NCBI GenBank assembly: GCA_016630905.1
Contig: WBMQ01000010.1
Location: 1,178,001 to 1,242,000, forward strand
Source of the DNA: Capillidium heterosporum
Taxonomy: Eukaryota > Entomophthoromycota > Entomophthoromycetes > Entomophthorales > Capillidiaceae
Direction: 5' to 3'
DNA: 64,000 bases
The position numbers and the translations under genes are program-made. Shown piece after piece: positions 1-64,000 of this stretch. The notes under the pieces are model-generated. The model worked only from the letters and a program-made list of their open reading frames with translations. It ran no database searches and was not told the origin of the DNA. Position 1 is the first letter of the stretch, and every line of letters begins with the position of its first letter.

Positions 1-1848
1 GGGCTGGTAACAGATGTTCTTTCGACTCGCTATCCATTTGAAGCTCTTTACTAAAATTGAAATTGACACTAGACTATTGCCTAAATAAAGTTGATATAGT
101 TCTCGAAAAGAGCTCGATTTTCACCACCGTTAGCTTTGGGTATATGTATACAACGTTCTTTATCTAATTTATGCCTTGGGTTGGTGGCTGGTCTTGAACC
201 GTTTATTCAATTTTCCCCTGCTATCTTCACACCAAGTCTTGTGATGTTAGTTTTAGTAGGTTAGGATGGGGAGATTCAAGCTGTTTAATTGGTTAGCTAG
301 TGGAAATTAAAGCTTGAATCAGCTAAAATTTCGAAAGTTATAAGTTGGAGATTGAGGTGGGTAGTTCATCCTAGCTATCATTTCTCATATCCCTGATTTT
401 CTTGGAGCCTGCTTTCTATGTGGTTGGAATAAATGGAGATAAATACCTTGGAGTTCAAGTTATACTAAGATGGGACTATAATCCAAGTTTCTATCTCTTG
501 TGCTTAAAGACTTGGAGCATTGAGATCAAAATTTAAATGCTATTATCTAGGGAAGTAACGTATAGTTGTATTTTTATAATGTCTGATAATATTTGTTGAG
601 GAAAGGTCCTAGTATGTATAAAGCCTTAATGGCTTATAAGCATCTGCTTTATAGTGAAATATATTTGAGCAAAAACTAGAGTAGAAATTCCTTGTTATAT
701 CTGGACTACAAAGCTATTTCAGAAACTAGTACTCTATTCCATAAACAGTACACTGCTATTAAAGTCAAAATTAATGGAATTCTAATTAAAACAATGCGAT
801 ATATACAGATCAAAAAACCAGTTGCTAAAATGGACAAAAGCATCTTTTACTTTTCATATTCTATCCAAAATAACCTTTTTCTCATATTTACCACCAAAGA
901 AAGTTTAACCTGACACTGTGCTGTTAGTATATTTAACTTTTAACGAGAATAGGCATCTACTTTCAATAGACAGTTTTCGTAAGCTTGTAAATCAACTAGA
1001 TTCGTATTTAGAAAAAGTCTACATTAGCTTCGTATTAAGATAAAAGAAATTAAAAGCATCAACAATGTAGTAATTTAAAAGCAAGCTAAATGAACTGGAA
1101 AAAGTTCCTATTTACTAATTAGATATACATATAAATATTATTGAGACCTGTATTAATTTATTTATAAAAGTGAGCCAATATTAGTAAATAAATGCTCCTT
1201 AAACTCTATCCAAATTCTCTGCTTCCGAAATGTTCAAATTAGGCAAGAATAGATGCGTGATTTTATTAAAATTATAAAAGGAATGGTTTAAAGTATTGCT
1301 TACTACAGAAATAGTTAGCTAGGCTTTCGTATAGCCATATACGATTAGCAGTGAAGGGTATACACCTGAGATTTGGAATGGAAAGAAGCTTATTATATTG
1401 TTGAAATTTGACGAATACAACTACAAAAAGCTTATTATGAAAGGTAGGATATCTATTATCTAATGAAGCTTAAAATAATTACATATAGGCACTATAGATT
1501 GAGATACATCAAACATTTAGCCTACCGGTTGTATTTAATCACCATATTTCCCATCTCAACAGGGCAAACATTTACCCTACAGCTAACGGAACATGAACCT
1601 CATGGAATTTTGCATCCGTAGCTTATAGAATACAAGCCAATAAGCACTTTATCCAATTACTGATTTCAAAAAGTCATTTAAAATTCGAGAATGTGAACAA
1701 GTTAGTTCTATTGGGTTAGGCTCCCACAAAATTTAATTACACATCAGCCTTTCCCATTAGTAGGTTTACAGGATACACTAGATAAAGTCCAGAAAGGAGT
1801 AAATAGATTTTACATTTAGATATACAGCACAACAAGTAATTAGATATT
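1..1848. other. Gene-poor AT-rich stretch
   Basis: No open frame here has a start, length or composition that suggests a gene. The longest (692-913, plus) begins at TTG and is low-complexity. I see no RNA gene or repeat. The last few hundred bases should hold the promoter of the VMP1 gene that starts at 1849. Confidence 0.5.
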
Positions 1849-3387
1849 ATGGCAAGTACGATGGAAGTTCCAACTAATGACCTAAGACCCAACTCCCCGC
1901 AGCCCAAATTAAATAGGAGCTTGTCATTCACAGGTAATTTATATGTTTGCCATGTATGTTTAATTTCCAACTTTACTATTTTAGCACGCAACTACTTTTT
2001 GGAGTTACGGGCGCAGAGGGAAGCTTTCGAACAGGAACGGGCCAACCTCTCCATCTACACCTCCCCAATAAAAGTATTGACATACTGCCTCTTATACCTA
2101 GCCGACAAACTACTCCAACTGTTCCAATATTTGGTAGCACGAACCTACCTCTTAGCTTCGATAGCATCACTTTTACTATCTATTGTAATGGCTTACAAAT
2201 TTCAAGGTCCCCATCAACCGGTAATTTTTAAATGATGGGTTATTTTAAAAACTATTTTTGCAATAGTGGATAGGAAAGTTATTGGAAGTCTTGAGTTTTT
2301 ATGGCTATTGGTTGGTACTTGGTATCGCCTCTTCGGTAGGCTTGGGTACAGGACTGCATACATTTGTTTTGTTTTTAGGTCCCCATGTAGCGGAGGTGAC
2401 GCTGGCGGCGTACCAATGCAACTCGTTGAACTTTGCGGTACGGGGTATCGATAGGTCATTACTTTATAGTTTCAATTTTGCTAAAGTGGTTTAAATTAGG
2501 CTAAGTTGCCATGGGAATATAGGCGAAACAACGGTAACTCCACTTATGATCCTATTGAAAGTGCTGCCACAGTCGGTTATTTGGGGGTTTGGGACGGCGT
2601 TGGGAGAACTGCCCCCTTATTTTATGGCACGAGCTGGTACTTGTTTTATATTATATAACTTGGTAAGTTAAAATTTCTACTTTTACTTTAGCTGCCTATG
2701 CTGGAAAAGGCGATGAAGAGTTGGAAAGCCTTGACAAACTGAGTGGAACTTCAAGTCAACAGCTAACCTGGAAACAGTACTTCACCCTAACCGTGTACCG
2801 GTTACTTAAGAGGACAGGGTTTGTTGGTATATTTGTTTGTGCCTCGGTAAGTTTACCTTAAGATGCAACTAAAATTGCATTTAGATTCCCAACCCATTGT
2901 TTGATTTGGCTGGTATCATGTGCGGCCACTTTCTCATCCCCTTTTCAACCTTCTTCTCAGCCGTAGTCTTGGGCAAAGCTCTAGTTAAAGCTTCATTGCA
3001 GGTCTTTATCGTCATCATCTTGATGTCCAAGTCGACGATCAATCGGATATTGGCTTACGTCAAGCCAAGGTCCGATGTCCTTTACCGTCTTATCGATAGA
3101 TTCGTCCAGGACCAAGCCACCTCTATTCGAGTTGGCGCCATACCTGAACAAGGGTCCAAAGTGGGAGTAATCTATTGTATTTTACCTGATACTGACCTTT
3201 TAAGCTGGGGACGAATTTGATACCATTACTCTGGAACGGGATAATCGCCTTGATGATGCTGTACTTTCTCTTCTCCATCATCGAGTCACTGGCCCAAACC
3301 TACCTGGAGACTACACAGGAACAGCAACTCTCCAAGTTGAAGAAGTTGCAGTTGAGGCATTCTCGGACCAAATCGGTACATTTCTAG
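1849..3387 (+). CDS. VMP1: VMP1-like ER membrane protein (DedA/VTT superfamily), 7 exons
   Basis: Vacuole membrane protein 1 homologue. In known members it is a multispanning ER scramblase needed for autophagosome formation, ER contact sites and lipid droplet/lipoprotein release. Exons by hand: 1849-1933, 1985-2220, 2267-2454, 2500-2636, 2692-2846, 2885-3160 (or 3166), 3205-3387, giving about 419-421 residues (human VMP1 has 406). Diagnostic blocks are GLGTGLHTF at about 132-140 followed by [14 protein letters not shown], then [11 protein letters not shown] at about 205-215 and [11 protein letters not shown] at 268-278, which form the VTT core; the C-terminal helix ends in a Lys-rich tail. 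The N-terminus (to residue 60) is soluble and charged. The donors at 2455 (GTCATT) and 3161 (GTGGGA, with GTAATC six bases on as the in-frame alternative) are the uncertain joints. The gene converges with the minus-strand zinc-cluster gene. Confidence 0.93.
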
Positions 3388-4013
3388 TGTATGAATCTAA
3401 ATAGCTCGCCAAGTTGTCTTATACGTATCTAATAGCTAGTTTATACCAAAGGGTATAAAGCATCATTGTTTAAAGATAAATGTAGTTTAAGCCATAATTC
3501 TAAAAATGGAGTGTATCATTTTGGTATGTTTTATACTTGTAGATGCCTATTCTAAAGCAAACTATTATTGCTAGATTTATATATTTACACATTTATGCTT
3601 AAATAGTTAGATCTACTCTAGAAGTTGATAGTATGTTTTACTAATAAGTTAGACTTATATTAGTATCAATTTGAATTCTTTTGAACTCGTATTTAGCTAG
3701 TTTTAGGTTAACTTGATCTTATGATAAACATCAAAGCTTGATCGCTTAAACAGACTTTTGGTTCTTTTATAAGCCCACCAAATCGATTTACTACTTCTAG
3801 CTGATAGGTAACTAAGTGCTTGTTGGAGATCCCGTTCAGTAAAATATAAGAACAGGCCCCTACCAAAATCAACTCCTAGTTTCAAAGTTGAGCTAAAATT
3901 TCAAAGTAAACTTTTTATCCAAATAAAATTGATAATCCAGCCTTTATTATATATATATCAAATATTAACTATAGAGCCCGATGTCAACTTCTAATACTAT
4001 ACATCTAATTTAA
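3388..4013. other. Convergent 3' intergenic region
   Basis: AT-rich spacer between the 3' ends of the VMP1-like gene (plus) and the zinc-cluster gene (minus). A 60-codon minus-strand frame at 3703-3885 has no recognisable similarity and lies where both genes' 3' UTRs would be. I do not call it a gene. Confidence 0.5.
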
Positions 4014-5728
4014 TCACCTTGTCTTAATATCATACTTTAGCATCTTCAGCAGCGGTAAGTTAATCCCGCAATGCTGAGTATGGAGTGAATACTGATAGTA
4101 CCTCCCCAGGCACTCATCCATCTCGGCAACGATGCTGTGTAAAGAGTGAGAGTAAGATTCTTTAAAGACATTTAGGCTGTAGTGGCGCAGCAGGAACGCG
4201 TAGCATTGCGATAGATGGACTATATGATAAAAGTAGCAGTACCGCAAGTTGAACTTATTACCAAACTGGATGGCGCAGATACAGGCATGCATCACCTTGT
4301 CGACGACATCCTCAGATACCTGCAGGTTGCACAGCTTGAAACTCTGGTCGCTGGATACCAAGAAGGACTGACACAGGTGCAAAGACAGGAACATGAACTG
4401 GTAATGGTAGATGCGGTGGGAAGTAAAGTTGATCATGACATCTACCAAGTCTGTATCGGTACTCGGCATGTTGAACTTACGAATATGGAGCTCCTGTAGC
4501 ACCTGCATCAAGTCCAACTTCAACTTGCTGACCAGCTGGTCGATATCCATTGCCACATCCTTTGAGAGCACATTTTTAGAAATACGACGGTTTCTAAGCC
4601 TGAAGTATTGGACCAGGTGATAGTTCAGGTATAGCAGCTGCTTCTGGTGATGTAGTGTCAGGTAGTCGAGCTCGTCTCTGCTACTCATATTATATAAATA
4701 CTGATTTAAACGGCGTACCTTGCAATCGACGGATAATCGGCTTTGATCGGGTGTGTAGCAAGTGTGGTTCATCAGTGCCATCGTGTTCCCGTAGAACATC
4801 AGGGAGTTGTACGTCAAAAATGCCTCCAAGGCGTAGTTGTCATCTTTATGCAAGGGCAGGGACATCAGGTGCAGTCCCTTCATATGAGCCAGTTTAAGGG
4901 CTGCACTATGGAAGTAGCATCGCTTCACCTGATAGAAGTGGATCCCCTGCGTAGCTAGGATCACCATGGATTGGATGGTATCCAAAGTAGGCTTCAAGTT
5001 GCTGATGCAGAATTTATGTATGAGCTCTTTGGCCAAGATATCGATGAGCGGCTTGTAGCTGTCGTTGTTCTCCATCTTGAGACCTACGAACCAGATAGCC
5101 GACTTCAGCATCTGAGACCTGGGGTACTTGTTAAAGTCGGTATAGGTACAGATCGGGAAGAAGACGTTGGCGTACTTGAAGTAGTTGGCAGTCGCCCTGT
5201 GCAAGATCTGGTACAAACTGAAGTAGTTGGTGTTGTACCCAATGGACTCCAGTTTCAAAGGGATGTACCAGCCTGGAGTTCTTATCTTGGTCGTCAAGCT
5301 GCACACGTGTTGGAGACTCAAGGACTTGACATCGATCTTGGGGAATTGCAGGAAGGTTAGTAGGTTCAGGAGGGTGCTGGTCCAGGGAAATTTTAGAAAT
5401 TCGGTGATGATGGTGTACCTAGGTTCTAAACATATGTTAACTAAATTTTGCTATGATAAATAAATTTACCTTTCCTAATAATATTAGCTGGTGCTGCTTG
5501 GCTATTGTTTTCAGATTTAAAACTGGTGATATGGTTTTTCACCTTGTCAGATAGGAACGGCTGCCTCTTCAATTTGCGGGTGTAGCAGCATTCCTTGTTG
5601 ATCTGAATGCATCTCGAGCAAGGTTGTCGCTTATCGCACTTCTTCTCCAAACTGGCGCATCGATCACATCGCTGTCTTTTTGTAATACCACTGCTGGAGA
5701 TCTCCCCTGCATTGACTATTTTTATCAT
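4014..5728 (-). CDS. Zn2Cys6 zinc-cluster transcription factor, 2 exons
   Basis: Fungal binuclear zinc-cluster regulator of about 556 residues. Exon 1 is 5728-5470; the intron 5469-5426 begins GTAAAT and ends TTTAG; exon 2 is 5425-4014. The first exon encodes six cysteines at residues 21, 24, 31, 37, 40 and 47 with the exact family spacing C-x2-C-x6-C-x5-C-x2-C-x6-C, followed by a basic linker (RKLKRQP). The second exon encodes a long, mainly helical region rich in His, Tyr and Leu, consistent with the fungal-specific middle homology domain but too divergent to assign a subfamily. Target genes cannot be told from the sequence. The minus-strand ATG at 5728 is preceded by a long AT-rich leader. 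The Zn2Cys6 motif is essentially restricted to fungi, which helps identify the organism. Confidence 0.9.
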
Positions 5729-6165
5729 TGATCCTTACAAACGAAATTTGTTGAAATGTTGTTTTCTATAGGCAGTTGAACTAAGCTGTATTTTCACTGA
5801 CTTCAAAGTTCAAGGAAAAACTTCTCTTGATCTGGAAGCAAATAGTAGCAACAGCTCTTTTTTATACCTAAATAGGTGGGTTAGATAGGCCATATGGGAA
5901 CCAAAGTTTCGGAGAAATAGGAGATATAAGGAGTTTTACTGGATGAGAGTGTTTTAAGTTGTGCAGTAGGCAAATAAAGTGATCTTTTTATGATCAAGGC
6001 AGAAATAGAATATATATACAAACAGAGCCACCTTCATATGGCCTTTTACTTTGATAACAATATAAATTTATGTGGCTCAGGAATGAAAAATTAAATCGAT
6101 ATAAACGTGTCTATAAGTTCTATGAAAAAATGCTTTATTACATATATTTAAGTATTAGTCCCAAT
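5729..6165. other. Upstream region of the zinc-cluster gene
   Basis: No gene seen. It holds the promoter of the zinc-cluster gene and the 3' flank of the secreted precursor at 6166-6669, including a TATATATA-type run near 6010. Confidence 0.45.
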
Positions 6166-6669
6166 CTACTCCTTGGCAATCTGCTGTAGTACACCGGAGA
6201 AAGCACCTACCTCGATGGCTTCCAACACACCGTTAGCCACCCCATACCTGAACTTGTTCTTGACTTGACCCTCCTGCTCATAGTCATCCGATCTTCGCTC
6301 CAAACCTTCGTTCTCGACTTGCATTGGTTGGGTAGATGCAATCGATTCCATTGGGGCGTCATCATTCATAGGTTTTGGAAGCTGGGCCATAGAACCCATA
6401 GGGTTCATAGATTCGAGGGCCATGCCTTCGTTTTCAGAAGCTTCAACCTTGGGCTGAGTAGGCTCGTTAGGTTGCGAAGGTTCCATCGGGTTTTCGGGTG
6501 CTTTAGGGCCGGCTGGCAGTGAAGATGGTAATGGAGCATTGTTTTCACTGTTCATCATCGATTCCATCTGCTCAATGGGATTCCCTTTGTTGTTGATGTT
6601 CTGAGGGATCATGGCCCCGCTGACTAAGGCTAGGAATGGCAGAGTTAGGGTGATGGTGTTGAACTTCAT
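6166..6669 (-). CDS. Small secreted Pro/Met-rich precursor protein
   Basis: A single-exon protein of 167 residues with a clear signal peptide (MKFNTITLTLPFLALVSGA, residues 1-19). A long Pro-, Met-, Asn- and Glu-rich spacer follows, then a dibasic site LERR at about 123-126 of the Kex2 type, then an acidic stretch. The C-terminal block GVANGVLEAIEVGAF resembles the ends of the precursors at 25629 (GVANEVLQDVNVSAF) and 32973 (GLVNGVFNDVEVEAL). No cysteine is present in the mature part and I recognise no known domain. It lies about 12 kb from the main cluster of similar genes. The function is unknown; a secreted peptide precursor, wall-associated protein or effector are all possible. Confidence 0.72.
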   Translation of the reverse strand: MKFNTITLTLPFLALVSGAMIPQNINNKGNPIEQMESMMNSENNAPLPSSLPAGPKAPENPMEPSQPNEPTQPKVEASENEGMALESMNPMGSMAQLPKPMNDDAPMESIASTQPMQVENEGLERRSDDYEQEGQVKNKFRYGVANGVLEAIEVGAFSGVLQQIAKE

Positions 6670-7371
6670 ATTGGCTATGGATTAGTTTTTTGGTATAGAG
6701 TTGACTTGTTGCTCCAGTCACTTTTATAGCAGTCAGCTAAGAGTTTATTGTATCGGTTATACCGATAGTTTTCTATATCAATTGATCAGCTTTAGGAAAT
6801 ATATTTTCAGTTTATGAAGAGTTTGGATTTTATGATTAGCTTCATTTTAAACGTCCTTGTTGAAAAATTTGCATATTTCCCATACTTGATTGGCAACCGA
6901 TTATTTTATAAATTAGGTTTCGAATTTCTAGTCTTTAAAAGGCACACTTAATTATGGAGATTTAAAGTTTTAATAGCTGTCTACGAAATAGGATATATAG
7001 TTTAAAAGTTTAAAACATAGTATAGAAGAATCCAAAGATTTGTGAGAATTCTAATCCCACTATACTAATAAGTTTAGTTTGGATAAAAGCCCAAAAATAA
7101 TTTTATTCATAATATACTAAACGCTAACAATAGTGTTAGCTCAACAGGCTAGGCATATTTCTAACTAACCATTTTCTTAAAGGCAGGGAATTACTGCTTA
7201 TACCAGATGCTATAAAGTAAGGAAAGACAACATCCCGATTGATCCTAGATTCGGCATCCATATTTCAGAAGGAATAGAATTTGAAGTAAAGTCTCAAATA
7301 GCTACAAGTTGAAAGTCCAGTAACAATTGAAATTGTGCCAAAGCTACTCAAATAGTTCACCATGAAGAAGG
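6670..7371. other. Intergenic, upstream of the 6.2-kb secreted gene
   Basis: AT-rich. The proximal part (about 6700-6730) has a TATA-like stretch, CTATAAAAG on the minus strand, about 55 bases before the ATG of the secreted gene. Nothing else is recognised. Confidence 0.4.
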
Positions 7372-8389
7372 TCAGCTTAGCATTGGGAACAAAGTTGATG
7401 GGATCGTTGAAAACAGGTTGATGGATGAGAGGGTGAGGGCTCTTAAGTTCAATAATGATGCAAGTATAGTTGAGATGACGGCAGTGACCTTCCCATTACT
7501 TATTGAGACAATAAATTCCCTCAAATTTAACAAATTACTTGGCTCCCTCTGTTCCTCAATCTTTAGACGATACAGGCGTAGGCATACGAGTTTCTTCCGG
7601 TCCAAACTGATGGATCATGAGTTTTCGGGTGTGTTGAAAAGTAGATAGAGCCTCCTCAGGTTGAAGAAATGCTTGAAATGGGCCAAGAAGTTCAACGACT
7701 GCTTGCGATCAAAATTGACGAATATGAAGGCTAGCAGCTTGTCAAAGGTCAGTATCTAAGAATGATGCAATGATAATAACTTGTTTGTGAGTGCCTCGAA
7801 AAACTCCAAGTTGGAAAAATCAGTGTGAATCACGTTAGAGAAGCTGGAATGTAAGTATATCGCTATAATATTTAAAATATCGATAGTTTCGCTTTTGAAC
7901 CTATTTAAATAATTGGTAGAATCGATAGTCCCTAACTCCAATTTCTTTAGACAACTAATATTGGATAGAAGCTGGAATGTGAAGCTGCAGACTACATATC
8001 TGGTTTGTAATACGAACCCTTGTAAATTATTGAACCTGCATTCTAGTTGCTGGATAGGTTTTTTTAGCCAGATGGCGGTCATGCTACCAACATAGAAGTG
8101 GGATAATACTGAGTAATGCTGAAATACAAACTGGCACTTCTGCTTTAGCTTCTTAACGATGGTTGAGATATTCGTAAAGTACCTGTATAAGTTTTCAATC
8201 AAGCTGTAATGCTTATCCTTGACACTTGACACCGTTGGTAAATACAAAGCGATAATAGATTTTGTAAACGACATAGAAGAGGATAGGCTTATTGGACTTT
8301 CAAGTTAGAAGCATAAGAGCGTGCAAACTATAAAGATCCAAATACTCAGTCACTTCTTCAAGCAGTACTTTTGGTAAATTTATTAACAT
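7372..8389 (-). pseudogene. Decayed F-box/leucine-rich-repeat gene
   Basis: Read on the minus strand from the ATG at 8389, the frame begins with an F-box-like segment (LPKVLLEEVTEYLDLYSLHA) and then meets TGA. A shift of frame leads into a 172-codon stretch (8274-7756) with regular Leu/Asn-rich strands such as LKKLELGTI. This ends in TAG, but the same frame goes on with DRKQSLNFLAHF and NLRRLYLLF to a TGA near 7622. It then continues through LDRKKLVCLRLYRLKI and LLNLRALTLSSINLF to a final TGA at 7372. The continuation of the same protein texture across stops in one frame is what identifies a relic. F-box proteins with RNI-like LRRs normally recruit substrates to SCF ubiquitin ligases. At least three stops and one frameshift make a functional product unlikely. 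Confidence 0.7.
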
Positions 8390-9072
8390 ATTAGTCTTTA
8401 TAGGCTCAATGGATATAAAGGACTTCTTGATAGTTGGACCTTTATATACCGATTTGAGCATTATTGTCTTTAGCGTTTCTAGATAAGTAAATTTTATATA
8501 TTTAAGTGAATATCTTCAGCTCGAAAATTAACATATGTAAACAGTAAGTTTTGAAAGGCATCCTATTCCTATTAACGGAACAGTGAACAAAAGGTATGCG
8601 AAGTTGTCGTCAACTTCCACCTTATATCAAAGACAAAAGACATTGATAGCTCCTGATGAACACTTTCAAGCTAGATATGGACCGATATACGGAAGTAGCT
8701 ACTGCATAGAGGCTGTTTAAATATCGTGCCAATCCATAACAGTTCCAGGATAAAAAACTCAAGTTTATTGTATGATGGATTGAATAAGTATGAAACGCAG
8801 TATACTGTATACCAAGGGTAAAATGGAATAGTTCTTATATATTTATATTTGAGAAAACTACATAAAAGAAATAATCGTGTTGAAGCGATACCAAGGATGA
8901 ATTGGATGGTACTACGCAATTTATACCTAACAGGTTATATCTAAGACCACATACGCAGGTAAGGTAGCTATAATAGACTCTAAAGTTAATAATAAGGCTT
9001 GTATTGTTTTTAGAGATATATATAAATTTCTAAAAAGTTGGATATGGCAACACCATATTTTATTATACTCCA
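8390..9072. other. Intergenic between F-box relic and GH31 copy 1
   Basis: No convincing gene. An 82-codon minus-strand frame (8671-8919) is Tyr/Phe-rich with no recognisable motif. Confidence 0.4.
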
Positions 9073-11244
9073 TCAGCTTAAATTAACCTTGATCTTTAAC
9101 TCTTTGATCACATCCAAGTTATCGATTTCAACAACCAAAGTACCACCTCTCAAATCTTTGTCAAATTTGGACCTCCAACTTTCTTCAGCAACTCCATCGA
9201 CCTTAATGCTACCTTCCTTACTGGACGTAAAGTTTATAGTGTAAGATCTGCTTTGAGGTTTGTCTTGATACTCGCCTTCGATTTTACCAATGCTGAAGGT
9301 GATACTGTTAGTTTGTGAAGTTACAGTAAAGGTCTGAATAGTGGACTTATTATTCTTGAATTCACGAGTTACAAGATCGTCTTCATATAGATTGAAACTG
9401 TTAGCAGTAGCAACGTTGGCCACCGTAAATACATCCAAGTACAAGCGATCACTAGGTTTACGGTTTTTGTAGGAGTTGATGTTACCCCACATAGGTATGA
9501 TCGAATTAGCCTTAACAAAGAGAGGTAAGGTGTCAAGAGGTGCTGGATAGTTGTTCAAGGTTTGCTGGCCTTGGTAAACTTTGCCATTCCAGTAGTCGAC
9601 GAAGGAGCCTTGGGGGATATAGATACCGTCTCTCTTAAGTTCATCCTTGTAGACGGGGGCGACGAGGAAGGATGGGCCAAAAAAGTATTGGTACTTGGTA
9701 GTCTCCTTGTCGTAAGATTTAGGATCTTCGGGGTATTCTAAAACGTGGGAACGCACAATGGGGACACCAGTCTTATGAGCTTCGTGAGACAAGGTGTAGA
9801 TGTAAGGCAGGAGGCGTTCACGCAACTTCAAGTACTTGCGGTTGATGGAGGTACCTGGTTCTCCGTAGCGCCAGGGTTGCTTGTCGTAATCAGCCCATCC
9901 TGACATAGCCATAAGAACCGGGGTAAATACCTTGTATTGTAGATCTCTGATGTAGGTGTTTGCACTACCAGAGTAAATACCATCGATATCACCAGCGACA
10001 TAAACTTGAGCCGAATTACCAGACCCATGTAAGGTAGGAATATGGAAGCGTATATTCTCCCAGTCACCGTACTGATCACCAGTCCACTGGACAGCACATT
10101 TCTGAGAACCAGCCTAACCTTCAACTAACCAGACAAAACCTCTGGCGTCAGAGTTATCTTGGATACCGTTATAAGCTTCGTTGCAGGCTTTGAAAGCGAA
10201 CAGGTACCCCGAACCTACCCACTTGACATCTAATTTACGGACACGTACACCCCACTTACCTACTTCGGTAGGTTGGTTGATAAGGTTGGATTCGGTCCAT
10301 AAACCTAAGGTGACGTTACGTTGGGCTAAGGCTTCGTTAGTCTCACCAAGTTGTTTGTACCCACAACCATAACCATCATTGACTAGTAACCAACCAACTG
10401 GGATGTCGTTGTCGACGTAGCCCTGAGCTACCTTAGTGGAATCGATCAAGGTATCCCTAGAGGGTCGATTTGGTCCTCGATTGAGGTAACAGTCAGAGTC
10501 TCCAAATTCTAAACCATAGATTGGAGGCATGAAAGGTCGACCAGTCAAAGCAGTAAATTTGTTGAGGATAGTCTTAGCATTACCTAGGAAGTAGTAGGCA
10601 TCGAATCGATTCTCCTTGTGGATAAGACGGGGTGGGTTTGTAAAGTTGTAATTACCACCAGCAAAAGTATTACGGAATACCCCGTATCCTTTGCTTGAGA
10701 AGTAGAAGGGAGAGGGATTGGGGTTACCACCATCGTTCCAGTTATAGTTTACAGTGATGTTGATATTGGTGTCTTTGTGTTGGAACCTACCGTTCTGCAT
10801 CCCTCCTCCAAAGAAGTATTCATCCGAGTTATACTTTAAGGTCTGCAAACTTTGGCTTGAGCTTAGGTCTAAAGGCTTTGACTCTTCAAACAGCAATTTA
10901 GCACCGTCGAATAAACTGAGTCTGAGAGGACTTTTGTTAACTACAAGCTTATAAGTACCACTCGTCAACTGTAAATTGGTATTGGTTGCTGAGTCTTGAA
11001 CAGGCTGAGGGGTGTAACCGGTATCTTGGACAACTATTGGAGTGGATGGTTCGACAAAGTCATTGAAAGGTATGGCTTGGATTCGTAAGACTTGAAAGTC
11101 AACGAAACTAACTTGAATCTTCGCTGATCCGGATCTCAATTGAAAAGTGTTGGCATCAACCCGGCTGTAGGTGTCCAGGTTACCAAGTGGAGTACCACTA
11201 ATTAAGTTTAAAGCTAATAAATTGAATAGAAGTTTCGATTGCAT
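9073..11244 (-). pseudogene. GH31 glycoside hydrolase copy 1, single internal stop
   Basis: A secreted family 31 glycosidase of 723 codons on one uninterrupted frame apart from a TAG at 10116-10114. The two sister copies have TGG (Trp, in the block VEGWAGSQKCA) at that place. The order is: signal peptide (residues 1-18), N-terminal beta-sandwich, (beta/alpha)8 barrel, and C-terminal beta-sandwich. The predicted nucleophile is the Asp of RKLDVKWVG (about residue 339) and the acid/base is the Asp of QWTGDQ (about 390), just after the stop. The KLDV[AK]WVG/WTGDQ signature recalls the GH31 branch with isomaltosyl-/glucosyl-transferase activities rather than classical maltases; the substrate is not determinable. 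Truncation at the stop would remove the acid/base and half the barrel. The lesion may be a true nonsense mutation, a readthrough site or a sequencing error. A TATA-like TTTATACC lies near 11292. Confidence 0.88.
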
Positions 11245-13540
11245 CCAAAAATATTATTGTTAGTATCGAAAGCAACAACCATTCACAAGCCTTTTATACC
11301 AGTTTATTTTGATTGTGAAGCTGTTTCGATGACGAAGGCTACATGATTTTTTATTTAGTTGGACATGTTATTACTCCCTCCTGCCTTGCAAACAATTGGA
11401 AATTGGGTCACAATACATATCCATTATTCCAGCTGTCAACACTTGATACTTCAAACCAGTGTGTATATTTTGGTTCAATTTATATTTGAGTTAAAATTTG
11501 AGGATAAAGCTCATAAAAGTGAATATTTTTAAATTTCATAAATAAATATAGCACCCTAAATACTGAAGTAAGACATGTGCATTATTCTGATGTCCTGATG
11601 ATATACCTTCACTATCGGAGTACAAAGAAAATTTGCTGCCACCGATAGACATAAGAAAGATACCTCACCATCTTCCTCTGTTTTTAAATAACATCTTACC
11701 CGTTTATAATTTTCAAAACAATGATAGCAAACATTTGATATATAGAAACTCACCTGATATATCCAACAAATTCAAATCTATCGGACTCATCACTTTTAGT
11801 GCTACTTCCGTACGATCCCATTTACAACTCATGACTCTTAAACATCAGACTACAAACCTAAAATCGAGGCAATATTTGAACTTAGGTAACTTAGTCATCC
11901 ATACGGATTTTGCATATATCTGAATAAAATACTGTTATGTACTAATTATAATAGCCAATATAGTAATTTCTAACATATTTAGTGTTTGCATTTCATATTT
12001 TTTGGTTAAACATACATATATGTGTTGTATATAACGGTAAATAATTAATAAATGATATACTGCGCTCTAAAGAAATTGAAGTATTTAAGAATATTAGAAT
12101 ACCATAAAATAATGTTATAATAATGTTATATCTTTGGATTTGTAGCTATACTATTTAATATTTCGTATAAAGTAATTCCAAAGATATAATTTGAAGACAT
12201 CAGAGCTTTAAATATTTATATAGAACTATAATGCAAACCAAACCAGTCAAGGCCAAGTTTCTGCTGAAGAATATAGCGTGTCAATCTGGGTGACTTAATC
12301 ACCCATCTATCTGTATGAATAACTTGATCGATTATGACGATACATTTATGAAAACTATGTTATTTTATAATACACAGTATAACAATTAGATTATGGTTTA
12401 ATTTTTAATATGACTTTTATAAAATATACAGGCAAAAACAATCAATCCAGGCGATTAAGTCACCCAGATTGATGGATAGAAGATTAATATAACAAAGACT
12501 TCATTTGGACCTATTGGGGATAGATAAATGAAAAAATCAACGATATCCTAAAATTTAGTTTTGATGGAATGCTATGGTAAATACTAGCTCTCCAAGATTC
12601 TATTTACAAAGCTCTAGAATCAGGGTCTTAAGTCCACATATCTAATAAAATATCTAGTAAAGGAAAGCTGCTATATGTTATAACCATTTTCCCAACCCAT
12701 GTACATATGCCTTATTTTTACATTTCATTATTCTTTATTTGATTTTATCGATAGTATATATAAAACTGGGCTGAATTCGTCAACCAAATCTTTATATGTT
12801 ATCGAATAAAAAATATGTTAAAATAATAAATTCAATCAAGATGAGCTAGTAGTACTGGATATGAGCGTATTTAATGCTTCCAAGTAGGTAGATAGAACTG
12901 GCTCATGAAAGAATTACATATATAAATTTTCAATGGTATATATAGGTATATGTGCAGGAGTAGTGGCGATCACTCATCAAGTTGAAGATGAATTCTCTAT
13001 TTGAGGTATATCAAGGTAAAGCTTCGACATAGTAGATAAAAGTATAAGATTTTAACCTACCTTGCTGTAAGGAAATATTCCTAAAGCAGCAGCAGCTTCG
13101 CTTAATAACCAGAATCCAAGTTATACCTCAGACTTAGACTACTAGTCGATATTTCCCTATCAAAATTAGAAATGCTCCCTTTTTAGCAGGAATTAAGCGA
13201 TTAATTTAGTATTAACTGCTCTCCAACTCCTGCATTACTTAAGGTTGATGATGATCCCTCAGAGAAACCCGATGGATTTTGATATTAAAGATAGGTAAAC
13301 GCTAATCACCAGTACCCAGAGTATCGATTACTAAAGACGAGTAGTCTACATAAGGTATACAGTGAACTTAGAAATAGGTTAAGTAATTATTAAATAAACA
13401 TCTTAAACCATTTGGTATTTTCCTTTGCTATCGATATAGTATAGACTCACTATTATGGTATAATTTAAAACTGAAAATTAGCGTTTCTCTAAGCCAGAGT
13501 GGCACTGACCCGAACTGAACTTTAGAAGTCCATTGAATCA
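11245..13540. other. 2.3-kb AT-rich intergenic with a MITE-like element
   Basis: Apart from the promoter of GH31 copy 1 (11245-11420) and the inverted-repeat element at 12281-12472, I find no gene. A 96-codon plus-strand frame at 11633-11923 starts late in an AT-rich context and has no recognisable domain. Confidence 0.4.
12281..12472. mobile_element. Short inverted-repeat (MITE-like) element
   Basis: Two copies of TCAATCTGGGTGACTTAATC face each other, at 12281-12300 (plus) and 12453-12472 (minus), enclosing about 150 bases of very AT-rich DNA. The left end extends into GGGTGACTTAATCACCC, a hairpin with GGGTGA/TCACCC arms. The total length of 192 bp, the terminal inverted repeats and the lack of coding capacity fit a non-autonomous DNA element. 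I could not identify a convincing target-site duplication, and no second copy was seen in the window, so it could also be a regulatory or structured DNA site. Confidence 0.5.
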
Positions 13541-13813
13541 ATGAACCCGGTGATGCTCTTTAGCCTCATAGCTACGATTGGAGCATTTCTGTTTGCCAAT
13601 CACCTCTTGATCAAGCTCCAAGCACGAGCTTCCTCCTTATATAACCCCATCGTCAATTTTGTCAGCCTTTATGGAGTACTACTTACTGTTGCCTCTTGGC
13701 TGGTTCCTGTTGGTGAGTGTTCTTTGTGGACGTTTCCCAATACTTGCACTGTTTTAATATATTATTCCATTCATATACTCTTGCTTGAATCTAACTTAAA
13801 AGAGCAGTTGTAA
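13541..13813 (+). CDS. Possible short membrane protein or truncated gene
   Basis: An ATG-initiated frame of 90 codons. Its first about 60 residues contain two convincing hydrophobic segments (residues 4-22 and about 38-55), joined by a short loop with LIKLQARAS. After VPVG the sequence GGTGAGT looks like a 5' splice site, and the residues encoded beyond it lose protein character, so the real product may continue in a downstream exon that I could not find, or the gene is a fragment. I recognise no family. Its GC content is higher than the flanks. It stands alone between an AT-rich desert and GH31 copy 2. Confidence 0.3.
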   Translation: MNPVMLFSLIATIGAFLFANHLLIKLQARASSLYNPIVNFVSLYGVLLTVASWLVPVGECSLWTFPNTCTVLIYYSIHILLLESNLKEQL

Positions 13814-14178
13814 AAGAATCAAAGGCTTCAGTATCTTTGCTCTACCTTGTGCCTTAATTTAGATACATGAAAATTTGGAATACTGTGGCACGAAAGTGAG
13901 GCAAGGCGAAGTAGGAAACAACAAAAAGCTTGCCTCCTCCTACCTACAAGTTTCCTATATTGACACTGAACTGTGCTGGTATTTGAGCCTAAATAGTGCA
14001 GGCTGAGGCTGGAGATATGTTGCTACTTCATCAACAAAACCGTACTTTGATAAAAAGACCCTATATATTCGAATAGAAACTGATGATAAAGGGAAATTAA
14101 CTATACTTTAAATTTCACTACTTATCAAAAATACATTTCATTAGTATATAAACTACCTTTATTATTATATTTTATCAA
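13814..14178. other. Short intergenic region downstream of GH31 copy 2
   Basis: It contains the 3' flank of GH31 copy 2 on the minus strand. A possible 3' splice site (TTAATTTAG near 13860) follows the short membrane-protein frame, but no coding continuation is seen. Confidence 0.3.
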
Positions 14179-16351
14179 CTAACTCAAACTAACCTTGATT
14201 TTCAAATCCTTATCAGCCTCTAAGCTATCGATTTCAACAACTAAAGTCCCACCTCTCAAATCTTTGTCGAATTTGGATCTCCAACTTCCTTCAGTAACTC
14301 CGTCAACTTCAATGCTACCCTCTTTACCAACTATTAAGTTGATAGTGTAAGGTCTACCTTGAGGTTTGTCTTGATATTCACCATTGATTTTACTGACGCT
14401 GAAGGTGATGCCATCGGTTTGTGAGTTTACAGTGAAAGTCTGGGTAGTGAACTTATTGTTCTTGAATTCACGAGTTACCAGGTCATCTTCATACAAATTG
14501 AAACTGTTGCTGCCATTGATGTTGGGGGTAGTAAAAACATCGACATATAAGCGGTCACTGGGCTTGCGGTTACGGAAGGAGTTGACGTTACCCCACATAG
14601 GTATGATCGAATTAGCTTTGACAAACAATGGAATGATATCCAAAGGGGCCGGGAAGTTATTCAAAGTCTGCTGGCCCTGATAAACTTTGCCAGTCCAGTA
14701 ATCGACGAAAGAATCCTGAGGTAAATAGATACCATCGCGTTTCAACTCGTTCTTGTAGACGGGGGCGACGAGGAAGGATGGGCCAAAGAAGTATTGGTAC
14801 TTGGTAGTCTCCTTGTCGTAAGATTTAGGATCTTCAGGGGTATTCTAAAACGTGGGAACGCACAATGGGGACACCAGTCTTATGAGCTTCGTGAGACAAG
14901 GTGTAGATGTAAGGCAGGAGGCGTTCACGCAACTTCAAGTACTTGCGGTTGATGGAGGTACCTGGTTCTCCGTAGCGCCAGGGTTGCTTGTCGTAAGTAG
15001 CCCATCCTGACATGGTCATAAGAACTGGGGTAAACACCTTGTATTGTAGATCTCTGATGTAGGTGTTTGCACTACCAGAGAAAATACCATCAACATCACC
15101 AGCGACATAAACTTGAGCCGAATTACCGGACCCATGTAGGGTAGGAATATGAAATCTGATGTTTTCCCAATTACCATACTGATCACCAGTCCACTGAACG
15201 GCACATTTCTGAGAACCAGCCCAACCTTCAACTAACCAGACAAAGCCTCTGGCGTTGGAGTTGTTCTCGATACCGTCATAGGCTTCATTACAAGCTTTGA
15301 AAGCAAACTGGTACCCCGAACCTACCCACTTGACATCCAATTTACGAACACGCACACCCCACTTGCCTACTTCGGTAGGTTGGTTGGTTAAATCAGATTC
15401 AGTCCACAAACCTAAGCTTACGTTACGTTGAGCTAAAGCTTCGTTAGTCTCACCAAGTTGTTTGTACCCACAACCATAGCCATCATTGACTAGTAGCCAA
15501 CCGACTGGGATGTCGTTGTCGACGTAGCCCTGAGCTACTTTGGTAGAATCGATTAAAGTATCCTTGGGGGGACGTCCGTTGGCAGTTTTCAAATAACAAT
15601 CCGAATCACCAAGTTCTAAACCATAGATTGGAGGCATGAAAGGTCGACCAGTCAAAGCAGTAAATTTGTTGAGGATAGTCTTAGCATTACCTAGGAAGTA
15701 GTAGGCATCGAATCGATTCTCCTTGTGGATAAGACGGGGTGGGTTTGTAAAGTTGTAATTACCACCAGCAAAAGTATTACGGAATACCCCGTATCCTTTG
15801 CTTGAGAAGTAGAAGGGAGAGGGATTGGGGTTACCACCATCGTTCCAGTTATAGTTTACAGTGATGTTGATATTGGTGTCTTTGTGTTGGAACCTACCGT
15901 TTTGCATACCACCTCCAAAGAAGTATTCATCCGAGTTATACTTTAAGGTCTGCAAACTTTGGCTTGAGCTTAGGTCTAAAGGAGTCGATTCTTCGAACAG
16001 TAGCTTATCACCGTTAAACAAGGAAAATCTGAGGGGACGTTTGTTGACTAAAAGTTTGTAACTACCACTTGTCAGTTGTAAGTTTTGGTTGGTATTAGTA
16101 TCGGTAATTGGTTGAGATGTAAACCCAGTATCTTTGACGACTATAGGGATCGAAGGTTCAACGAAGTTACCGGAGGGGACGGCTTGAATACGCAGGACTT
16201 GATTGTCGATAAAACTGACTTGAAGTTTGGCTGCACCTGAGTTCAGCTGGAAAGTGTTGGGGTTGATACGGCTAAAGGTGTCTAGGTTCCCGAGCGGGGT
16301 ACCTTGGACTAGGTTCAAAGCTAGAAAGCTCAATAGAAGTTTTGATTGCAT
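14179..16351 (-). pseudogene. GH31 glycoside hydrolase copy 2, one-base frameshift
   Basis: Tandem paralogue of copy 1 with the same predicted length (723 residues) if one base is discounted. The 5' part (16351-14834) encodes the signal peptide, N-terminal sandwich and most of the barrel, including the nucleophile block RKLDVKWVG and the acid/base block QWTGDQ, and retains the Trp that is a stop in copy 1. At position 14836 there is an extra A relative to copies 1 and 3 (CTTCAGGGG against CTTCGGGG), which creates an immediate TGA after HVLEYP. The correct frame resumes and runs to 14179 through the C-terminal beta-sandwich. The product as read would lose about 220 residues, including the last barrel strands. 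The promoter contains TATATAAG near 16405. Either a recent pseudogene or a consensus error. Confidence 0.88.
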
Positions 16352-16679
16352 TCAAAGTATTGTGGCTCTTTCTGTTGAATTGAAGCTATTGTCCTTCCCA
16401 AGCCGCTTATATAGACTTTATTTCGATTGAGAAGCTTCTTTCCATCTAAAACAACTACATCAGATGACATAGCTACATAGTAGGACGTGATGGCGGTTAC
16501 TTTTTATTTGAAATCAGGTCACGATACAAAGTATAGAAGCAGCTGTCCATTCGATACCGCTAATATATGTGGTAAAAAACAAAGGTGCTGCTTCGTATGG
16601 CTACAATATCACCTTATACGACTAAAATCTTCGAAATCTAAACCTGGTTTTTATATCGTCAGTCTCACCTGATTTTTAT
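16352..16679. other. Upstream region of GH31 copy 2
   Basis: Promoter-side sequence of GH31 copy 2, with GCTTATATAGAC at about 16403-16414 as a TATA candidate some 55 bases before the ATG. The plus-strand frame at 16487-16672 is not gene-like. Confidence 0.4.
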
Positions 16680-17480
16680 CAAACTAACTAAAGCCATTCA
16701 GTTTCAAATTCAATATAAGTGGATAAGGAAAGCCTTTAATATATTTGGGAATAGCTGACGAATCGAGATTGGTGACCTTCGGTAAAGACATTAGAAGGCT
16801 AAACATAAGTTGGACAGGATTGTCACTTTTATCTGATATTTGAAGAGGTGGCAATTTCTTTGAAAATATGGAATTTGTAAACTATTGAATCGAAATGCTT
16901 AACTAAAAAGCTGTGATGCAAAATAAACTCCATTCACCAAGCTATTAAATGCATTGGCTAGCTTTTCAAAAGACAATTTATCAAAGAATTTTAACCCACA
17001 ACCCAACAAACTTAACATTAGATTAAATAGTAATTTCTGACGTCAGTTTGTAAGGATCATTTTCTTTACATGTAAGTTTTTGCAAAAATTTTCAGTCTTC
17101 ATTTAATTTCATGATGAGACATATTTTTACAGTTATCCCTGTCTGAACAAGTAACTTTAAATTAAAACAATGTTGTGAAATGTAATCTGAGTGTACCTCC
17201 TTTAAACCAACTTTGACTTTAATTCTGGACAATCAACTAACTTTTCATACCTTAGGTCGTCTATCCAATGAACTGTTGTAATTTGTAACGAAGCCCCATA
17301 GTTTAATGTAAGTTTATCCTTAATATCTTTTGCTATCCTTTTAAAATGATGAATCTTGTTGTCGCCCCAGTCTTAAGACTAAATATGTGGATAGACCTTT
17401 GCTTAGCCGCAATTGCTCTGATACCTAATTTTTCTACTTTGAACTTTTCCTGAAGCTATGTTCTAACTTTAGCTGTCTAT
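16680..17480 (-). pseudogene. Fragmentary coding relic, LRR-like
   Basis: On the minus strand several broken frames have clear protein texture. One stretch (about 17370-17205) reads through FKRIAKDIKDKLTLNYGASL and VHWIDDLRYEKLVDCPELKS before a stop. Another (about 16870-16690) contains LMFSLLMSLPKVTNLDSSAI and PLILNLKLNGFS. The periodic Leu/Asn pattern is similar to the F-box/LRR relics at 7.4-8.4 kb and 43.8-45.0 kb, so I infer a third decayed member. No start, F-box or continuous frame can be assigned, and the limits are approximate. Confidence 0.35.
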
Positions 17481-18724
17481 AGGTATTCATTTGTTTATGC
17501 ATATTAAAGTATGGGCCCGCGTTAATATCGCACTAGTTTTATATATTTATGTAAGTATTTCCTTTTGTTTATTTGTATATTTTGCTTTGTGATGAAAAAA
17601 ATTCATGCTAATTCAGAAATTGGAGCTACTTGGAGTAACTCTTCTAAAGGTTTGACAAAATATTCACATTTTTCCTGACTTTTTGACTTGAATTCCACTG
17701 ATGTTCTTTGAACCCTGTTCTAACTTTACTTTAGGTACACTGCGTTGCTCAATAAAATGTATCTGTAGCACATCTGTCCATATATTTTAAAATATCTACC
17801 TTTTAATCTTATAATTTACAACTATTTATAAGGATGCTTATATTTCAATATTAGTTTCTACAACCAATTTATTTTAAAGCCACTGGCTAAATTTCATCAT
17901 TTTTTACTATGCTGTTGAATCGATATGCTTTTACACTCATTGACTTTGGAGTTTATACTGCTTGGACAACTTTTCCAAAACTAACTTTAACAAGAAACTT
18001 AGATGAGCCCAGTCATACAAGTTGTGTAGGACAAGAACTATTTCAATATATCTACCACGAAAATGGAATCTATGAACTTTAGGTTAGTTCTACTTGTCAA
18101 TCTTCAAAATTTGATTGTATCCTTTCAGAACTCAAGTAGGAGATATCACTACTTTCAAGTTATCGACAATACAAAATATTTATTATGAGACACATATAAA
18201 TAGATGTATAGTGGTTACAATGAATGATATATTCAAATTAATAGCAAATGTTTTTAACCATTCTACACTAAACCTAGAAAAGCTAAATACAACCCAATTT
18301 TCAGCTGATAAAAGTCAGTTGGGATGGAACCACCTGATCCTCACTGCTCTTTTTGAATACCTAATGGGGCAAGCAGTCCACCTGTTAGACCATACTAAAT
18401 TTGTAGTGATCTGGATTCTATCAAAGTCGACTTAAAAATATGGTTCAAATAAACTACATTCCATTCGCACTAGTGCTACTGCTTTTAAGCTCTATCCTTT
18501 CTAATCAGCATCTGTTGGTTCAATATTTGACATTAAGTTGTCTCAGGTTTAGCATATTTTTGGAGCTTTAGATGGATTCAATAATGAACATAAGAGACTT
18601 TACTAAGTTAAATTTAATACATCATCTGAGTTGAATAAAACACTATCAAACTATATGTATTCAAAATCAAGCTGCAAATCTAGTATAATTATATCAATAA
18701 ATAAAGATGCTGTTTATTACCAAG
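17481..18724. other. AT-rich region with scattered coding-like scraps
   Basis: A 106-codon plus-strand frame (18115-18435) and short minus-strand runs near 18050-17950 have weak protein character and could belong to the same decayed locus as 16680-17480. None starts or ends convincingly. No other feature seen. Confidence 0.3.
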
Positions 18725-18967
18725 CTAGACCAACTGAGTATCGGTCTGCTCAGCATTACCAAGTACCGATATGACAAAGTTTTGCAAGAGGTCTTTCAAC
18801 AGTACATGATGGACTTCTACGTTATCAAAACTACCGTCATCCATAGCCTCCCCACCCCTACGCTCTAGGTTTTGGGCTTCGGTGTTGAAGGGCAAGGCTG
18901 CACTTTGGACTTGGAAGATGAGGATTAAAGTGCTAGTTGCAAAAAGTAAGGCGGTACTGAACTTCAT
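18725..18967 (-). CDS. Small secreted precursor (tandem pair, member A)
   Basis: 80 residues, one exon. A signal peptide (about residues 1-22, ending VQSA) is followed by a short pro-segment to the dibasic site LERR, an acidic linker, and the C-terminal block LLQNFVISVLGN. It is a clear paralogue of the gene at 19662-19898: both have IFQVQSA at the signal cleavage site, AQNL/TQNL before RR, and VLLKDLL/VLLQDLL then V-[IV]-S-[VL]-L-G-N near the end. The two genes lie in the same orientation about 930 bp apart and their upstream regions are also similar. No cysteine in the mature part. Function unknown; the C-terminal segment fits the family motif seen through 35.1 kb. Confidence 0.75.
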   Translation of the reverse strand: MKFSTALLFATSTLILIFQVQSAALPFNTEAQNLERRGGEAMDDGSFDNVEVHHVLLKDLLQNFVISVLGNAEQTDTQLV

Positions 18968-19661
18968 GGCAAAGTTTACGTGATAAGAATGCTAGTAAAT
19001 TGGGATGCTATTAGTAAGTTTACCGATTTTATGGTTGAGTACGATTTTTATATAAGCTGGCTCTGGTAGTATCCGTTTGAAAATCTTCAAATAGGTGAAA
19101 TCTAAAACTTCGATTTGTTGATGTCGGTAAGTTTAAAGTATGTTGAAGTGAAGTTTCAATATAGATAGCTATTTAGCGAATACATTTGTTGTCATTTTGA
19201 ATTTATGAAATGTAACTTTTACGTTGAAATATATTTCTTAACTCACTAAACCGTTTATTATACCAGTAGGTACAGTAAACTATCAAGTATTTGCACTGTT
19301 TTTCAATAGTATTTGATATTAAGTTATAATCAATTGTAGGTGATTTCAATTGATTTAGGTCCAACTTACTAGTTATATCTCTAATTAGTCTTGAAGAAAT
19401 GAAGATGGATTCATTACTTTTGTTTAAAATTCCATATTCAACAAGTATCTATAGGATATATTGACTATAAAAATATAGTAGATGAAAAGTGAATATTATT
19501 TCTTATGTGATTTTAGAATATGTATATAAACCATCGATTATTGAAACACCTATAGTTCTAACATACTATATATTTCATAAATCGAACAAACTATAGAAAA
19601 CAATTAAAATTCAAACTATAAGCTAAATATATAAATATAAATGCAATTTATTAATATATGG
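18968..19661. other. Spacer of the tandem precursor pair, includes promoter A
   Basis: The first about 270 bases are the promoter of member A, with a TATA candidate TTTTTATATAAG at 19045-19056. The remainder is AT-rich with no gene seen. Confidence 0.45.
19074..19095 (-). promoter_or_regulatory. Conserved upstream element, member A
   Basis: The 22-bp block beginning CGTTTGAAAATCTTCAAATA (plus-strand sense) lies 107 bases upstream of the ATG. A copy with one mismatch lies 104 bases upstream of the paralogue at 19662-19898 (20002-20023). Both sit just beyond a TATA candidate. It may be a shared activator site or simply young duplicated promoter DNA. Confidence 0.4.
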
Positions 19662-19898
19662 TTATGAGGTTTTTTCGTCAATTTGTACGGTGTTGCCAAG
19701 TAATGAAACAACGACGTTTTTCAACAGATCTTGTAACAAAACAAAGTTCTCTTCATGGTTTTCGTACTGGCTGGAATAATTTTCTCCTCTACGCATCAGG
19801 TTCTGGGTTTCAGCATCGACAGGCAAAGTAGCGCTTTGGACTTGGAATATCAAGGCTATTGTGGTGGTTGCACTTAGTAAAAGGGCACGGAACTTCAT
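19662..19898 (-). CDS. Small secreted precursor (tandem pair, member B)
   Basis: 78 residues, one exon, paralogue of the gene at 18725-18967. Signal peptide to about residue 23 (IFQVQSA), pro-segment TLPVDAETQNL, dibasic MRR, a Glu/Asn-rich linker, then LLQDLLKNVVVSLLGN and a short acidic tail. The signal peptide and C-terminal block are conserved with its sister while the linker is freely replaced, a pattern expected of precursors in which only the ends are constrained. A TATA candidate TTTATATATAC lies at about 19971-19981, some 75 bases before the ATG. Function unknown. Confidence 0.75.
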   Translation of the reverse strand: MKFRALLLSATTTIALIFQVQSATLPVDAETQNLMRRGENYSSQYENHEENFVLLQDLLKNVVVSLLGNTVQIDEKTS

Positions 19899-20540
19899 CT
19901 TATGGTTTTAAAAAGTGATGGGGATGTAAGATGCTAGTATTAAAATTGGTAAAGCTGAATGGAAGTTGGATTTATATATACTATTATATTTTGATACTGG
20001 ACGTTTGAAAATCTTTAAATAGGGATATAGTTTGTAGCTGTTGCTACCAAGTTTTTAAATATACAGAATCCTTTGGTTATCGAATTGTTGTTTTGAAATT
20101 AGAATTGCCAGCTTTACGTTGAAGGTATATTTTCCTATTTGCAAAAGTCGTTTCATTTATCTGGAGACAAGGTATCTAAGGTACAATAATTTCGGTAAAA
20201 TTGCACAGTACCTTGGTTTAATATTCTATCTCATTGCAACCAATAGTAATATATTAGGTATAAAATATCCATTAACTACTGGATACCAAACTGTAAAAAT
20301 ATCGTTGCAAGCAAAAATGCACAAATGTCGATAAATTTGCTGCACCAGTTTACAATGCCCAATATCAAAAATATTTGAACGGACAAACTTTATCAAAGGT
20401 GATCTGTTGACTTTTACCACTACAGAAATTTCAACTATGTATACAAAATAAATATCCGTACTATAATAAAAAATATACTACCTATCCTATAAATACACCT
20501 AATCCACATAAACTACCCTAACAATTGAAAAGGAATTCCA
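19899..20540. other. Divergent promoter region between two secreted genes
   Basis: It serves member B (minus) and the precursor at 20541 (plus). Besides the TATA candidate and the element at 20002-20023 nothing is recognised; short frames here are not gene-like. Confidence 0.4.
20002..20023 (-). promoter_or_regulatory. Conserved upstream element, member B
   Basis: The block beginning CGTTTGAAAATCTTTAAATA (plus-strand sense) matches 19074-19095 with one mismatch and has nearly the same distance to its ATG. See the entry for member A. Confidence 0.4.
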
Positions 20541-20768
20541 ATGAAGCTATCTAACTTGAGCCTACTTATGATCTTAGGACCAGCCATAGTCGTAGGTTTA
20601 GCTATACCCAAACATCTATCCCGTAGGGCCGGAACTGAAAACGACGATGAACCTATTGACCATAGGTACGACACTTTGAACCAGTATGACATCGCCGCCA
20701 TAAACCGAACTGCTAACAACATAAGTGTCGGTGTAGGTGGTATCCCGGTTTTGTCCAACGGAGATTAG
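20541..20768 (+). CDS. Small secreted precursor
   Basis: 75 residues, one exon. Signal peptide MKLSNLSLLMILGPAIVVG followed by LAIPKHLSRR, a dibasic site at about residues 28-29, an acidic linker with DHRYDTLNQYD, and the C-terminal block AAINRTANNISVGVGGIPVL. The NN-x-S-V-G-V-G-G string aligns with N-x-Q-V-G-L-I-G of the precursor at 30034, and the GIPVL end recalls LLGIPIL in the one at 32024. NRT and NIS are possible N-glycosylation sites. Function unknown. Confidence 0.68.
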   Translation: MKLSNLSLLMILGPAIVVGLAIPKHLSRRAGTENDDEPIDHRYDTLNQYDIAAINRTANNISVGVGGIPVLSNGD

Positions 20769-22155
20769 TTGGCTTGGAGGTTTGGTAGGATGCATTAAAA
20801 CTTTAATTAGCTATTTTTGTGTATTGTGGTGGTATTGCTTATTAAATAAATACATGGCATTATAACTACTGTAACTTTATTTCTATTTTATAGCCTATAT
20901 GTATTTATGCTTTTCGATGAAGTTTTTGAGTAGTAGTATTTTTAATACTGCCATATCCAAGTCCTTTTACATTCTACTCTATCCCTTGTCGCATTCCTAT
21001 CGAACTGATAGGCTAAAGCATATGAAGTTGACTCACTTTGGTAAAAACTTACAAATACAACCAGTTCTCGAGCCCTATGAAGCCTTTCATCCCAGTTTAC
21101 TACATTATATATAGAATGGGCAGACTTCTTAGTCTGTAAGGCAATCTACATAGCTTCATATCTATCAATATTGAAGATAAAAGAGCTAAACCAATAAATG
21201 TATATTTTCTCAAAAGCCATATTAATAAGCTTTGTCCCACTGTATCATAATAAATCTTACAAGAATCGGTATAAATCTAATCAAAAAACCTCCTTCTTTA
21301 TCAGATCCATATCCTAACTAATGTGATAACCAAATCAATCGTTATAAAAGCAGCTTAGGTCTTAAACTATCAGAATAACCAACTACATTTTGATCAGTGG
21401 ATCGGGAAAATATGCTAAATAGCCGGATTTTGTCTTGAGCTTCATCTCTAACCTTTGAGGTACCAGTAGGTGACGTAAAGTGATTAGTTTCTAAGCCATA
21501 TTAGTAGAAAAGATCTCAAGTTATTATTAAAGGGGATGGCTAGTGGAAATGTGACCTTCCTTATATTAACAGTAAAACACACCTAACAGTTGTCAGATAG
21601 CTTTTATGAGCTTAAAGTTTATCGAAATTAAACCAAGAACCTAGGGCTAGTCTAGAAGTGAATACATGGCACAACTCCAAGTATTGTTGAAGCATGTCTA
21701 AGCATACAAAGACTATACGCTGGCATTGAGTATGCAATTGACTTCCCTTATCATACCACTTCACAACAATAATATTTTGTAAAGAATTTCGAAAATCACC
21801 TGATCTCTTTCGAAAAAGTTCTTGGGACAATCACTCGTCAAAGCAGAAATAAGCTATACTCCGAAACCAATGACACTACGGTCATGAACTCATATTAAAA
21901 TGGCTAAATACCCATTACCAGAAACCGGAGATTGTAGGATTGAGAGTGGTAATTGGCGTCAAGTGTCTTCCCGCTGATGCTTCTACATATTATGACGAGC
22001 TATATTTGGATATAGGCGTCGAATTTATATATCTCTAAATCAGGTGACGAAACTCAGTCTGCAGCTACCTCTATGAAATCAAAGCCTCAAGCTTTACTAT
22101 AAATACATCTCAATCCCTACTTTTTCAACTTAACAGAAACCAGTTACGCAAGAAT
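20769..22155. other. 1.4-kb intergenic before GH31 copy 3
   Basis: No gene recognised. Short frames at 20899-21114 and 21612-21830 (minus) lack protein character. The promoter of GH31 copy 3 is at the right end, with CTATAAATAC near 22097-22106. Confidence 0.45.
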
Positions 22156-24325
22156 ATGTTCCCCAAATTCGTCTTATCGTACCTAGCACTCGCTTTAGTC
22201 AGTGGTGCCCAGTTAGGTAATCTGGATAGCTTCGCCGAAGTCAACTCCAATACCTTCGCCATCAAGTCCGGTTCAGCCTCGGTCCAAGTAAGTTTCCTAG
22301 ACGACAAGGTCATCCGAATCCAAGCCGTACCCTCAGGCGAGTTCAGTGAACCTTCGATCCCGATCGTCGTCCCAGCTACTGGATTCAACAAGCCTTCGAT
22401 CAAGGCTCGCGATACCAGTGATACCTACGAGATTACTAACAAGAACTACCGTCTTAAGGTCCACAAGAAACCCTTACGTTTCTCTTTATTCAACGAGCAC
22501 AAACAGGTCTTCGAGGAGGCCCAACCCATCCAATTCGACGACAACCAAACTACTCAGACCTTTGTCCCAGCTGCTGACGAGTATTTCTTCGGTGGTGGTA
22601 TGCAAAACGGTAGGTTCCAGCACAAGAACACCAATATCAACATTACTGTGGACTATAACTGGAATGATGGAGGTAATCCTAACCCTTCTCCTTTCTATTT
22701 CTCGAGTAAAGGATATGGTGTCTTCCGTAACACCTTCGCTGGTGGTAACTACAACTTCACTGCCCCTACCAGCTTGGTGCACCAGGAGAATCGATTCGAT
22801 GCCTACTACTTCCTAGGTGATGCTAAGACTATCCTCAACAAATTTACTGCTTTAACCGGTAGACCTTTCATGCCTCCAATCTATGGTTTAGAACTTGGTG
22901 ATTCGGATTGTTATTTGAAAACTGCCAACGGACGTCCCCCCAAGGATACTTTAATCGATTCTACCAAAGTAGCTCAGGGCTACGTCGACAACGACATCCC
23001 AGTCGGTTGGCTACTAGTCAATGATGGCTATGGTTGTGGGTACAAACAACTTGGTGAGACTAACGAAGCTTTAGCTCAACGTAACGTCACTTTAGGTTTA
23101 TGGACCGAATCCAACCTTATCAACCAACCTACCGAAGTAGGCAAGTGGGGTGTACGTGTTCGTAAGTTAGATGTCGCTTGGGTTGGAGACGGTTATGAGT
23201 TCGGTTTCAAAGCCTGCAACGAAGCTTATAACGGTATCCAAGATAACTCTGACGCCAGAGGTTTTGTCTGGTTAGTTGAAGGTTGGGCTGGTTCTCAGAA
23301 ATGTGCCGTTCAGTGGACTGGCGATCAGACCGGTACCTGGGAGAACATTAGATTCCATATTCCTACCTTACATGGGTCCGGTAATTCGGCTCAAGTTTAC
23401 GTAGCTGGTGATATCGACGGTATTTTCTGGGGTTCACCCAAGACTTACATTAGAGATCTACAGTACAAGGTGTTTACCCCAGTTCTTATGACCATGTCAG
23501 GATGGGCTACCTACGACAAGCAACCCTGGCGCTATGGAGAACCAGGTACCTCCATCAACCGCAAGTACTTGAAGTTGCGTGAACGCCTCCTGCCTTATAT
23601 CTACACCTTGTCTCACGAAGCTCATAAGACTGGTGTCCCCATTGTGCGTTCCCACGTTTTAGAATACCCCGAAGATCCTAAATCTTACGACAAGGAGACT
23701 ACCAAGTACCAGTACTTCTTTGGCCCATCCTTCCTCGTCGCCCCCGTCTACAAGGATGAACTTAAGAGAGACGGTATCTATATCCCCCAAGGCTCCTTCG
23801 TCGACTACTGGAATGGCAAAGTTTACCAAGGCCAGCAAACCTTGAACAACTATCCAGCACCTCTTGACACCTTACCTCTCTTTGTTAAGGCTAATTCGAT
23901 CATACCTATGTGGGGTAACATCAACTCCTACAAAAATCGTAAACCTAGTGATCGCTTGTACTTGGATGTCTTCACCACTTCCAATGCCAATGGTAATAAC
24001 AGCTTCAATTTGTATGAAGATGACTTGGTTACTCGCAACTTTGTCGACAACCAATCTTCCATTCAGACTTTTAGTGTTGATGTTAAGGTTGATTCCATCA
24101 AGTTCAAAAGTCGGTAAGGTACTTGGTCAGTACAAAGGTAAATCCCAAGCTAGACCTTACACCATCAACTTCACTGCCAAGAAACCTAAGGACGTTAAGG
24201 TAAAGGGCTTGGATAAGAGTGCTTGGACTTGGAAGTTCGATGACAAGGTTCGAGCTGGCACCGTTATCGTCGAAGTTAACAGTTTGGAGGTGGATCGTGA
24301 GTTGGAAGTTGAAGTTCAACTTTAA
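22156..24325 (+). pseudogene. GH31 glycoside hydrolase copy 3 (inverted), one-base frameshift near the end
   Basis: Third GH31 paralogue, on the plus strand. The frame from 22156 encodes 653 residues: signal peptide MFPKFVLSYLALALVSGAQ, N-terminal sandwich and the entire catalytic barrel with RKLDVAWVG (nucleophile Asp) and QWTGDQ (acid/base Asp). At 24105-24108 the run AAAA is one A longer than needed. The frame stops at TAA (24117), whereas skipping one A joins smoothly to GKVLGQYKGKSQARPYTINF and on to a natural stop at 24325 (722 residues in total), matching the ends of copies 1 and 2. Because the lesion falls in the C-terminal sandwich, the truncated enzyme keeps its active site and this copy is the most likely to be functional. 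Codons are more often C-ending than in copies 1 and 2, as in highly expressed genes. Confidence 0.88.
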
Positions 24326-24725
24326 AGTATTATTGCTTTATAATTAAATAATTTTTTACCAAATGGATTGGGAAATTTAAATATTTTTTGTTAGGTATAT
24401 GTAAGCTTTCATTTAAATTTTGTAACTAGTTGAATCAACATCACTACTTATTTCTTTTGAATTTATAAATATTTATATTCACCTAATATTTCTATAGAAA
24501 TAAAAATACATCATCAGGTCTTAATAAAAGTATAATCCATCACTTTAGTATATGAAGTTTCGATCAACTTTCAAGTTGGGGTGCCATCGAAACCTGCTAG
24601 AAATAACCCATCCCATAATATTATCCTACCTTACATTATATAACTGATATCAATAGTAGAGCTTAATTCAATTTATAAAAGTTATAAATTTGCAAGTAAA
24701 AATGCCAAAGTATTTATTTCCATCT
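24326..24725. other. Intergenic between convergent GH31 copy 3 and a secreted gene
   Basis: AT-rich 3' flanks of two convergent genes; no gene or repeat recognised. Confidence 0.45.
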
Positions 24726-25046
24726 TTAAGACTTGATGATCTCCTGCTTAGATTCACCGATGGCGTTGACCACAAAGTTGTTGGCCAAGCTGTTAACGAC
24801 GGCAGCATTGTAGGAGAACCTACGCTTGTACCCGTTGTTGGGGTCACTGTCATTTGGGTTATCACCACCACTTACTCCCCTACGGTTCAACGGCATTGGT
24901 GGCTTGGTCTCCTTACCCTGAGCCTGCAGAAGTTTGTTCTTCACTAGGTTGGGTAAGCTACGCTTCTCGAACTGTTCCGATTGGGAGGGTAAGCTCAAAG
25001 CTTGAAGGATGATGGTGGAGATTAAAGTTAGGTATGTAAATTTCAT
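24726..25046 (-). CDS. Small secreted precursor
   Basis: 106 residues, one exon. Signal peptide to about residue 18 (MKFTYLTLISTIILQALS), then dibasic sites FEKR at about residue 28, LNRR at about 56 and YKRR at about 75. The pieces they release are a Lys/Gln/Pro-rich segment, an Asp/Asn/Gly segment and the C-terminal block FSYNAAVVNSLANNFVVNAI followed by GES. The last block fits the family motif (N-x-L-A-N-N-x-V-V-N-A-I-G). A TATA candidate, CATATATAAG on the minus strand, lies near 25122-25131. Three dibasic sites make a processed multi-peptide precursor plausible. No known domain. Confidence 0.72.
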   Translation of the reverse strand: MKFTYLTLISTIILQALSLPSQSEQFEKRSLPNLVKNKLLQAQGKETKPPMPLNRRGVSGGDNPNDSDPNNGYKRRFSYNAAVVNSLANNFVVNAIGESKQEIIKS

Positions 25047-25628
25047 TTTGCTTTTATTAGTATAAAAGGATTAGATGCTAGAGAGGATTCTGTATAATTT
25101 TTAAGGAGGGTTTTAACTTTGACTACTTATATATGAGTTGATTGGAAGTGTAAATTTCCTTCGTTAAAGGATATTTTGTACTACTATAATAGATCTTCAC
25201 ACTTTAATTATAGGTGCTATTAGCAATTTTCTACTTCTAAAATGTTTACCAACGTATGTACTCTACTTTTCTATCAAAACTTTAAACTGAATTTTCAACA
25301 AGTTATTGATGATGTTGGGTAAGTTTTATAAAATAAGAGTTTAAACAGCAAGCTATTAAATTCTCCTATAGCATAGCTTTTAGGACTTTTTTTAATTATT
25401 TAATTCAACAGTAGTAATTCTATGAAATACTAAGTAGGGTTATATTTGATGGATTTTACTTTTGAGCTAATACATCGAAAAATATCTGCGATGTTTGGGG
25501 CTACAACTGAACATAGGCAGATCATAAACTAAGTTGGAAAGGACATTTAATCGATAATCTAATATATATACGTCGAAGCTGTATCAAGTACAGCGAATAT
25601 CAAAACAAAACTAGCTAATAGTACAAAA
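25047..25628. other. Divergent promoter region of two secreted genes
   Basis: Shared upstream region for the minus gene ending at 24726 and the plus gene starting at 25629. TATA-like runs occur at both ends (about 25125, and TAATATATATACG at 25560-25572). No gene seen. Confidence 0.45.
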
Positions 25629-26162
25629 ATGCATTTCTCCAACCTAATCGTCTCATCTATTCTCCTCATGCTCCAAGTTAACAGCATGGCCGTCAGGACT
25701 GACCACCATCATGCTTTGACTCGAAGAACCCAACCCGACATCGAAATTTTGCAGGGCAAGCGCAAGATTATGCGTAGACAGAACGCCCCGGCTACCCCAC
25801 CAAAAGTTGAAACTAGCACTACCAAGGAGATCAAGAGTAAAGGTGGTGAAGTCATCGAACGTGAGATCAAGACCACCACTATCGAGGAGACGGAAGGTGA
25901 AGATGAATCTAGAGCCAAGGACAAGAAGAATGGAAACGGTGGTAAAGGTAATAATGGTGGACCTAATGGTAATAAGGAGAGTGTAGCTGATGCCAACCGA
26001 CGTAAGCGTAAGAATTTAAGTTCGGCCGCCGATGCCAACCCCAACAAGAACCCTGAATATGATACCATCAACGAGACTCAATTTGGAGTCGCTAACGAGG
26101 TACTGCAGGATGTGAATGTTTCTGCCTTTGCCGCTGTCAACGAGTTGGCTTCTAGAGAGTAA
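25629..26162 (+). CDS. Secreted charged, Thr-rich precursor (linker subfamily)
   Basis: 177 residues, one exon. A signal peptide of about 20 residues is followed by a His-containing pro-segment with dibasic sites LTRR (about 33) and IMRR (about 50), then QNAPATPPKVETST. A Thr/Glu/Lys block includes IEREIKTTTIEETE, then comes a Gly/Asn/Lys-rich low-complexity stretch, then RRKRK, and finally the C-terminal block FGVANEVLQDVNVSAF. The order RRQ-N-x-A-P, Thr-rich charged block, Lys/Gly/Asn linker and C-terminal motif is shared with 34642-35133 and partly with 28890-29408, so these three form a subfamily. The end also matches the ends of 6166 and 32973. Low complexity in the middle suggests a disordered spacer. 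Function unknown. Confidence 0.73.
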   Translation: MHFSNLIVSSILLMLQVNSMAVRTDHHHALTRRTQPDIEILQGKRKIMRRQNAPATPPKVETSTTKEIKSKGGEVIEREIKTTTIEETEGEDESRAKDKKNGNGGKGNNGGPNGNKESVADANRRKRKNLSSAADANPNKNPEYDTINETQFGVANEVLQDVNVSAFAAVNELASRE

Positions 26163-26351
26163 GATTCAAGATTTAAACTTCAAAAGGATGATTATTTCAT
26201 AGTAAAGGCATAAATTTTGGGGATGTAGATACCTACTTTTGTAGAAAATAAACATACAAACTCTTATAATATGTTTTTTGTAAAGTACTGATATATATGC
26301 ATGAAATAGACAAGATGTATAACTTGATTTTATTAGAAGGGATAAATTAAA

Positions 26352-26528
26352 TTAGCAGTCGGTCTCCAAAGTATCTACGTTGTCGTTAGCTACTACCACC
26401 TGCTCACTACGTCTACCTAAGTTGCGGAAGCTCCTACCACCGGGGATGTTGCTTCGTCGATTGGGTACCATGAATCCTTGGTACAGCGTAATCAAACTTA
26501 ACATCGATACCAGCGTAATTAATTTCAT
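26352..26528 (-). CDS. Very small secreted protein (58 residues)
   Basis: Minus-strand frame from ATG at 26528 to TAA at 26352. The N-terminus MKLITLVSMLSLITLYQG is a good signal peptide, followed by FMVPNRR (first dibasic site), a Gly/Ser/Arg segment, LGRR (second dibasic site) and a short acidic tail SEQVVVANDNVDTLETDC. The placement among similar genes, the TATA-like TATATACG on the minus strand near 26567-26574, and the strict signal-plus-dibasic architecture support a real gene despite its size. The usual C-terminal LLG-type motif is not obvious; instead there is a single terminal Cys. Function unknown. Confidence 0.55.
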   Translation of the reverse strand: MKLITLVSMLSLITLYQGFMVPNRRSNIPGGRSFRNLGRRSEQVVVANDNVDTLETDC

Positions 26529-27796
26529 TTTTCTTTTACTATCAATAGTTCAAATAGTTGGTAGTTCGTATATATAAAAATGGAATGAAATGTATTTGGA
26601 TTGATGAATTTTTTTGAAAAGTTGTGCCTTTTATATGGCTTAGTTTTTGCAAAAGCGTGGGGAAGTAGGTTCAGTAGTTTGGGTAGAAAATTAAAAAGTT
26701 GGAAATTGTGGGGTAAGAACGTTATATGTAAGCCAAAATAATTTGATAAGCTTCAGTTGATATATCCTTCTATTTTTGATAAAGTAGTTCCCCATGCTAT
26801 CATTTCCAATAAGACAGGCTTTTTTACATCTTCATGGGTGTCAAGTCCTGATGTTTTAATTGGAAGGTAGAGATGTGCGACCATGTAGTTTTTTGTTTAG
26901 AGAAGGTAGTTTATAAATGAGTACGTATTATGCTGGTTATAAATTGAGTTTCCTAGGTTGGATAGCAGATGTGTTACCTGTAGAAGGTTTGGGTAATTTG
27001 TATCAATTTAGGTTTTGGAGTTGATGTAGTGGAAATTGCTGATTTTAATAGGTTACTAGCTTTGATATTTTGACATGAGATAATACTAAGATGCTACGTA
27101 TATTTGATGGGCTGGAAGGGAGTATTTTAGGTGATTATGTATGATAAAAGTATTGATTGTATAGTGGAGTTTGCAGTCGAACAATTCTAAATGTCATTCG
27201 TACAAATTTTAAATTTATATTAGCACTATCGCTTAATATACTTTGATATATTTGGCTATATATACTAATATGAATATGATTTTTAGATTCATTTTTGTAT
27301 AGTTCAAACATATTTGTAAATTTAAAACTATACGTCTGCCCTTAGGTATTAAATCATTTTTATAACTGATGATGGCTCTTTAAATAGATAGCAACCATCA
27401 AAGTATTTAGTAGTGTAAGGAAATATGAGTATGAGTATAAGTACAATCAACTCTAAAAGGCTGTATCAAGTTAGTTTTGATAACTGGGCTGATTGAAGAT
27501 ATATTTCAGTGCTGAAGCTCGAAATGTTTAAAGTATGGCTATAAAAATATATAATTTAATTTAAACTGTCTATTTCTGGAAGGAAACCTTAAAGTTCATT
27601 GGTAAATATCCTACATGACGATACCAAGTGAAATATAAATCCAATAAAGTAAGAGTATTTGCTAGGCCTCTTATAATCCATTGGATAGCTTCATGTTTCT
27701 AAACTATAATGAATCGTAAAGCAAAGGCTTATGCAAAGCAACCGATTCTTTCCATCTAGCAAAGGAACCAACAACTCCAATTAGAAGAGGCAGATA
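26529..27796. other. 1.3-kb intergenic region
   Basis: AT-rich, no gene or repeat recognised. It separates the first part of the secreted cluster from the zinc-finger orphan gene and must carry both promoters. Confidence 0.45.
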
Positions 27797-28603
27797 ATGG
27801 AAGAAAGCGATACCAAAGGGACTTACGAAGTAGTAGTCGAAGGTGAAGCGCTGAAATGTTGTCCACTCTGTCAACTCCAAATCGACGACTTAATGCAGTT
27901 GGAAATCCATGCCAGTAGTTGTGATGGAACTTTACCTCAAAAACCTGTCAAGCGACCTAGGAAGCTAGCCTCTATATTCAGCAGTAGTAGACGTAAAGAA
28001 CTAAGTTTACCAGACTTTAGGGACAAAGTCAATTATGAAATTGACACATTATCCGACGAAGACTTTAAACCCAAATCGGAGCAACTCAAGGTACTTTTAA
28101 ATAACAAGGAGTATTTTGATGCCAAGGAATTTGATAGACATGTCAACCAGAAGATTAGTGAAGATAGATATTTAAAGAAATTGGAAAGAAAGCTAGTCAA
28201 CCAAAGTAAAGTTTTGTCAAAGGTTGAATTCAATATCCATCAGAAGGAACTGACCTTCAACTTCAATTTTTCATCCAATTTGGTGGCACCCAATTTGTTT
28301 CTTAGCTCTGATGTGTACCGTAAGCTAACCTTAAAGTTTACCAATTCGATTTCTACTGCTATATTTAATGAAAAATTCTATGAGGAAAGGGTCAGTTGTT
28401 GGGACGTACTTGAGGTGGGCAGAATACTAAAGCAAAATAAGGACTCTAACAATTGGGCTGAATATGAAGATAGCAAAGGTATGAACTTGGATTTGAATAT
28501 AGAGCCTAGGGCAGGTAAATCTATCTGGCAAATTTCCAATTTGGATTGGCATGATAATAAGGACTGTTACTCGGGTTTCGTTGTAAAGTTTAGGAAGTCT
28601 TGA
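27797..28603 (+). CDS. Orphan protein with N-terminal UBZ-like zinc finger
   Basis: 268 residues, one exon, apparently cytoplasmic or nuclear (no signal peptide or membrane segment). Near the N-terminus CPLCQLQIDDLMQLEIHASSC (roughly residues 22-42) has the C-x2-C-x12-H-x3-C arrangement of UBZ/Rad18-type ubiquitin-binding zinc fingers. A basic patch follows (KPVKRPRKLASIF and SSRRKE), which could be a nuclear localisation signal. The rest is a Lys/Asn/Phe-rich domain of mixed helix and strand that I do not recognise, ending in SGFVVKFRKS. By analogy UBZ proteins act in DNA repair or ubiquitin signalling, but no enzymatic domain is visible. It sits within the secreted cluster yet is unlike its neighbours. 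Confidence 0.75.
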   Translation: MEESDTKGTYEVVVEGEALKCCPLCQLQIDDLMQLEIHASSCDGTLPQKPVKRPRKLASIFSSSRRKELSLPDFRDKVNYEIDTLSDEDFKPKSEQLKVLLNNKEYFDAKEFDRHVNQKISEDRYLKKLERKLVNQSKVLSKVEFNIHQKELTFNFNFSSNLVAPNLFLSSDVYRKLTLKFTNSISTAIFNEKFYEERVSCWDVLEVGRILKQNKDSNNWAEYEDSKGMNLDLNIEPRAGKSIWQISNLDWHDNKDCYSGFVVKFRKS

Positions 28604-28889
28604 CATTTCCGATTTGTCCTGATTTAATTGTGTTTTGTATAATTTATTTTTGTTGGAGTGTTGAGCAGATTGGGCACCTTTGAGCTATCTTCATTGATCG
28701 ATTGGTGATTTCAAGCTTTTGGGATAATAAAGTTTTGATTCGTTTTTTGTTAGCGTAATATCTACCGTAAGTTTAATTCTGGTTAATTGGTTTTCAAGTA
28801 TATTAAATAAAGGGTATAGATACAGTTTATTTGTAAGTAGACCAATAAAGTAGAAGGTAGAAGAAATTAAGTTTAATAAGCCATTCCAG

Positions 28890-29408
28890 CTAATTCGCCC
28901 CATCGACATCGTCGTTGACTGAAGTGCCCAATAAATTGAACTGATTCGTCCGAACCGAGTGGTTAACTAAGGCATATCGGTATCTGTTGTAGATGTGACC
29001 GTAGTAAGGACCATCGCCATCACCATCTCCTCCCTTATCTCCCTTCTTTTTGTTCTTTTTGGAATTGGCATTACCTACATCTTCATTATCCTCTGAGCTC
29101 TTTTTTTTAGATTTTTTGTCATTGTCGTCGTCCTCTTCTGTTACGGTAGTGGTGGTAGTTCGTGTTATCTCTTCAGTTCCCCGCTGCCCAGAAAGTCTAC
29201 GTTTAGTGACAGTGACCTCTTCGTTCTCGGGCCTACTGGATCGTGACGTTGAGGTAGTGGTAGTGGATTCTGATTTTGACTCATTGGGAGTCAAGTTGGG
29301 TAAGTTATCTACAACATCTATACCTAACTGACGTCGCTTTAACGGTGAGGAGTAGACGGTTAAGTGCAGTAGAAGCACAGTTAACAGCTGAGTAGTAAAT
29401 AATCTCAT
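28890..29408 (-). CDS. Secreted charged, Thr-rich precursor (linker subfamily)
   Basis: 172 residues, one exon. Signal peptide to about residue 20, then LKRRQLGIDVV (dibasic followed by Q, as in the other two subfamily members). A Ser/Thr/Arg stretch with VTVTKRRLSG follows, then TRTTTTTVTEEDDDND, a Lys/Asn/Gly-rich spacer (KKNKKKGDKGGDGDGDG), and the C-terminal region YRYALVNHSVRTNQFNLLGT. The last part matches the family pattern S-V-x-x-x-Q-[FV]-N-L-L-G seen also in 33751-33990. The antisense frame at 29050-29331 is a shadow of the low-complexity linker. Function unknown; the disordered acidic/basic spacer and processed C-terminal peptide are the visible features. Confidence 0.73.
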   Translation of the reverse strand: MRLFTTQLLTVLLLHLTVYSSPLKRRQLGIDVVDNLPNLTPNESKSESTTTTSTSRSSRPENEEVTVTKRRLSGQRGTEEITRTTTTTVTEEDDDNDKKSKKKSSEDNEDVGNANSKKNKKKGDKGGDGDGDGPYYGHIYNRYRYALVNHSVRTNQFNLLGTSVNDDVDGAN

Positions 29409-30033
29409 TTTTATGTGTATGTAGGTGTAATGTGGCCTTCCCTCGAATGTTGCTTAAGCTTCATATATATTGATGTCAAGTTTGCTCTTTATATATAGTT
29501 GGTATTTTTTACATAATATACCCTGCTCGTTAAGTTAGCCGGCTTATTTATTTATTTATTAGATAGTCATCGAGTTATTAAAGCTTTGTCAATATCCTCC
29601 TACCTATTGTTAGTTTTCAACTGAATCTACTATAATTTCCGTACAACCCGAAAATACTATGGTAAATCTACAAAAGATTGTCAACTTTCAACGAGTACAG
29701 TTAAATCATCTAATAATATGGATTGAATTGAATTCTCATCACTATTGGGTAGAACTTTAAAATAACTACAACCTTTAAGAATTTTCTGTGTAATTTTTTT
29801 TAATTCCAGTTCGCAAATTTTTATAGGATCTACCAAAATCTATCAACAAACCAAAACACACTATCGTCAGAGTACATAGAACTCTGTAAGATACTAATAG
29901 TAAATTTATCATTGACAAACAAAGTATAAACTGAAAATTCTACTATAGTATAAATTATATTCGATTCTACTTTTCACTAAAATAACTATCCACCTCTACA
30001 TCCACCTGCATATATCTTACCCTCCGCTACACC
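29409..30033. other. Divergent promoter region
   Basis: Between the minus gene at 28890 and the plus gene at 30034. A TATA candidate CATATATATTG lies at 29462-29472 for the minus gene; no gene seen. Confidence 0.4.
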
Positions 30034-30234
30034 ATGAAATTCAACCTAATTGCCGTATCTACGTTACTAGGTTTTGTACTGAGTGCAACCGTACCCAACT
30101 TAAAGACTCAGAGTAGAGATCTGCTGGAGCGTAGGGCTTACTACAATGTCCAGAAGGGTAAATTGTTCCAGGATTCGGTCCAAAACTTACAGGTCGGTCT
30201 CATTGGGTTTGGTACCTTCAACGCTGCCAACTAA
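30034..30234 (+). CDS. Minimal secreted precursor carrying the C-terminal motif
   Basis: 66 residues, one exon; the simplest member of the family. Signal peptide MKFNLIAVSTLLGFVLSA, a short pro-segment ending LLERR (about residues 30-34), and then only the putative mature peptide of about 32 residues: AYYNVQKGKLFQDSVQNLQV followed by GLIGFGTFNAAN. Its F-Q-D-S-V-Q-N-L-Q-V-G-L-I-G string lines up almost position by position with F-E-D-S-V-S-N-A-Q-I-G-F-L-N at the end of 34642-35133, although the two proteins differ greatly in length and linker. This is the best evidence that the C-terminus is the functional part. The leader is pyrimidine-rich just before ATG. Confidence 0.74.
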   Translation: MKFNLIAVSTLLGFVLSATVPNLKTQSRDLLERRAYYNVQKGKLFQDSVQNLQVGLIGFGTFNAAN

Positions 30235-30975
30235 TAAATCGATACATATATTTACACTACATTTTAATAAACACTATAGTATTTAATACATATACAACTT
30301 CAAAAATGTTGATTAAATTGTTATCAGCTTAGCTACAGTATCGTTTTATATTATGTATTAGCAATTTTCATTTACAATACATTTAAAGCAAAAAGTTAAA
30401 TATAAAGCATGTCGATTTCAATGAGTAGTGGGAAATTTGTAATCTGCTCGAGACATGCTCTAATAACAGAAGCAACTCTTGTTGGATAAAAGCTAAATAG
30501 GTGGAATTTGAACTTGGAAAAATACTCTTATCCTAACAATTTTCTAGAATGGGTATAAACTAGATCACTCATCATCATTTATATACTGCCTTTAAGAAGT
30601 ATCTCTAAAGTCAACTCATACATATATACCCTTTCCTACTTTAGCAGAAGCAATATACAACTTTGCCTGTCCCTTTTGGAAAGTCCCAAATATCAAATGA
30701 AGGCACAGCTCATGGCAATATCAACTTGTCATACTAAGTGATGCAGCCCAGTTCTACCGGTTAGGTATGTAGCCACAATCATTGACAAAAATTTCAAACT
30801 GGCCATTACTTTTATGCATTTTTAATATATATAAATCACCTTTTGAACTTTGAATGTGTGTACTAAGTAGAAAATATTCAGTATTTTCCTTTATAAACCA
30901 AATAGAAAATGGAATACAGTAGCACATTTATTTAGTTAACAATAGATGGCACAAGTTTAGACCTATTTCTAAGCC
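30235..30975. other. Intergenic between convergent secreted genes
   Basis: AT-rich with no recognised gene or repeat. Confidence 0.4.
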
Positions 30976-31404
30976 TTAAAATTTTCTGAAGCGGCACTCA
31001 CGCTCAAAACGGCAGAAAGGGAAGCGACAGCATTCACGTGAAAATACACAACCACGACGACGACACATCTTCTGCATACTACCACTGAACTTGCAGCTAC
31101 GAGAGAAGCGGCAGAAATCGAAGCGACAGCATTCGCGAGAGAAAAGGCAATTATTGCGACGGCAGCGTTCACGCAAGTTGAAGGACTCCTGAGGCTGGCT
31201 ACCCGTCATCTTGTACATGATAGTAGCTTCCTCAGAGTTCAACATGGGTTCTCCTAAAGATTGCATAGCAAGGTTCTCCATAGTTGGGGTAGGACTGACG
31301 CTCTGAGTCAATTGGACATTATCGTGAGTAGCCTGAGGGTCCATAAAGACTAATTTCGATGCTACTAAGGCAGAAAAGATTGATAATACAGATAAGAGTT
31401 TCAT
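30976..31404 (-). CDS. Secreted protein with two tandem six-cysteine (CC) domains
   Basis: 142 residues, one exon. Signal peptide about residues 1-16 (MKLLSVLSIFSALVAS), a Cys-free pro-region of about 65 residues, then two tandem repeats of about 26 residues near the C-terminus. Each repeat has six cysteines in the order C-x4-C-x5-CC-x4-C-x5-C; the sequences are CRRNNCLFSRECCRFDFC and CRRRGCVFSRECCRFPFC, each followed by RF and a final Cys. The six-Cys order with a central CC pair is that of knottin/inhibitor-cystine-knot peptides, although the even spacing is unusual, so the fold is an inference. Both repeats are rich in Arg and Phe, giving a cationic, amphipathic surface. Possible roles are antimicrobial, inhibitor or host-directed peptide; none is shown. 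The repeat is also obvious in the DNA, so it arose by internal duplication. Confidence 0.78.
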   Translation of the reverse strand: MKLLSVLSIFSALVASKLVFMDPQATHDNVQLTQSVSPTPTMENLAMQSLGEPMLNSEEATIMYKMTGSQPQESFNLRERCRRNNCLFSRECCRFDFCRFSRSCKFSGSMQKMCRRRGCVFSRECCRFPFCRFERECRFRKF

Positions 31405-32023
31405 TTTAATTTTTTTGTTGAGCCTGGAAGTTACATGCTATTTATATCTTCGTCTCTGCCAAAAAGACTTTTGCTGGAGTGATAAGCATTGAGCCAAAAG
31501 TATGCTTTAAAGTATAGTTTACGTATGTACAGTTAATTTTATTAAAAAAATGATATATATCGATGGAAAGCTATATAGTTACTTATTGATTTAGCTTTCC
31601 TTTATGGGATTTATCGATATTTTATAAGGTAGGCTTGGAATTCAGGTCTAATTTACTTATTTTTCATGGGTGAATGTATTTAAAAGTTTAATTAGCGAAG
31701 TGAATTATACAGTTAATTTATTAATTATTAATTAGTTCTATATCTACTAAAGAGATATACTTTAGCTCTATAAATATTTAATTTTATGTCGCTACAGATC
31801 CTAATGCAAACAATAATGTCTATCTCAAAATAAACTCAAAGCTCCAAATTAACTATATCATAAAATAGTTATAATTATTAGGTATGGTACAGTTTATTCA
31901 AGACTTAATGAATACACCTTTTGAGATATGTTATGTTGTAAAATCTTTGGTCATCAATACTAGCAAGTTTAATATACCCACATCAAAAATTAAATATGCT
32001 GATTTATTATTTAAAATGAAATT
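31405..32023. other. Intergenic, upstream of the Cys-rich gene
   Basis: Promoter of the cysteine-rich gene at the left end (TATTTATATC near 31439-31448). The remainder is very AT-rich and without a recognised feature. Confidence 0.4.
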
Positions 32024-32410
32024 TTAAGCTTCCAGTTTTTCCAACTCCTGGTCATCAAGCTTAGCATCTTCGAAATCAGGTGATGGAGCACTAGGTTGGG
32101 AAGCTTTATTTCCTGGTTCTCCAAACTTGATGTTGCCCGGTAAGATAGGTATACCGAGCAAATCAATCTGGATGTTGGTGAAGCTACCACCTATCAAGTC
32201 GACATTCTGCTCCAAAGCTTCCCGCTTCTTGCGATCTAACTCAGCTTCGTCCTGCTTACGCTTCTCTCTTTCCAATTTCTTACCGACCTTGGCTTCAGAG
32301 TCGGCTGGTACACTTCTACGGCCGAGTTGGTTTGGGGTATTTGGCACCGTCAGAGATATGGTTGTGCTGATTGTACCTAATATTATATATAGGGTTGGGT
32401 TCATCTTCAT
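32024..32410 (-). CDS. Secreted charged precursor with internal motif
   Basis: 128 residues, one exon. Signal peptide to about residue 21, then LGRR (dibasic), a strongly charged helical segment (KKLEREKRKQDEAELDRKKR, possible coiled coil), then the hydrophobic block FTNIQIDLLGIPILPGN. An additional Pro/Asp/Glu-rich tail of about 35 residues follows. The block fits the family motif (F-x-N-x-Q-I-D-L-L-G) but is internal here rather than C-terminal, which could mean that the tail is removed or that this member has been extended. The minus-strand ATG at 32410 is followed by a second Met at codon 3. Function unknown. Confidence 0.68.
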   Translation of the reverse strand: MKMNPTLYIILGTISTTISLTVPNTPNQLGRRSVPADSEAKVGKKLEREKRKQDEAELDRKKREALEQNVDLIGGSFTNIQIDLLGIPILPGNIKFGEPGNKASQPSAPSPDFEDAKLDDQELEKLEA

Positions 32411-32972
32411 CTTTATTTTTTGTTATTGGAGCTATTAGCTGGTGAAATTTATTTGGGACTATGTTATATAGTTTGAAGTTTTTGGCTTTTGTAAGTTGTT
32501 AGATCTTCGTAACTTGGGCTCCGTTATTTTTGTCAAAGGAGTACAATTATTTATCTCCGGGGTTTCTAGGGTGTAACAAATGGATGTCACTGCTACTTGA
32601 ATCATAGTACCCATTTACAGCTTTTTGTTTTTAATCATTTGTATTGACAGATAGGCAAACTGGAACATAGCTCATCTAAATATTTGATTATTTTAAATAT
32701 TACTACTTTGTTTATTAAAACAAGCAACCTACTTAACGAAAACTCTATCAAGGAAGAGTTCAAATTATGTATCAGTTAAATGTGAAAATTTCAAGTGTAT
32801 ACAAACTCAGCAATACAATCACAAATACGAACTACCGTTAATGTTCTAGGAACATAATTCAGCCCTACAACAAACTGTAGATCAAACTTGAAAAGGAACT
32901 ATACAACAAAGATACTAGTTAAATAAAAGGATACAGGCAGCAAAGCATTGTTTACTCTTAAACTTCAAGCCG
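32411..32972. other. Divergent promoter region
   Basis: Between the minus gene at 32024 and the plus gene at 32973; TATATAG near 32465-32471. No gene seen. Confidence 0.4.
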
Positions 32973-33281
32973 ATGTATCGCCTAATAATTTCAAGTCTCT
33001 ACTTAATCACTTTGGTTGTTACCCTTCCAACGGATCCTTCGGCGTCTACTTCTATCAAATTTGAACGGAGGATGGAAATGGCCAAGGAAGGTGGTACTAA
33101 CAGCCTATTGAGACGCTCTGATAACCGTGGATCTAGCCCCAATTCGGAGGATGACCAGCTCTACGACGGATGGACCGGAAGTAAACAGAAGCATGAGGTT
33201 GGTTTGGTCAATGGGGTGTTCAACGATGTCGAAGTTGAGGCCTTGTCTGATGCTGACCTCTACTCAGTTATCAATGGATAA
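32973..33281 (+). CDS. Small secreted precursor
   Basis: 102 residues, one exon. Signal peptide MYRLIISSLYLITLVVT, then FERR at about residues 30-33 and LLRR at about 47-50 as dibasic sites. An acidic Ser/Asn/Asp linker leads to the C-terminal block HEVGLVNGVFNDVEVEALSD. The G-V-F-N-D-V-E-V-E-A-L string belongs with GVLEAIEVGAF (6166 gene) and EVLQDVNVSAF (25629 gene), a second flavour of the family's C-terminus. No cysteine; no known domain. Confidence 0.72.
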   Translation: MYRLIISSLYLITLVVTLPTDPSASTSIKFERRMEMAKEGGTNSLLRRSDNRGSSPNSEDDQLYDGWTGSKQKHEVGLVNGVFNDVEVEALSDADLYSVING

Positions 33282-33750
33282 CTTAGCATATATATTTTAA
33301 TTAAAACTTGCATTATTTTTATATCTCCAACTACATCTTTGTTTAGTTTCTCGATCCAATACCTACCTTTATTTTGGTACTTCCTTTAAATGAAATAAAA
33401 ACTTTTACTACATCGTGCATATATTAAATATAAAATTCGTATATATCCAAGAAATACTTTTTATAAAATACATTTAGAATTTTATTTTGACTCTTGTATA
33501 GGATTTTCAATACTTTTGCTACAATGTAAGGATCGATTTCTGTGCCAATCCGAGGGTAAAAATAATGTCTTATTCTACTCTAACCAATGCTAATTCGCCT
33601 TAATGGCTTATACCGTTTAATCATATGGTTCTTGTTAATATGTATAAAATGATAGTATAACAATAGCTGCATGAATTTTTTATATATAAAAGTAGCATTG
33701 TGCGCTAGATATGGATATAATAATGCAATGAGAATTTATTAATAAGAAAG
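33282..33750. other. Intergenic between convergent secreted genes
   Basis: AT-rich 3' flanks; nothing recognised. Confidence 0.4.
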
Positions 33751-33990
33751 TTAAACGGTATCACCGGGCATGAGTACACCGATGGATTCATCAGCACCAC
33801 CTAGGAGATTGACCTGAGTATCACCGACCGAATCGTGCATTATAGCAGCTTGGTGCGAAGTCTTTGGGATATCTCGAGCCCTACGCTTTAATTTGTGATT
33901 CTGCTGGGCTATTTCCAACGGGTTATAAATAGCTATACCGATTACACTCACTATTAAGTTTGCCAGCACCAGTATAGTTTGAGATTTCAT
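33751..33990 (-). CDS. Small secreted precursor
   Basis: 79 residues, one exon. Signal peptide about residues 1-19 (MKSQTILVLANLIVSVIGI), pro-segment with NHKLKRRAR (dibasic), then a putative mature peptide containing AAIMHDSVGDTQVNLLGG and a short acidic end. H-D-S-V-G-D-T-Q-V-N-L-L-G matches F-Q-D-S-V-Q-N-L-Q-V-G-L-I-G (30034) and N-H-S-V-R-T-N-Q-F-N-L-L-G (28890). The short length and position of the motif right after the dibasic site are typical for the family. Function unknown. Confidence 0.72.
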   Translation of the reverse strand: MKSQTILVLANLIVSVIGIAIYNPLEIAQQNHKLKRRARDIPKTSHQAAIMHDSVGDTQVNLLGGADESIGVLMPGDTV

Positions 33991-34641
33991 GCTTCTGGAT
34001 GATATTGAAAAATTAGGGACTTCTTTTGGAGGGTATAACCATATTCAATACTTTTTATATTGCTCTGGTGGTTAAGGAAATTAAATGGATTACCATTTAA
34101 AACTTGAATATTGTTTTGATGCTCGGCTGTTGAAGCGGTACTTTTTGAATTTTCATAGTATATTTGTTACGGTCTTGCAACAGCTATAGGTATACTTTAT
34201 AGAGTATTTTCATTAGATACTTAGGCCATCGCCAATTTCAATCCAATCGCTTTCAATGATATCTTAAATAGAGGTAAATGCTTGGATACATTAAAAGTGC
34301 TATTTCGATAAATCACAATATTTGGCGATTTACATTTTTCCGTTATAATCTAAAGAATTATAGTTGAAATTTGCTTATCAAACTTTACCATCAAAACCTT
34401 ATACTTAATGTAGAAGCGTTGGTTTACTACTTAACTATTGAAAAGCAGTTGTATTTTTTAAATATATGAAACTTTTGTAACAAAGGATATTATACTTTAC
34501 ATTCAACAGTAACAAAAGAGTAAACTATCGATTCTAAAACTCAAATTGTTTGGTCGCTCAATAGCACTGATTATATCAAGTATATATATACGTACATTGA
34601 CCTACAACACTAAAAGATATCCAACCTAGAGCCAAACTAAA
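33991..34641. other. Divergent promoter region
   Basis: Shared upstream region of the minus gene at 33751 and the plus gene at 34642. A TATA candidate AGTATATATATACG at 34579-34592 is about 55 bases before the plus ATG. No gene seen. Confidence 0.42.
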
Positions 34642-35133
34642 ATGAAGTTTTTACTACCTACATTAATTAGCATCCTAACCGTCAGCGCCCTAAGTGGTAC
34701 AACCCCCAAATTGATGCGACGTCAGAACCAAGCTCCGACAGCACCATCAGCAGCCCCAACCGTAATTCCAAACGCAGCTCCTGATACCTCCACCACTCAA
34801 GTGGTAACCAATGCCAAAGGGCAGAAGGAGGTCATAACGCGATCCTCTAAAAATACTGTTACTATCGATGACGAGATTGAAAAGCTGGAGGCCGAAGAGC
34901 AGGCTAGAAAACGTAAGCTACAAGAAGGCGGAAGTGGCAACGGTGGGGATGAAAATTCCAGATCCAAGAAGAATGGTAAGAAGAGTAGCTCCCGCAGTGA
35001 CGAAGACGTCACAAAGGGTAGTAAACCCAACGCCGGGTTTGAAAACCAGATCCAAGGAGGTCTATTTGAGGATTCAGTTTCCAACGCTCAAATCGGTTTC
35101 CTCAACTTGGGTGCTGTCAATGCATTCAACTAA
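34642..35133 (+). CDS. Secreted charged, Ala/Pro/Thr-rich precursor (linker subfamily)
   Basis: 163 residues, one exon. Signal peptide MKFLLPTLISILTVSALSG, then LMRRQNQAPTAPSAAPTV, a dibasic site followed by a Pro/Ala-rich start as in the 25629 gene (MRRQNAPATPPK). A Thr/Lys/Glu block (TTQVVTNAKGQKEVITRSS) is followed by an acidic helix IEKLEAEEQARKRK, a Gly/Ser/Lys-rich spacer, and the C-terminal block GGLFEDSVSNAQIGFLNLG. The last block is nearly the same as in the 66-residue precursor at 30034. Antisense and frame-shifted frames at 34797-35155 are shadows. Function unknown. Confidence 0.74.
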   Translation: MKFLLPTLISILTVSALSGTTPKLMRRQNQAPTAPSAAPTVIPNAAPDTSTTQVVTNAKGQKEVITRSSKNTVTIDDEIEKLEAEEQARKRKLQEGGSGNGGDENSRSKKNGKKSSSRSDEDVTKGSKPNAGFENQIQGGLFEDSVSNAQIGFLNLGAVNAFN

Positions 35134-35465
35134 CTATATGTATTTAATAAACTAGAGCATTACATATATACTATAAACTTTTTAACTTTACAATGCAGTT
35201 TCTAGATATCAAATAGCTTTATAATTTAAAAAAGCACTATAGCCTATATATCAACTGCCTTACATAAAGTAATAAACTTTTATCTAGAAATATATTCTTA
35301 TATATGAAAGATATTAGCTAAATATTGAATCTATTACGATAGTTAGTATAGGAATATTGTAAAAATTGGCGTCAAAAGGCCTTTGAAATGACTCCATTTG
35401 AAATCTAGACTTTTACAAGCTTCTTTAGATGATGTCAGTAAAGAAGTTTACAACCCATCTCAAGA
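35134..35465. other. Intergenic, end of the secreted cluster
   Basis: 3' flank of the last precursor and promoter of the rhodanese gene; no feature recognised. Confidence 0.4.
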
Positions 35466-35942
35466 ATGTCCGAAACACTTATCCCACTCAAAGAAGTCGT
35501 ACCCCAAGAGCTCGTCGAACTGTTACACACAGAAGGCTCCAAGTAACTCTATTTTTTCGACATATTTTAACACAATTAGAGTTAAAGTTATCGATGTCCG
35601 CGATGCCGACTTTATTGTAAATTTATAAATTTCGTTTTATACTAACATTTGTAGGGAGGGAACATAAAAGGCTGTATAAATTTCCCATCTAAAAAGTTTG
35701 ATACTGCTAGTTATAAGGAGTTGATAGGAAAGTTGGAACCTAATACAAAACTGGTATTTCATTGCGTATCGAGTGGCGGTAGAGGTCCACGTTGCGCTCG
35801 AAAATTTATCGAACTGGATGCTGAGAATGAAGAACAGGGTTTGGATGTTTATTTGTTGAAAGGTGGGTTTAAAGCGTTCCAGAAAGAGTACAAGTCGGAC
35901 CCTAACCTTGTTGAAAATTTTGATCAAGAAAAGTATGAATAA
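35466..35942 (+). CDS. CDC25-like rhodanese phosphatase (Ibp1/Ych1 type), 3 exons
   Basis: A small single-domain rhodanese-fold phosphatase of 133 residues. Exons are 35466-35542, 35580-35616 and 35655-35942; both introns begin GTAA and end TAG and keep the frame. The domain starts with VKVIDVRDADF, as in CDC25/rhodanese proteins, continues with GGNIKGCINFPS, and has the active-site loop HCVSSGGRGPRCA, in which Cys-x5-Arg (C-VSSGG-R) is the phosphatase/arsenate-reductase signature. A C-terminal segment VYLLKGGFKAFQKEY closes the fold. Close relatives are fungal Ych1/Ibp1 and plant Cdc25/Acr2-like proteins, which dephosphorylate small or protein substrates or reduce arsenate. The exact substrate is not inferable. 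The start Met was chosen because upstream codons in frame are AT-rich and not protein-like. Confidence 0.88.
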
Positions 35943-37590
35943 AGCGTATCTGTCAAGTAACTTTTATAGCTTTTGTTTGTTAGGTGAAAGTCAACGAGCT
36001 TACTGGTTTACTTTTACTCTATAATACTAGTAACTTAGCTTTTGACGTCTTTTGATATAATGAATAAGAGTAAATTACAATTTACTAACGAAAGTTTATC
36101 TAGTTTTTTGAGAGTTTGGAAATATACTAAAATAGACCCTATATCACCCAATTCTACTTTCTAGCCAATTTACTTAAAAGCTGCTGTCTGGGTTTTCTAT
36201 GGATAGCAACCTTAGATATAACGTGCTTATTTTGAAATAAAATGGTAAGCAATTTTTAAATTTTGGGCTTGGATGTAAGTAGTAAATGCTCGTAACCAAA
36301 CATCAAATTGGAGTCGTCAAATCTATTTATCTGCATTGATAACCTTTAGTCTGGCTCTTATAGTACCATTATCTTATTTAGCTTTTATTATATTTCAATA
36401 GTGCTATGTAGAAGGGAGAGATAGTCTACAAATATACGTATACTGCTCTCGGACATTAAGCTGTCAATACTGCTCGGTTGGATATTGATTTTACCACTAT
36501 AGTTAATCGACTTGAAAGGTACTTAAGCCTGTACGGCTTAGTACAACTAAGTAGATTCGAAGTAAATTTAAATACCTTATAACTTATTGAAACTGTTGAT
36601 GATTCAACTAAAGGCTTTAACTATCCAATTTTTATTAGTCAATTTGAAGCTAAGAATGTAAAAGTTAGATGGAATGTAAATAAGAGACTTACTTTATACA
36701 TTACCTTTTATATATGCTATTTTCCAGTAAAGCTAAAAGGTAAAGAATATATAAACAACAAGGTACGATAGCCTTGAAAGCCTTCTATTTTATATAAACA
36801 CTAGTTCTGAGCCATTTAATGTCTATGGCAGTTTATCGTTAGTTTAGTATTCCACTTTAACAAGCCTTTCGTTACTATTTGAAAAAACTAACTAAACTAG
36901 CATGTAAATTTGAAAGTTGTTTTATTTCTACTAGTAATAGCTTTAAGGTCTTCCTTATTTTTTGTAGTTGAAATTTGAGCTTCGGAGCTAGGTGAACTAT
37001 ATACATCGGCTTTTATTAGATTTCTATTTAAATTTTTATAAATTCTAATTATTTTTTTGATTATTAGTGACCATTTTAGTACCATTAAATTTTGTATAAT
37101 TTCTATATCATCAGTTTACTTTAGCTACTATTAATGATATTATTCACAGCCATAGCTGTCCACCTCCTTCATCGACTGAAAGTTGTAAATAGAATGGCAT
37201 ACCATTTTTATTTCTCCTGTTGAGCCTGTCCCAAGATCTTTATCAAGTTTCAATTGTTGACAAATCGCCGTTTTGAATGGTAAACTTCAACTTGAACCCC
37301 TATCAGCTTTTCTAAAGCTATATGTCATCATAAAAGTTGAAATGTATGAAGCTTCATATAGCTCTTTGTATATTTAAAAGGAATTTCGGTTGATCCTACA
37401 GTTGAAAGGTGTAGCCGATGGTAAACTCCAGAGGTATATGATTTAGTTTATATTTCCAAAGAACTCAACGTAGTAAGGAAAAGTATATTAACTTCTAAAT
37501 CACTATAAAATACCTATACAGATTGAATTTACAAATAATAGTATACGATGAAAAGGACTATATGCCTTTTTATTAAATTAATATGTTAAA
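35943..37590. other. 1.65-kb intergenic region
   Basis: AT-rich; a 62-codon minus-strand frame (36897-37085) is not convincing. No RNA gene or repeat recognised. Confidence 0.45.
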
Positions 37591-40125
37591 TTAAAAAACT
37601 CTCTTGACAAGATTCTTCAACCTCCTAAACAGACCCAACTTCTTAGCTTTCGTCCTATTCGACTTAGTAATCTGAACGGGAATGGAATCCACTTTTATAT
37701 TTTGAGCATTAGGTTCCTCTTCAGTTAAAGTACGGGATTCTTCAACTTTAAGTGGCTCACCCTGTAAGAACTTTAAAATATCCTCCCTATTGCCAAAGTA
37801 TCGCGCATACAATTTAGAGTAGTTTTCTTGGGAAATATCGATTTGTCGGTTGAAGGTCAAGTAGCTAGAAGTTGGCGTACAGTTGACTTGGGTTTCTGAA
37901 TCAGAAATGGGATCTTCTTTCAACTTGGCATTGAGGGCAATTTTGAGCTCTTGGAACAATAGGTTGAAGTGATTGATTTCAGAGGACTTACTGTCGAGTT
38001 GAGCTTGTAGAAGGTTGATGGTATCATTGAGTTGCTGGATCTGGGATTCTTGGTTTAATGCTAACTTGTGGGCTTCGCCGTAGGCTTCGTGCATGTTCTG
38101 AAGTTTACCTTTAAGCTGATCAATCTCATGCTGCAAATTTGAATTTTTGTCACGTTGTTCTGCCAGTGCTGATTTGCAGGTAATAAATTCAGAATGTACT
38201 TCAGCCGTCGATTCCAACAAACTATCGTACTTGTGTTGTATTTTTGATATCTCGTGGACATGTTCGGTTCGCAATTGGTTGAGTTGGGATTGGTTGTCAA
38301 CGTTCAATGTTACACTATGCACCAATTCCTTTTGCGAGGTGGAGTAGGAAGATTTCAGTTGGGCTATCTCGGCATCTTTCGACAAGACATCCGCTTGTAG
38401 TTGACTTACCCCATCTTTAATGATCTGGATGTTGATCGACCTCAACTTCTCGTTTTCAAGGATGTCGTCAAACTTGGTAGGGTCTGGATGGTCCTTCTCC
38501 AGATCAAGGTCCTGAATGAAAACTGACCTTAACTCTTCGATGTCGCTGATATCAACCAACTTGGTATGATCCTGGTGGGCCTTCTCTAAATCTTGCTTCA
38601 ATTTGCTCACTTGATAGTTAAGCTCATTGTTGGAGTCGGTTAATTTGCTGATAACTTCCTGAGATTTATCTAGACCCGGGTCTTTGAACAGGTCGGGTTG
38701 AATCGGAAACTGGGGCGAATCGTCCAAGTAACTGGGTCCTTCGTTAAAAAGTTTGCCATTAAGTATATGCGAGGTGAGTACCGACGCCGTATCAGAGTCG
38801 GAAGCGTTGTTGTCGGACAGAAAGTCCCCATAACTGGAGACACTTCGGATGGATCGGCTGAAGGCACTACTCTGTTGGAAGCTCCTATATGAACCGGCGT
38901 GGAAATCTCTTGGAGAGCTGCTTAGCATCTGTGAGATACTTTGATCCTTCTCTGAAAACCTATGTTGGAACAGCTGGCTTCGAGTCTGAGACCTGTGTTC
39001 CTTACCGTTGAGGCTATACTTGCTAAAGCTTCTATTCTTGGGAGTATACTTGATTTTAACGCGACCGAAGGTAGAGGCAAGCTTCAAGGTATCGAGGGAT
39101 TCTTGAACGTCCTGATTTGAAAGGGGAGAGGCAAGCCAGCATCAAAGTATTACAGTTGCCGCTAAACGAATCTTTAAGCCTCCGGGTAAGCTTGGAATCG
39201 CGGTAAGGAATGTATTTGTTAGGGTTATCGGCAAGTGCATCTATCAACTTATGTAGGGCTATAAAGCTAAGGTTACTCTGAACTTTCTGCTTACTATTGT
39301 TTGTAGTAAGGTCGTGCTTTGGAACCCACTTGCCCCCAAGAATGGCAAAACAGTAGTTGGTACCTGAAAAATGTCTTTGACCGTTCGGATAAGTAACCTG
39401 TCTCTTAAGAACTCCAGAAATGAAGATGTGAGTGTGAGATGAGTCGTCGCTGTCAGCTTTAAGCCTTGCTTCATGAGCTCTCGAACCTTTCCTTAGAAGA
39501 TTATGAGCCTCTTTGATAGAACTTACGGTAAATTCAACGCCCTTGAACAGAGGGTCTGCCTTTAGCCTGTTGATGGAGTTCTTCGAGTTACTAAGGTAGT
39601 CGACATCCTTGACTTCATCGGACCCAATCATAGATACGGTTAATTCCAATTCTTCACAGTCGGCACTGCTATTTATATATTTAAAGATCTGGTCGAAAAA
39701 TCTATGCATAATACTAGCTGAGACTTCGGAAGATGTAGCTATATCGCCCAAAACACACTTTGCTGCGATATCGTGCTTGCCAATAGAGAAAACAGTCATG
39801 TTGTGACCAGTTACAAACAGGTCGACGGTTGGCTTCAGTTTCTGGTTGAAAAAGTTCTCATCACCAGTGTTCAAATCGTAAATGTTGTTGAAAATATATT
39901 CTCTAGGGTTGTCGGCGATAGCTATCCTATCTCCACTAAACGTAATTGCTATATCTGAATCTACCTTTGCAAAATTGTCGATGCAACAAGCTGGTAATAA
40001 AGTTTTGAGTTAGTCAACTGAATAGAACTGACTTACGTACCTACGGTTACCGAATTCTCTGCGAACGTGGAAGAAGCTGTCGATCTATTAGTTAGACGAG
40101 ATGAGGTGGGTCTTGACATGGTCAT
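37591..40125 (-). pseudogene. Kinesin-like protein with degenerate motor, one frameshift
   Basis: Exon 1 40125-40041 (two in-frame ATGs, 40125 and 40119), intron 40040-39991, exon 2 39990-37591; about 827 residues if one extra T is discounted in the run at 39120-39122. The frame before it ends in ACLSP and the frame after it starts SNQDVQESLDTLKLAS, the usual end of a kinesin motor. The motor fold is recognisable from VTV at the start, GHNMTVFSIG in place of GYNGTxFAYG, SSHTH in place of SSRSH (switch I), and the well conserved HKLIDALADNPNKYIPYRDS and KLTRRLKDSFSGN. The P-loop GQTGSGKT has become GKHDIAAKC and switch II DLAGSE has become AILGGKW, so ATP hydrolysis is unlikely, as in Vik1/Cik1-type homology domains. 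A long coiled coil (about residues 440-680) and a basic tail LFRRLKNLVKRVF follow. The reading-frame break may be real or a sequence error. Confidence 0.8.
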
Positions 40126-41204
40126 ATACTAGTGGTGTAGATCGTTTGGATTGAATTAGTTTGGAAGCATATATACTCCTATAAATATGTACTAAAGTTG
40201 AAATTTGGATTTGAAAACGAAATGTAAAATTTTGTTTCCAAAGTTCCAAGCACTTTGATAAATCATTTCAAACAGATTCTGGAAAGGATAACGAAATATT
40301 GATCGCTCTTTCGGATAAACTAGAATTATTATTTATAATCAAATACTATTGGCTATCTGCACATCCCTTTTCTAATTAATTAATAAAATCTCCATTTAAA
40401 GGATAATCTTTTAAGTAATGTTGTAGATGAATAGGATATAGCGTCTGCAATGCATACTTATAGTAGCATCAAAAAGTACATGCTCCTTTCTAGATAGTAT
40501 ATGTTCAATATGTAATTGAGGATGACAATGAGTTATACGTACCTTAAATTTCAATAAGGAAAATTGAAATGGTAATAGATGGTGGATATGGAATCTAGAT
40601 ATCTGAATATTTAAATTTAGTTATATATCACTAATCTAGAAAGAAATAGCATGCTTAAATGGCCCTACAGTATATCTTTTATATTTAGTTGTTTTAAATT
40701 TTCATAGGTATACACTTGCTTTTTAGATTTTGATGTAAAAAGAACTAGCACTCTTTATTTTTTATTTATCTTGTGATTTACCTGCCAAAAGTCTTAAATG
40801 CGACTCTGTATTTGAGATGGCATAATCAAATTTACATACATGAAGAGTTGAAGTTGCGATTTATTGCTATTTCTATTATATATATTTATGTACGGATTTA
40901 TAGGCTTCATCAGTACCATTCTTTTATTTTGACCATTCAGTGAAATTATACATTTAGACATCAATGTAATAGCCAACTGGTTTCTAAAAAATCACTTGTG
41001 AACCTTTGATATATACTACTATTCTTCTATATAGATAATGAAGACGTTGAATTACAGCTCATTACATACTTACAAGCGAATTTGGTAATACTATATTGAA
41101 AACATATAAAATCAAAATATAGTGTATGAAATATCGATAGATCCTAATTGAAAATGCATTTATGCCGCCATAAATATACTTTGCAAACAAAAGTTTTATT
41201 TCAA
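40126..41204. other. Intergenic upstream of the kinesin-like gene
   Basis: AT-rich, includes the kinesin promoter (TATATACTCC near 40170) and the 3' flank of the trypsin gene. No gene recognised. Confidence 0.42.
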
Positions 41205-41978
41205 TTAAAGATTCTTGTTGATGAAATTCAAGTACTTGTACAGCCTAGTAAATACACCAGGGAACTCTGGTCTAGCACACCCATGGCCCCAAGAAGTAAC
41301 CCCAGCCAATACAACGTTTGTGCCGTTATTAATGAAGATAGGACCTCCCGAATCACCTTGGCAAGCATCTCTACCACCTTCAGGGTAACCGGCGCAGAAC
41401 ATAGCTGTCTTGTTGACAATTTTCTTGACCGATGCATAACTCTTTACGCAGCGGTCGACGTCGTAAGTTGGCAACTTGACTTCCATCAATTTGGCCGAGT
41501 TCGTACCACCTTGAGCAGTAACTCCCCACCCAACTGTAGTTAAAAGGATACCTTTAGATTCAGCGTACTTGCCGTCATCTAATATGACGTTGTAGCTAGG
41601 TAGCTTGAAGTCCCCATTGATCTTCCAAACGGAGATGTCGTTGAGGTCGAATTTGGAGTGGTCAAATTCGGGGTGCTTTACCCTTTTGACGATTTGGTAT
41701 CTAGTACCTTGCTCCTGCTGATCTGTCAAGCTTAAATCGTGGCGGTGTACAGCTGCTGTCCAGTCTTTGTCCTCGTAGATGACGCAGTGGGCTGCCGTCA
41801 AAATAGTGTTCTTGTTGACGATGGTACCGCCGCATAGGTGTCGGTTGTTAACATCCAAGGTGACCATGTGTGGGTACTTGAATTTGGGATCGACTTCATA
41901 CCCTCCAATGATACGGGGGTCAGAGATGAACTGGCCAGCTACTGTTGAGATGATAATTGCTAAAACTGCAAACTTCAT
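41205..41978 (-). CDS. Secreted trypsin-like serine protease (S1 family)
   Basis: 257 residues, one exon. Signal peptide about 1-17 (MKFAVLAIIISTVAGQF), a very short propeptide ISDPR, then the activation site R22-IIGG. The catalytic triad is His64 (TAAHC), Asp114 (NDISVWKI) and Ser210 (GDSGGP). The residue six before the catalytic Ser is Asp204 (DACQGDS), equal to chymotrypsin 189, which predicts cleavage after Arg/Lys. Cysteine pairs around His64, in the FCAGYPEGG region and near the C-terminus (HGCARPEFPGVFTRL) match the classical disulfides. All S1 landmarks are intact, so the enzyme should be active. Secreted trypsins are common in insect- and animal-associated fungi and rare in saprotrophic yeasts, which hints at host or protein-rich substrates. 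A TATA-like CATATATAGC lies near 42031-42040. Confidence 0.95.
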   Translation of the reverse strand: MKFAVLAIIISTVAGQFISDPRIIGGYEVDPKFKYPHMVTLDVNNRHLCGGTIVNKNTILTAAHCVIYEDKDWTAAVHRHDLSLTDQQEQGTRYQIVKRVKHPEFDHSKFDLNDISVWKINGDFKLPSYNVILDDGKYAESKGILLTTVGWGVTAQGGTNSAKLMEVKLPTYDVDRCVKSYASVKKIVNKTAMFCAGYPEGGRDACQGDSGGPIFINNGTNVVLAGVTSWGHGCARPEFPGVFTRLYKYLNFINKNL

Positions 41979-43785
41979 GTTGCTAAAACAAAAAACTTTA
42001 ATTGCTGTTTAATGGCAAGCATCGACTACTCATATATAGCTTTATCTTGCCAGTCTAACTTAAACTATATCGTACAATGGCACCATCCATTTGCCCATGA
42101 TCAAAGTGCGCGAAGAATCTATTTTTAAGTGATATAAAGGAACCCGCAGGTGTGGTTCGTTGATTTAGGCTGGCCAAGTTGCTAATTGTACTGTTGGCTT
42201 TTATGCCCATAGGATTTCGAATCTATTAGCCCAGGCCATTAGAACCCGTATAATTTTTGCTTGAAGGCCCTAAGCGTATAAATAACTTGTGACTACGTAT
42301 AAATAGAAAAGTCTACTAACTGATCATACTACAAAGATCTGATACAAATATTCATTTTCATGTTATAGTCTTTCACTGACAAAATCTGAATTTGTCTTTT
42401 TGGATAAGCATCGGCAACGTCCAGGCCTCCGCAAAAAGGTATCCTATCTTATCGATTTGTATATTCAATAGATAAGTAGATCAGGTGCGACGTGATACAG
42501 TGACATCATGTTGGCTAAAATCACGTGTTAGGACTAGACTAACAAAAAGTTAGTCACAATAGTTTTATAAAATATATATTTTATGTAGATGAGCACTTGG
42601 GAAATAAGCTACTATACCTTCTGAATAGAAATCTTTATTATATTCTACATATGCAAAAATAATTTCGTTTTAGTGGTACTTGATCGCTCAATAGTGTAAA
42701 CAAAAGTTGTTGAAATAAGTATAAAAGACTAATTTATGTATCAAGTCTAAAATTGCATATCTATAGAATATATTGTCAATTAGGGTTACTTTCAGCTTGA
42801 ATTTGCAGCCATGATCCTTTTACTAACTTCCGACTTTTATACCTACTCCCATCCTTCCTCTCAGATGCTTCTCAGCGACTGTGTCGCAGCCATCTTTACT
42901 ACTTTTCCATATCCGAACGTATAGCCACTACAAGGTTCAATTTATATATGACAGCTGCTACAGGTAGGAACAAGCAACTGGGCGTATAATAGTAAAACTT
43001 TTGAGGAAGGTGGTTGCTGGATTTACTTCAGTACTTCAAATTGATAATCTTTTAGTAGCAATAATTAATCAAAAATTCAAGTATACTCGCACCATCGTCG
43101 TTAATAAGGAAAGGTAAGGTGGAATAATTACATGGATTTATATATTAAAGCTAAAACTTCAGAAAGATGGCAAGCTTAATTATAAGTAATTCAAAGTCAA
43201 TGTAAAAGAAACTCACATATCTTTTATTTGGCTTTGATAAGTACTAAAGTGATGCGAGAAATCATTTAATGGTGACTGATACTGACCTGTATTTTATTGA
43301 TGTTAACAAATGTAAGTTACGTCGAATATGATATATTTCAAGTTATACCATAGTTACCAGTCTACTTTTCGTAGGTTCATTAAATTTAAAATAGTATAGG
43401 TTGATATATATCAATTTGAAATTCAATTACATTTATAGGTATTTAGGGCTGCTGTCATATTTAATATTGCAAATTAAATGTGTATCAACTTATATAAGCC
43501 AAACATATGATCCCCATTTTAAAACAATGCTAATCATAATTGAAGTTTGAAACTAAATTAGATATATAGTCATGCTGTCTGATGAAGGAAATACATGTAA
43601 ACTTTTATACAGGCATCAAGAAATCTGTTATTTATCCATATAGCTTTACTAATATACCTAATCAAATAAAGTTTACTATGCCTTTTCCTGAGTAGCCCAG
43701 TATTCTAAAAGTTTGCTTCTTGGGTGTAAGGAACTACGTCACGAGTAAGGGTTAGCCTAATTCAGTAAGGCAGTATCAGGAGATA
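41979..43785. other. 1.8-kb intergenic region
   Basis: Contains the trypsin promoter at the left end. No gene, RNA or repeat recognised in the rest. Confidence 0.42.
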
Positions 43786-45004
43786 TTGGACCAACTTCCG
43801 CTTGAGAACCTCGAAGAAATTTTGAATGTATCAGACATCGAAAAATTATTCGAATTCCGGCTTTTATCAAAATGTATTAAAGAAATAGCTGAACGCTATC
43901 CCTACTGTATCAATTGCAAAGTCAATGTCGATGGCTTCTGTTACACCAATTTTTTTGTGTTAAAAGGATGAACGACATAATTCTAACGCATACTTTTTCC
44001 AAGAGCCCAAATTTGATAGCAAGGAAGAGCTATTAAATTTAAATATCTCAAGGTTGAAACGACTGGTATTCAATATTAAAGACACCAAACTTGATATTCA
44101 ATTGAAGCCCATTTAACTAACAGATACAATAAAAGATCTGTGTTTACATATTTCCACCAGATTCGAAGACTATGGTTATTATATACAATCCTGTCTGCCC
44201 AAGTTGATGGAGCTTTAGGTTATTATTAACGCCCCCAGTACCCAGCTATTTACCGATTCAATATACTCCAAGCCTACCCATCCAGCATTCAATTCTAATA
44301 AAACTACCTTCAAGTAATTGGATATCATTTCTCAAGCGTTTCCCAATCTGAAGCATTTGAATATTAGAAGATATGTGAAGGGTTTAGATAATAAAGCTAA
44401 AGTAAAGCTACTAATCTCTCCAAACCTTGAAAATTTCGAAGATGAGGTAAACTACAGTTCTCAACTGTCAGTATAAAAGAATAATGGCCCCTTTCCTAAG
44501 CTGAAGCATTTGCATATCGACTTATCTAATGACCCTGTACTTTTTACTCTCAAAATTTTGGCAACTATACCCAGACTGACTCGAACAAAAAGAGTGATAC
44601 CTATGTAAGACATTCCTTCTCCTTATGTCTAATAGCTATATCAAGCATATTGCTCACTTTACTATCAATTATATCGATACCAAGGTTTTGGTAAATTCAT
44701 CCTTCTAAGCCTCTTTCAACAAGCTTATCAGCTTTAAGTTCAGCCAAGAGATAGCCAACAGCTTCTTAAAAGAATCACCAAATTGTGTCTTCTGTAACTC
44801 AACTTTGACTAAACTAAGGGGCACTCATACCCATTCTGTCAAGTGGCTCATAACCTATTTTCCCAACTTACAGACCTTGGAACTCCTGTTTCGGAAGCAT
44901 TTACCTAAATTCGCTTTCTTCAAAAAGTTGGATTCCTGCCTCACCAACCTAATCCACCTTATCAATATCAAAGCTCTAGGTACCAAATTTTATTTCGCTG
45001 ACTG
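43786..45004 (+). pseudogene. Decayed F-box/leucine-rich-repeat gene
   Basis: The first frame begins with an F-box-like stretch (LPLENLEEILNVSDIEKLFE then FRLLSKCIKEIA). A frame change near 43970 leads to a long stretch containing EELLNLNISRLKRLVFNI, FPNLKHLNIRRYVK and FPKLKHLHIDLSND, typical LRR strands, interrupted by at least five stops. A further frame change leads to FNKLISFKFSQEIANSFL and the final segment (44805-45004) with WLITYFPNLQTLELLF. The order F-box then LRRs is that of SCF substrate receptors. With many stops and two or more frameshifts this copy is clearly dead and older than the relic at 7.4-8.4 kb. Confidence 0.72.
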
Positions 45005-45684
45005 ATTGAAGAATAAAGTAGACCCAAAGGTCCAATTCCAACTTATCAGTAATAAATGTGAAAGAATGATCAAAACTCTAGTTTGATATATAAGAATAGC
45101 CTCACCCAATTGGGGAGATTGAGCTAAAGGAGACTGGTTCGCTTAGATGGATACTCTTTATTATTATGGTGTAAATAAATATATGTAGGTAAAACCTATA
45201 ATTTATGACTAACCATTAATGAATCGACTTCAACTTGATGAAATTATAGATTATAATTTGTAAAATAAAATTGTATCTAGTTAAAAATCCTATATATTCA
45301 AACAATAAATCGCAAGTTAAATGGTAATGTTATATAAACCAGACAAAGGAAAGGGCAGATATACCAAGCTTCATTTACAGCTGCTTTCCACATGTTATAT
45401 TTAATACATATTAAAACATCATATAACAGTAAAAAGTATTATATATAGCCAGACTATTGAAAGATAGTAAACCTAGGTGTACATTATTCGTACTTCAGCA
45501 TAGCACATGCAGATCGATGTATAGCTCGATCTGAAACCTATCTACCTTAAAAATTGAGCAATGTATAAACTACAACTAATGGAACTAAAAAGCCACCACA
45601 TAAATATAAAAGCCTGTATAAGTTTATAATAAAGCACCAAGAAAACTCTATCCCCCCATCTCATAACTAAATCAACTCACTATT
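45005..45684. other. Intergenic between F-box relic and A49 gene
   Basis: AT-rich 3' flanks; the first bases may still belong to the relic. Nothing else recognised. Confidence 0.4.
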
Positions 45685-46927
45685 TTAGAAATTTCGCTTC
45701 TGTCGAGTTTTTCTATCGGGTTTCGGGAACCTAACTGGAGCTGTCAACTGGATGCGAACGTCCTTGGATTCCTTATTGTTGATTCTACAGCCGAGTCCGA
45801 AGGCAAACTTCTTGCACATGTCGATCTTCAGTCCTAGTACTTTGATGACCAGCTGCAATCCTATATCGAAGTTATCGAGATACAGCATCAGGGCCAAACA
45901 GGTCAGTTGAATCTTGACTTTGTTCCTACCGGTCAAGTTAAATCCATTGAAGTCCGAGGTCTGACTTCTAGTTAGGAATTGAGTGCAGATGTGGTTAGCT
46001 ACTGCCGACGTCGTTTTGAACTGGGTAGCCAAGTCAGTCTCATCCTTGAAACTTAAATTGCCACGAGCCAAGGCGATCTCCAGGAGGTAGGAGAAATAAG
46101 CCAAGATACGCACCTTCTGCTTGTCCTTAACCTGCGAAGCTTCCACCAATTTGTCGACAAGGTAGTCTGATCTCTGGGTGACTTTACTCAAGATACTACG
46201 GATGGAAGCGCGATCTCCATCCAAATCGAGTACCTTCTGATAGCGGATACTCTCCATGACTGGTTTAGGGATAAGAAGATCGATACTGTAGATATCTTCA
46301 GGTTGGGTAGCATCCAAGTTGTGAGGTGGTACTAATTCATTCAGGGTGTCCAAGTTTACGGTATCTACCTGGGTCACGCTAGCCAAGATGGACTCCGAAC
46401 TACCCTTCAACAGATCGACATCCACTTTATTTATTTCATTTAGTCTGATTTGTTGCTTGCCCTTCTTATCACCGAAGGCCTCAATCATGGCAGCCTTCTT
46501 TTCGTAGTTGGTACCTTTTAAAGTATGTACATCTTCTACTAACTTGACCAAGTTCTTGGGTCGTATCTGAGTGTTCAGTTTGGGGGCCTCCATCATAATA
46601 AGCTGTTTAGTTTTGGGGTCGAAGCGGCATACGTAGTAGGTACTAGTAGGGATCTTATCTTGGGATTGCAATTTGGAAGTCATCTGATACATCATACTGC
46701 TGCTATCACCGCGAAGTACCAACTCCGGCATCTCGGTTTCCTTGAGTTTGGGTTTGACTTTTTGGGTGTAGCCCTCGAGCACCTGTTTGTCGGGCAACTT
46801 ACCATTAAATATACCTGTAAAAGTTTAACTTACTTGGGAATAGTTTGGTTAAGTTACCTAGGAACGGTCCACCAGTCTTGTCCTTGCGTTCGAGTACTTT
46901 GATTGTTATTTTCTTCTTTTCAGTCAT
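45685..46927 (-). CDS. RPA49: RNA polymerase I subunit A49, 2 exons
   Basis: About 399 residues (yeast A49 has 415). Exon 1 46927-46858, intron 46857-46815 (43 nt, donor GTAACT, acceptor TTTTACAG), exon 2 46814-45685. The N-terminal part (to about residue 110) corresponds to the dimerisation module that pairs with A34.5: an initial strand GGPFLGIFNGKLPD, then YYVCRFDPKTKQLIMMEAPK. The middle linker has the conserved AFGDKKGKQQIRLNE. The C-terminal part from about residue 180 (YSIDLLIPKPV onward) matches the tandem winged-helix domain, ending in a basic tail RKTRQKRNF. A49 stimulates initiation and elongation on rDNA. A second donor in the exon would give a 19-nt intron; the 43-nt choice gives a better protein and normal intron length. 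Confidence 0.88.
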
Positions 46928-48088
46928 TGTTCGTGTAAGCTGGTGGAAGGTTCACGTTGCCAAAAATTTTTATCAAACTTTCAACAAACTTGAAACTTTC
47001 TGAATATTTTTGCAGCATTAAATTGAAAGGTTCAGTTTTCAATAGTTCAAGTAAAACCATTGGCTTTATTCCCAATTTTGCATTCATAAATTTATCTTTG
47101 ATTCTGATATTCATCAGCTAAAAAATTGATGGCATTAGCCATTGGCTCTCAAAGATAGCAATTTATAATTCTATTTGGCACAGTTACTATTGATAAATCC
47201 TTATCAGCATAGTATACTGATTCAAGTAATGTTTGCAGCGTCTTTAGATGCCTTCATCAATTTAAAAACATCTCAAAGGCTGTGTCTTTATCTACTACAA
47301 AATGATACCTATGGTAGGATAAAAGGATACTGAATCATTTAGCTAAAATTTCTCAGCTAAAAGTACACAAGATTATCAGTCGAAACTACTTATGACTTTA
47401 TATAAAGATTCATTATTCGTACTTGAGATGCTGATAGTAACTCTTTTGGGCTGATGAATTGTGATACATATAAGTTTACAAAACAAGGTGCACGATGTGT
47501 TCTAACTTTTCAGAAATTGGTACACTATCCTTTAATAGATGTCTATTTATTCTTTAAGAAAGTTCTTAAAGACCATCAGATAGAGTGTATCCACTCAAAG
47601 TATATACTAGATACCGGACTATCACAACTTAGTAACAAGCGTGTATAGGATATAAATATCGCTTTTATTTTGTTTCCACTTTGAAGGAAAACCTATAAAG
47701 GCTTTATCGACCCATTTACCTCAACAATTCAAATAAGGACACTAGTCGCCACCAGTAGGTTTATATTTAGAATTCTAAAGTTATAACCTAAACATCCATC
47801 CATCTAACTAAGACAAAGTTGCAAGCTAAACTATATTTCAAGTCAAATATAGTTTGAAGTGTAAATACTGTAAAAAAGCCTTATGGGCTTCAGACTAACC
47901 GATTCCCATCATTTTCAACTTGTGGTTAGATTATAAAGTATTAGTAATCTTTATATACTTTGGAAAGTTCTAAAGGCTTAGTATGTGGGGCTTATAGTAC
48001 GGTTCTAAACTATCAGTAACGGTAGTAAGGAGAGGAGGTTGAGGATTTGAAATATGAAGGATACGTTACAATTTGGTAGGAATTCGCG
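46928..48088. other. Intergenic between A49 and the TFIIB-like fragment
   Basis: A49 promoter plus AT-rich sequence. The plus-strand frame at 47454-47648 has no recognisable motif. Confidence 0.42.
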
Positions 48089-48418
48089 TTATACATCACC
48101 CATATTGCCAGCTTTAGCATCTTTTTGGAATGGAAGCTTTAGAATTCCATCTTGTTGAAAGAACCTTTCAGAACTAATAAAGAAACCATCAAAGTATAAA
48201 GCAGTGTTTGGAATTACAAGGTCCATTTCTAGATAATTTACAAGCAAACATTTATAAAATTTTGTTGAAACATGTCTACTAATTCTGAATAAAATAGCCA
48301 AATCATTCAAGGGTTTTGGAAACCGATAGGCAGAGTAAGTTCTAACACAAGCAAAAGCTTCTTCAATTGGATCTTCACCAAAACTGCAAGATAGTTTAGC
48401 CGAGAAATTACTGATCAA
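48089..48418 (-). pseudogene. TFIIB-like cyclin-fold fragment
   Basis: An isolated minus-strand frame of about 110 codons, bounded by a stop on each side and without a proper ATG. The section PIEEAFACVRTYSAYRFPKP, then LNDLAILFRISRHVSTKFYK and CLLVNYLEMDL, resembles the end of the first cyclin repeat of TFIIB. There, a helix with A-x-A-C is followed by R-x-F-x-E-[IL]-x-x-x-x-[RK]-[VI]-S-x-x-x-[IV]-x-[KR]-x-[YF]-K. The following LKLPFQKDAKA recalls the start of the second repeat. No zinc ribbon, no second repeat and no splice-linked exons were found, so it looks like a truncated duplicate. The assignment rests on my own alignment and is moderate at best. Confidence 0.4.
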
Positions 48419-48835
48419 TAGAGTTCGACCCTAGCCTTAAATGGGTTTAGATTGATTTGATAAATTTATCAGAGGGTATCAATCCATCCAAATTCATTGC
48501 AACTTTGAGCTGCAGTTAGGAGGTCCTAAAATTAGCTTTTTTCACATAAGTAAAGCCGCCAGTACTTATAAAGATTAAGGCTTAAATCGTTGAAGGAATA
48601 CACAGGTGTTTCTATTTATTCAGCTTAATTAAGGTACATCTAGTACATTTACTAATCAGCACAGTCCGACCATCTACTTATTTTGTCGAGGTTAAAATTT
48701 TAGGATAAATTTGTCGGTATATCGCCTATTTCAACATACTTTAGGATATCTGCCCTACAGCTCAACTCTTAACTTTATTGTGCATCAACTTTAGAATTTT
48801 CAACATTAATAGCATAACCAGCACATAGTAGTAGT
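48419..48835. other. Promoter region of the copper ATPase gene
   Basis: Holds the upstream region of the copper-transporter gene at 48836; no gene seen. I did not find a strong copper-responsive element by eye. Confidence 0.4.
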
Positions 48836-51800
48836 ATGGGTGAAAGTATCTTTCAACATCAATTTACGGTCAAGGGGATGACCTGCCAATCTTGTGTCAA
48901 ATCCATTGAACGTAGTCTGTCAACTATGCAAGGCGTCCACTCCATAAAAGTCAATTTGGAGGAAGAGTTAGCTACCGTTCAAATAGACAATACCATATCC
49001 TTAGCTGAGGTTGTAGATGCTGTCGAGTGTTGTGGCTTCGACGTAATTTTACCGGATATCAACAAGGACGAGGTAACTAGCGTAACTATAGGAGTCGATG
49101 GTATGACCTGCCACTCCTGTGTACGTTCTATAGAGAACGGTTTGTTACCTATAGTAGGTATAGTCGATTATCAAGTGAGTTTAGAAAACAACAATGTAAA
49201 AGCCAGTTTTAAATTACCGGCTACCTTGGAACAGATTGAAGATGCCATTGAAAGCTGTGGGTTCGACGTAGTCAAGGAAAAAGTAGTTACTGAGGTTATC
49301 AACGTAGATGGAATGACCTGCCAGTCCTGCGTCAAGTCTATCAACGGTGCCTTGAAGCAGTTCCCAAGTATCCAATCGGTCGATGTAAGTTTGGAGAGTA
49401 AGACGGTGACCGTTGGCTTTAAAAATGATCTGCCGCTGGCGGCAATTAAGGAGGCCATCGAAGACGCTGGGTTTGACGTGATTGAGGAAGGCAAATTTTC
49501 GACCCAGGTTTCGTTGTTGTCAGAAGCTACCCTAACCGTGTCTCCACCTGCTGTTTTGCCAAAGGCTGAAGAAGAAGAATTGAAGGATGGGTTAAAGCTG
49601 GTGAGTTTGCAGATCGAAGGTATGACCTGCAGTAGCTGTACCTCAAGCATCGAAGGTATGTTGTCCAAGGAGGTCGGTATCTCCAGCTGTGTTGTCTCGC
49701 TTATGGCTCAACGTGGGGATATCAAGTACGATTCCAAGGTTATTGACGAGCAGCGCATATGCGATATCGTCAACGACATGGGTTTTGACGCCACCATACT
49801 GCAACCCAAACTAGATGGTAACATCACGCTGAGTATCTACGGTATGACCTGCAGTAGCTGTACCTCTTTGATTGAACGCGAGATTGGTAAATTGGCCGGA
49901 GTTATCAAAATAAACGTCAATCTGTCAACCGAAGCTGCCGCCATACAATTCGACCCTAAGTTGACAGGCCCTAGAGAACTTATAAGTGCCATTGAAGCTT
50001 TAGGCTTCGATGCATTGCTGGAAACTAAGACTTCAGAAGCTCAGATCGAGTCATTGAACAAGACTAAGGAGATCTTGATGTGGCGCTCTAAGTTCGTTAC
50101 CTGCCTCTACTTTGCTACCCCCGTATTCCTGATCTCTAAAGTTCTGTGTAAGATCCCCTTTATCCATGAAATTTTGGAATGGCACCTGGAAGGTCTGCCT
50201 ATTTTGACACTAGGATTGACTCTGCAACTTATACTTACAATACCCCTACAGTTTGGTGTAGGGTGGATGTTTTACGTTAATAGCTACAAGGCCTTGAAGC
50301 ACAACAACACTACTATGGATGTACTGATCGCCATTGGAACTTCGGCTGCCTTCTTCTTTTCTTTGCTTTCCATTGCAGTAGCCATGTGTGACACTACAAA
50401 CAAGGAGCCTCCCATGTGCTTCTTTGAGACTTCGGCCACTTTAATCACCTTCGTAACTTTGGGAAGGTACCTCGAGAACCGAGCCAAGGCCAAGACTTCG
50501 TCAGCGTTGTCCAAACTGATGTCCCTCACTCCATCCACCTGTACTTTAGTAACCAAAGACGGTGAGGAGCGCCGTATCCCAACTGAACTAATCCAAGCTG
50601 GTGATCTGCTACGTATCGTACCTGGGGACAAGGTCCCAGCCGACGGTGTCCTAGTAAATGGATCCTCCGATGTCGATGAATCGATGGTCACCGGTGAGCC
50701 TTTACCCGTTAACAAGAAAGAAGGTAGCCAACTGATCGCTGGTACTGTCAACGGCTCGGGTGCGTTTACTATGAAGGTATCTCGAAGTGGAGATGATACT
50801 ACTCTAGCCCAAATTGTCAAGTTGGTAGAGAAAGCGCAGACTTCAAGGGCCCCCATCCAGGCTTTCTCCGACCAAGTCAGCCAAGTGTTTGTCCCCGTAG
50901 TTGTCAGCTTGGGCATTTTAACGTTCTTGGGGTGGCTGATTGCCACTACTGTATTTAGACAGACAGTGCCCGAGCTAGTAGGTCTGAATAAGCAGGGCTC
51001 GTTGATGACGAGTTTAGGTTTCGCCATCGCCGTCGTCGTCGTATCTTGCCCCTGTGCCCTAGGTCTGGCTACCCCTACTGCTGTTATGGCTGGTACCGGT
51101 GTCGGTGCTCAACTGGGTATTCTCATAAAGGGTGGAGAACCTCTCGAAAAGGTACAAAAACTAGATAAAATTGTCTTTGATAAGACTGGGACTTTAACTT
51201 TGGGTAAGCTGTCGGTAGTTGATGCTAAATTGACCCGGACGAACACGAGCTTCACCGACGCTACCTTTTTGGAGTTGGTGGCTCACGCCGAGCTGCAGTC
51301 TGAACATCCTCTGGGTCGGGCCGTCGTCAACCACTACAAATCTGTCATCTGCCAACCCATCAACGGCTCATTAGTTACCAATTTCAAAGCTGTTGTAGGT
51401 CAGGGTGTCGACTGTTACGTCCAGCTCGACTCTTCCGAAGATCCACACCACGTCCTAGTAGGTAACGCCAAGTTAATGGAAGCTAACCACTGCCCCTTAC
51501 CCGACACTTTCCTCCCCATCAAAGAAAGCGCCGAACGCCAGGGTCAGACTGTCATCATGTGCGCCATCAATCGTCAGTTTACCGGGTATCTCACCTTGAG
51601 CGATATCCTACGCAGTGAAGCTTGCGCCACTGTCAAAGCTTTGCAACGTATGGGTCTACAGGTAGCTATGGTCACCGGAGATCAGATGCTGACTGCCACT
51701 TGCATTGCTAAGCAGTGCAACATCCACGAGGTACATGCTGGTATATCCCCCGCCGGCAAAGCAAGCTTAATACGTAGGTTCCAGTCCGAAGGTAATAACG

Positions 51801-52477
51801 TGTGCATGGTCGGCGATGGAATCAACGACTCGCCAGCTCTAGCCGATGCTGATGTAGGTATTTCGATGGGCAACGGTACTGATGTAGCTATTGAAGCTGC
51901 CGATATTGTCCTAGTGAAAGCCGATCTCATGGACGTCGTAGCTGCCATCGACCTTGCTCGCACTATCTTCAGGAGGATCAAGTTGAACTTTGTGTGGGCG
52001 ACCGGGTACAACCTGGTAGCTATCCCTATGGCTATGGGATGCTTTGTACCGCTGGGGATCCTCATGCCTCCTGTTGTATCAGCAGCTGCTATGGCCCTAT
52101 CCAGTATTTCGGTTGTATGTTCGTCGCTGTTGCTCAAGTTGTACCGAAAACCAGGCTACGACCTGGAGCAAGATAAGTTCGTCTGGATGGACCACGACAC
52201 TACAAACTGGCACCCTTGGGCCCAAAAAGTCTATGCCAAATGGGTCGAGTTGAGGCAAAGAGTAAGCGGTTTTGGCGGGAATAGATACCAGAGTATCGAT
52301 GCTGTCAACACACAGATCGAGATGGGGAGTCGTACTAACAACGATTTGACTATCTCCACTGCTTCATCGCATACAATATCGAGTTTAGAATCTTCAAACA
52401 GCAGTGGGGATAGAAGCCATATGAATGATCCTAGGTTTGACCAGCCATTTACTTTGGTGGATGAGGATCTGTTATAG
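48836..52477 (+). CDS. Copper-transporting P1B-type ATPase with five HMA domains
   Basis: 1213 residues, one exon. It belongs to the Ccc2/ATP7A/ATP7B family, which pumps Cu(I) into the Golgi lumen for loading cuproenzymes. Five N-terminal heavy-metal-associated domains start with MTCQSC (Met15), MTCHSC (Met90), MTCQSC (Met160), MTCSSC (Met263) and MTCSSC (Met337). The membrane domain follows, with the copper-binding CPC at residues 738-740 in SCPCALGLATPTAVMAGTG. The TGE phosphatase motif appears as MVTGEP, the phosphorylation site as DKTGTLT (Asp782), the nucleotide-domain signature as SEHPLG, and the hinge as GDGINDSPALADADVG (about 993). Yeast Ccc2 has two HMA domains and human ATP7B six; five is unusual for a fungus. 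The C-terminal tail of about 100 residues is Ser/Asn-rich and ends EDLL, a possible di-leucine sorting signal. Confidence 0.97.
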   Translation: MGESIFQHQFTVKGMTCQSCVKSIERSLSTMQGVHSIKVNLEEELATVQIDNTISLAEVVDAVECCGFDVILPDINKDEVTSVTIGVDGMTCHSCVRSIENGLLPIVGIVDYQVSLENNNVKASFKLPATLEQIEDAIESCGFDVVKEKVVTEVINVDGMTCQSCVKSINGALKQFPSIQSVDVSLESKTVTVGFKNDLPLAAIKEAIEDAGFDVIEEGKFSTQVSLLSEATLTVSPPAVLPKAEEEELKDGLKLVSLQIEGMTCSSCTSSIEGMLSKEVGISSCVVSLMAQRGDIKYDSKVIDEQRICDIVNDMGFDATILQPKLDGNITLSIYGMTCSSCTSLIEREIGKLAGVIKINVNLSTEAAAIQFDPKLTGPRELISAIEALGFDALLETKTSEAQIESLNKTKEILMWRSKFVTCLYFATPVFLISKVLCKIPFIHEILEWHLEGLPILTLGLTLQLILTIPLQFGVGWMFYVNSYKALKHNNTTMDVLIAIGTSAAFFFSLLSIAVAMCDTTNKEPPMCFFETSATLITFVTLGRYLENRAKAKTSSALSKLMSLTPSTCTLVTKDGEERRIPTELIQAGDLLRIVPGDKVPADGVLVNGSSDVDESMVTGEPLPVNKKEGSQLIAGTVNGSGAFTMKVSRSGDDTTLAQIVKLVEKAQTSRAPIQAFSDQVSQVFVPVVVSLGILTFLGWLIATTVFRQTVPELVGLNKQGSLMTSLGFAIAVVVVSCPCALGLATPTAVMAGTGVGAQLGILIKGGEPLEKVQKLDKIVFDKTGTLTLGKLSVVDAKLTRTNTSFTDATFLELVAHAELQSEHPLGRAVVNHYKSVICQPINGSLVTNFKAVVGQGVDCYVQLDSSEDPHHVLVGNAKLMEANHCPLPDTFLPIKESAERQGQTVIMCAINRQFTGYLTLSDILRSEACATVKALQRMGLQVAMVTGDQMLTATCIAKQCNIHEVHAGISPAGKASLIRRFQSEGNNVCMVGDGINDSPALADADVGISMGNGTDVAIEAADIVLVKADLMDVVAAIDLARTIFRRIKLNFVWATGYNLVAIPMAMGCFVPLGILMPPVVSAAAMALSSISVVCSSLLLKLYRKPGYDLEQDKFVWMDHDTTNWHPWAQKVYAKWVELRQRVSGFGGNRYQSIDAVNTQIEMGSRTNNDLTISTASSHTISSLESSNSSGDRSHMNDPRFDQPFTLVDEDLL

Positions 52478-53183
52478 TCTTTTACTACTACTGCCATCTT
52501 TTTATTAGTATTTGAATTTGACATTAAAACTTTAATTCGGTTTTTAGTATTTGGTATTTTTGTCTTTATATATCCTAAAAAGGTTAGTTTTGATACTAAT
52601 ACTTTATTTACAATTTTTTGTAGTCTGTGCTGTTGATAAGATATATTAAGCGATCCTTAAACTGTTTATCTAGAAATAGTATCATACACAGCTTCAACAT
52701 AGTAAGGTATATTTATGCTAAAAACTAGTATGCCTGTTTATGTCGCAAAAAGGAAAGGAATGTATAAGTGAAAATTGAAAATATACTCCAGCCAAGACTA
52801 CTTGAACCAAGTACATCTTAAATGCCTTATTTTTTCAATATATGCCCATAAATTCGATATAGTGCTCTTGATCAAAAGTATATATCCAGCTACCAACAGT
52901 CTTCTGCAATAATTTTTTGGCCAATAAAGTGCTAATAAAGAGCTATTACATCCAACCATAAAGTAAATAAAGCAAGTGAAAAAGGCAGTGATGAGAAAGT
53001 TTCCATAGGTAAATCTTACTATGAATAGTTTGCTTTGAAAAGCCTTATAGCTATCGTGTATATTAAAAAGCAATCTTTAAATTCAATTCGATTAACCAAT
53101 TTTATTGAAATTAATTACATTTTAAGTCTTCTACACCTTTGCGACCTTTACAATTCAAAAAGTACTAACTTACAATAATAAAT
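52478..53183. other. Intergenic between copper ATPase and carrier genes
   Basis: Convergent 3' flanks. A 91-codon minus frame (52798-53073) is Phe/Tyr-rich and AT-biased with no motif, and I do not call it. Confidence 0.42.
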
Positions 53184-54601
53184 TTAAAGATAGTCATCCA
53201 CAACCTTCTGCAAAACTTCATAGGTTAATAAAGCGATACCAAACAGTGGCTACAATTATAAATATATAAGTAAATGGAAACTAGATAAAAATCTTACGGC
53301 GACGATCATAGCTCTAGGCAACGCCCCTCGGAATAAGGTGGCAGGACCTTCATTCTTGATGATATGGCTATAGATATAAATAAACTGCCAAATTATGATG
53401 TAGAATAGTTACTTCAAGCAGTTGAGGTACCCACTATAAGTCTTCTCCCCCGCTTTGGTGGCAACCTGCAACCGAGTTTTGACAACTAAAAATAGGAATA
53501 TCAATATGTAAAGCTACAGGTAAATAGATCCTTTACCATCGGAGGGAGTAACAGCAGCAGCAGAAAACCCACCTAAAAGACACTTATTGAGAACAAAAAT
53601 AAATGTAAAGTTTACCGGCGATGATCCCCGACAGAAATATGTTGGCGAAGCTGGTAATCCCATCTTTATCAGCCAATTTCTGCTTGAGGAAGGCGTGCGA
53701 GGGGAAGAACATAACTGAGAAAGGTACGTCCCTACATATTAACTTTAACGAGTCTACTTTGAAAATAAAAATTTACCTTAACAAAGTAGCACAGGTGCCC
53801 CGATACAGACCTTTAATTCCTAGATCTTTAACGACACTTACGGCACTGGGTTTGCCATTGGAACTTGACACGTCAGCGACCTGTAATCTTATCTTGACAA
53901 TCTCCATCGGGTTAGTAGCTATTTTGGAATGCTTTGTTTGAGTCTGGAATTTAATTTTATAAGTTTACCTATAACCTGTACATACAAACAAATAAAGTAG
54001 AGATGCAAATGTAAGTAGTGGGTTAATTGGATTGAAAGTTACTTGGCAGAAACCTGCAGTTGCACCTGCCAACTGTTATAAAGACTTAGTAATTTTGGTA
54101 TATGCTAAATACTTACCATCCCATACTGAACGGGTAACTTATCAGCTGGCACTCCCAAACTTATGGAAAGCCTCTCCCTAGTTAAATCATTGACCGCCAA
54201 CTATACAACAGCAATAAATTTAAAAAATTCTATAAATATTAAACTTTTACCTTTATGGCTTTTTCAGGGGTTACCCCCACTAAGTTGGGTACCAAACCTC
54301 GGTACAAGCCTTTTACCCCATCCTTCTTTACCAATTTGTTGAAGCAGTCGCCTATACCGTTGAAAGGTAGCTTCCCAGTAGTTGGATCAACTTTTTGGTT
54401 CTGAAGTTGGGTCTTGACCATATCAATGGGGAAGATTATAGAGGTACCTATGATACCTGCTAATGCTCCATTGACTAGTTTGAAAGATAGGCTGTTTTCA
54501 AATTAATATATTTTGTAAAAGTTGCCTTGCTGAGCTTACCTACTGGTTATGGAACTTTTATCTTGGCTTAGGTTGAGTGGGGCAACTTTTTCTATCGACA
54601 T
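53184..54601 (-). CDS. Mitochondrial glutamate-type carrier (SLC25A22/18-like), 11 exons including a 7-nt microexon
   Basis: Reconstructed by hand on the minus strand from ATG at 54601 to TAA at 53184, with ten short introns, mostly 40-67 nt. The product is a three-repeat mitochondrial carrier. Repeat 1 reads KLVNGALAGIIGTSIIFPID, then MVKTQLQNQ and GLYRGLVPNL; repeat 2 LAGATAGFCQVIATNPMEIV, then KIRLQ and GLYRGTCATLLRDVPFS; repeat 3 GIIAGGFSAAAVTPSDVVKT, then RLQVA and ending ALPRAMIVAPLFGIAL. PEKAIKL and RDVPFSV are typical of SLC25A18/A22 glutamate carriers and of the carrier half of Agc1/aralar. The fifth exon is only GTTATAG (53975-53969), between CAA at 54043 and CTACTAAC starting at 53918; without it VI and the reading frame are lost. 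All P-x-[DE]-x-x-[KR] signatures are present. Confidence 0.88.
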
Positions 54602-55711
54602 TATTTAGATACTATTGTTTTACGACGCTTCTAGTTTCTGTTGTAAGAGTTGGTTGAAAGAAGAGGAAGGTCGTGATATTTACCTTTTATTATAGTTTCA
54701 TATAACTTATCACGGGAGTATAGATTGTGGAAGGAGATCGAATAAAATAAATTGATTTTGGTAATTTTTTAAACGGTTCTAACCAAAATTTTGGTGAAAG
54801 AATAGAAATTAGTACCGTCTGATAGTAAAATTTTAAAGCTTTATAAATTTAAGTTATGGACAATTAAGATATTTAATTTTGCACATTTCTCTGCATGTAG
54901 GGATTTAACGTTGAAGAGTTTCGAGCTACTTTGTTGGTAACTCGATGAAATCCTGTCTACCATCCCCATAGCTCCCACTGGGGCCATTCTTACTTCCACA
55001 GCCACTTCTAAAGGTATAGCTTTCTTCCACTAACTTCCAGGTAGACTTCCTCGTCAAAACTTTATCAATCTACTTCCCTATACCTTTCTTATATAATCAA
55101 CAGTCTTTCTTTAGGCTACTAAACCACCTACAATTACAATGGTTCAAATTATATATAATAAGCTTCAAGTCAAAAGTACAACTATAGTTAAACTTAAAGC
55201 CTATTCTAGATCTGTCTCAAGATTTTAAAAACATAAATCGATATATACGAAAAGAAATATAATGTTAAGTAAACTAAAGTATCACTAAAAAGTTTAAATA
55301 AGACTTAGAGATTCGTTATAAGGTTTATTACCATGGCAGTTCGAGAAAGAATATCAAAGTAAAAGATGTGGATAAAGCGTATGATCTACTATATATTGAA
55401 TATAGCAAGCCAAAATGTAAATTCGAATTACAGAATATACATACAAACCAATTCAAAATCATAAATTCACCATCAAATTACAGTTGAAAAACATAATCAT
55501 AGAAATCTAAGCAAAAATCAACTAAAAATTACCTCGTTGAATTGATTAATCCTACCTCTTAAAATTAATAATTTATTCTTGCTGATTTGCATCCATCAAT
55601 TTTGGTGTTGAAATGTAAAGTACCTTCCTTTATTAATATTTACGATACTAAAGTGGAGGCGGTAGCAGATTCACTATATACGAGTTAGCTTAAGAAACAT
55701 AAAATAAAATA
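54602..55711. other. Intergenic upstream of the carrier, downstream of Rps13
   Basis: Carrier promoter plus AT-rich DNA; no gene recognised. Confidence 0.42.
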
Positions 55712-56174
55712 CTATTTGAAGGTAGGGGCCAACTGACCAGCTCTCTTGTAGTAACGAGCCAGACGGTGGATACGGGACTCAATAAGAATAAGTCTGAACT
55801 TGGAATCCTTGTCCTTACGGTTACGTTCCATGTGCTTACGGACGGTGACGGCCTTCTTGATGAGGTGGTACAAATCCTCAGGAATCTCAGGGGCGAGACC
55901 TACCTTCTCATAAGCAAAAATTTAAAAATTCAAAAATACCGTTGGACTTCAAGATTCTCAAGATTTTGTTACCGGTTACCGACTTGACTTGGGGGACACC
56001 GTGGCTGTCTCTGAGCTGAATACCGATTTGGCTGGGGGTCATACCCTTCTTGGCGAACTTGAAAATTTGCTCGTTTACTTCCTGGGAAGTAGTTTTGACC
56101 CAGCTGGGGGGGTTACGGCGGTAGGGAGTGGCAGAGCTTGAGATACCCTTACCAGGTGCGTGCATACGACCCAT
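55712..56174 (-). CDS. RPS13: Small-subunit ribosomal protein uS15 (Rps13), 2 exons
   Basis: 140 residues; exon 1 56174-55940, intron 55939-55900 (40 nt), exon 2 55899-55712. The protein starts [20 protein letters not shown], has [32 protein letters not shown] and [12 protein letters not shown], and continues across the junction to [37 protein letters not shown] and [12 protein letters not shown]. This matches eukaryotic uS15 closely along its length, with a slightly shorter C-terminus than the 151 residues usual in yeast. Without the intron the frame would run into IFEFLNFCL and stop. It binds 18S rRNA at the body/platform of the small subunit. Confidence 0.97.
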
Positions 56175-57531
56175 CTTGTACTTGTTTTATATATACTTAA
56201 ACCTGAAAAGGTGGAGGGGTATAGGGAAAAGAGAAAGCCTAAAGCATGGAATTTGGATATATTCACGGAGGTTTTTCTCGAGAAATTGGTTTGTTGAGGT
56301 TGGATTTGGGATCAAATTTAACCAATCAAGCTGCATTATTTTTATAGGTGATTTAATTTTGGTGTTTGAACTGAACGATAATTTGGAAACTGAAGCTACT
56401 CTACCTCAAAAAGAATTGATATCAAACTCAAATCCAAATTTGCACACTTTCTACAATATAGCTCCTTTTCTGCATATGTTTGGTAAGATACTATACATGG
56501 TTCTCTATTGAGAGATAATGCTTAAATGCTTTGGCTACATAAGAGAGTATCTTCAAATTTAGGAAATTATATTCAAGCATGGACGACACCGGCCTAAAGA
56601 TAACTTACCGAAAAGTTAATACTTTGATATAGCTATCACATTAATCTAATATCAAATTCTATTGAATTAATAAATTTTCAGAGAATATAATATTTAGTAG
56701 GTAACTAGTATAAATAATAAAAGCCAGTATACATCTATCGAATGCTATGAATCTTATCCCTACTCACCTACAATGACAATGCCTTTGGATATATGTAATA
56801 GAAACTACTCAAGGTAAAAGCGCCTGCATTACAGTTAGTAGCCTACTATTCAAGGATAGTGTGAAAGAAAGCCATCCCAATATCTTATAACTACAAATTA
56901 AATTTTATAAGAGGCTAGTTTTGTTACTATTAATTTGTGGACAAGTTAAATAATTTAGAAAGTTGTTTAGACCAAGTTAATTTTACTTCTATTAAGATTG
57001 TTAAAAGTAAAATGGAGTTCTCCATCAATAAGGTTGTAGTTGGATATAACAAAGCTATTAATGACAAAAGTTTTGTCGAGTAGGTAACTGAAAAATTGAG
57101 TTGGTTATGGTATGCTTCAAAGTGAAGTTTACTATAGAATATCGGTTGTCCAAGTTAAATCGAACACAATGTACTTTGTAGTTCACTACTTATAGGTCCG
57201 TAAATTTTATGGGCCTATGTTTAACACCTCTTTTCACCTGTCTATATAAATTTATATACAATGTTTCTCAACTTATATATAGTCGCTTGAGAACTAATGT
57301 CAAATTATATTAAAAATTAGTGCCTAACAGACATTTCTTTAGTTTAGATTTTCACAACAGCTTGTGCCATAAATCCTTTATAAAAAGCTTAGGATCGAAA
57401 CAATTCCATCATAGAGCTTTATCAGATGGATCATTCTAGTTCATAATTCAATCATTTCGTTTTGTCAACCAACCTACAAAACCAATGGACCAGGCAAATA
57501 CCAACCTCTTTAGTACGAAACGAATTTTTAA
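56175..57531. other. 1.36-kb intergenic region
   Basis: Rps13 promoter at the left. The plus-strand frame at 56128-56511 is mostly antisense to Rps13 and its promoter and is not protein-like. Nothing else seen. Confidence 0.42.
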
Positions 57532-58380
57532 ATGCACCAACTCAAACGATACATTAGATTAGAATTTAAAAGAGCCTTATCCATCACCCCAACTCTACAT
57601 AAAAGTTGTATCGCATGCAAGCTCGACTTACCCGATGAAGTTTTAGTTTGTCAAGATAAAGGTTGTTTGGAAGTGCAACCTTATACCAATATCAACTACT
57701 TTCAAGTCTTTCAACTGTAAATAATTTATCACTATATCAACATCTACTTATATACGTTTTTATACATATAGAGAACCCAAATTCAATGTCGACAACTCCA
57801 AACTGAAATTTGAATATCTGAAGTTCCAAAGATTAGTCCACCCTGACAAATTTTATAAGGATAAGGTAATTTTTTTTAAAACATTATTTTAAATATTTTG
57901 TAGGAAAAGTTGGACAACGCCTACAAGATAACCTCCTTAGTTAACTTGGCTTTTACCAGTTTAAAGGATCCAGTGAAACGGGCCAACTATTTGGTAAGTT
58001 TTATTTTATATTAAGCATCTATTTACCTTCCCATTTTTTAAAATATAGTTAAAGTTAAAAGGTCACAAAGTGGAAGAAGTCGACAAGATAACCGACCCCA
58101 GTTTACTTATGGAAGTTATGGAGTTTAATGAATCTTTGGAGCTATGTAAAAATAAAAGTGAACTGAAAAGTCTTTGGGATGAACTACAAGGTAATATATA
58201 GGTTTAGTTTATATTTTTTAATTTTGATATTTTTTGTTTTTAGTACGTATTTCTGATACGCTGTCAGAGTTGGAGCTACATTTTAAGAAAGAAGATTTTG
58301 AGAAAGCCAAGGAGAGTGCCATACAGCTCAAGTACTTTAACAACATATTGGATCGCATCGTTCAACATGAATTGAATTGA
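57532..58380 (+). CDS. JAC1: Fe-S cluster co-chaperone HscB/Jac1, 5 exons
   Basis: 215 residues; exons 57532-57716, 57772-57865, 57904-57993, 58049-58190 and 58244-58380, introns 38-55 nt. The start includes a likely mitochondrial presequence (RYIRLEFKRALS), then a CIAC and CQDKGC pair that resembles the N-terminal zinc-binding tetracysteine of human HSCB. The J-domain follows: NYFQVFQLEPKFNVDNSKL, FQRLVHPDKF with the HPD motif, and AFTSLKDPVKRANYLLKLKG. The C-terminal HscB helical domain contains LMEVMEFNESLE (the Isu-binding face) and ends FNNILDRIVQHELN. In mitochondria it stimulates the Hsp70 that transfers Fe-S clusters from the Isu scaffold. The tetracysteine is found in human HSCB but not in yeast Jac1. 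Confidence 0.92.
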
Positions 58381-60960
58381 TGGAATAGATCTATTCCTAT
58401 TAAGTTTGATGGCGATATAGCTCTGTCCTTTAGTACGGTGATTGAAGGTATAGATGTTTAGACTAAAAATGTTTTCAACATGCTAAGTACATTAGACAAC
58501 AGCCTATTTGATATCGTCTTTGAATTTCCAAGGTATCCTTACTAGGGTTTCTATTTTAAAATATTTGCCATCTCGTCTATACAATATTTTAAGGATAGCT
58601 ATTACCACCATTCAATTTATAACCAAAATTAGTTACGATTAGGTTTGATATAGTTGAATTTTACTTGTCAGCTGCTTTTCATAACTTAAATTTGAAGCAA
58701 ATACGAGAATATAATCACCTTTCTATTAAGTTTGATAGCTTTGATATAAAGCTAGTTAGTTACTAATTTATTCAAAGTTAAAGCTAATGGTTTGGTATAT
58801 ATAGTTAAAGTTATGTTATCATAAGATGAATACTTTAGATATCTCATTTTAGGATCCTCTTCATATACTTGGTGGATAAAAGTTTGTTCCCATTTCTACC
58901 TGCTTGTAACTTATCAATGTTGCCAATTTGATGCTCAGTAATATGTATTAGCTGGGCCTAGATATACATTTCAACTAGTGTAGTTTTTATTTATACATGA
59001 TGCTCCCCACTAGTAAATATTTAAATGATGTACTAATAAAGTACTTGCTTAGTGATTGGCCACTTGAATTTATCTGAAGTTAAAGCTTCCGTTTAATCAT
59101 ACAAATAAAAGTTGAAAATAAGCTCGAATTCTTTTACTAAATCGATGATAAATGTGCTAAAATTTACATATTAAATAGCTGTAATTGAATGGTATTACTT
59201 CAATCTTGTTTCAATTTATATAGTTCATTTGACTTATATATGTAAAAGTTAAAGGTGGATTTTTTGATGATAGCTGAACCTACGTTTAAAACATGAATAT
59301 CTCTACCAAATATATATATTAATCAGCTTCGTGTGATACAATCCAATTGCTCTTCGTTTGACCATTTAATGTAAATAAAGGTGCCTAATGAAAGTATAAC
59401 TAAAATTGCCAATAAGACGTAGGCAGTTTTAATACCTCAATCAAGCTCATGTTCACTTACAAATGGATTAAGCCAAGAGTTTCAAAGGTCTAAACAAACT
59501 CTGTAATTGCTTTATCACCTAAAGTATTAAGGGTATGAGTGCTAAAGCTTTTGGAGATTTATAATGGGGATGACTGGGGAGCCAAACATCTTTTACAATT
59601 GATAGTTGGGGGTTAAAATTTGAATATGTATTTGCAGTTCCTATCTCTAAATATTCACTATGCCTTCTTGGTTGAAACCCCCACTTAGTTTGTTTGCCAA
59701 GCTTCGAGATTGGGTTGTTGGCGTTGGAGTATTTTTGAATTTTCTTCAAACTCCAAAACCTTTGAAGATATAGAGTGAAGAATCTTCAGATTTATCCTAA
59801 TACCATTCCTCCCAATTGCCGAAATTATTGGCAACTTGTTCTCACTCAAGTATATGGAATTCATAACAGCTGGCACTTTTACAATAATTTCAAATCTCAT
59901 TAGCTGCTACCTAATTGGAACTATATCAAATATAAAGAATACCGCAGATGTTTTCTTTACAAAAATATTACTCCATTTGTCAACCTGGTACGGGCCGACT
60001 TTTAGTTCGATGGGGTATAGTTTCCCCTACCTATGTTCCATAACGATCTATGAGTTTATAGCTTGTGGTAAACAATTTTCTCAAGTATACGAATGGTGCA
60101 AGAGATTTTATAGATATATAGTGATAATGTAATCGACTAATGTTGGCCGGCTTCTTTATATTAAAAATTCATTGCCGGCTTTGTTTAGATTTACTTTATA
60201 CTTTTTCCAGAAGATTATTAGATAGGGACGTAGAGTAAACCCGAACAAAGCTTTGCAACACAAGTAAATTGGCAGTTTTCCACATTCTGACCAGTTTTAA
60301 GAAGAGCCGCTGGAAAATTGTTGACCAGACCTTACCAATCTACAACCTATTGGTTAAACTTTGGAGCGAGATTTTAGGAATTCCCAGACACCATCACAAA
60401 ACAGCAACAGTTCAATTAGTGACTCCACTTAAATTGGATTCCATCCTAATCCAATTGGCCAAAACACTACTTTAGGCCCAGCTTTACTTCCAATGCCGGT
60501 AAGCATTAGCAACCTTTTAACCGTAAATTTTATAGCGCACATAAAGCTTCTGATTTCCAATTTCCAAAGCAAAGGCTAACCAAAAATGATATCACAAGGT
60601 TTATTTTTGTAGGCATGATTTAGCCAATTCCAACACAAAGTTTGGTGGTAAGCTATGTAAATTAAAATTTGTCTAAATAGAAGGGAAGGCTCAACCTTGC
60701 GAATCTAGGTTTTAAGACTAATTTGGCAGGTAGGCAATTTAGTTTCTTGGATGGACTTAAATTTAGAGAATTCTCAATAACTTATTGGGTGCCAATACCC
60801 TTCCTTATGCTGAGTTTTCAGTAAATTGACTTTTATACAAAAGCAGAATTCGTAAAAACAATATAAAGATGTAAGGCTGTGGCCTTCGACATGTTTAAAT
60901 AAAATTTGTACCAACTTTCCACCCTAAATTTGTAAATTATTTCTACCTCAACTACATACC
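58381..60960. other. 2.6-kb region without a clear gene
   Basis: AT-rich. It includes the plus frame at 59836-60132 listed separately and a 68-codon frame at 60269-60475 that has protein-like texture (IVDQTLPIYNLLVKLWSEIL) but no context. The right end carries the promoter of the HSF-type gene. Confidence 0.35.
59780..60132 (+). pseudogene. Possible membrane-protein fragment
   Basis: A plus-strand frame with two or three hydrophobic segments (FRFILIPFLPIAEIIGNLF, ITAGTFTIISNLISCYLIG and a stretch around STWYGPTFSSMGY), ending at a TAA at 60132. The W-Y-G-P within a hydrophobic segment recalls TM6 of rhodopsin-type receptors, but no other receptor hallmark is present and the 5' part is missing or full of stops. 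Could be a relic of a multi-pass receptor or chance. Confidence 0.2.
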
Positions 60961-61653
60961 ATGCCCGCCTCAAGCCCCACCATATCGTTCCCCAAGAAGC
61001 TGTTGACTATGATCACCGACGCCAACGGCGAAGGCATCTCCTGGGACGCTGACGGATGCTCCTTTTCAGTTACCGATAGGCAGAAGGTCATCACCATGCT
61101 GCCCAAGTACTTCAAGCACCGCAGTTGGAACAGCTTGACCCGCCAGCTCAATATCTACGGCTTCGACCCCATCAAAAGCAAGCGCAAAGGTCTAGGCTCG
61201 GTAACTACCTTCCGCCACCCATTATTTAACCGTGGCATCGCCAACCCCGACCTCATTAAACGCATGGTCAACAAGACAGACAAAGACAATCTACCCAGCC
61301 ACCATAGTGAAACTGACCACTCCAACGAAAGTTCAATTGGTCAGTGCGAAAAGATTTCACGCCTAGAGCAAGAGATCCGTGAACTCAAAGCCCTTAACCA
61401 GAGACTGGAGTTCAGGTTGGAGGACAGTGAGACCAAATTCCACGATTTAGCTAAAGTTATGGCCAACACCTTCTCCAACATGAACGGCAACTCCAACTAC
61501 AGTGAAATCCCTAAGCTACCCAACCCTAAATACAGGAACGGATGCCAGCCTAACATCCAAGACTCGTTAGCTCTACGTCCATTGTTGAACGACCACGATG
61601 CTGAGAATGTGGAGCTACCTCCTCTACGTATGATCTTCCCAAGTGCATTTTGA
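60961..61653 (+). CDS. Short HSF-type transcription factor
   Basis: 230 residues, one exon, GC-richer than its surroundings. The HSF-type DNA-binding domain spans about residues 9-100: FPKKLLTMITDANGEGISWD, CSFSVTDRQKVITMLPKYFK with HRSWNSLTRQLNIYGF (recognition helix region), and VTTFRHPLFNRGIANPDLIK. A coiled coil follows (about 130-165, ISRLEQEIRELKALNQRLEF), fitting trimerisation or dimerisation as in HSF, Skn7 or Mga1. No response-regulator domain is present (unlike Skn7) and the C-terminal activation region is short. It is therefore a minimal HSF/Mga1-like factor; whether it responds to heat or to morphogenetic cues is unknown. TATA-like elements before the ATG are weak, and the leader is AT-rich. 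Confidence 0.9.
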   Translation: MPASSPTISFPKKLLTMITDANGEGISWDADGCSFSVTDRQKVITMLPKYFKHRSWNSLTRQLNIYGFDPIKSKRKGLGSVTTFRHPLFNRGIANPDLIKRMVNKTDKDNLPSHHSETDHSNESSIGQCEKISRLEQEIRELKALNQRLEFRLEDSETKFHDLAKVMANTFSNMNGNSNYSEIPKLPNPKYRNGCQPNIQDSLALRPLLNDHDAENVELPPLRMIFPSAF

Positions 61654-64000
61654 AAAGTTGTGTTTTATAATATTAAATATTTGTTCAGTTTGTTTGATAT
61701 AAATTGGTTTTTGGGATACGCTTTAATCTATATTTTATTTGTCATATATACGTACTACATACTATTTCGATCTAAACGATGGTGCATATTGTCTATTTTG
61801 AAAATTTAATTGCTTATATAGCCGGACTATACTATAACGATTATAATCCTTCACCGATCTACCAGGTGGGATATAGCCCAACAAGCTGGGTAAATCTTTC
61901 ACCCATACAGCCACAAAATCTATTCTATTCCAATAGAAGCACAAATCTGTTATTTGATACATCTACTAGAGGATAGATTGATCGTCCCTGCTCATGGAGC
62001 TTTAAAGGAATCGTTAGTTCGATATATCAAATATTGTATACTAAACAGATCTACCTTGGGGGAATGTATACCAAAGATTTAGATCGTAAAAGCTAAGCTC
62101 CAACTACAGTTTTTAGCATCAGTAGTTATGCCATTATACAAAGTTTAGTGTACTGTAATCGAATGTACCATTACTAACAGCCATTCAGGTTTATAGATCT
62201 GTATTAGACTTTAAATAGGTTTACGCCGAACCCCTTGCCAACACCTTATCCAAATTTGTCATTAGCACTACCATCAGTCTAAATTGAAAACTGTTTCATC
62301 GTACTTATGGTAGTAGTTTACCAATAGCTGTTCGATTTAGAAGCTACGATCTAATTCAAGTATTGCATCACAGTAGTTAAGCCGAGTAGCCAAACGGATC
62401 CATGACCGATAGAAGCTTTCAAGCATCCTCTTTTCTAAACTTTAGGTGGATTCCTTTAGAACGGAATAGCTTCGCCTACTAATGCACCAAACTTATACTG
62501 GAATAATTACCGCTTTGGATTTGTAATGTTGAAATGACATAGTTGCTAAATTTATAGATAGAAGATTCCTTGAAGTGAATAAAGAATATTCCAATTGCCA
62601 AGTCAGGGTTTGGTAGGATGATGGGAGTGGTAGGGTTATACCGATTTAATTTACAGTTCAAGGTATGATGTGTATGGAAAATGGTGTACATTAAATGGAA
62701 TGGAGGTAGGATTAAAGGAGTTGGGAAGGAAGGTTTAGTTATGTCGTGACAACCAAAGTATACGTATGTCATCGGTTACGTATAGGATTTGGCTAAAGCA
62801 TAACTATGCGTAGATAATGGGTGGGATGTTAGGTACGATGATATATAGCTAAATGTGTAGGTGGAATGCTTCTAGAATGTCGATGTAGTTTCGAATTGAT
62901 AAGAGTGTAGGTGCACGAAACTAAATTATACCTGATACATTTAGATATATAAAATTTGCACATATTGACAAGCAAAAAGTAGGATCCATTTAAAATATTG
63001 GATGTTCTGTGTAAACGTAGCTTTTTAGCCTTTCCAGCTTTATCAATAAACTTTTATAAAAAGTTTTGTTTCTTTGTATCTATACTTAAGTTGCAACTAC
63101 TTGTAAGTGTTTTAAAAGTAAATAGGAAACAATGTTCATATATTGGCAAAGTCCAGCTAGTAAAATCTGATAGTATCCTAAGTTAAAGACATTAATAATT
63201 AAAAGTATCAGTCGGCTTAAAGTTAATAGTGCTGTTGGCATTCATCCATTAAATTGTGCCTTTGGCTCAATCGATTTTGACAGCTAAAGTTTGCAACCTC
63301 CAGTTTTTGCAAAAATTGGAAAACGAAACTTTATAAGCAACCAATTCAAAGTAACTCGTCGCTTTAATAGGAAATTTCTTTCAGTTTATCAGCAGAAGCT
63401 TGTCGGCTTACAAATTTAATACTAATAAGATGGTTTTCGAACACCACTATAAGCTATCACAATAAGGGTGGTATGTTAAACTGGATTCATAGTAAAGGCC
63501 AAGCTAAGGTATATGTGCGCTAGAAGCGTAATTCCAGCCTGCTAAGACATGCACCCAGCTCAAGGGTTTCACCTTAACTAAGACTAGTATTAGAACTGTT
63601 TTAATGTTTAGTTCACCTACAACTTAAGTTGGATTTATTCCCTTCAGCGGAATAAAACCATTGTCTTATATACAGAGTAGGGGTGTTTAGTACGGTCGAA
63701 TTGCCGATAAAGATATAGTTTAAGGCATATGGAAGTGGATTGGCTACTTTTGATGTTTCTAATTGAAGATTTCGCCTTGGTTATTATTGCCACGACCATC
63801 ATATAGTTTAAATAAGCTCCAATTTCAAATATGAACCTGAGAATAAGGTTTTAGTGGGTTGGCAACGTCATTGAAAGCAGGTATTGTTATCTAAGCTTTC
63901 CGCCTATACCCTAAAAATAACCTTTAGCTGTAGCTTTAAGCTTTAAACCCAATGTTAGGACTACTCCATTCGAAAACTTTGGGTGTATTTATATTAGCTC
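61654..64000. other. 2.3-kb terminal region without a recognised gene
   Basis: Several short frames (61779-61976 plus, 62479-62772 minus, 62998-63186 plus) lack recognisable motifs. No RNA gene or repeat seen. Confidence 0.4.

Follow-up and report, generated by a model that had tools for sequence, protein, structure and literature searches.

Twelve clustered genes for predicted secreted precursors with an L-x-R-R site and a common C-terminal module in Capillidium heterosporum

In the secreted precursor Ece1, which holds several peptides, an amphipathic peptide is freed by Kex2. Ece1 is named as the candidalysin precursor in the part of PMC7329392 available to us, and further fungal precursors built around Kex2 sites are the Kex2-processed repeat proteins (KEPs) and the effectors with a Kex2-processed pro-domain (K2PP). 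The protease cleaves after KR or RR, with Leu favoured at P4 (PMC8528282, accessible sections). KEPs carry repeated cores with Kex2 sites between them, at least three in one survey, and include alpha-pheromone precursors and Rep1 of Ustilago maydis (accessible sections of PMC6339444 and PMC7329392). Both of these KEP surveys, as far as their accessible text goes, demand internal repeats, and single-core families would thereby be missed. K2PP effectors such as SnTox3 combine a signal peptide, a short N-terminal pro-region and a Kex2 site with Leu at P4 (PMC8528282, same sections). Processed secreted peptides of the Entomophthorales seem to be hardly described; no paper naming both Conidiobolus and Kex2 was found in the literature set searched, and the family presented here is not described in the accessible parts of PMC6339444, PMC7329392, PMC8528282, PMC9026835 and PMC11105155.

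In this study, a stretch of 64,000 nucleotides from an Entomophthorales contig (the window) was analyzed, in which 12 intact single-exon genes encoding 66-177 aa are located at 6166-35133. All ORFs claimed in the initial annotation were present, each running from ATG to a single stop and open throughout. The signal peptides assigned there were examined by a crude hydrophobicity rule (not SignalP), which all 12 ORFs passed, and cysteine is absent from every member. The genes are given below with the L-x-R-R site, the 15-residue C-terminal module and the number of residues following it (tail), together with one extra gene of the cluster.

6166..6669, minus strand: member, 167 aa; LERR at 6292-6303; module VANGVLEAIEVGAFS at 6196-6240; tail 9
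18725..18967, minus strand: member, 80 aa, paralogue of 19662; LERR at 18857-18868; module LLKDLLQNFVISVLG at 18758-18802; tail 10
19662..19898, minus strand: member, 78 aa; LMRR at 19788-19799; module LLQDLLKNVVVSLLG at 19695-19739; tail 10
20541..20768, plus strand: member, 75 aa; LSRR at 20616-20627; module AINRTANNISVGVGG at 20697-20741 (weakest); tail 8
24726..25046, minus strand: member, 106 aa; LNRR at 24879-24890; module VVNSLANNFVVNAIG at 24756-24800; tail 9
25629..26162, plus strand: long-linker member, 177 aa; LTRR at 25716-25727; module VANEVLQDVNVSAFA at 26088-26132; tail 9
26352..26528, minus strand: extra cluster gene, 58 aa; signal-like start and LGRR; module absent (score -1.3)
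28890..29408, minus strand: long-linker member, 172 aa; LKRR at 29331-29342; module LVNHSVRTNQFNLLG at 28926-28970; tail 11
30034..30234, plus strand: shortest member, 66 aa; LERR at 30124-30135; module LFQDSVQNLQVGLIG at 30163-30207; tail 8
32024..32410, minus strand: member, 128 aa; LGRR at 32315-32326; module LIGGSFTNIQIDLLG at 32153-32197; tail 42 (outlier)
32973..33281, plus strand: member, 102 aa; LLRR at 33105-33116; module LVNGVFNDVEVEALS at 33204-33248; tail 10
33751..33990, minus strand: member, 79 aa; LKRR at 33880-33891; module IMHDSVGDTQVNLLG at 33799-33843; tail 15
34642..35133, plus strand: long-linker member, 163 aa; LMRR at 34711-34722; module LFEDSVSNAQIGFLN at 35062-35106; tail 8

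Kinship of 26352 with the 12-member family is uncertain. Within the tested ranges of the flanks, TATA and AATAAA were each detected in 11 of the 12 members; at randomly chosen non-coding positions the frequencies were 25.4% and 12.7%, respectively. Among the members, 32973 was the only member lacking both. These flanking elements support the view that most members are real transcription units.

The initial annotation had reported one or more dibasic sites per protein. Such sites are present, and the observation can be sharpened to L-x-R-R in 12/12 members, compared with a mean of 0.22 in 500 shuffles (maximum 3) and with one of 52 other secreted-like ORFs, which is also located inside the cluster. 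A convertase is likely to be available in this genome, which encodes two convertase P-domains above the Pfam cut-off. The site starts in the first half of ten proteins and at the midpoint of 24726 (residue 53 of 106). In 6166 it is found late (residue 123 of 167), which counts against a simple processing picture. C-terminal of L-x-R-R, the net charge is negative in 9 of the 12 members, and the spacing from site to module can be as short as 9 residues in 30034 and 12 in 33751.

For the detection of the module, a Gibbs sampler was applied to the last 60 residues with no register supplied, and the C-terminal register previously aligned by eye was refound de novo in all 12 proteins. The score was 317.0; 40 shuffles reached 264.3±3.9 (maximum 273.0), and 40 random sets of 12, each drawn from 42 other secreted-like ORFs, reached 275.9±7.2 (maximum 290.5). 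With the input restricted to the last 45 residues, the register was obtained in 11 members, and a different segment was chosen in 32024, whose motif extends past that stretch. Alignment of the full-length proteins with MAFFT gave the same register in all members. Leave-one-out profile scores ranged from 7.8 to 26.7, the lowest three being those of 20541 (7.8, a value that chance could reach), 28890 (11.3) and 34642 (12.4). In a six-frame scan of 264 kb surrounding the window, the module was found only within the cluster, at one place per gene at a score of at least 13 and on no larger protein; with a profile trained on these same 12 members, they scored 23.0-33.1 and the next place 14.4. The two flavours of ending distinguished initially gave way to one single ungapped module. 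Its position near the C-terminus holds for ten members, in which it ends 8-11 residues away, but not for 32024, in which 42 residues follow. Judged by residue pattern, the module is amphipathic, its first half resembling a helix and its second half (V-x-V-x-L-L-G) a strand. An AlphaFold2 model of 30034 from a 12-row alignment was uninformative (mean pLDDT 56, all helix) and leaves the strand-like reading unsupported. Altogether, a processed-precursor layout with a common C-terminal module, as proposed in the initial annotation, is well supported by the Gibbs controls, the L-x-R-R counts and the 264-kb scan.

Linker length spans 9-120 residues. The linkers had been called freely diverging, which is not wholly the case, since 18725 and 19662 are clear paralogues with 53-55% identity. 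Between these two, linker and tail gave dN values of 0.86 and 0.74, compared with 0.26 for the signal, 0.23 for the pro-region plus L-x-R-R and 0.26 for the module region; each segment comprises 10-24 codons, and dS is for the most part saturated. Among 25629, 28890 and 34642, BLASTP gave E 0.056, 1.1 and no match, which does not establish full-length kinship of the three. Four long-linker members would retain their long linkers unless cut a second time, which counts against the processing picture.

Searches for matches beyond chance elsewhere yielded one locus on another contig of the same genome but no relative in other species. The additional gene adjoins a subtilase gene on contig C23 and has LERR, a tail of 9 residues and a module score of 20.2 with a profile untrained on it; its link to 30034 is weak if taken alone (E 0.04 and 0.06). 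In protein searches of the own genome, 30034 matched itself, 34642, the C23 gene and three places that were rejected, namely L025 and L026 on contigs C3 and C32 (E 5e-4 and 0.003), whose frames are broken by stops, and L029 (C23:2092230, E 0.049), a secreted-like ORF with a different layout. The C23 gene matched itself, a copy on contig C22 in two pieces and 30034, while 19662 matched itself and 18725, and 34642 matched itself and one weak place (E 2.2). As queries, 24726, 32973, 33751, 20541, 28890 and 6166 each matched only themselves. These queries comprised all members except 18725, 25629 and 32024, and the search relies on shared words, so that the family size is a lower bound. Profile searches of ~5.8 billion proteins, including those of Entomophthora, Massospora, Neoconidiobolus and Conidiobolus, gave no homologue from other species at E <= 10 (2386 and 920 word-sharing candidates); as a short module needs a high score in a database of this size, distant relatives would escape detection. 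Gene models often omit very small genes. Pfam-A gave nothing above the curated cut-off for the 12 members, 26352 and the C23 gene, and a PDB profile search gave only five matches (E 1-4.8), regarded as chance. Thus, in line with the initial annotation, no named family was found in Pfam, PDB and protein-database searches.

We regard it as moderately probable that these genes form a family of Kex2-processed secreted precursors that has expanded locally, is apparently confined to this lineage and has its functional part in the C-terminal module; for the 12 precursors we infer cleavage, secretion and function. Each compact single-exon ORF encodes a signal-peptide-like start, L-x-R-R, a variable cysteine-free stretch and one module, with a short tail of 8-11 residues in ten members. 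A Kex2-type protease in the Golgi would cut behind L-x-R-R, and the module-bearing C-terminal part would thereby be released outside the cell, with 32-54 residues in 8 of the 12 members and 96-146 residues in the four long-linker members. Going by residue pattern and analogy, the module may self-assemble or dock on a shared surface, for instance the wall of hyphae or the coat of conidia, as the linkers diversify, a mechanism that we favour only tentatively. Like KEPs, the precursors have a signal-peptide-like start, Kex2-type sites and a small expected extracellular product, and KEPs are often genus-specific, as this family is apparently lineage-specific. However, the core is found once per precursor in the module scan and is repeated across genes instead of within a precursor, and KEP identity was therefore rejected. 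Compared by description only, they resemble Ece1 in an amphipathic peptide with predicted Kex2 release from a secreted precursor, whereas their products are mostly acidic with one core each.

Chance alignment of hydrophobic stretches from unrelated or non-coding ORFs could be suspected because random sets of other secreted-like ORFs align as well and 20541 is weak on leave-one-out. As the family score lies above every such draw, and with L-x-R-R throughout, the flanking TATA and AATAAA and the C23 gene, this reading is very improbable and, for the family as a whole, contradicted by the Gibbs controls and the L-x-R-R counts. The strongest competitor, although still unlikely, is a set of effectors secreted against host or competitor, each a released, fast-changing polypeptide with the module as active or targeting element. 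The K2PP layout (PMC8528282, accessible sections) is matched by small secreted proteins that lie in a cluster, diverge fast and bear a Kex2-type pro-domain at the N-terminus, and the closest relatives by copper-ATPase are insect pathogens. Against this stand the lack of cysteine and the mostly negative charge behind L-x-R-R, which differ from cysteine-rich effectors and cationic lytic peptides, and conservation that is strongest in the short C-terminal module, not in the variable body. The late site of 6166 also departs from the K2PP layout.

The module might instead be an address tag that anchors or sorts varied cargos to one place, with the linkers as working parts. Its nearly constant distance from the C-terminus despite the wide range of linker lengths would fit, but several members, such as 30034 and 33751, offer scant cargo and no larger protein in the scanned region bears the module, so that we consider this improbable. 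A role in signalling from one fungal cell to another, as pheromone-like or quorum ligands with the module read by a receptor, is about equally improbable: fungal alpha-pheromones do use a Kex2-type precursor layout (PMC6339444, accessible sections), whereas the single core without repeats and at least 12 distinct products, many for one receptor system, argue against it. Assembly or docking at a surface is preferred to an effector or pheromone role with low confidence. A broader reading, to which we give equally little weight, is a multigene peptide-ligand family of one early-diverging fungal lineage, in which a single receptor or a surface for self-recognition would read the module of paralogous, single-core, Kex2-released, cysteine-free peptides with diversifying flanks, a logic like that of the expanded peptide-hormone families of plants.

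The combination of L-x-R-R with a C-terminal module provides a simple search rule for single-core precursor families. In addition, the 12 adjacent paralogues form a ready-made series with a retained module and varying linkers, so that the function of the module is directly testable.

All 12 reading frames proposed in the initial annotation, here named by their start coordinates, run uninterrupted from ATG to stop (66–177 aa), and by a simple rule other than SignalP all of them open with a hydrophobic stretch resembling a signal peptide. TATA[T/A]A was located 36–120 nt upstream of 11 of the 12 genes, compared to 25.4% of random non-coding places, and AATAAA at most 90 nt downstream of 11 of the 12, compared to 12.7%; inspection of the flanks revealed 32973 as the sole member lacking both. 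At the sequence level, the flanks thus support single-exon transcription units.

The C-terminal alignment originally made by eye was recovered by a Gibbs sampler without the register being given, in 11 of 12 proteins when the C-terminal 45 residues were used (score 326.1; 40 shuffles 278.6 ± 5.5, maximum 291.6) and in 12 of 12 with the last 60 (317.0; 40 shuffles 264.3 ± 3.9, maximum 273.0). As control for the last 60 residues, 40 sets of 12 proteins drawn from 42 further secreted-like ORFs yielded 275.9 ± 7.2 (maximum 290.5), and full-length MAFFT alignment gave the same register. The shared ends were thereby retained, while their division into two flavours was dropped: the second aligns in the same register, and there is therefore one module, a conserved 15-residue stretch near the C-terminus. 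Leave-one-out profile scores were at least 13 for nine of the 12 members and 12.4, 11.3, and 7.8 for the remaining three. A six-frame scan of the 264 kb around the window detected a single non-member place scoring at least 13 (14.4), which was taken as chance and is the sole module place beyond 6166–35133; 20 position-permuted profiles gave a mean of 1.55 places in the same scan. Because of this background and its score of 7.8, 20541 would not be assignable by the module alone; its L-x-R-R, location, and tail length (residues after the module) support its membership. The 12 genes are a real family.

The dibasic sites noted before are present and can be stated more strictly, as L-x-R-R occurs in 12 of 12 members (500 shuffles: mean 0.22, maximum 3). 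Among 52 other secreted-like ORFs of at most 250 aa in the 264 kb, it was found in one, 26352, a 58-aa cluster gene with signal-like start and LGRR that lacks the module; the looser [LMIVF]-x-[KR]-R was found in three. Kex2 is described as cleaving after KR or RR with Leu preferred at P4 (PMC8528282), and two P-domains of the proprotein-convertase type score above the Pfam cut-off in the genome; in that search, one of 14 control genomes also matched. The part following L-x-R-R comprises 32–54 residues in eight members and 96–146 in 25629, 28890, 32024, and 34642, which have extra dibasic sites ahead of the module.

On another contig, a thirteenth gene was detected downstream of a secreted subtilase with I9 pro-domain:

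C23:3031256–3031468, gene of 71 aa with LERR, module LFNGFGENLVVDLLG, and a tail of 9 residues

Its module scored 20.2 with a profile trained without it. The whole sequence matched 30034 weakly (E 0.04 and 0.06), so that its predicted membership rests on layout. The contig C22 (38 kb) carries a second copy at its end, with the same parts split over two frames, and also an identical copy of the neighbouring 35-aa ORF; C22 is therefore probably a redundant or allelic contig. C22:33001–38492 duplicates part of C23:3024001–3034000. The number of members counted here is a minimum, since diverged members escape single-protein searches and nine of the 12 members served as queries. Elsewhere on C23 (~2092230; positions 1495–1956 of the stretch L029), a secreted-like ORF of 153 aa has an internal NVKITVLG and loosely repeated segments; its layout is unlike that of the 12, and it possibly belongs to another secreted family.

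Across the 12 members and C23:3031256–3031468 together (13 genes), module positions 1, 2, 5, 6, 9, 11, 13, and 14 are hydrophobic and positions 3, 4, 7, 8, and 12 polar, with N at position 3 in 7/13 and at position 8 in 8/13, and V at position 11 and G at position 15 in 9/13 each. The periodicity, a residue pattern and not a structure, is helix-like in the first half and strand-like in the second; an AlphaFold2 model was all-helix at low confidence (mean pLDDT 56). Tails comprise 8–11 residues in ten of the 12 members, 15 in 33751, and 42 in 32024. For the adjacent paralogues 18725 and 19662 (53–55% identity), dN (NG86) was 0.86 in the linker (between L-x-R-R and module) and 0.74 in the tail, versus 0.26 for both the signal and the module region and 0.23 for the segment comprising the pro part and L-x-R-R. 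As segments span 10–24 codons and dS is saturated or nearly so in most, these values show that constraint is uneven along the protein, but not that selection is positive. Little beyond the layout is retained in most of the other members.

The window spans positions 1178001–1242000 of the 1.62-Mb contig C2 of the 29.5-Mb, 44-contig genome, with a GC content of 31–50% per 2 kb. Besides the family it contains:

9073–11244 (−), GH31-like glycosidase copy with signal-like start
14179–16351 (−), GH31-like glycosidase copy with signal-like start
22156–24325 (+), GH31-like glycosidase copy with signal-like start, the only copy checked against Pfam
17103–17165 (+), match to the C/D-box snoRNA snoR38 (45.1 against a gathering score of 45 bits)
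30976–31404 (−), cysteine-rich secreted-like protein of 142 aa within the cluster
48836–52477, copper-ATPase

The GH31-like copies are interspersed with the cluster genes; each coding sequence is broken by a stop or frame change, and they may be pseudogenes or assembly errors. The cysteine-rich protein has two near-repeats of C-x-F-S-R-x-C-C-R-F-x-F-C-R-F and no Pfam match above cut-off. Over the compared part, the copper-ATPase shares 67% identity with Entomophthora muscae, 66% with Massospora cicadina, 63% with Neoconidiobolus thromboides, and 53% with Conidiobolus coronatus, which places the source fungus most likely in the Entomophthorales.

No Pfam family matched the 12 members, 26352, or the C23 gene, and profile searches of the PDB and of protein databases found no relative; as far as these searches show, the family appears undescribed, and its function is putative. 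Its predicted processing would work like that of other Kex2-processed precursors. Identity as KEPs was rejected because the definition as worded in PMC6339444 requires repeats, and the six-frame scan gave one module per precursor. The sequence features of K2PP (pro-domain) proteins are present in most members, for which an effector role is only putative here.

That the family represents secreted effectors is doubtful: cysteine is absent from 12 of 12 members and the net charge after L-x-R-R ranges from −8 to +1 (negative in 9/12), features that match disulfide-rich effectors and cationic lytic peptides poorly. We consider it improbable that the module serves as an address tag, and give equally little credence to the products being signalling peptides. 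The same composition and the retention of the module across linkers of 9 to 120 residues argue, tentatively, for a module that assembles or docks on the fungal surface. The precursors would enter the secretory pathway, Kex2 would cut at L-x-R-R, and the C-terminal part would be released; with lower confidence, the module could then possibly act at the surface in the manner of Rep1, whose peptides are described as coating Ustilago hyphae as amyloid-like fibrils (PMC8528282).
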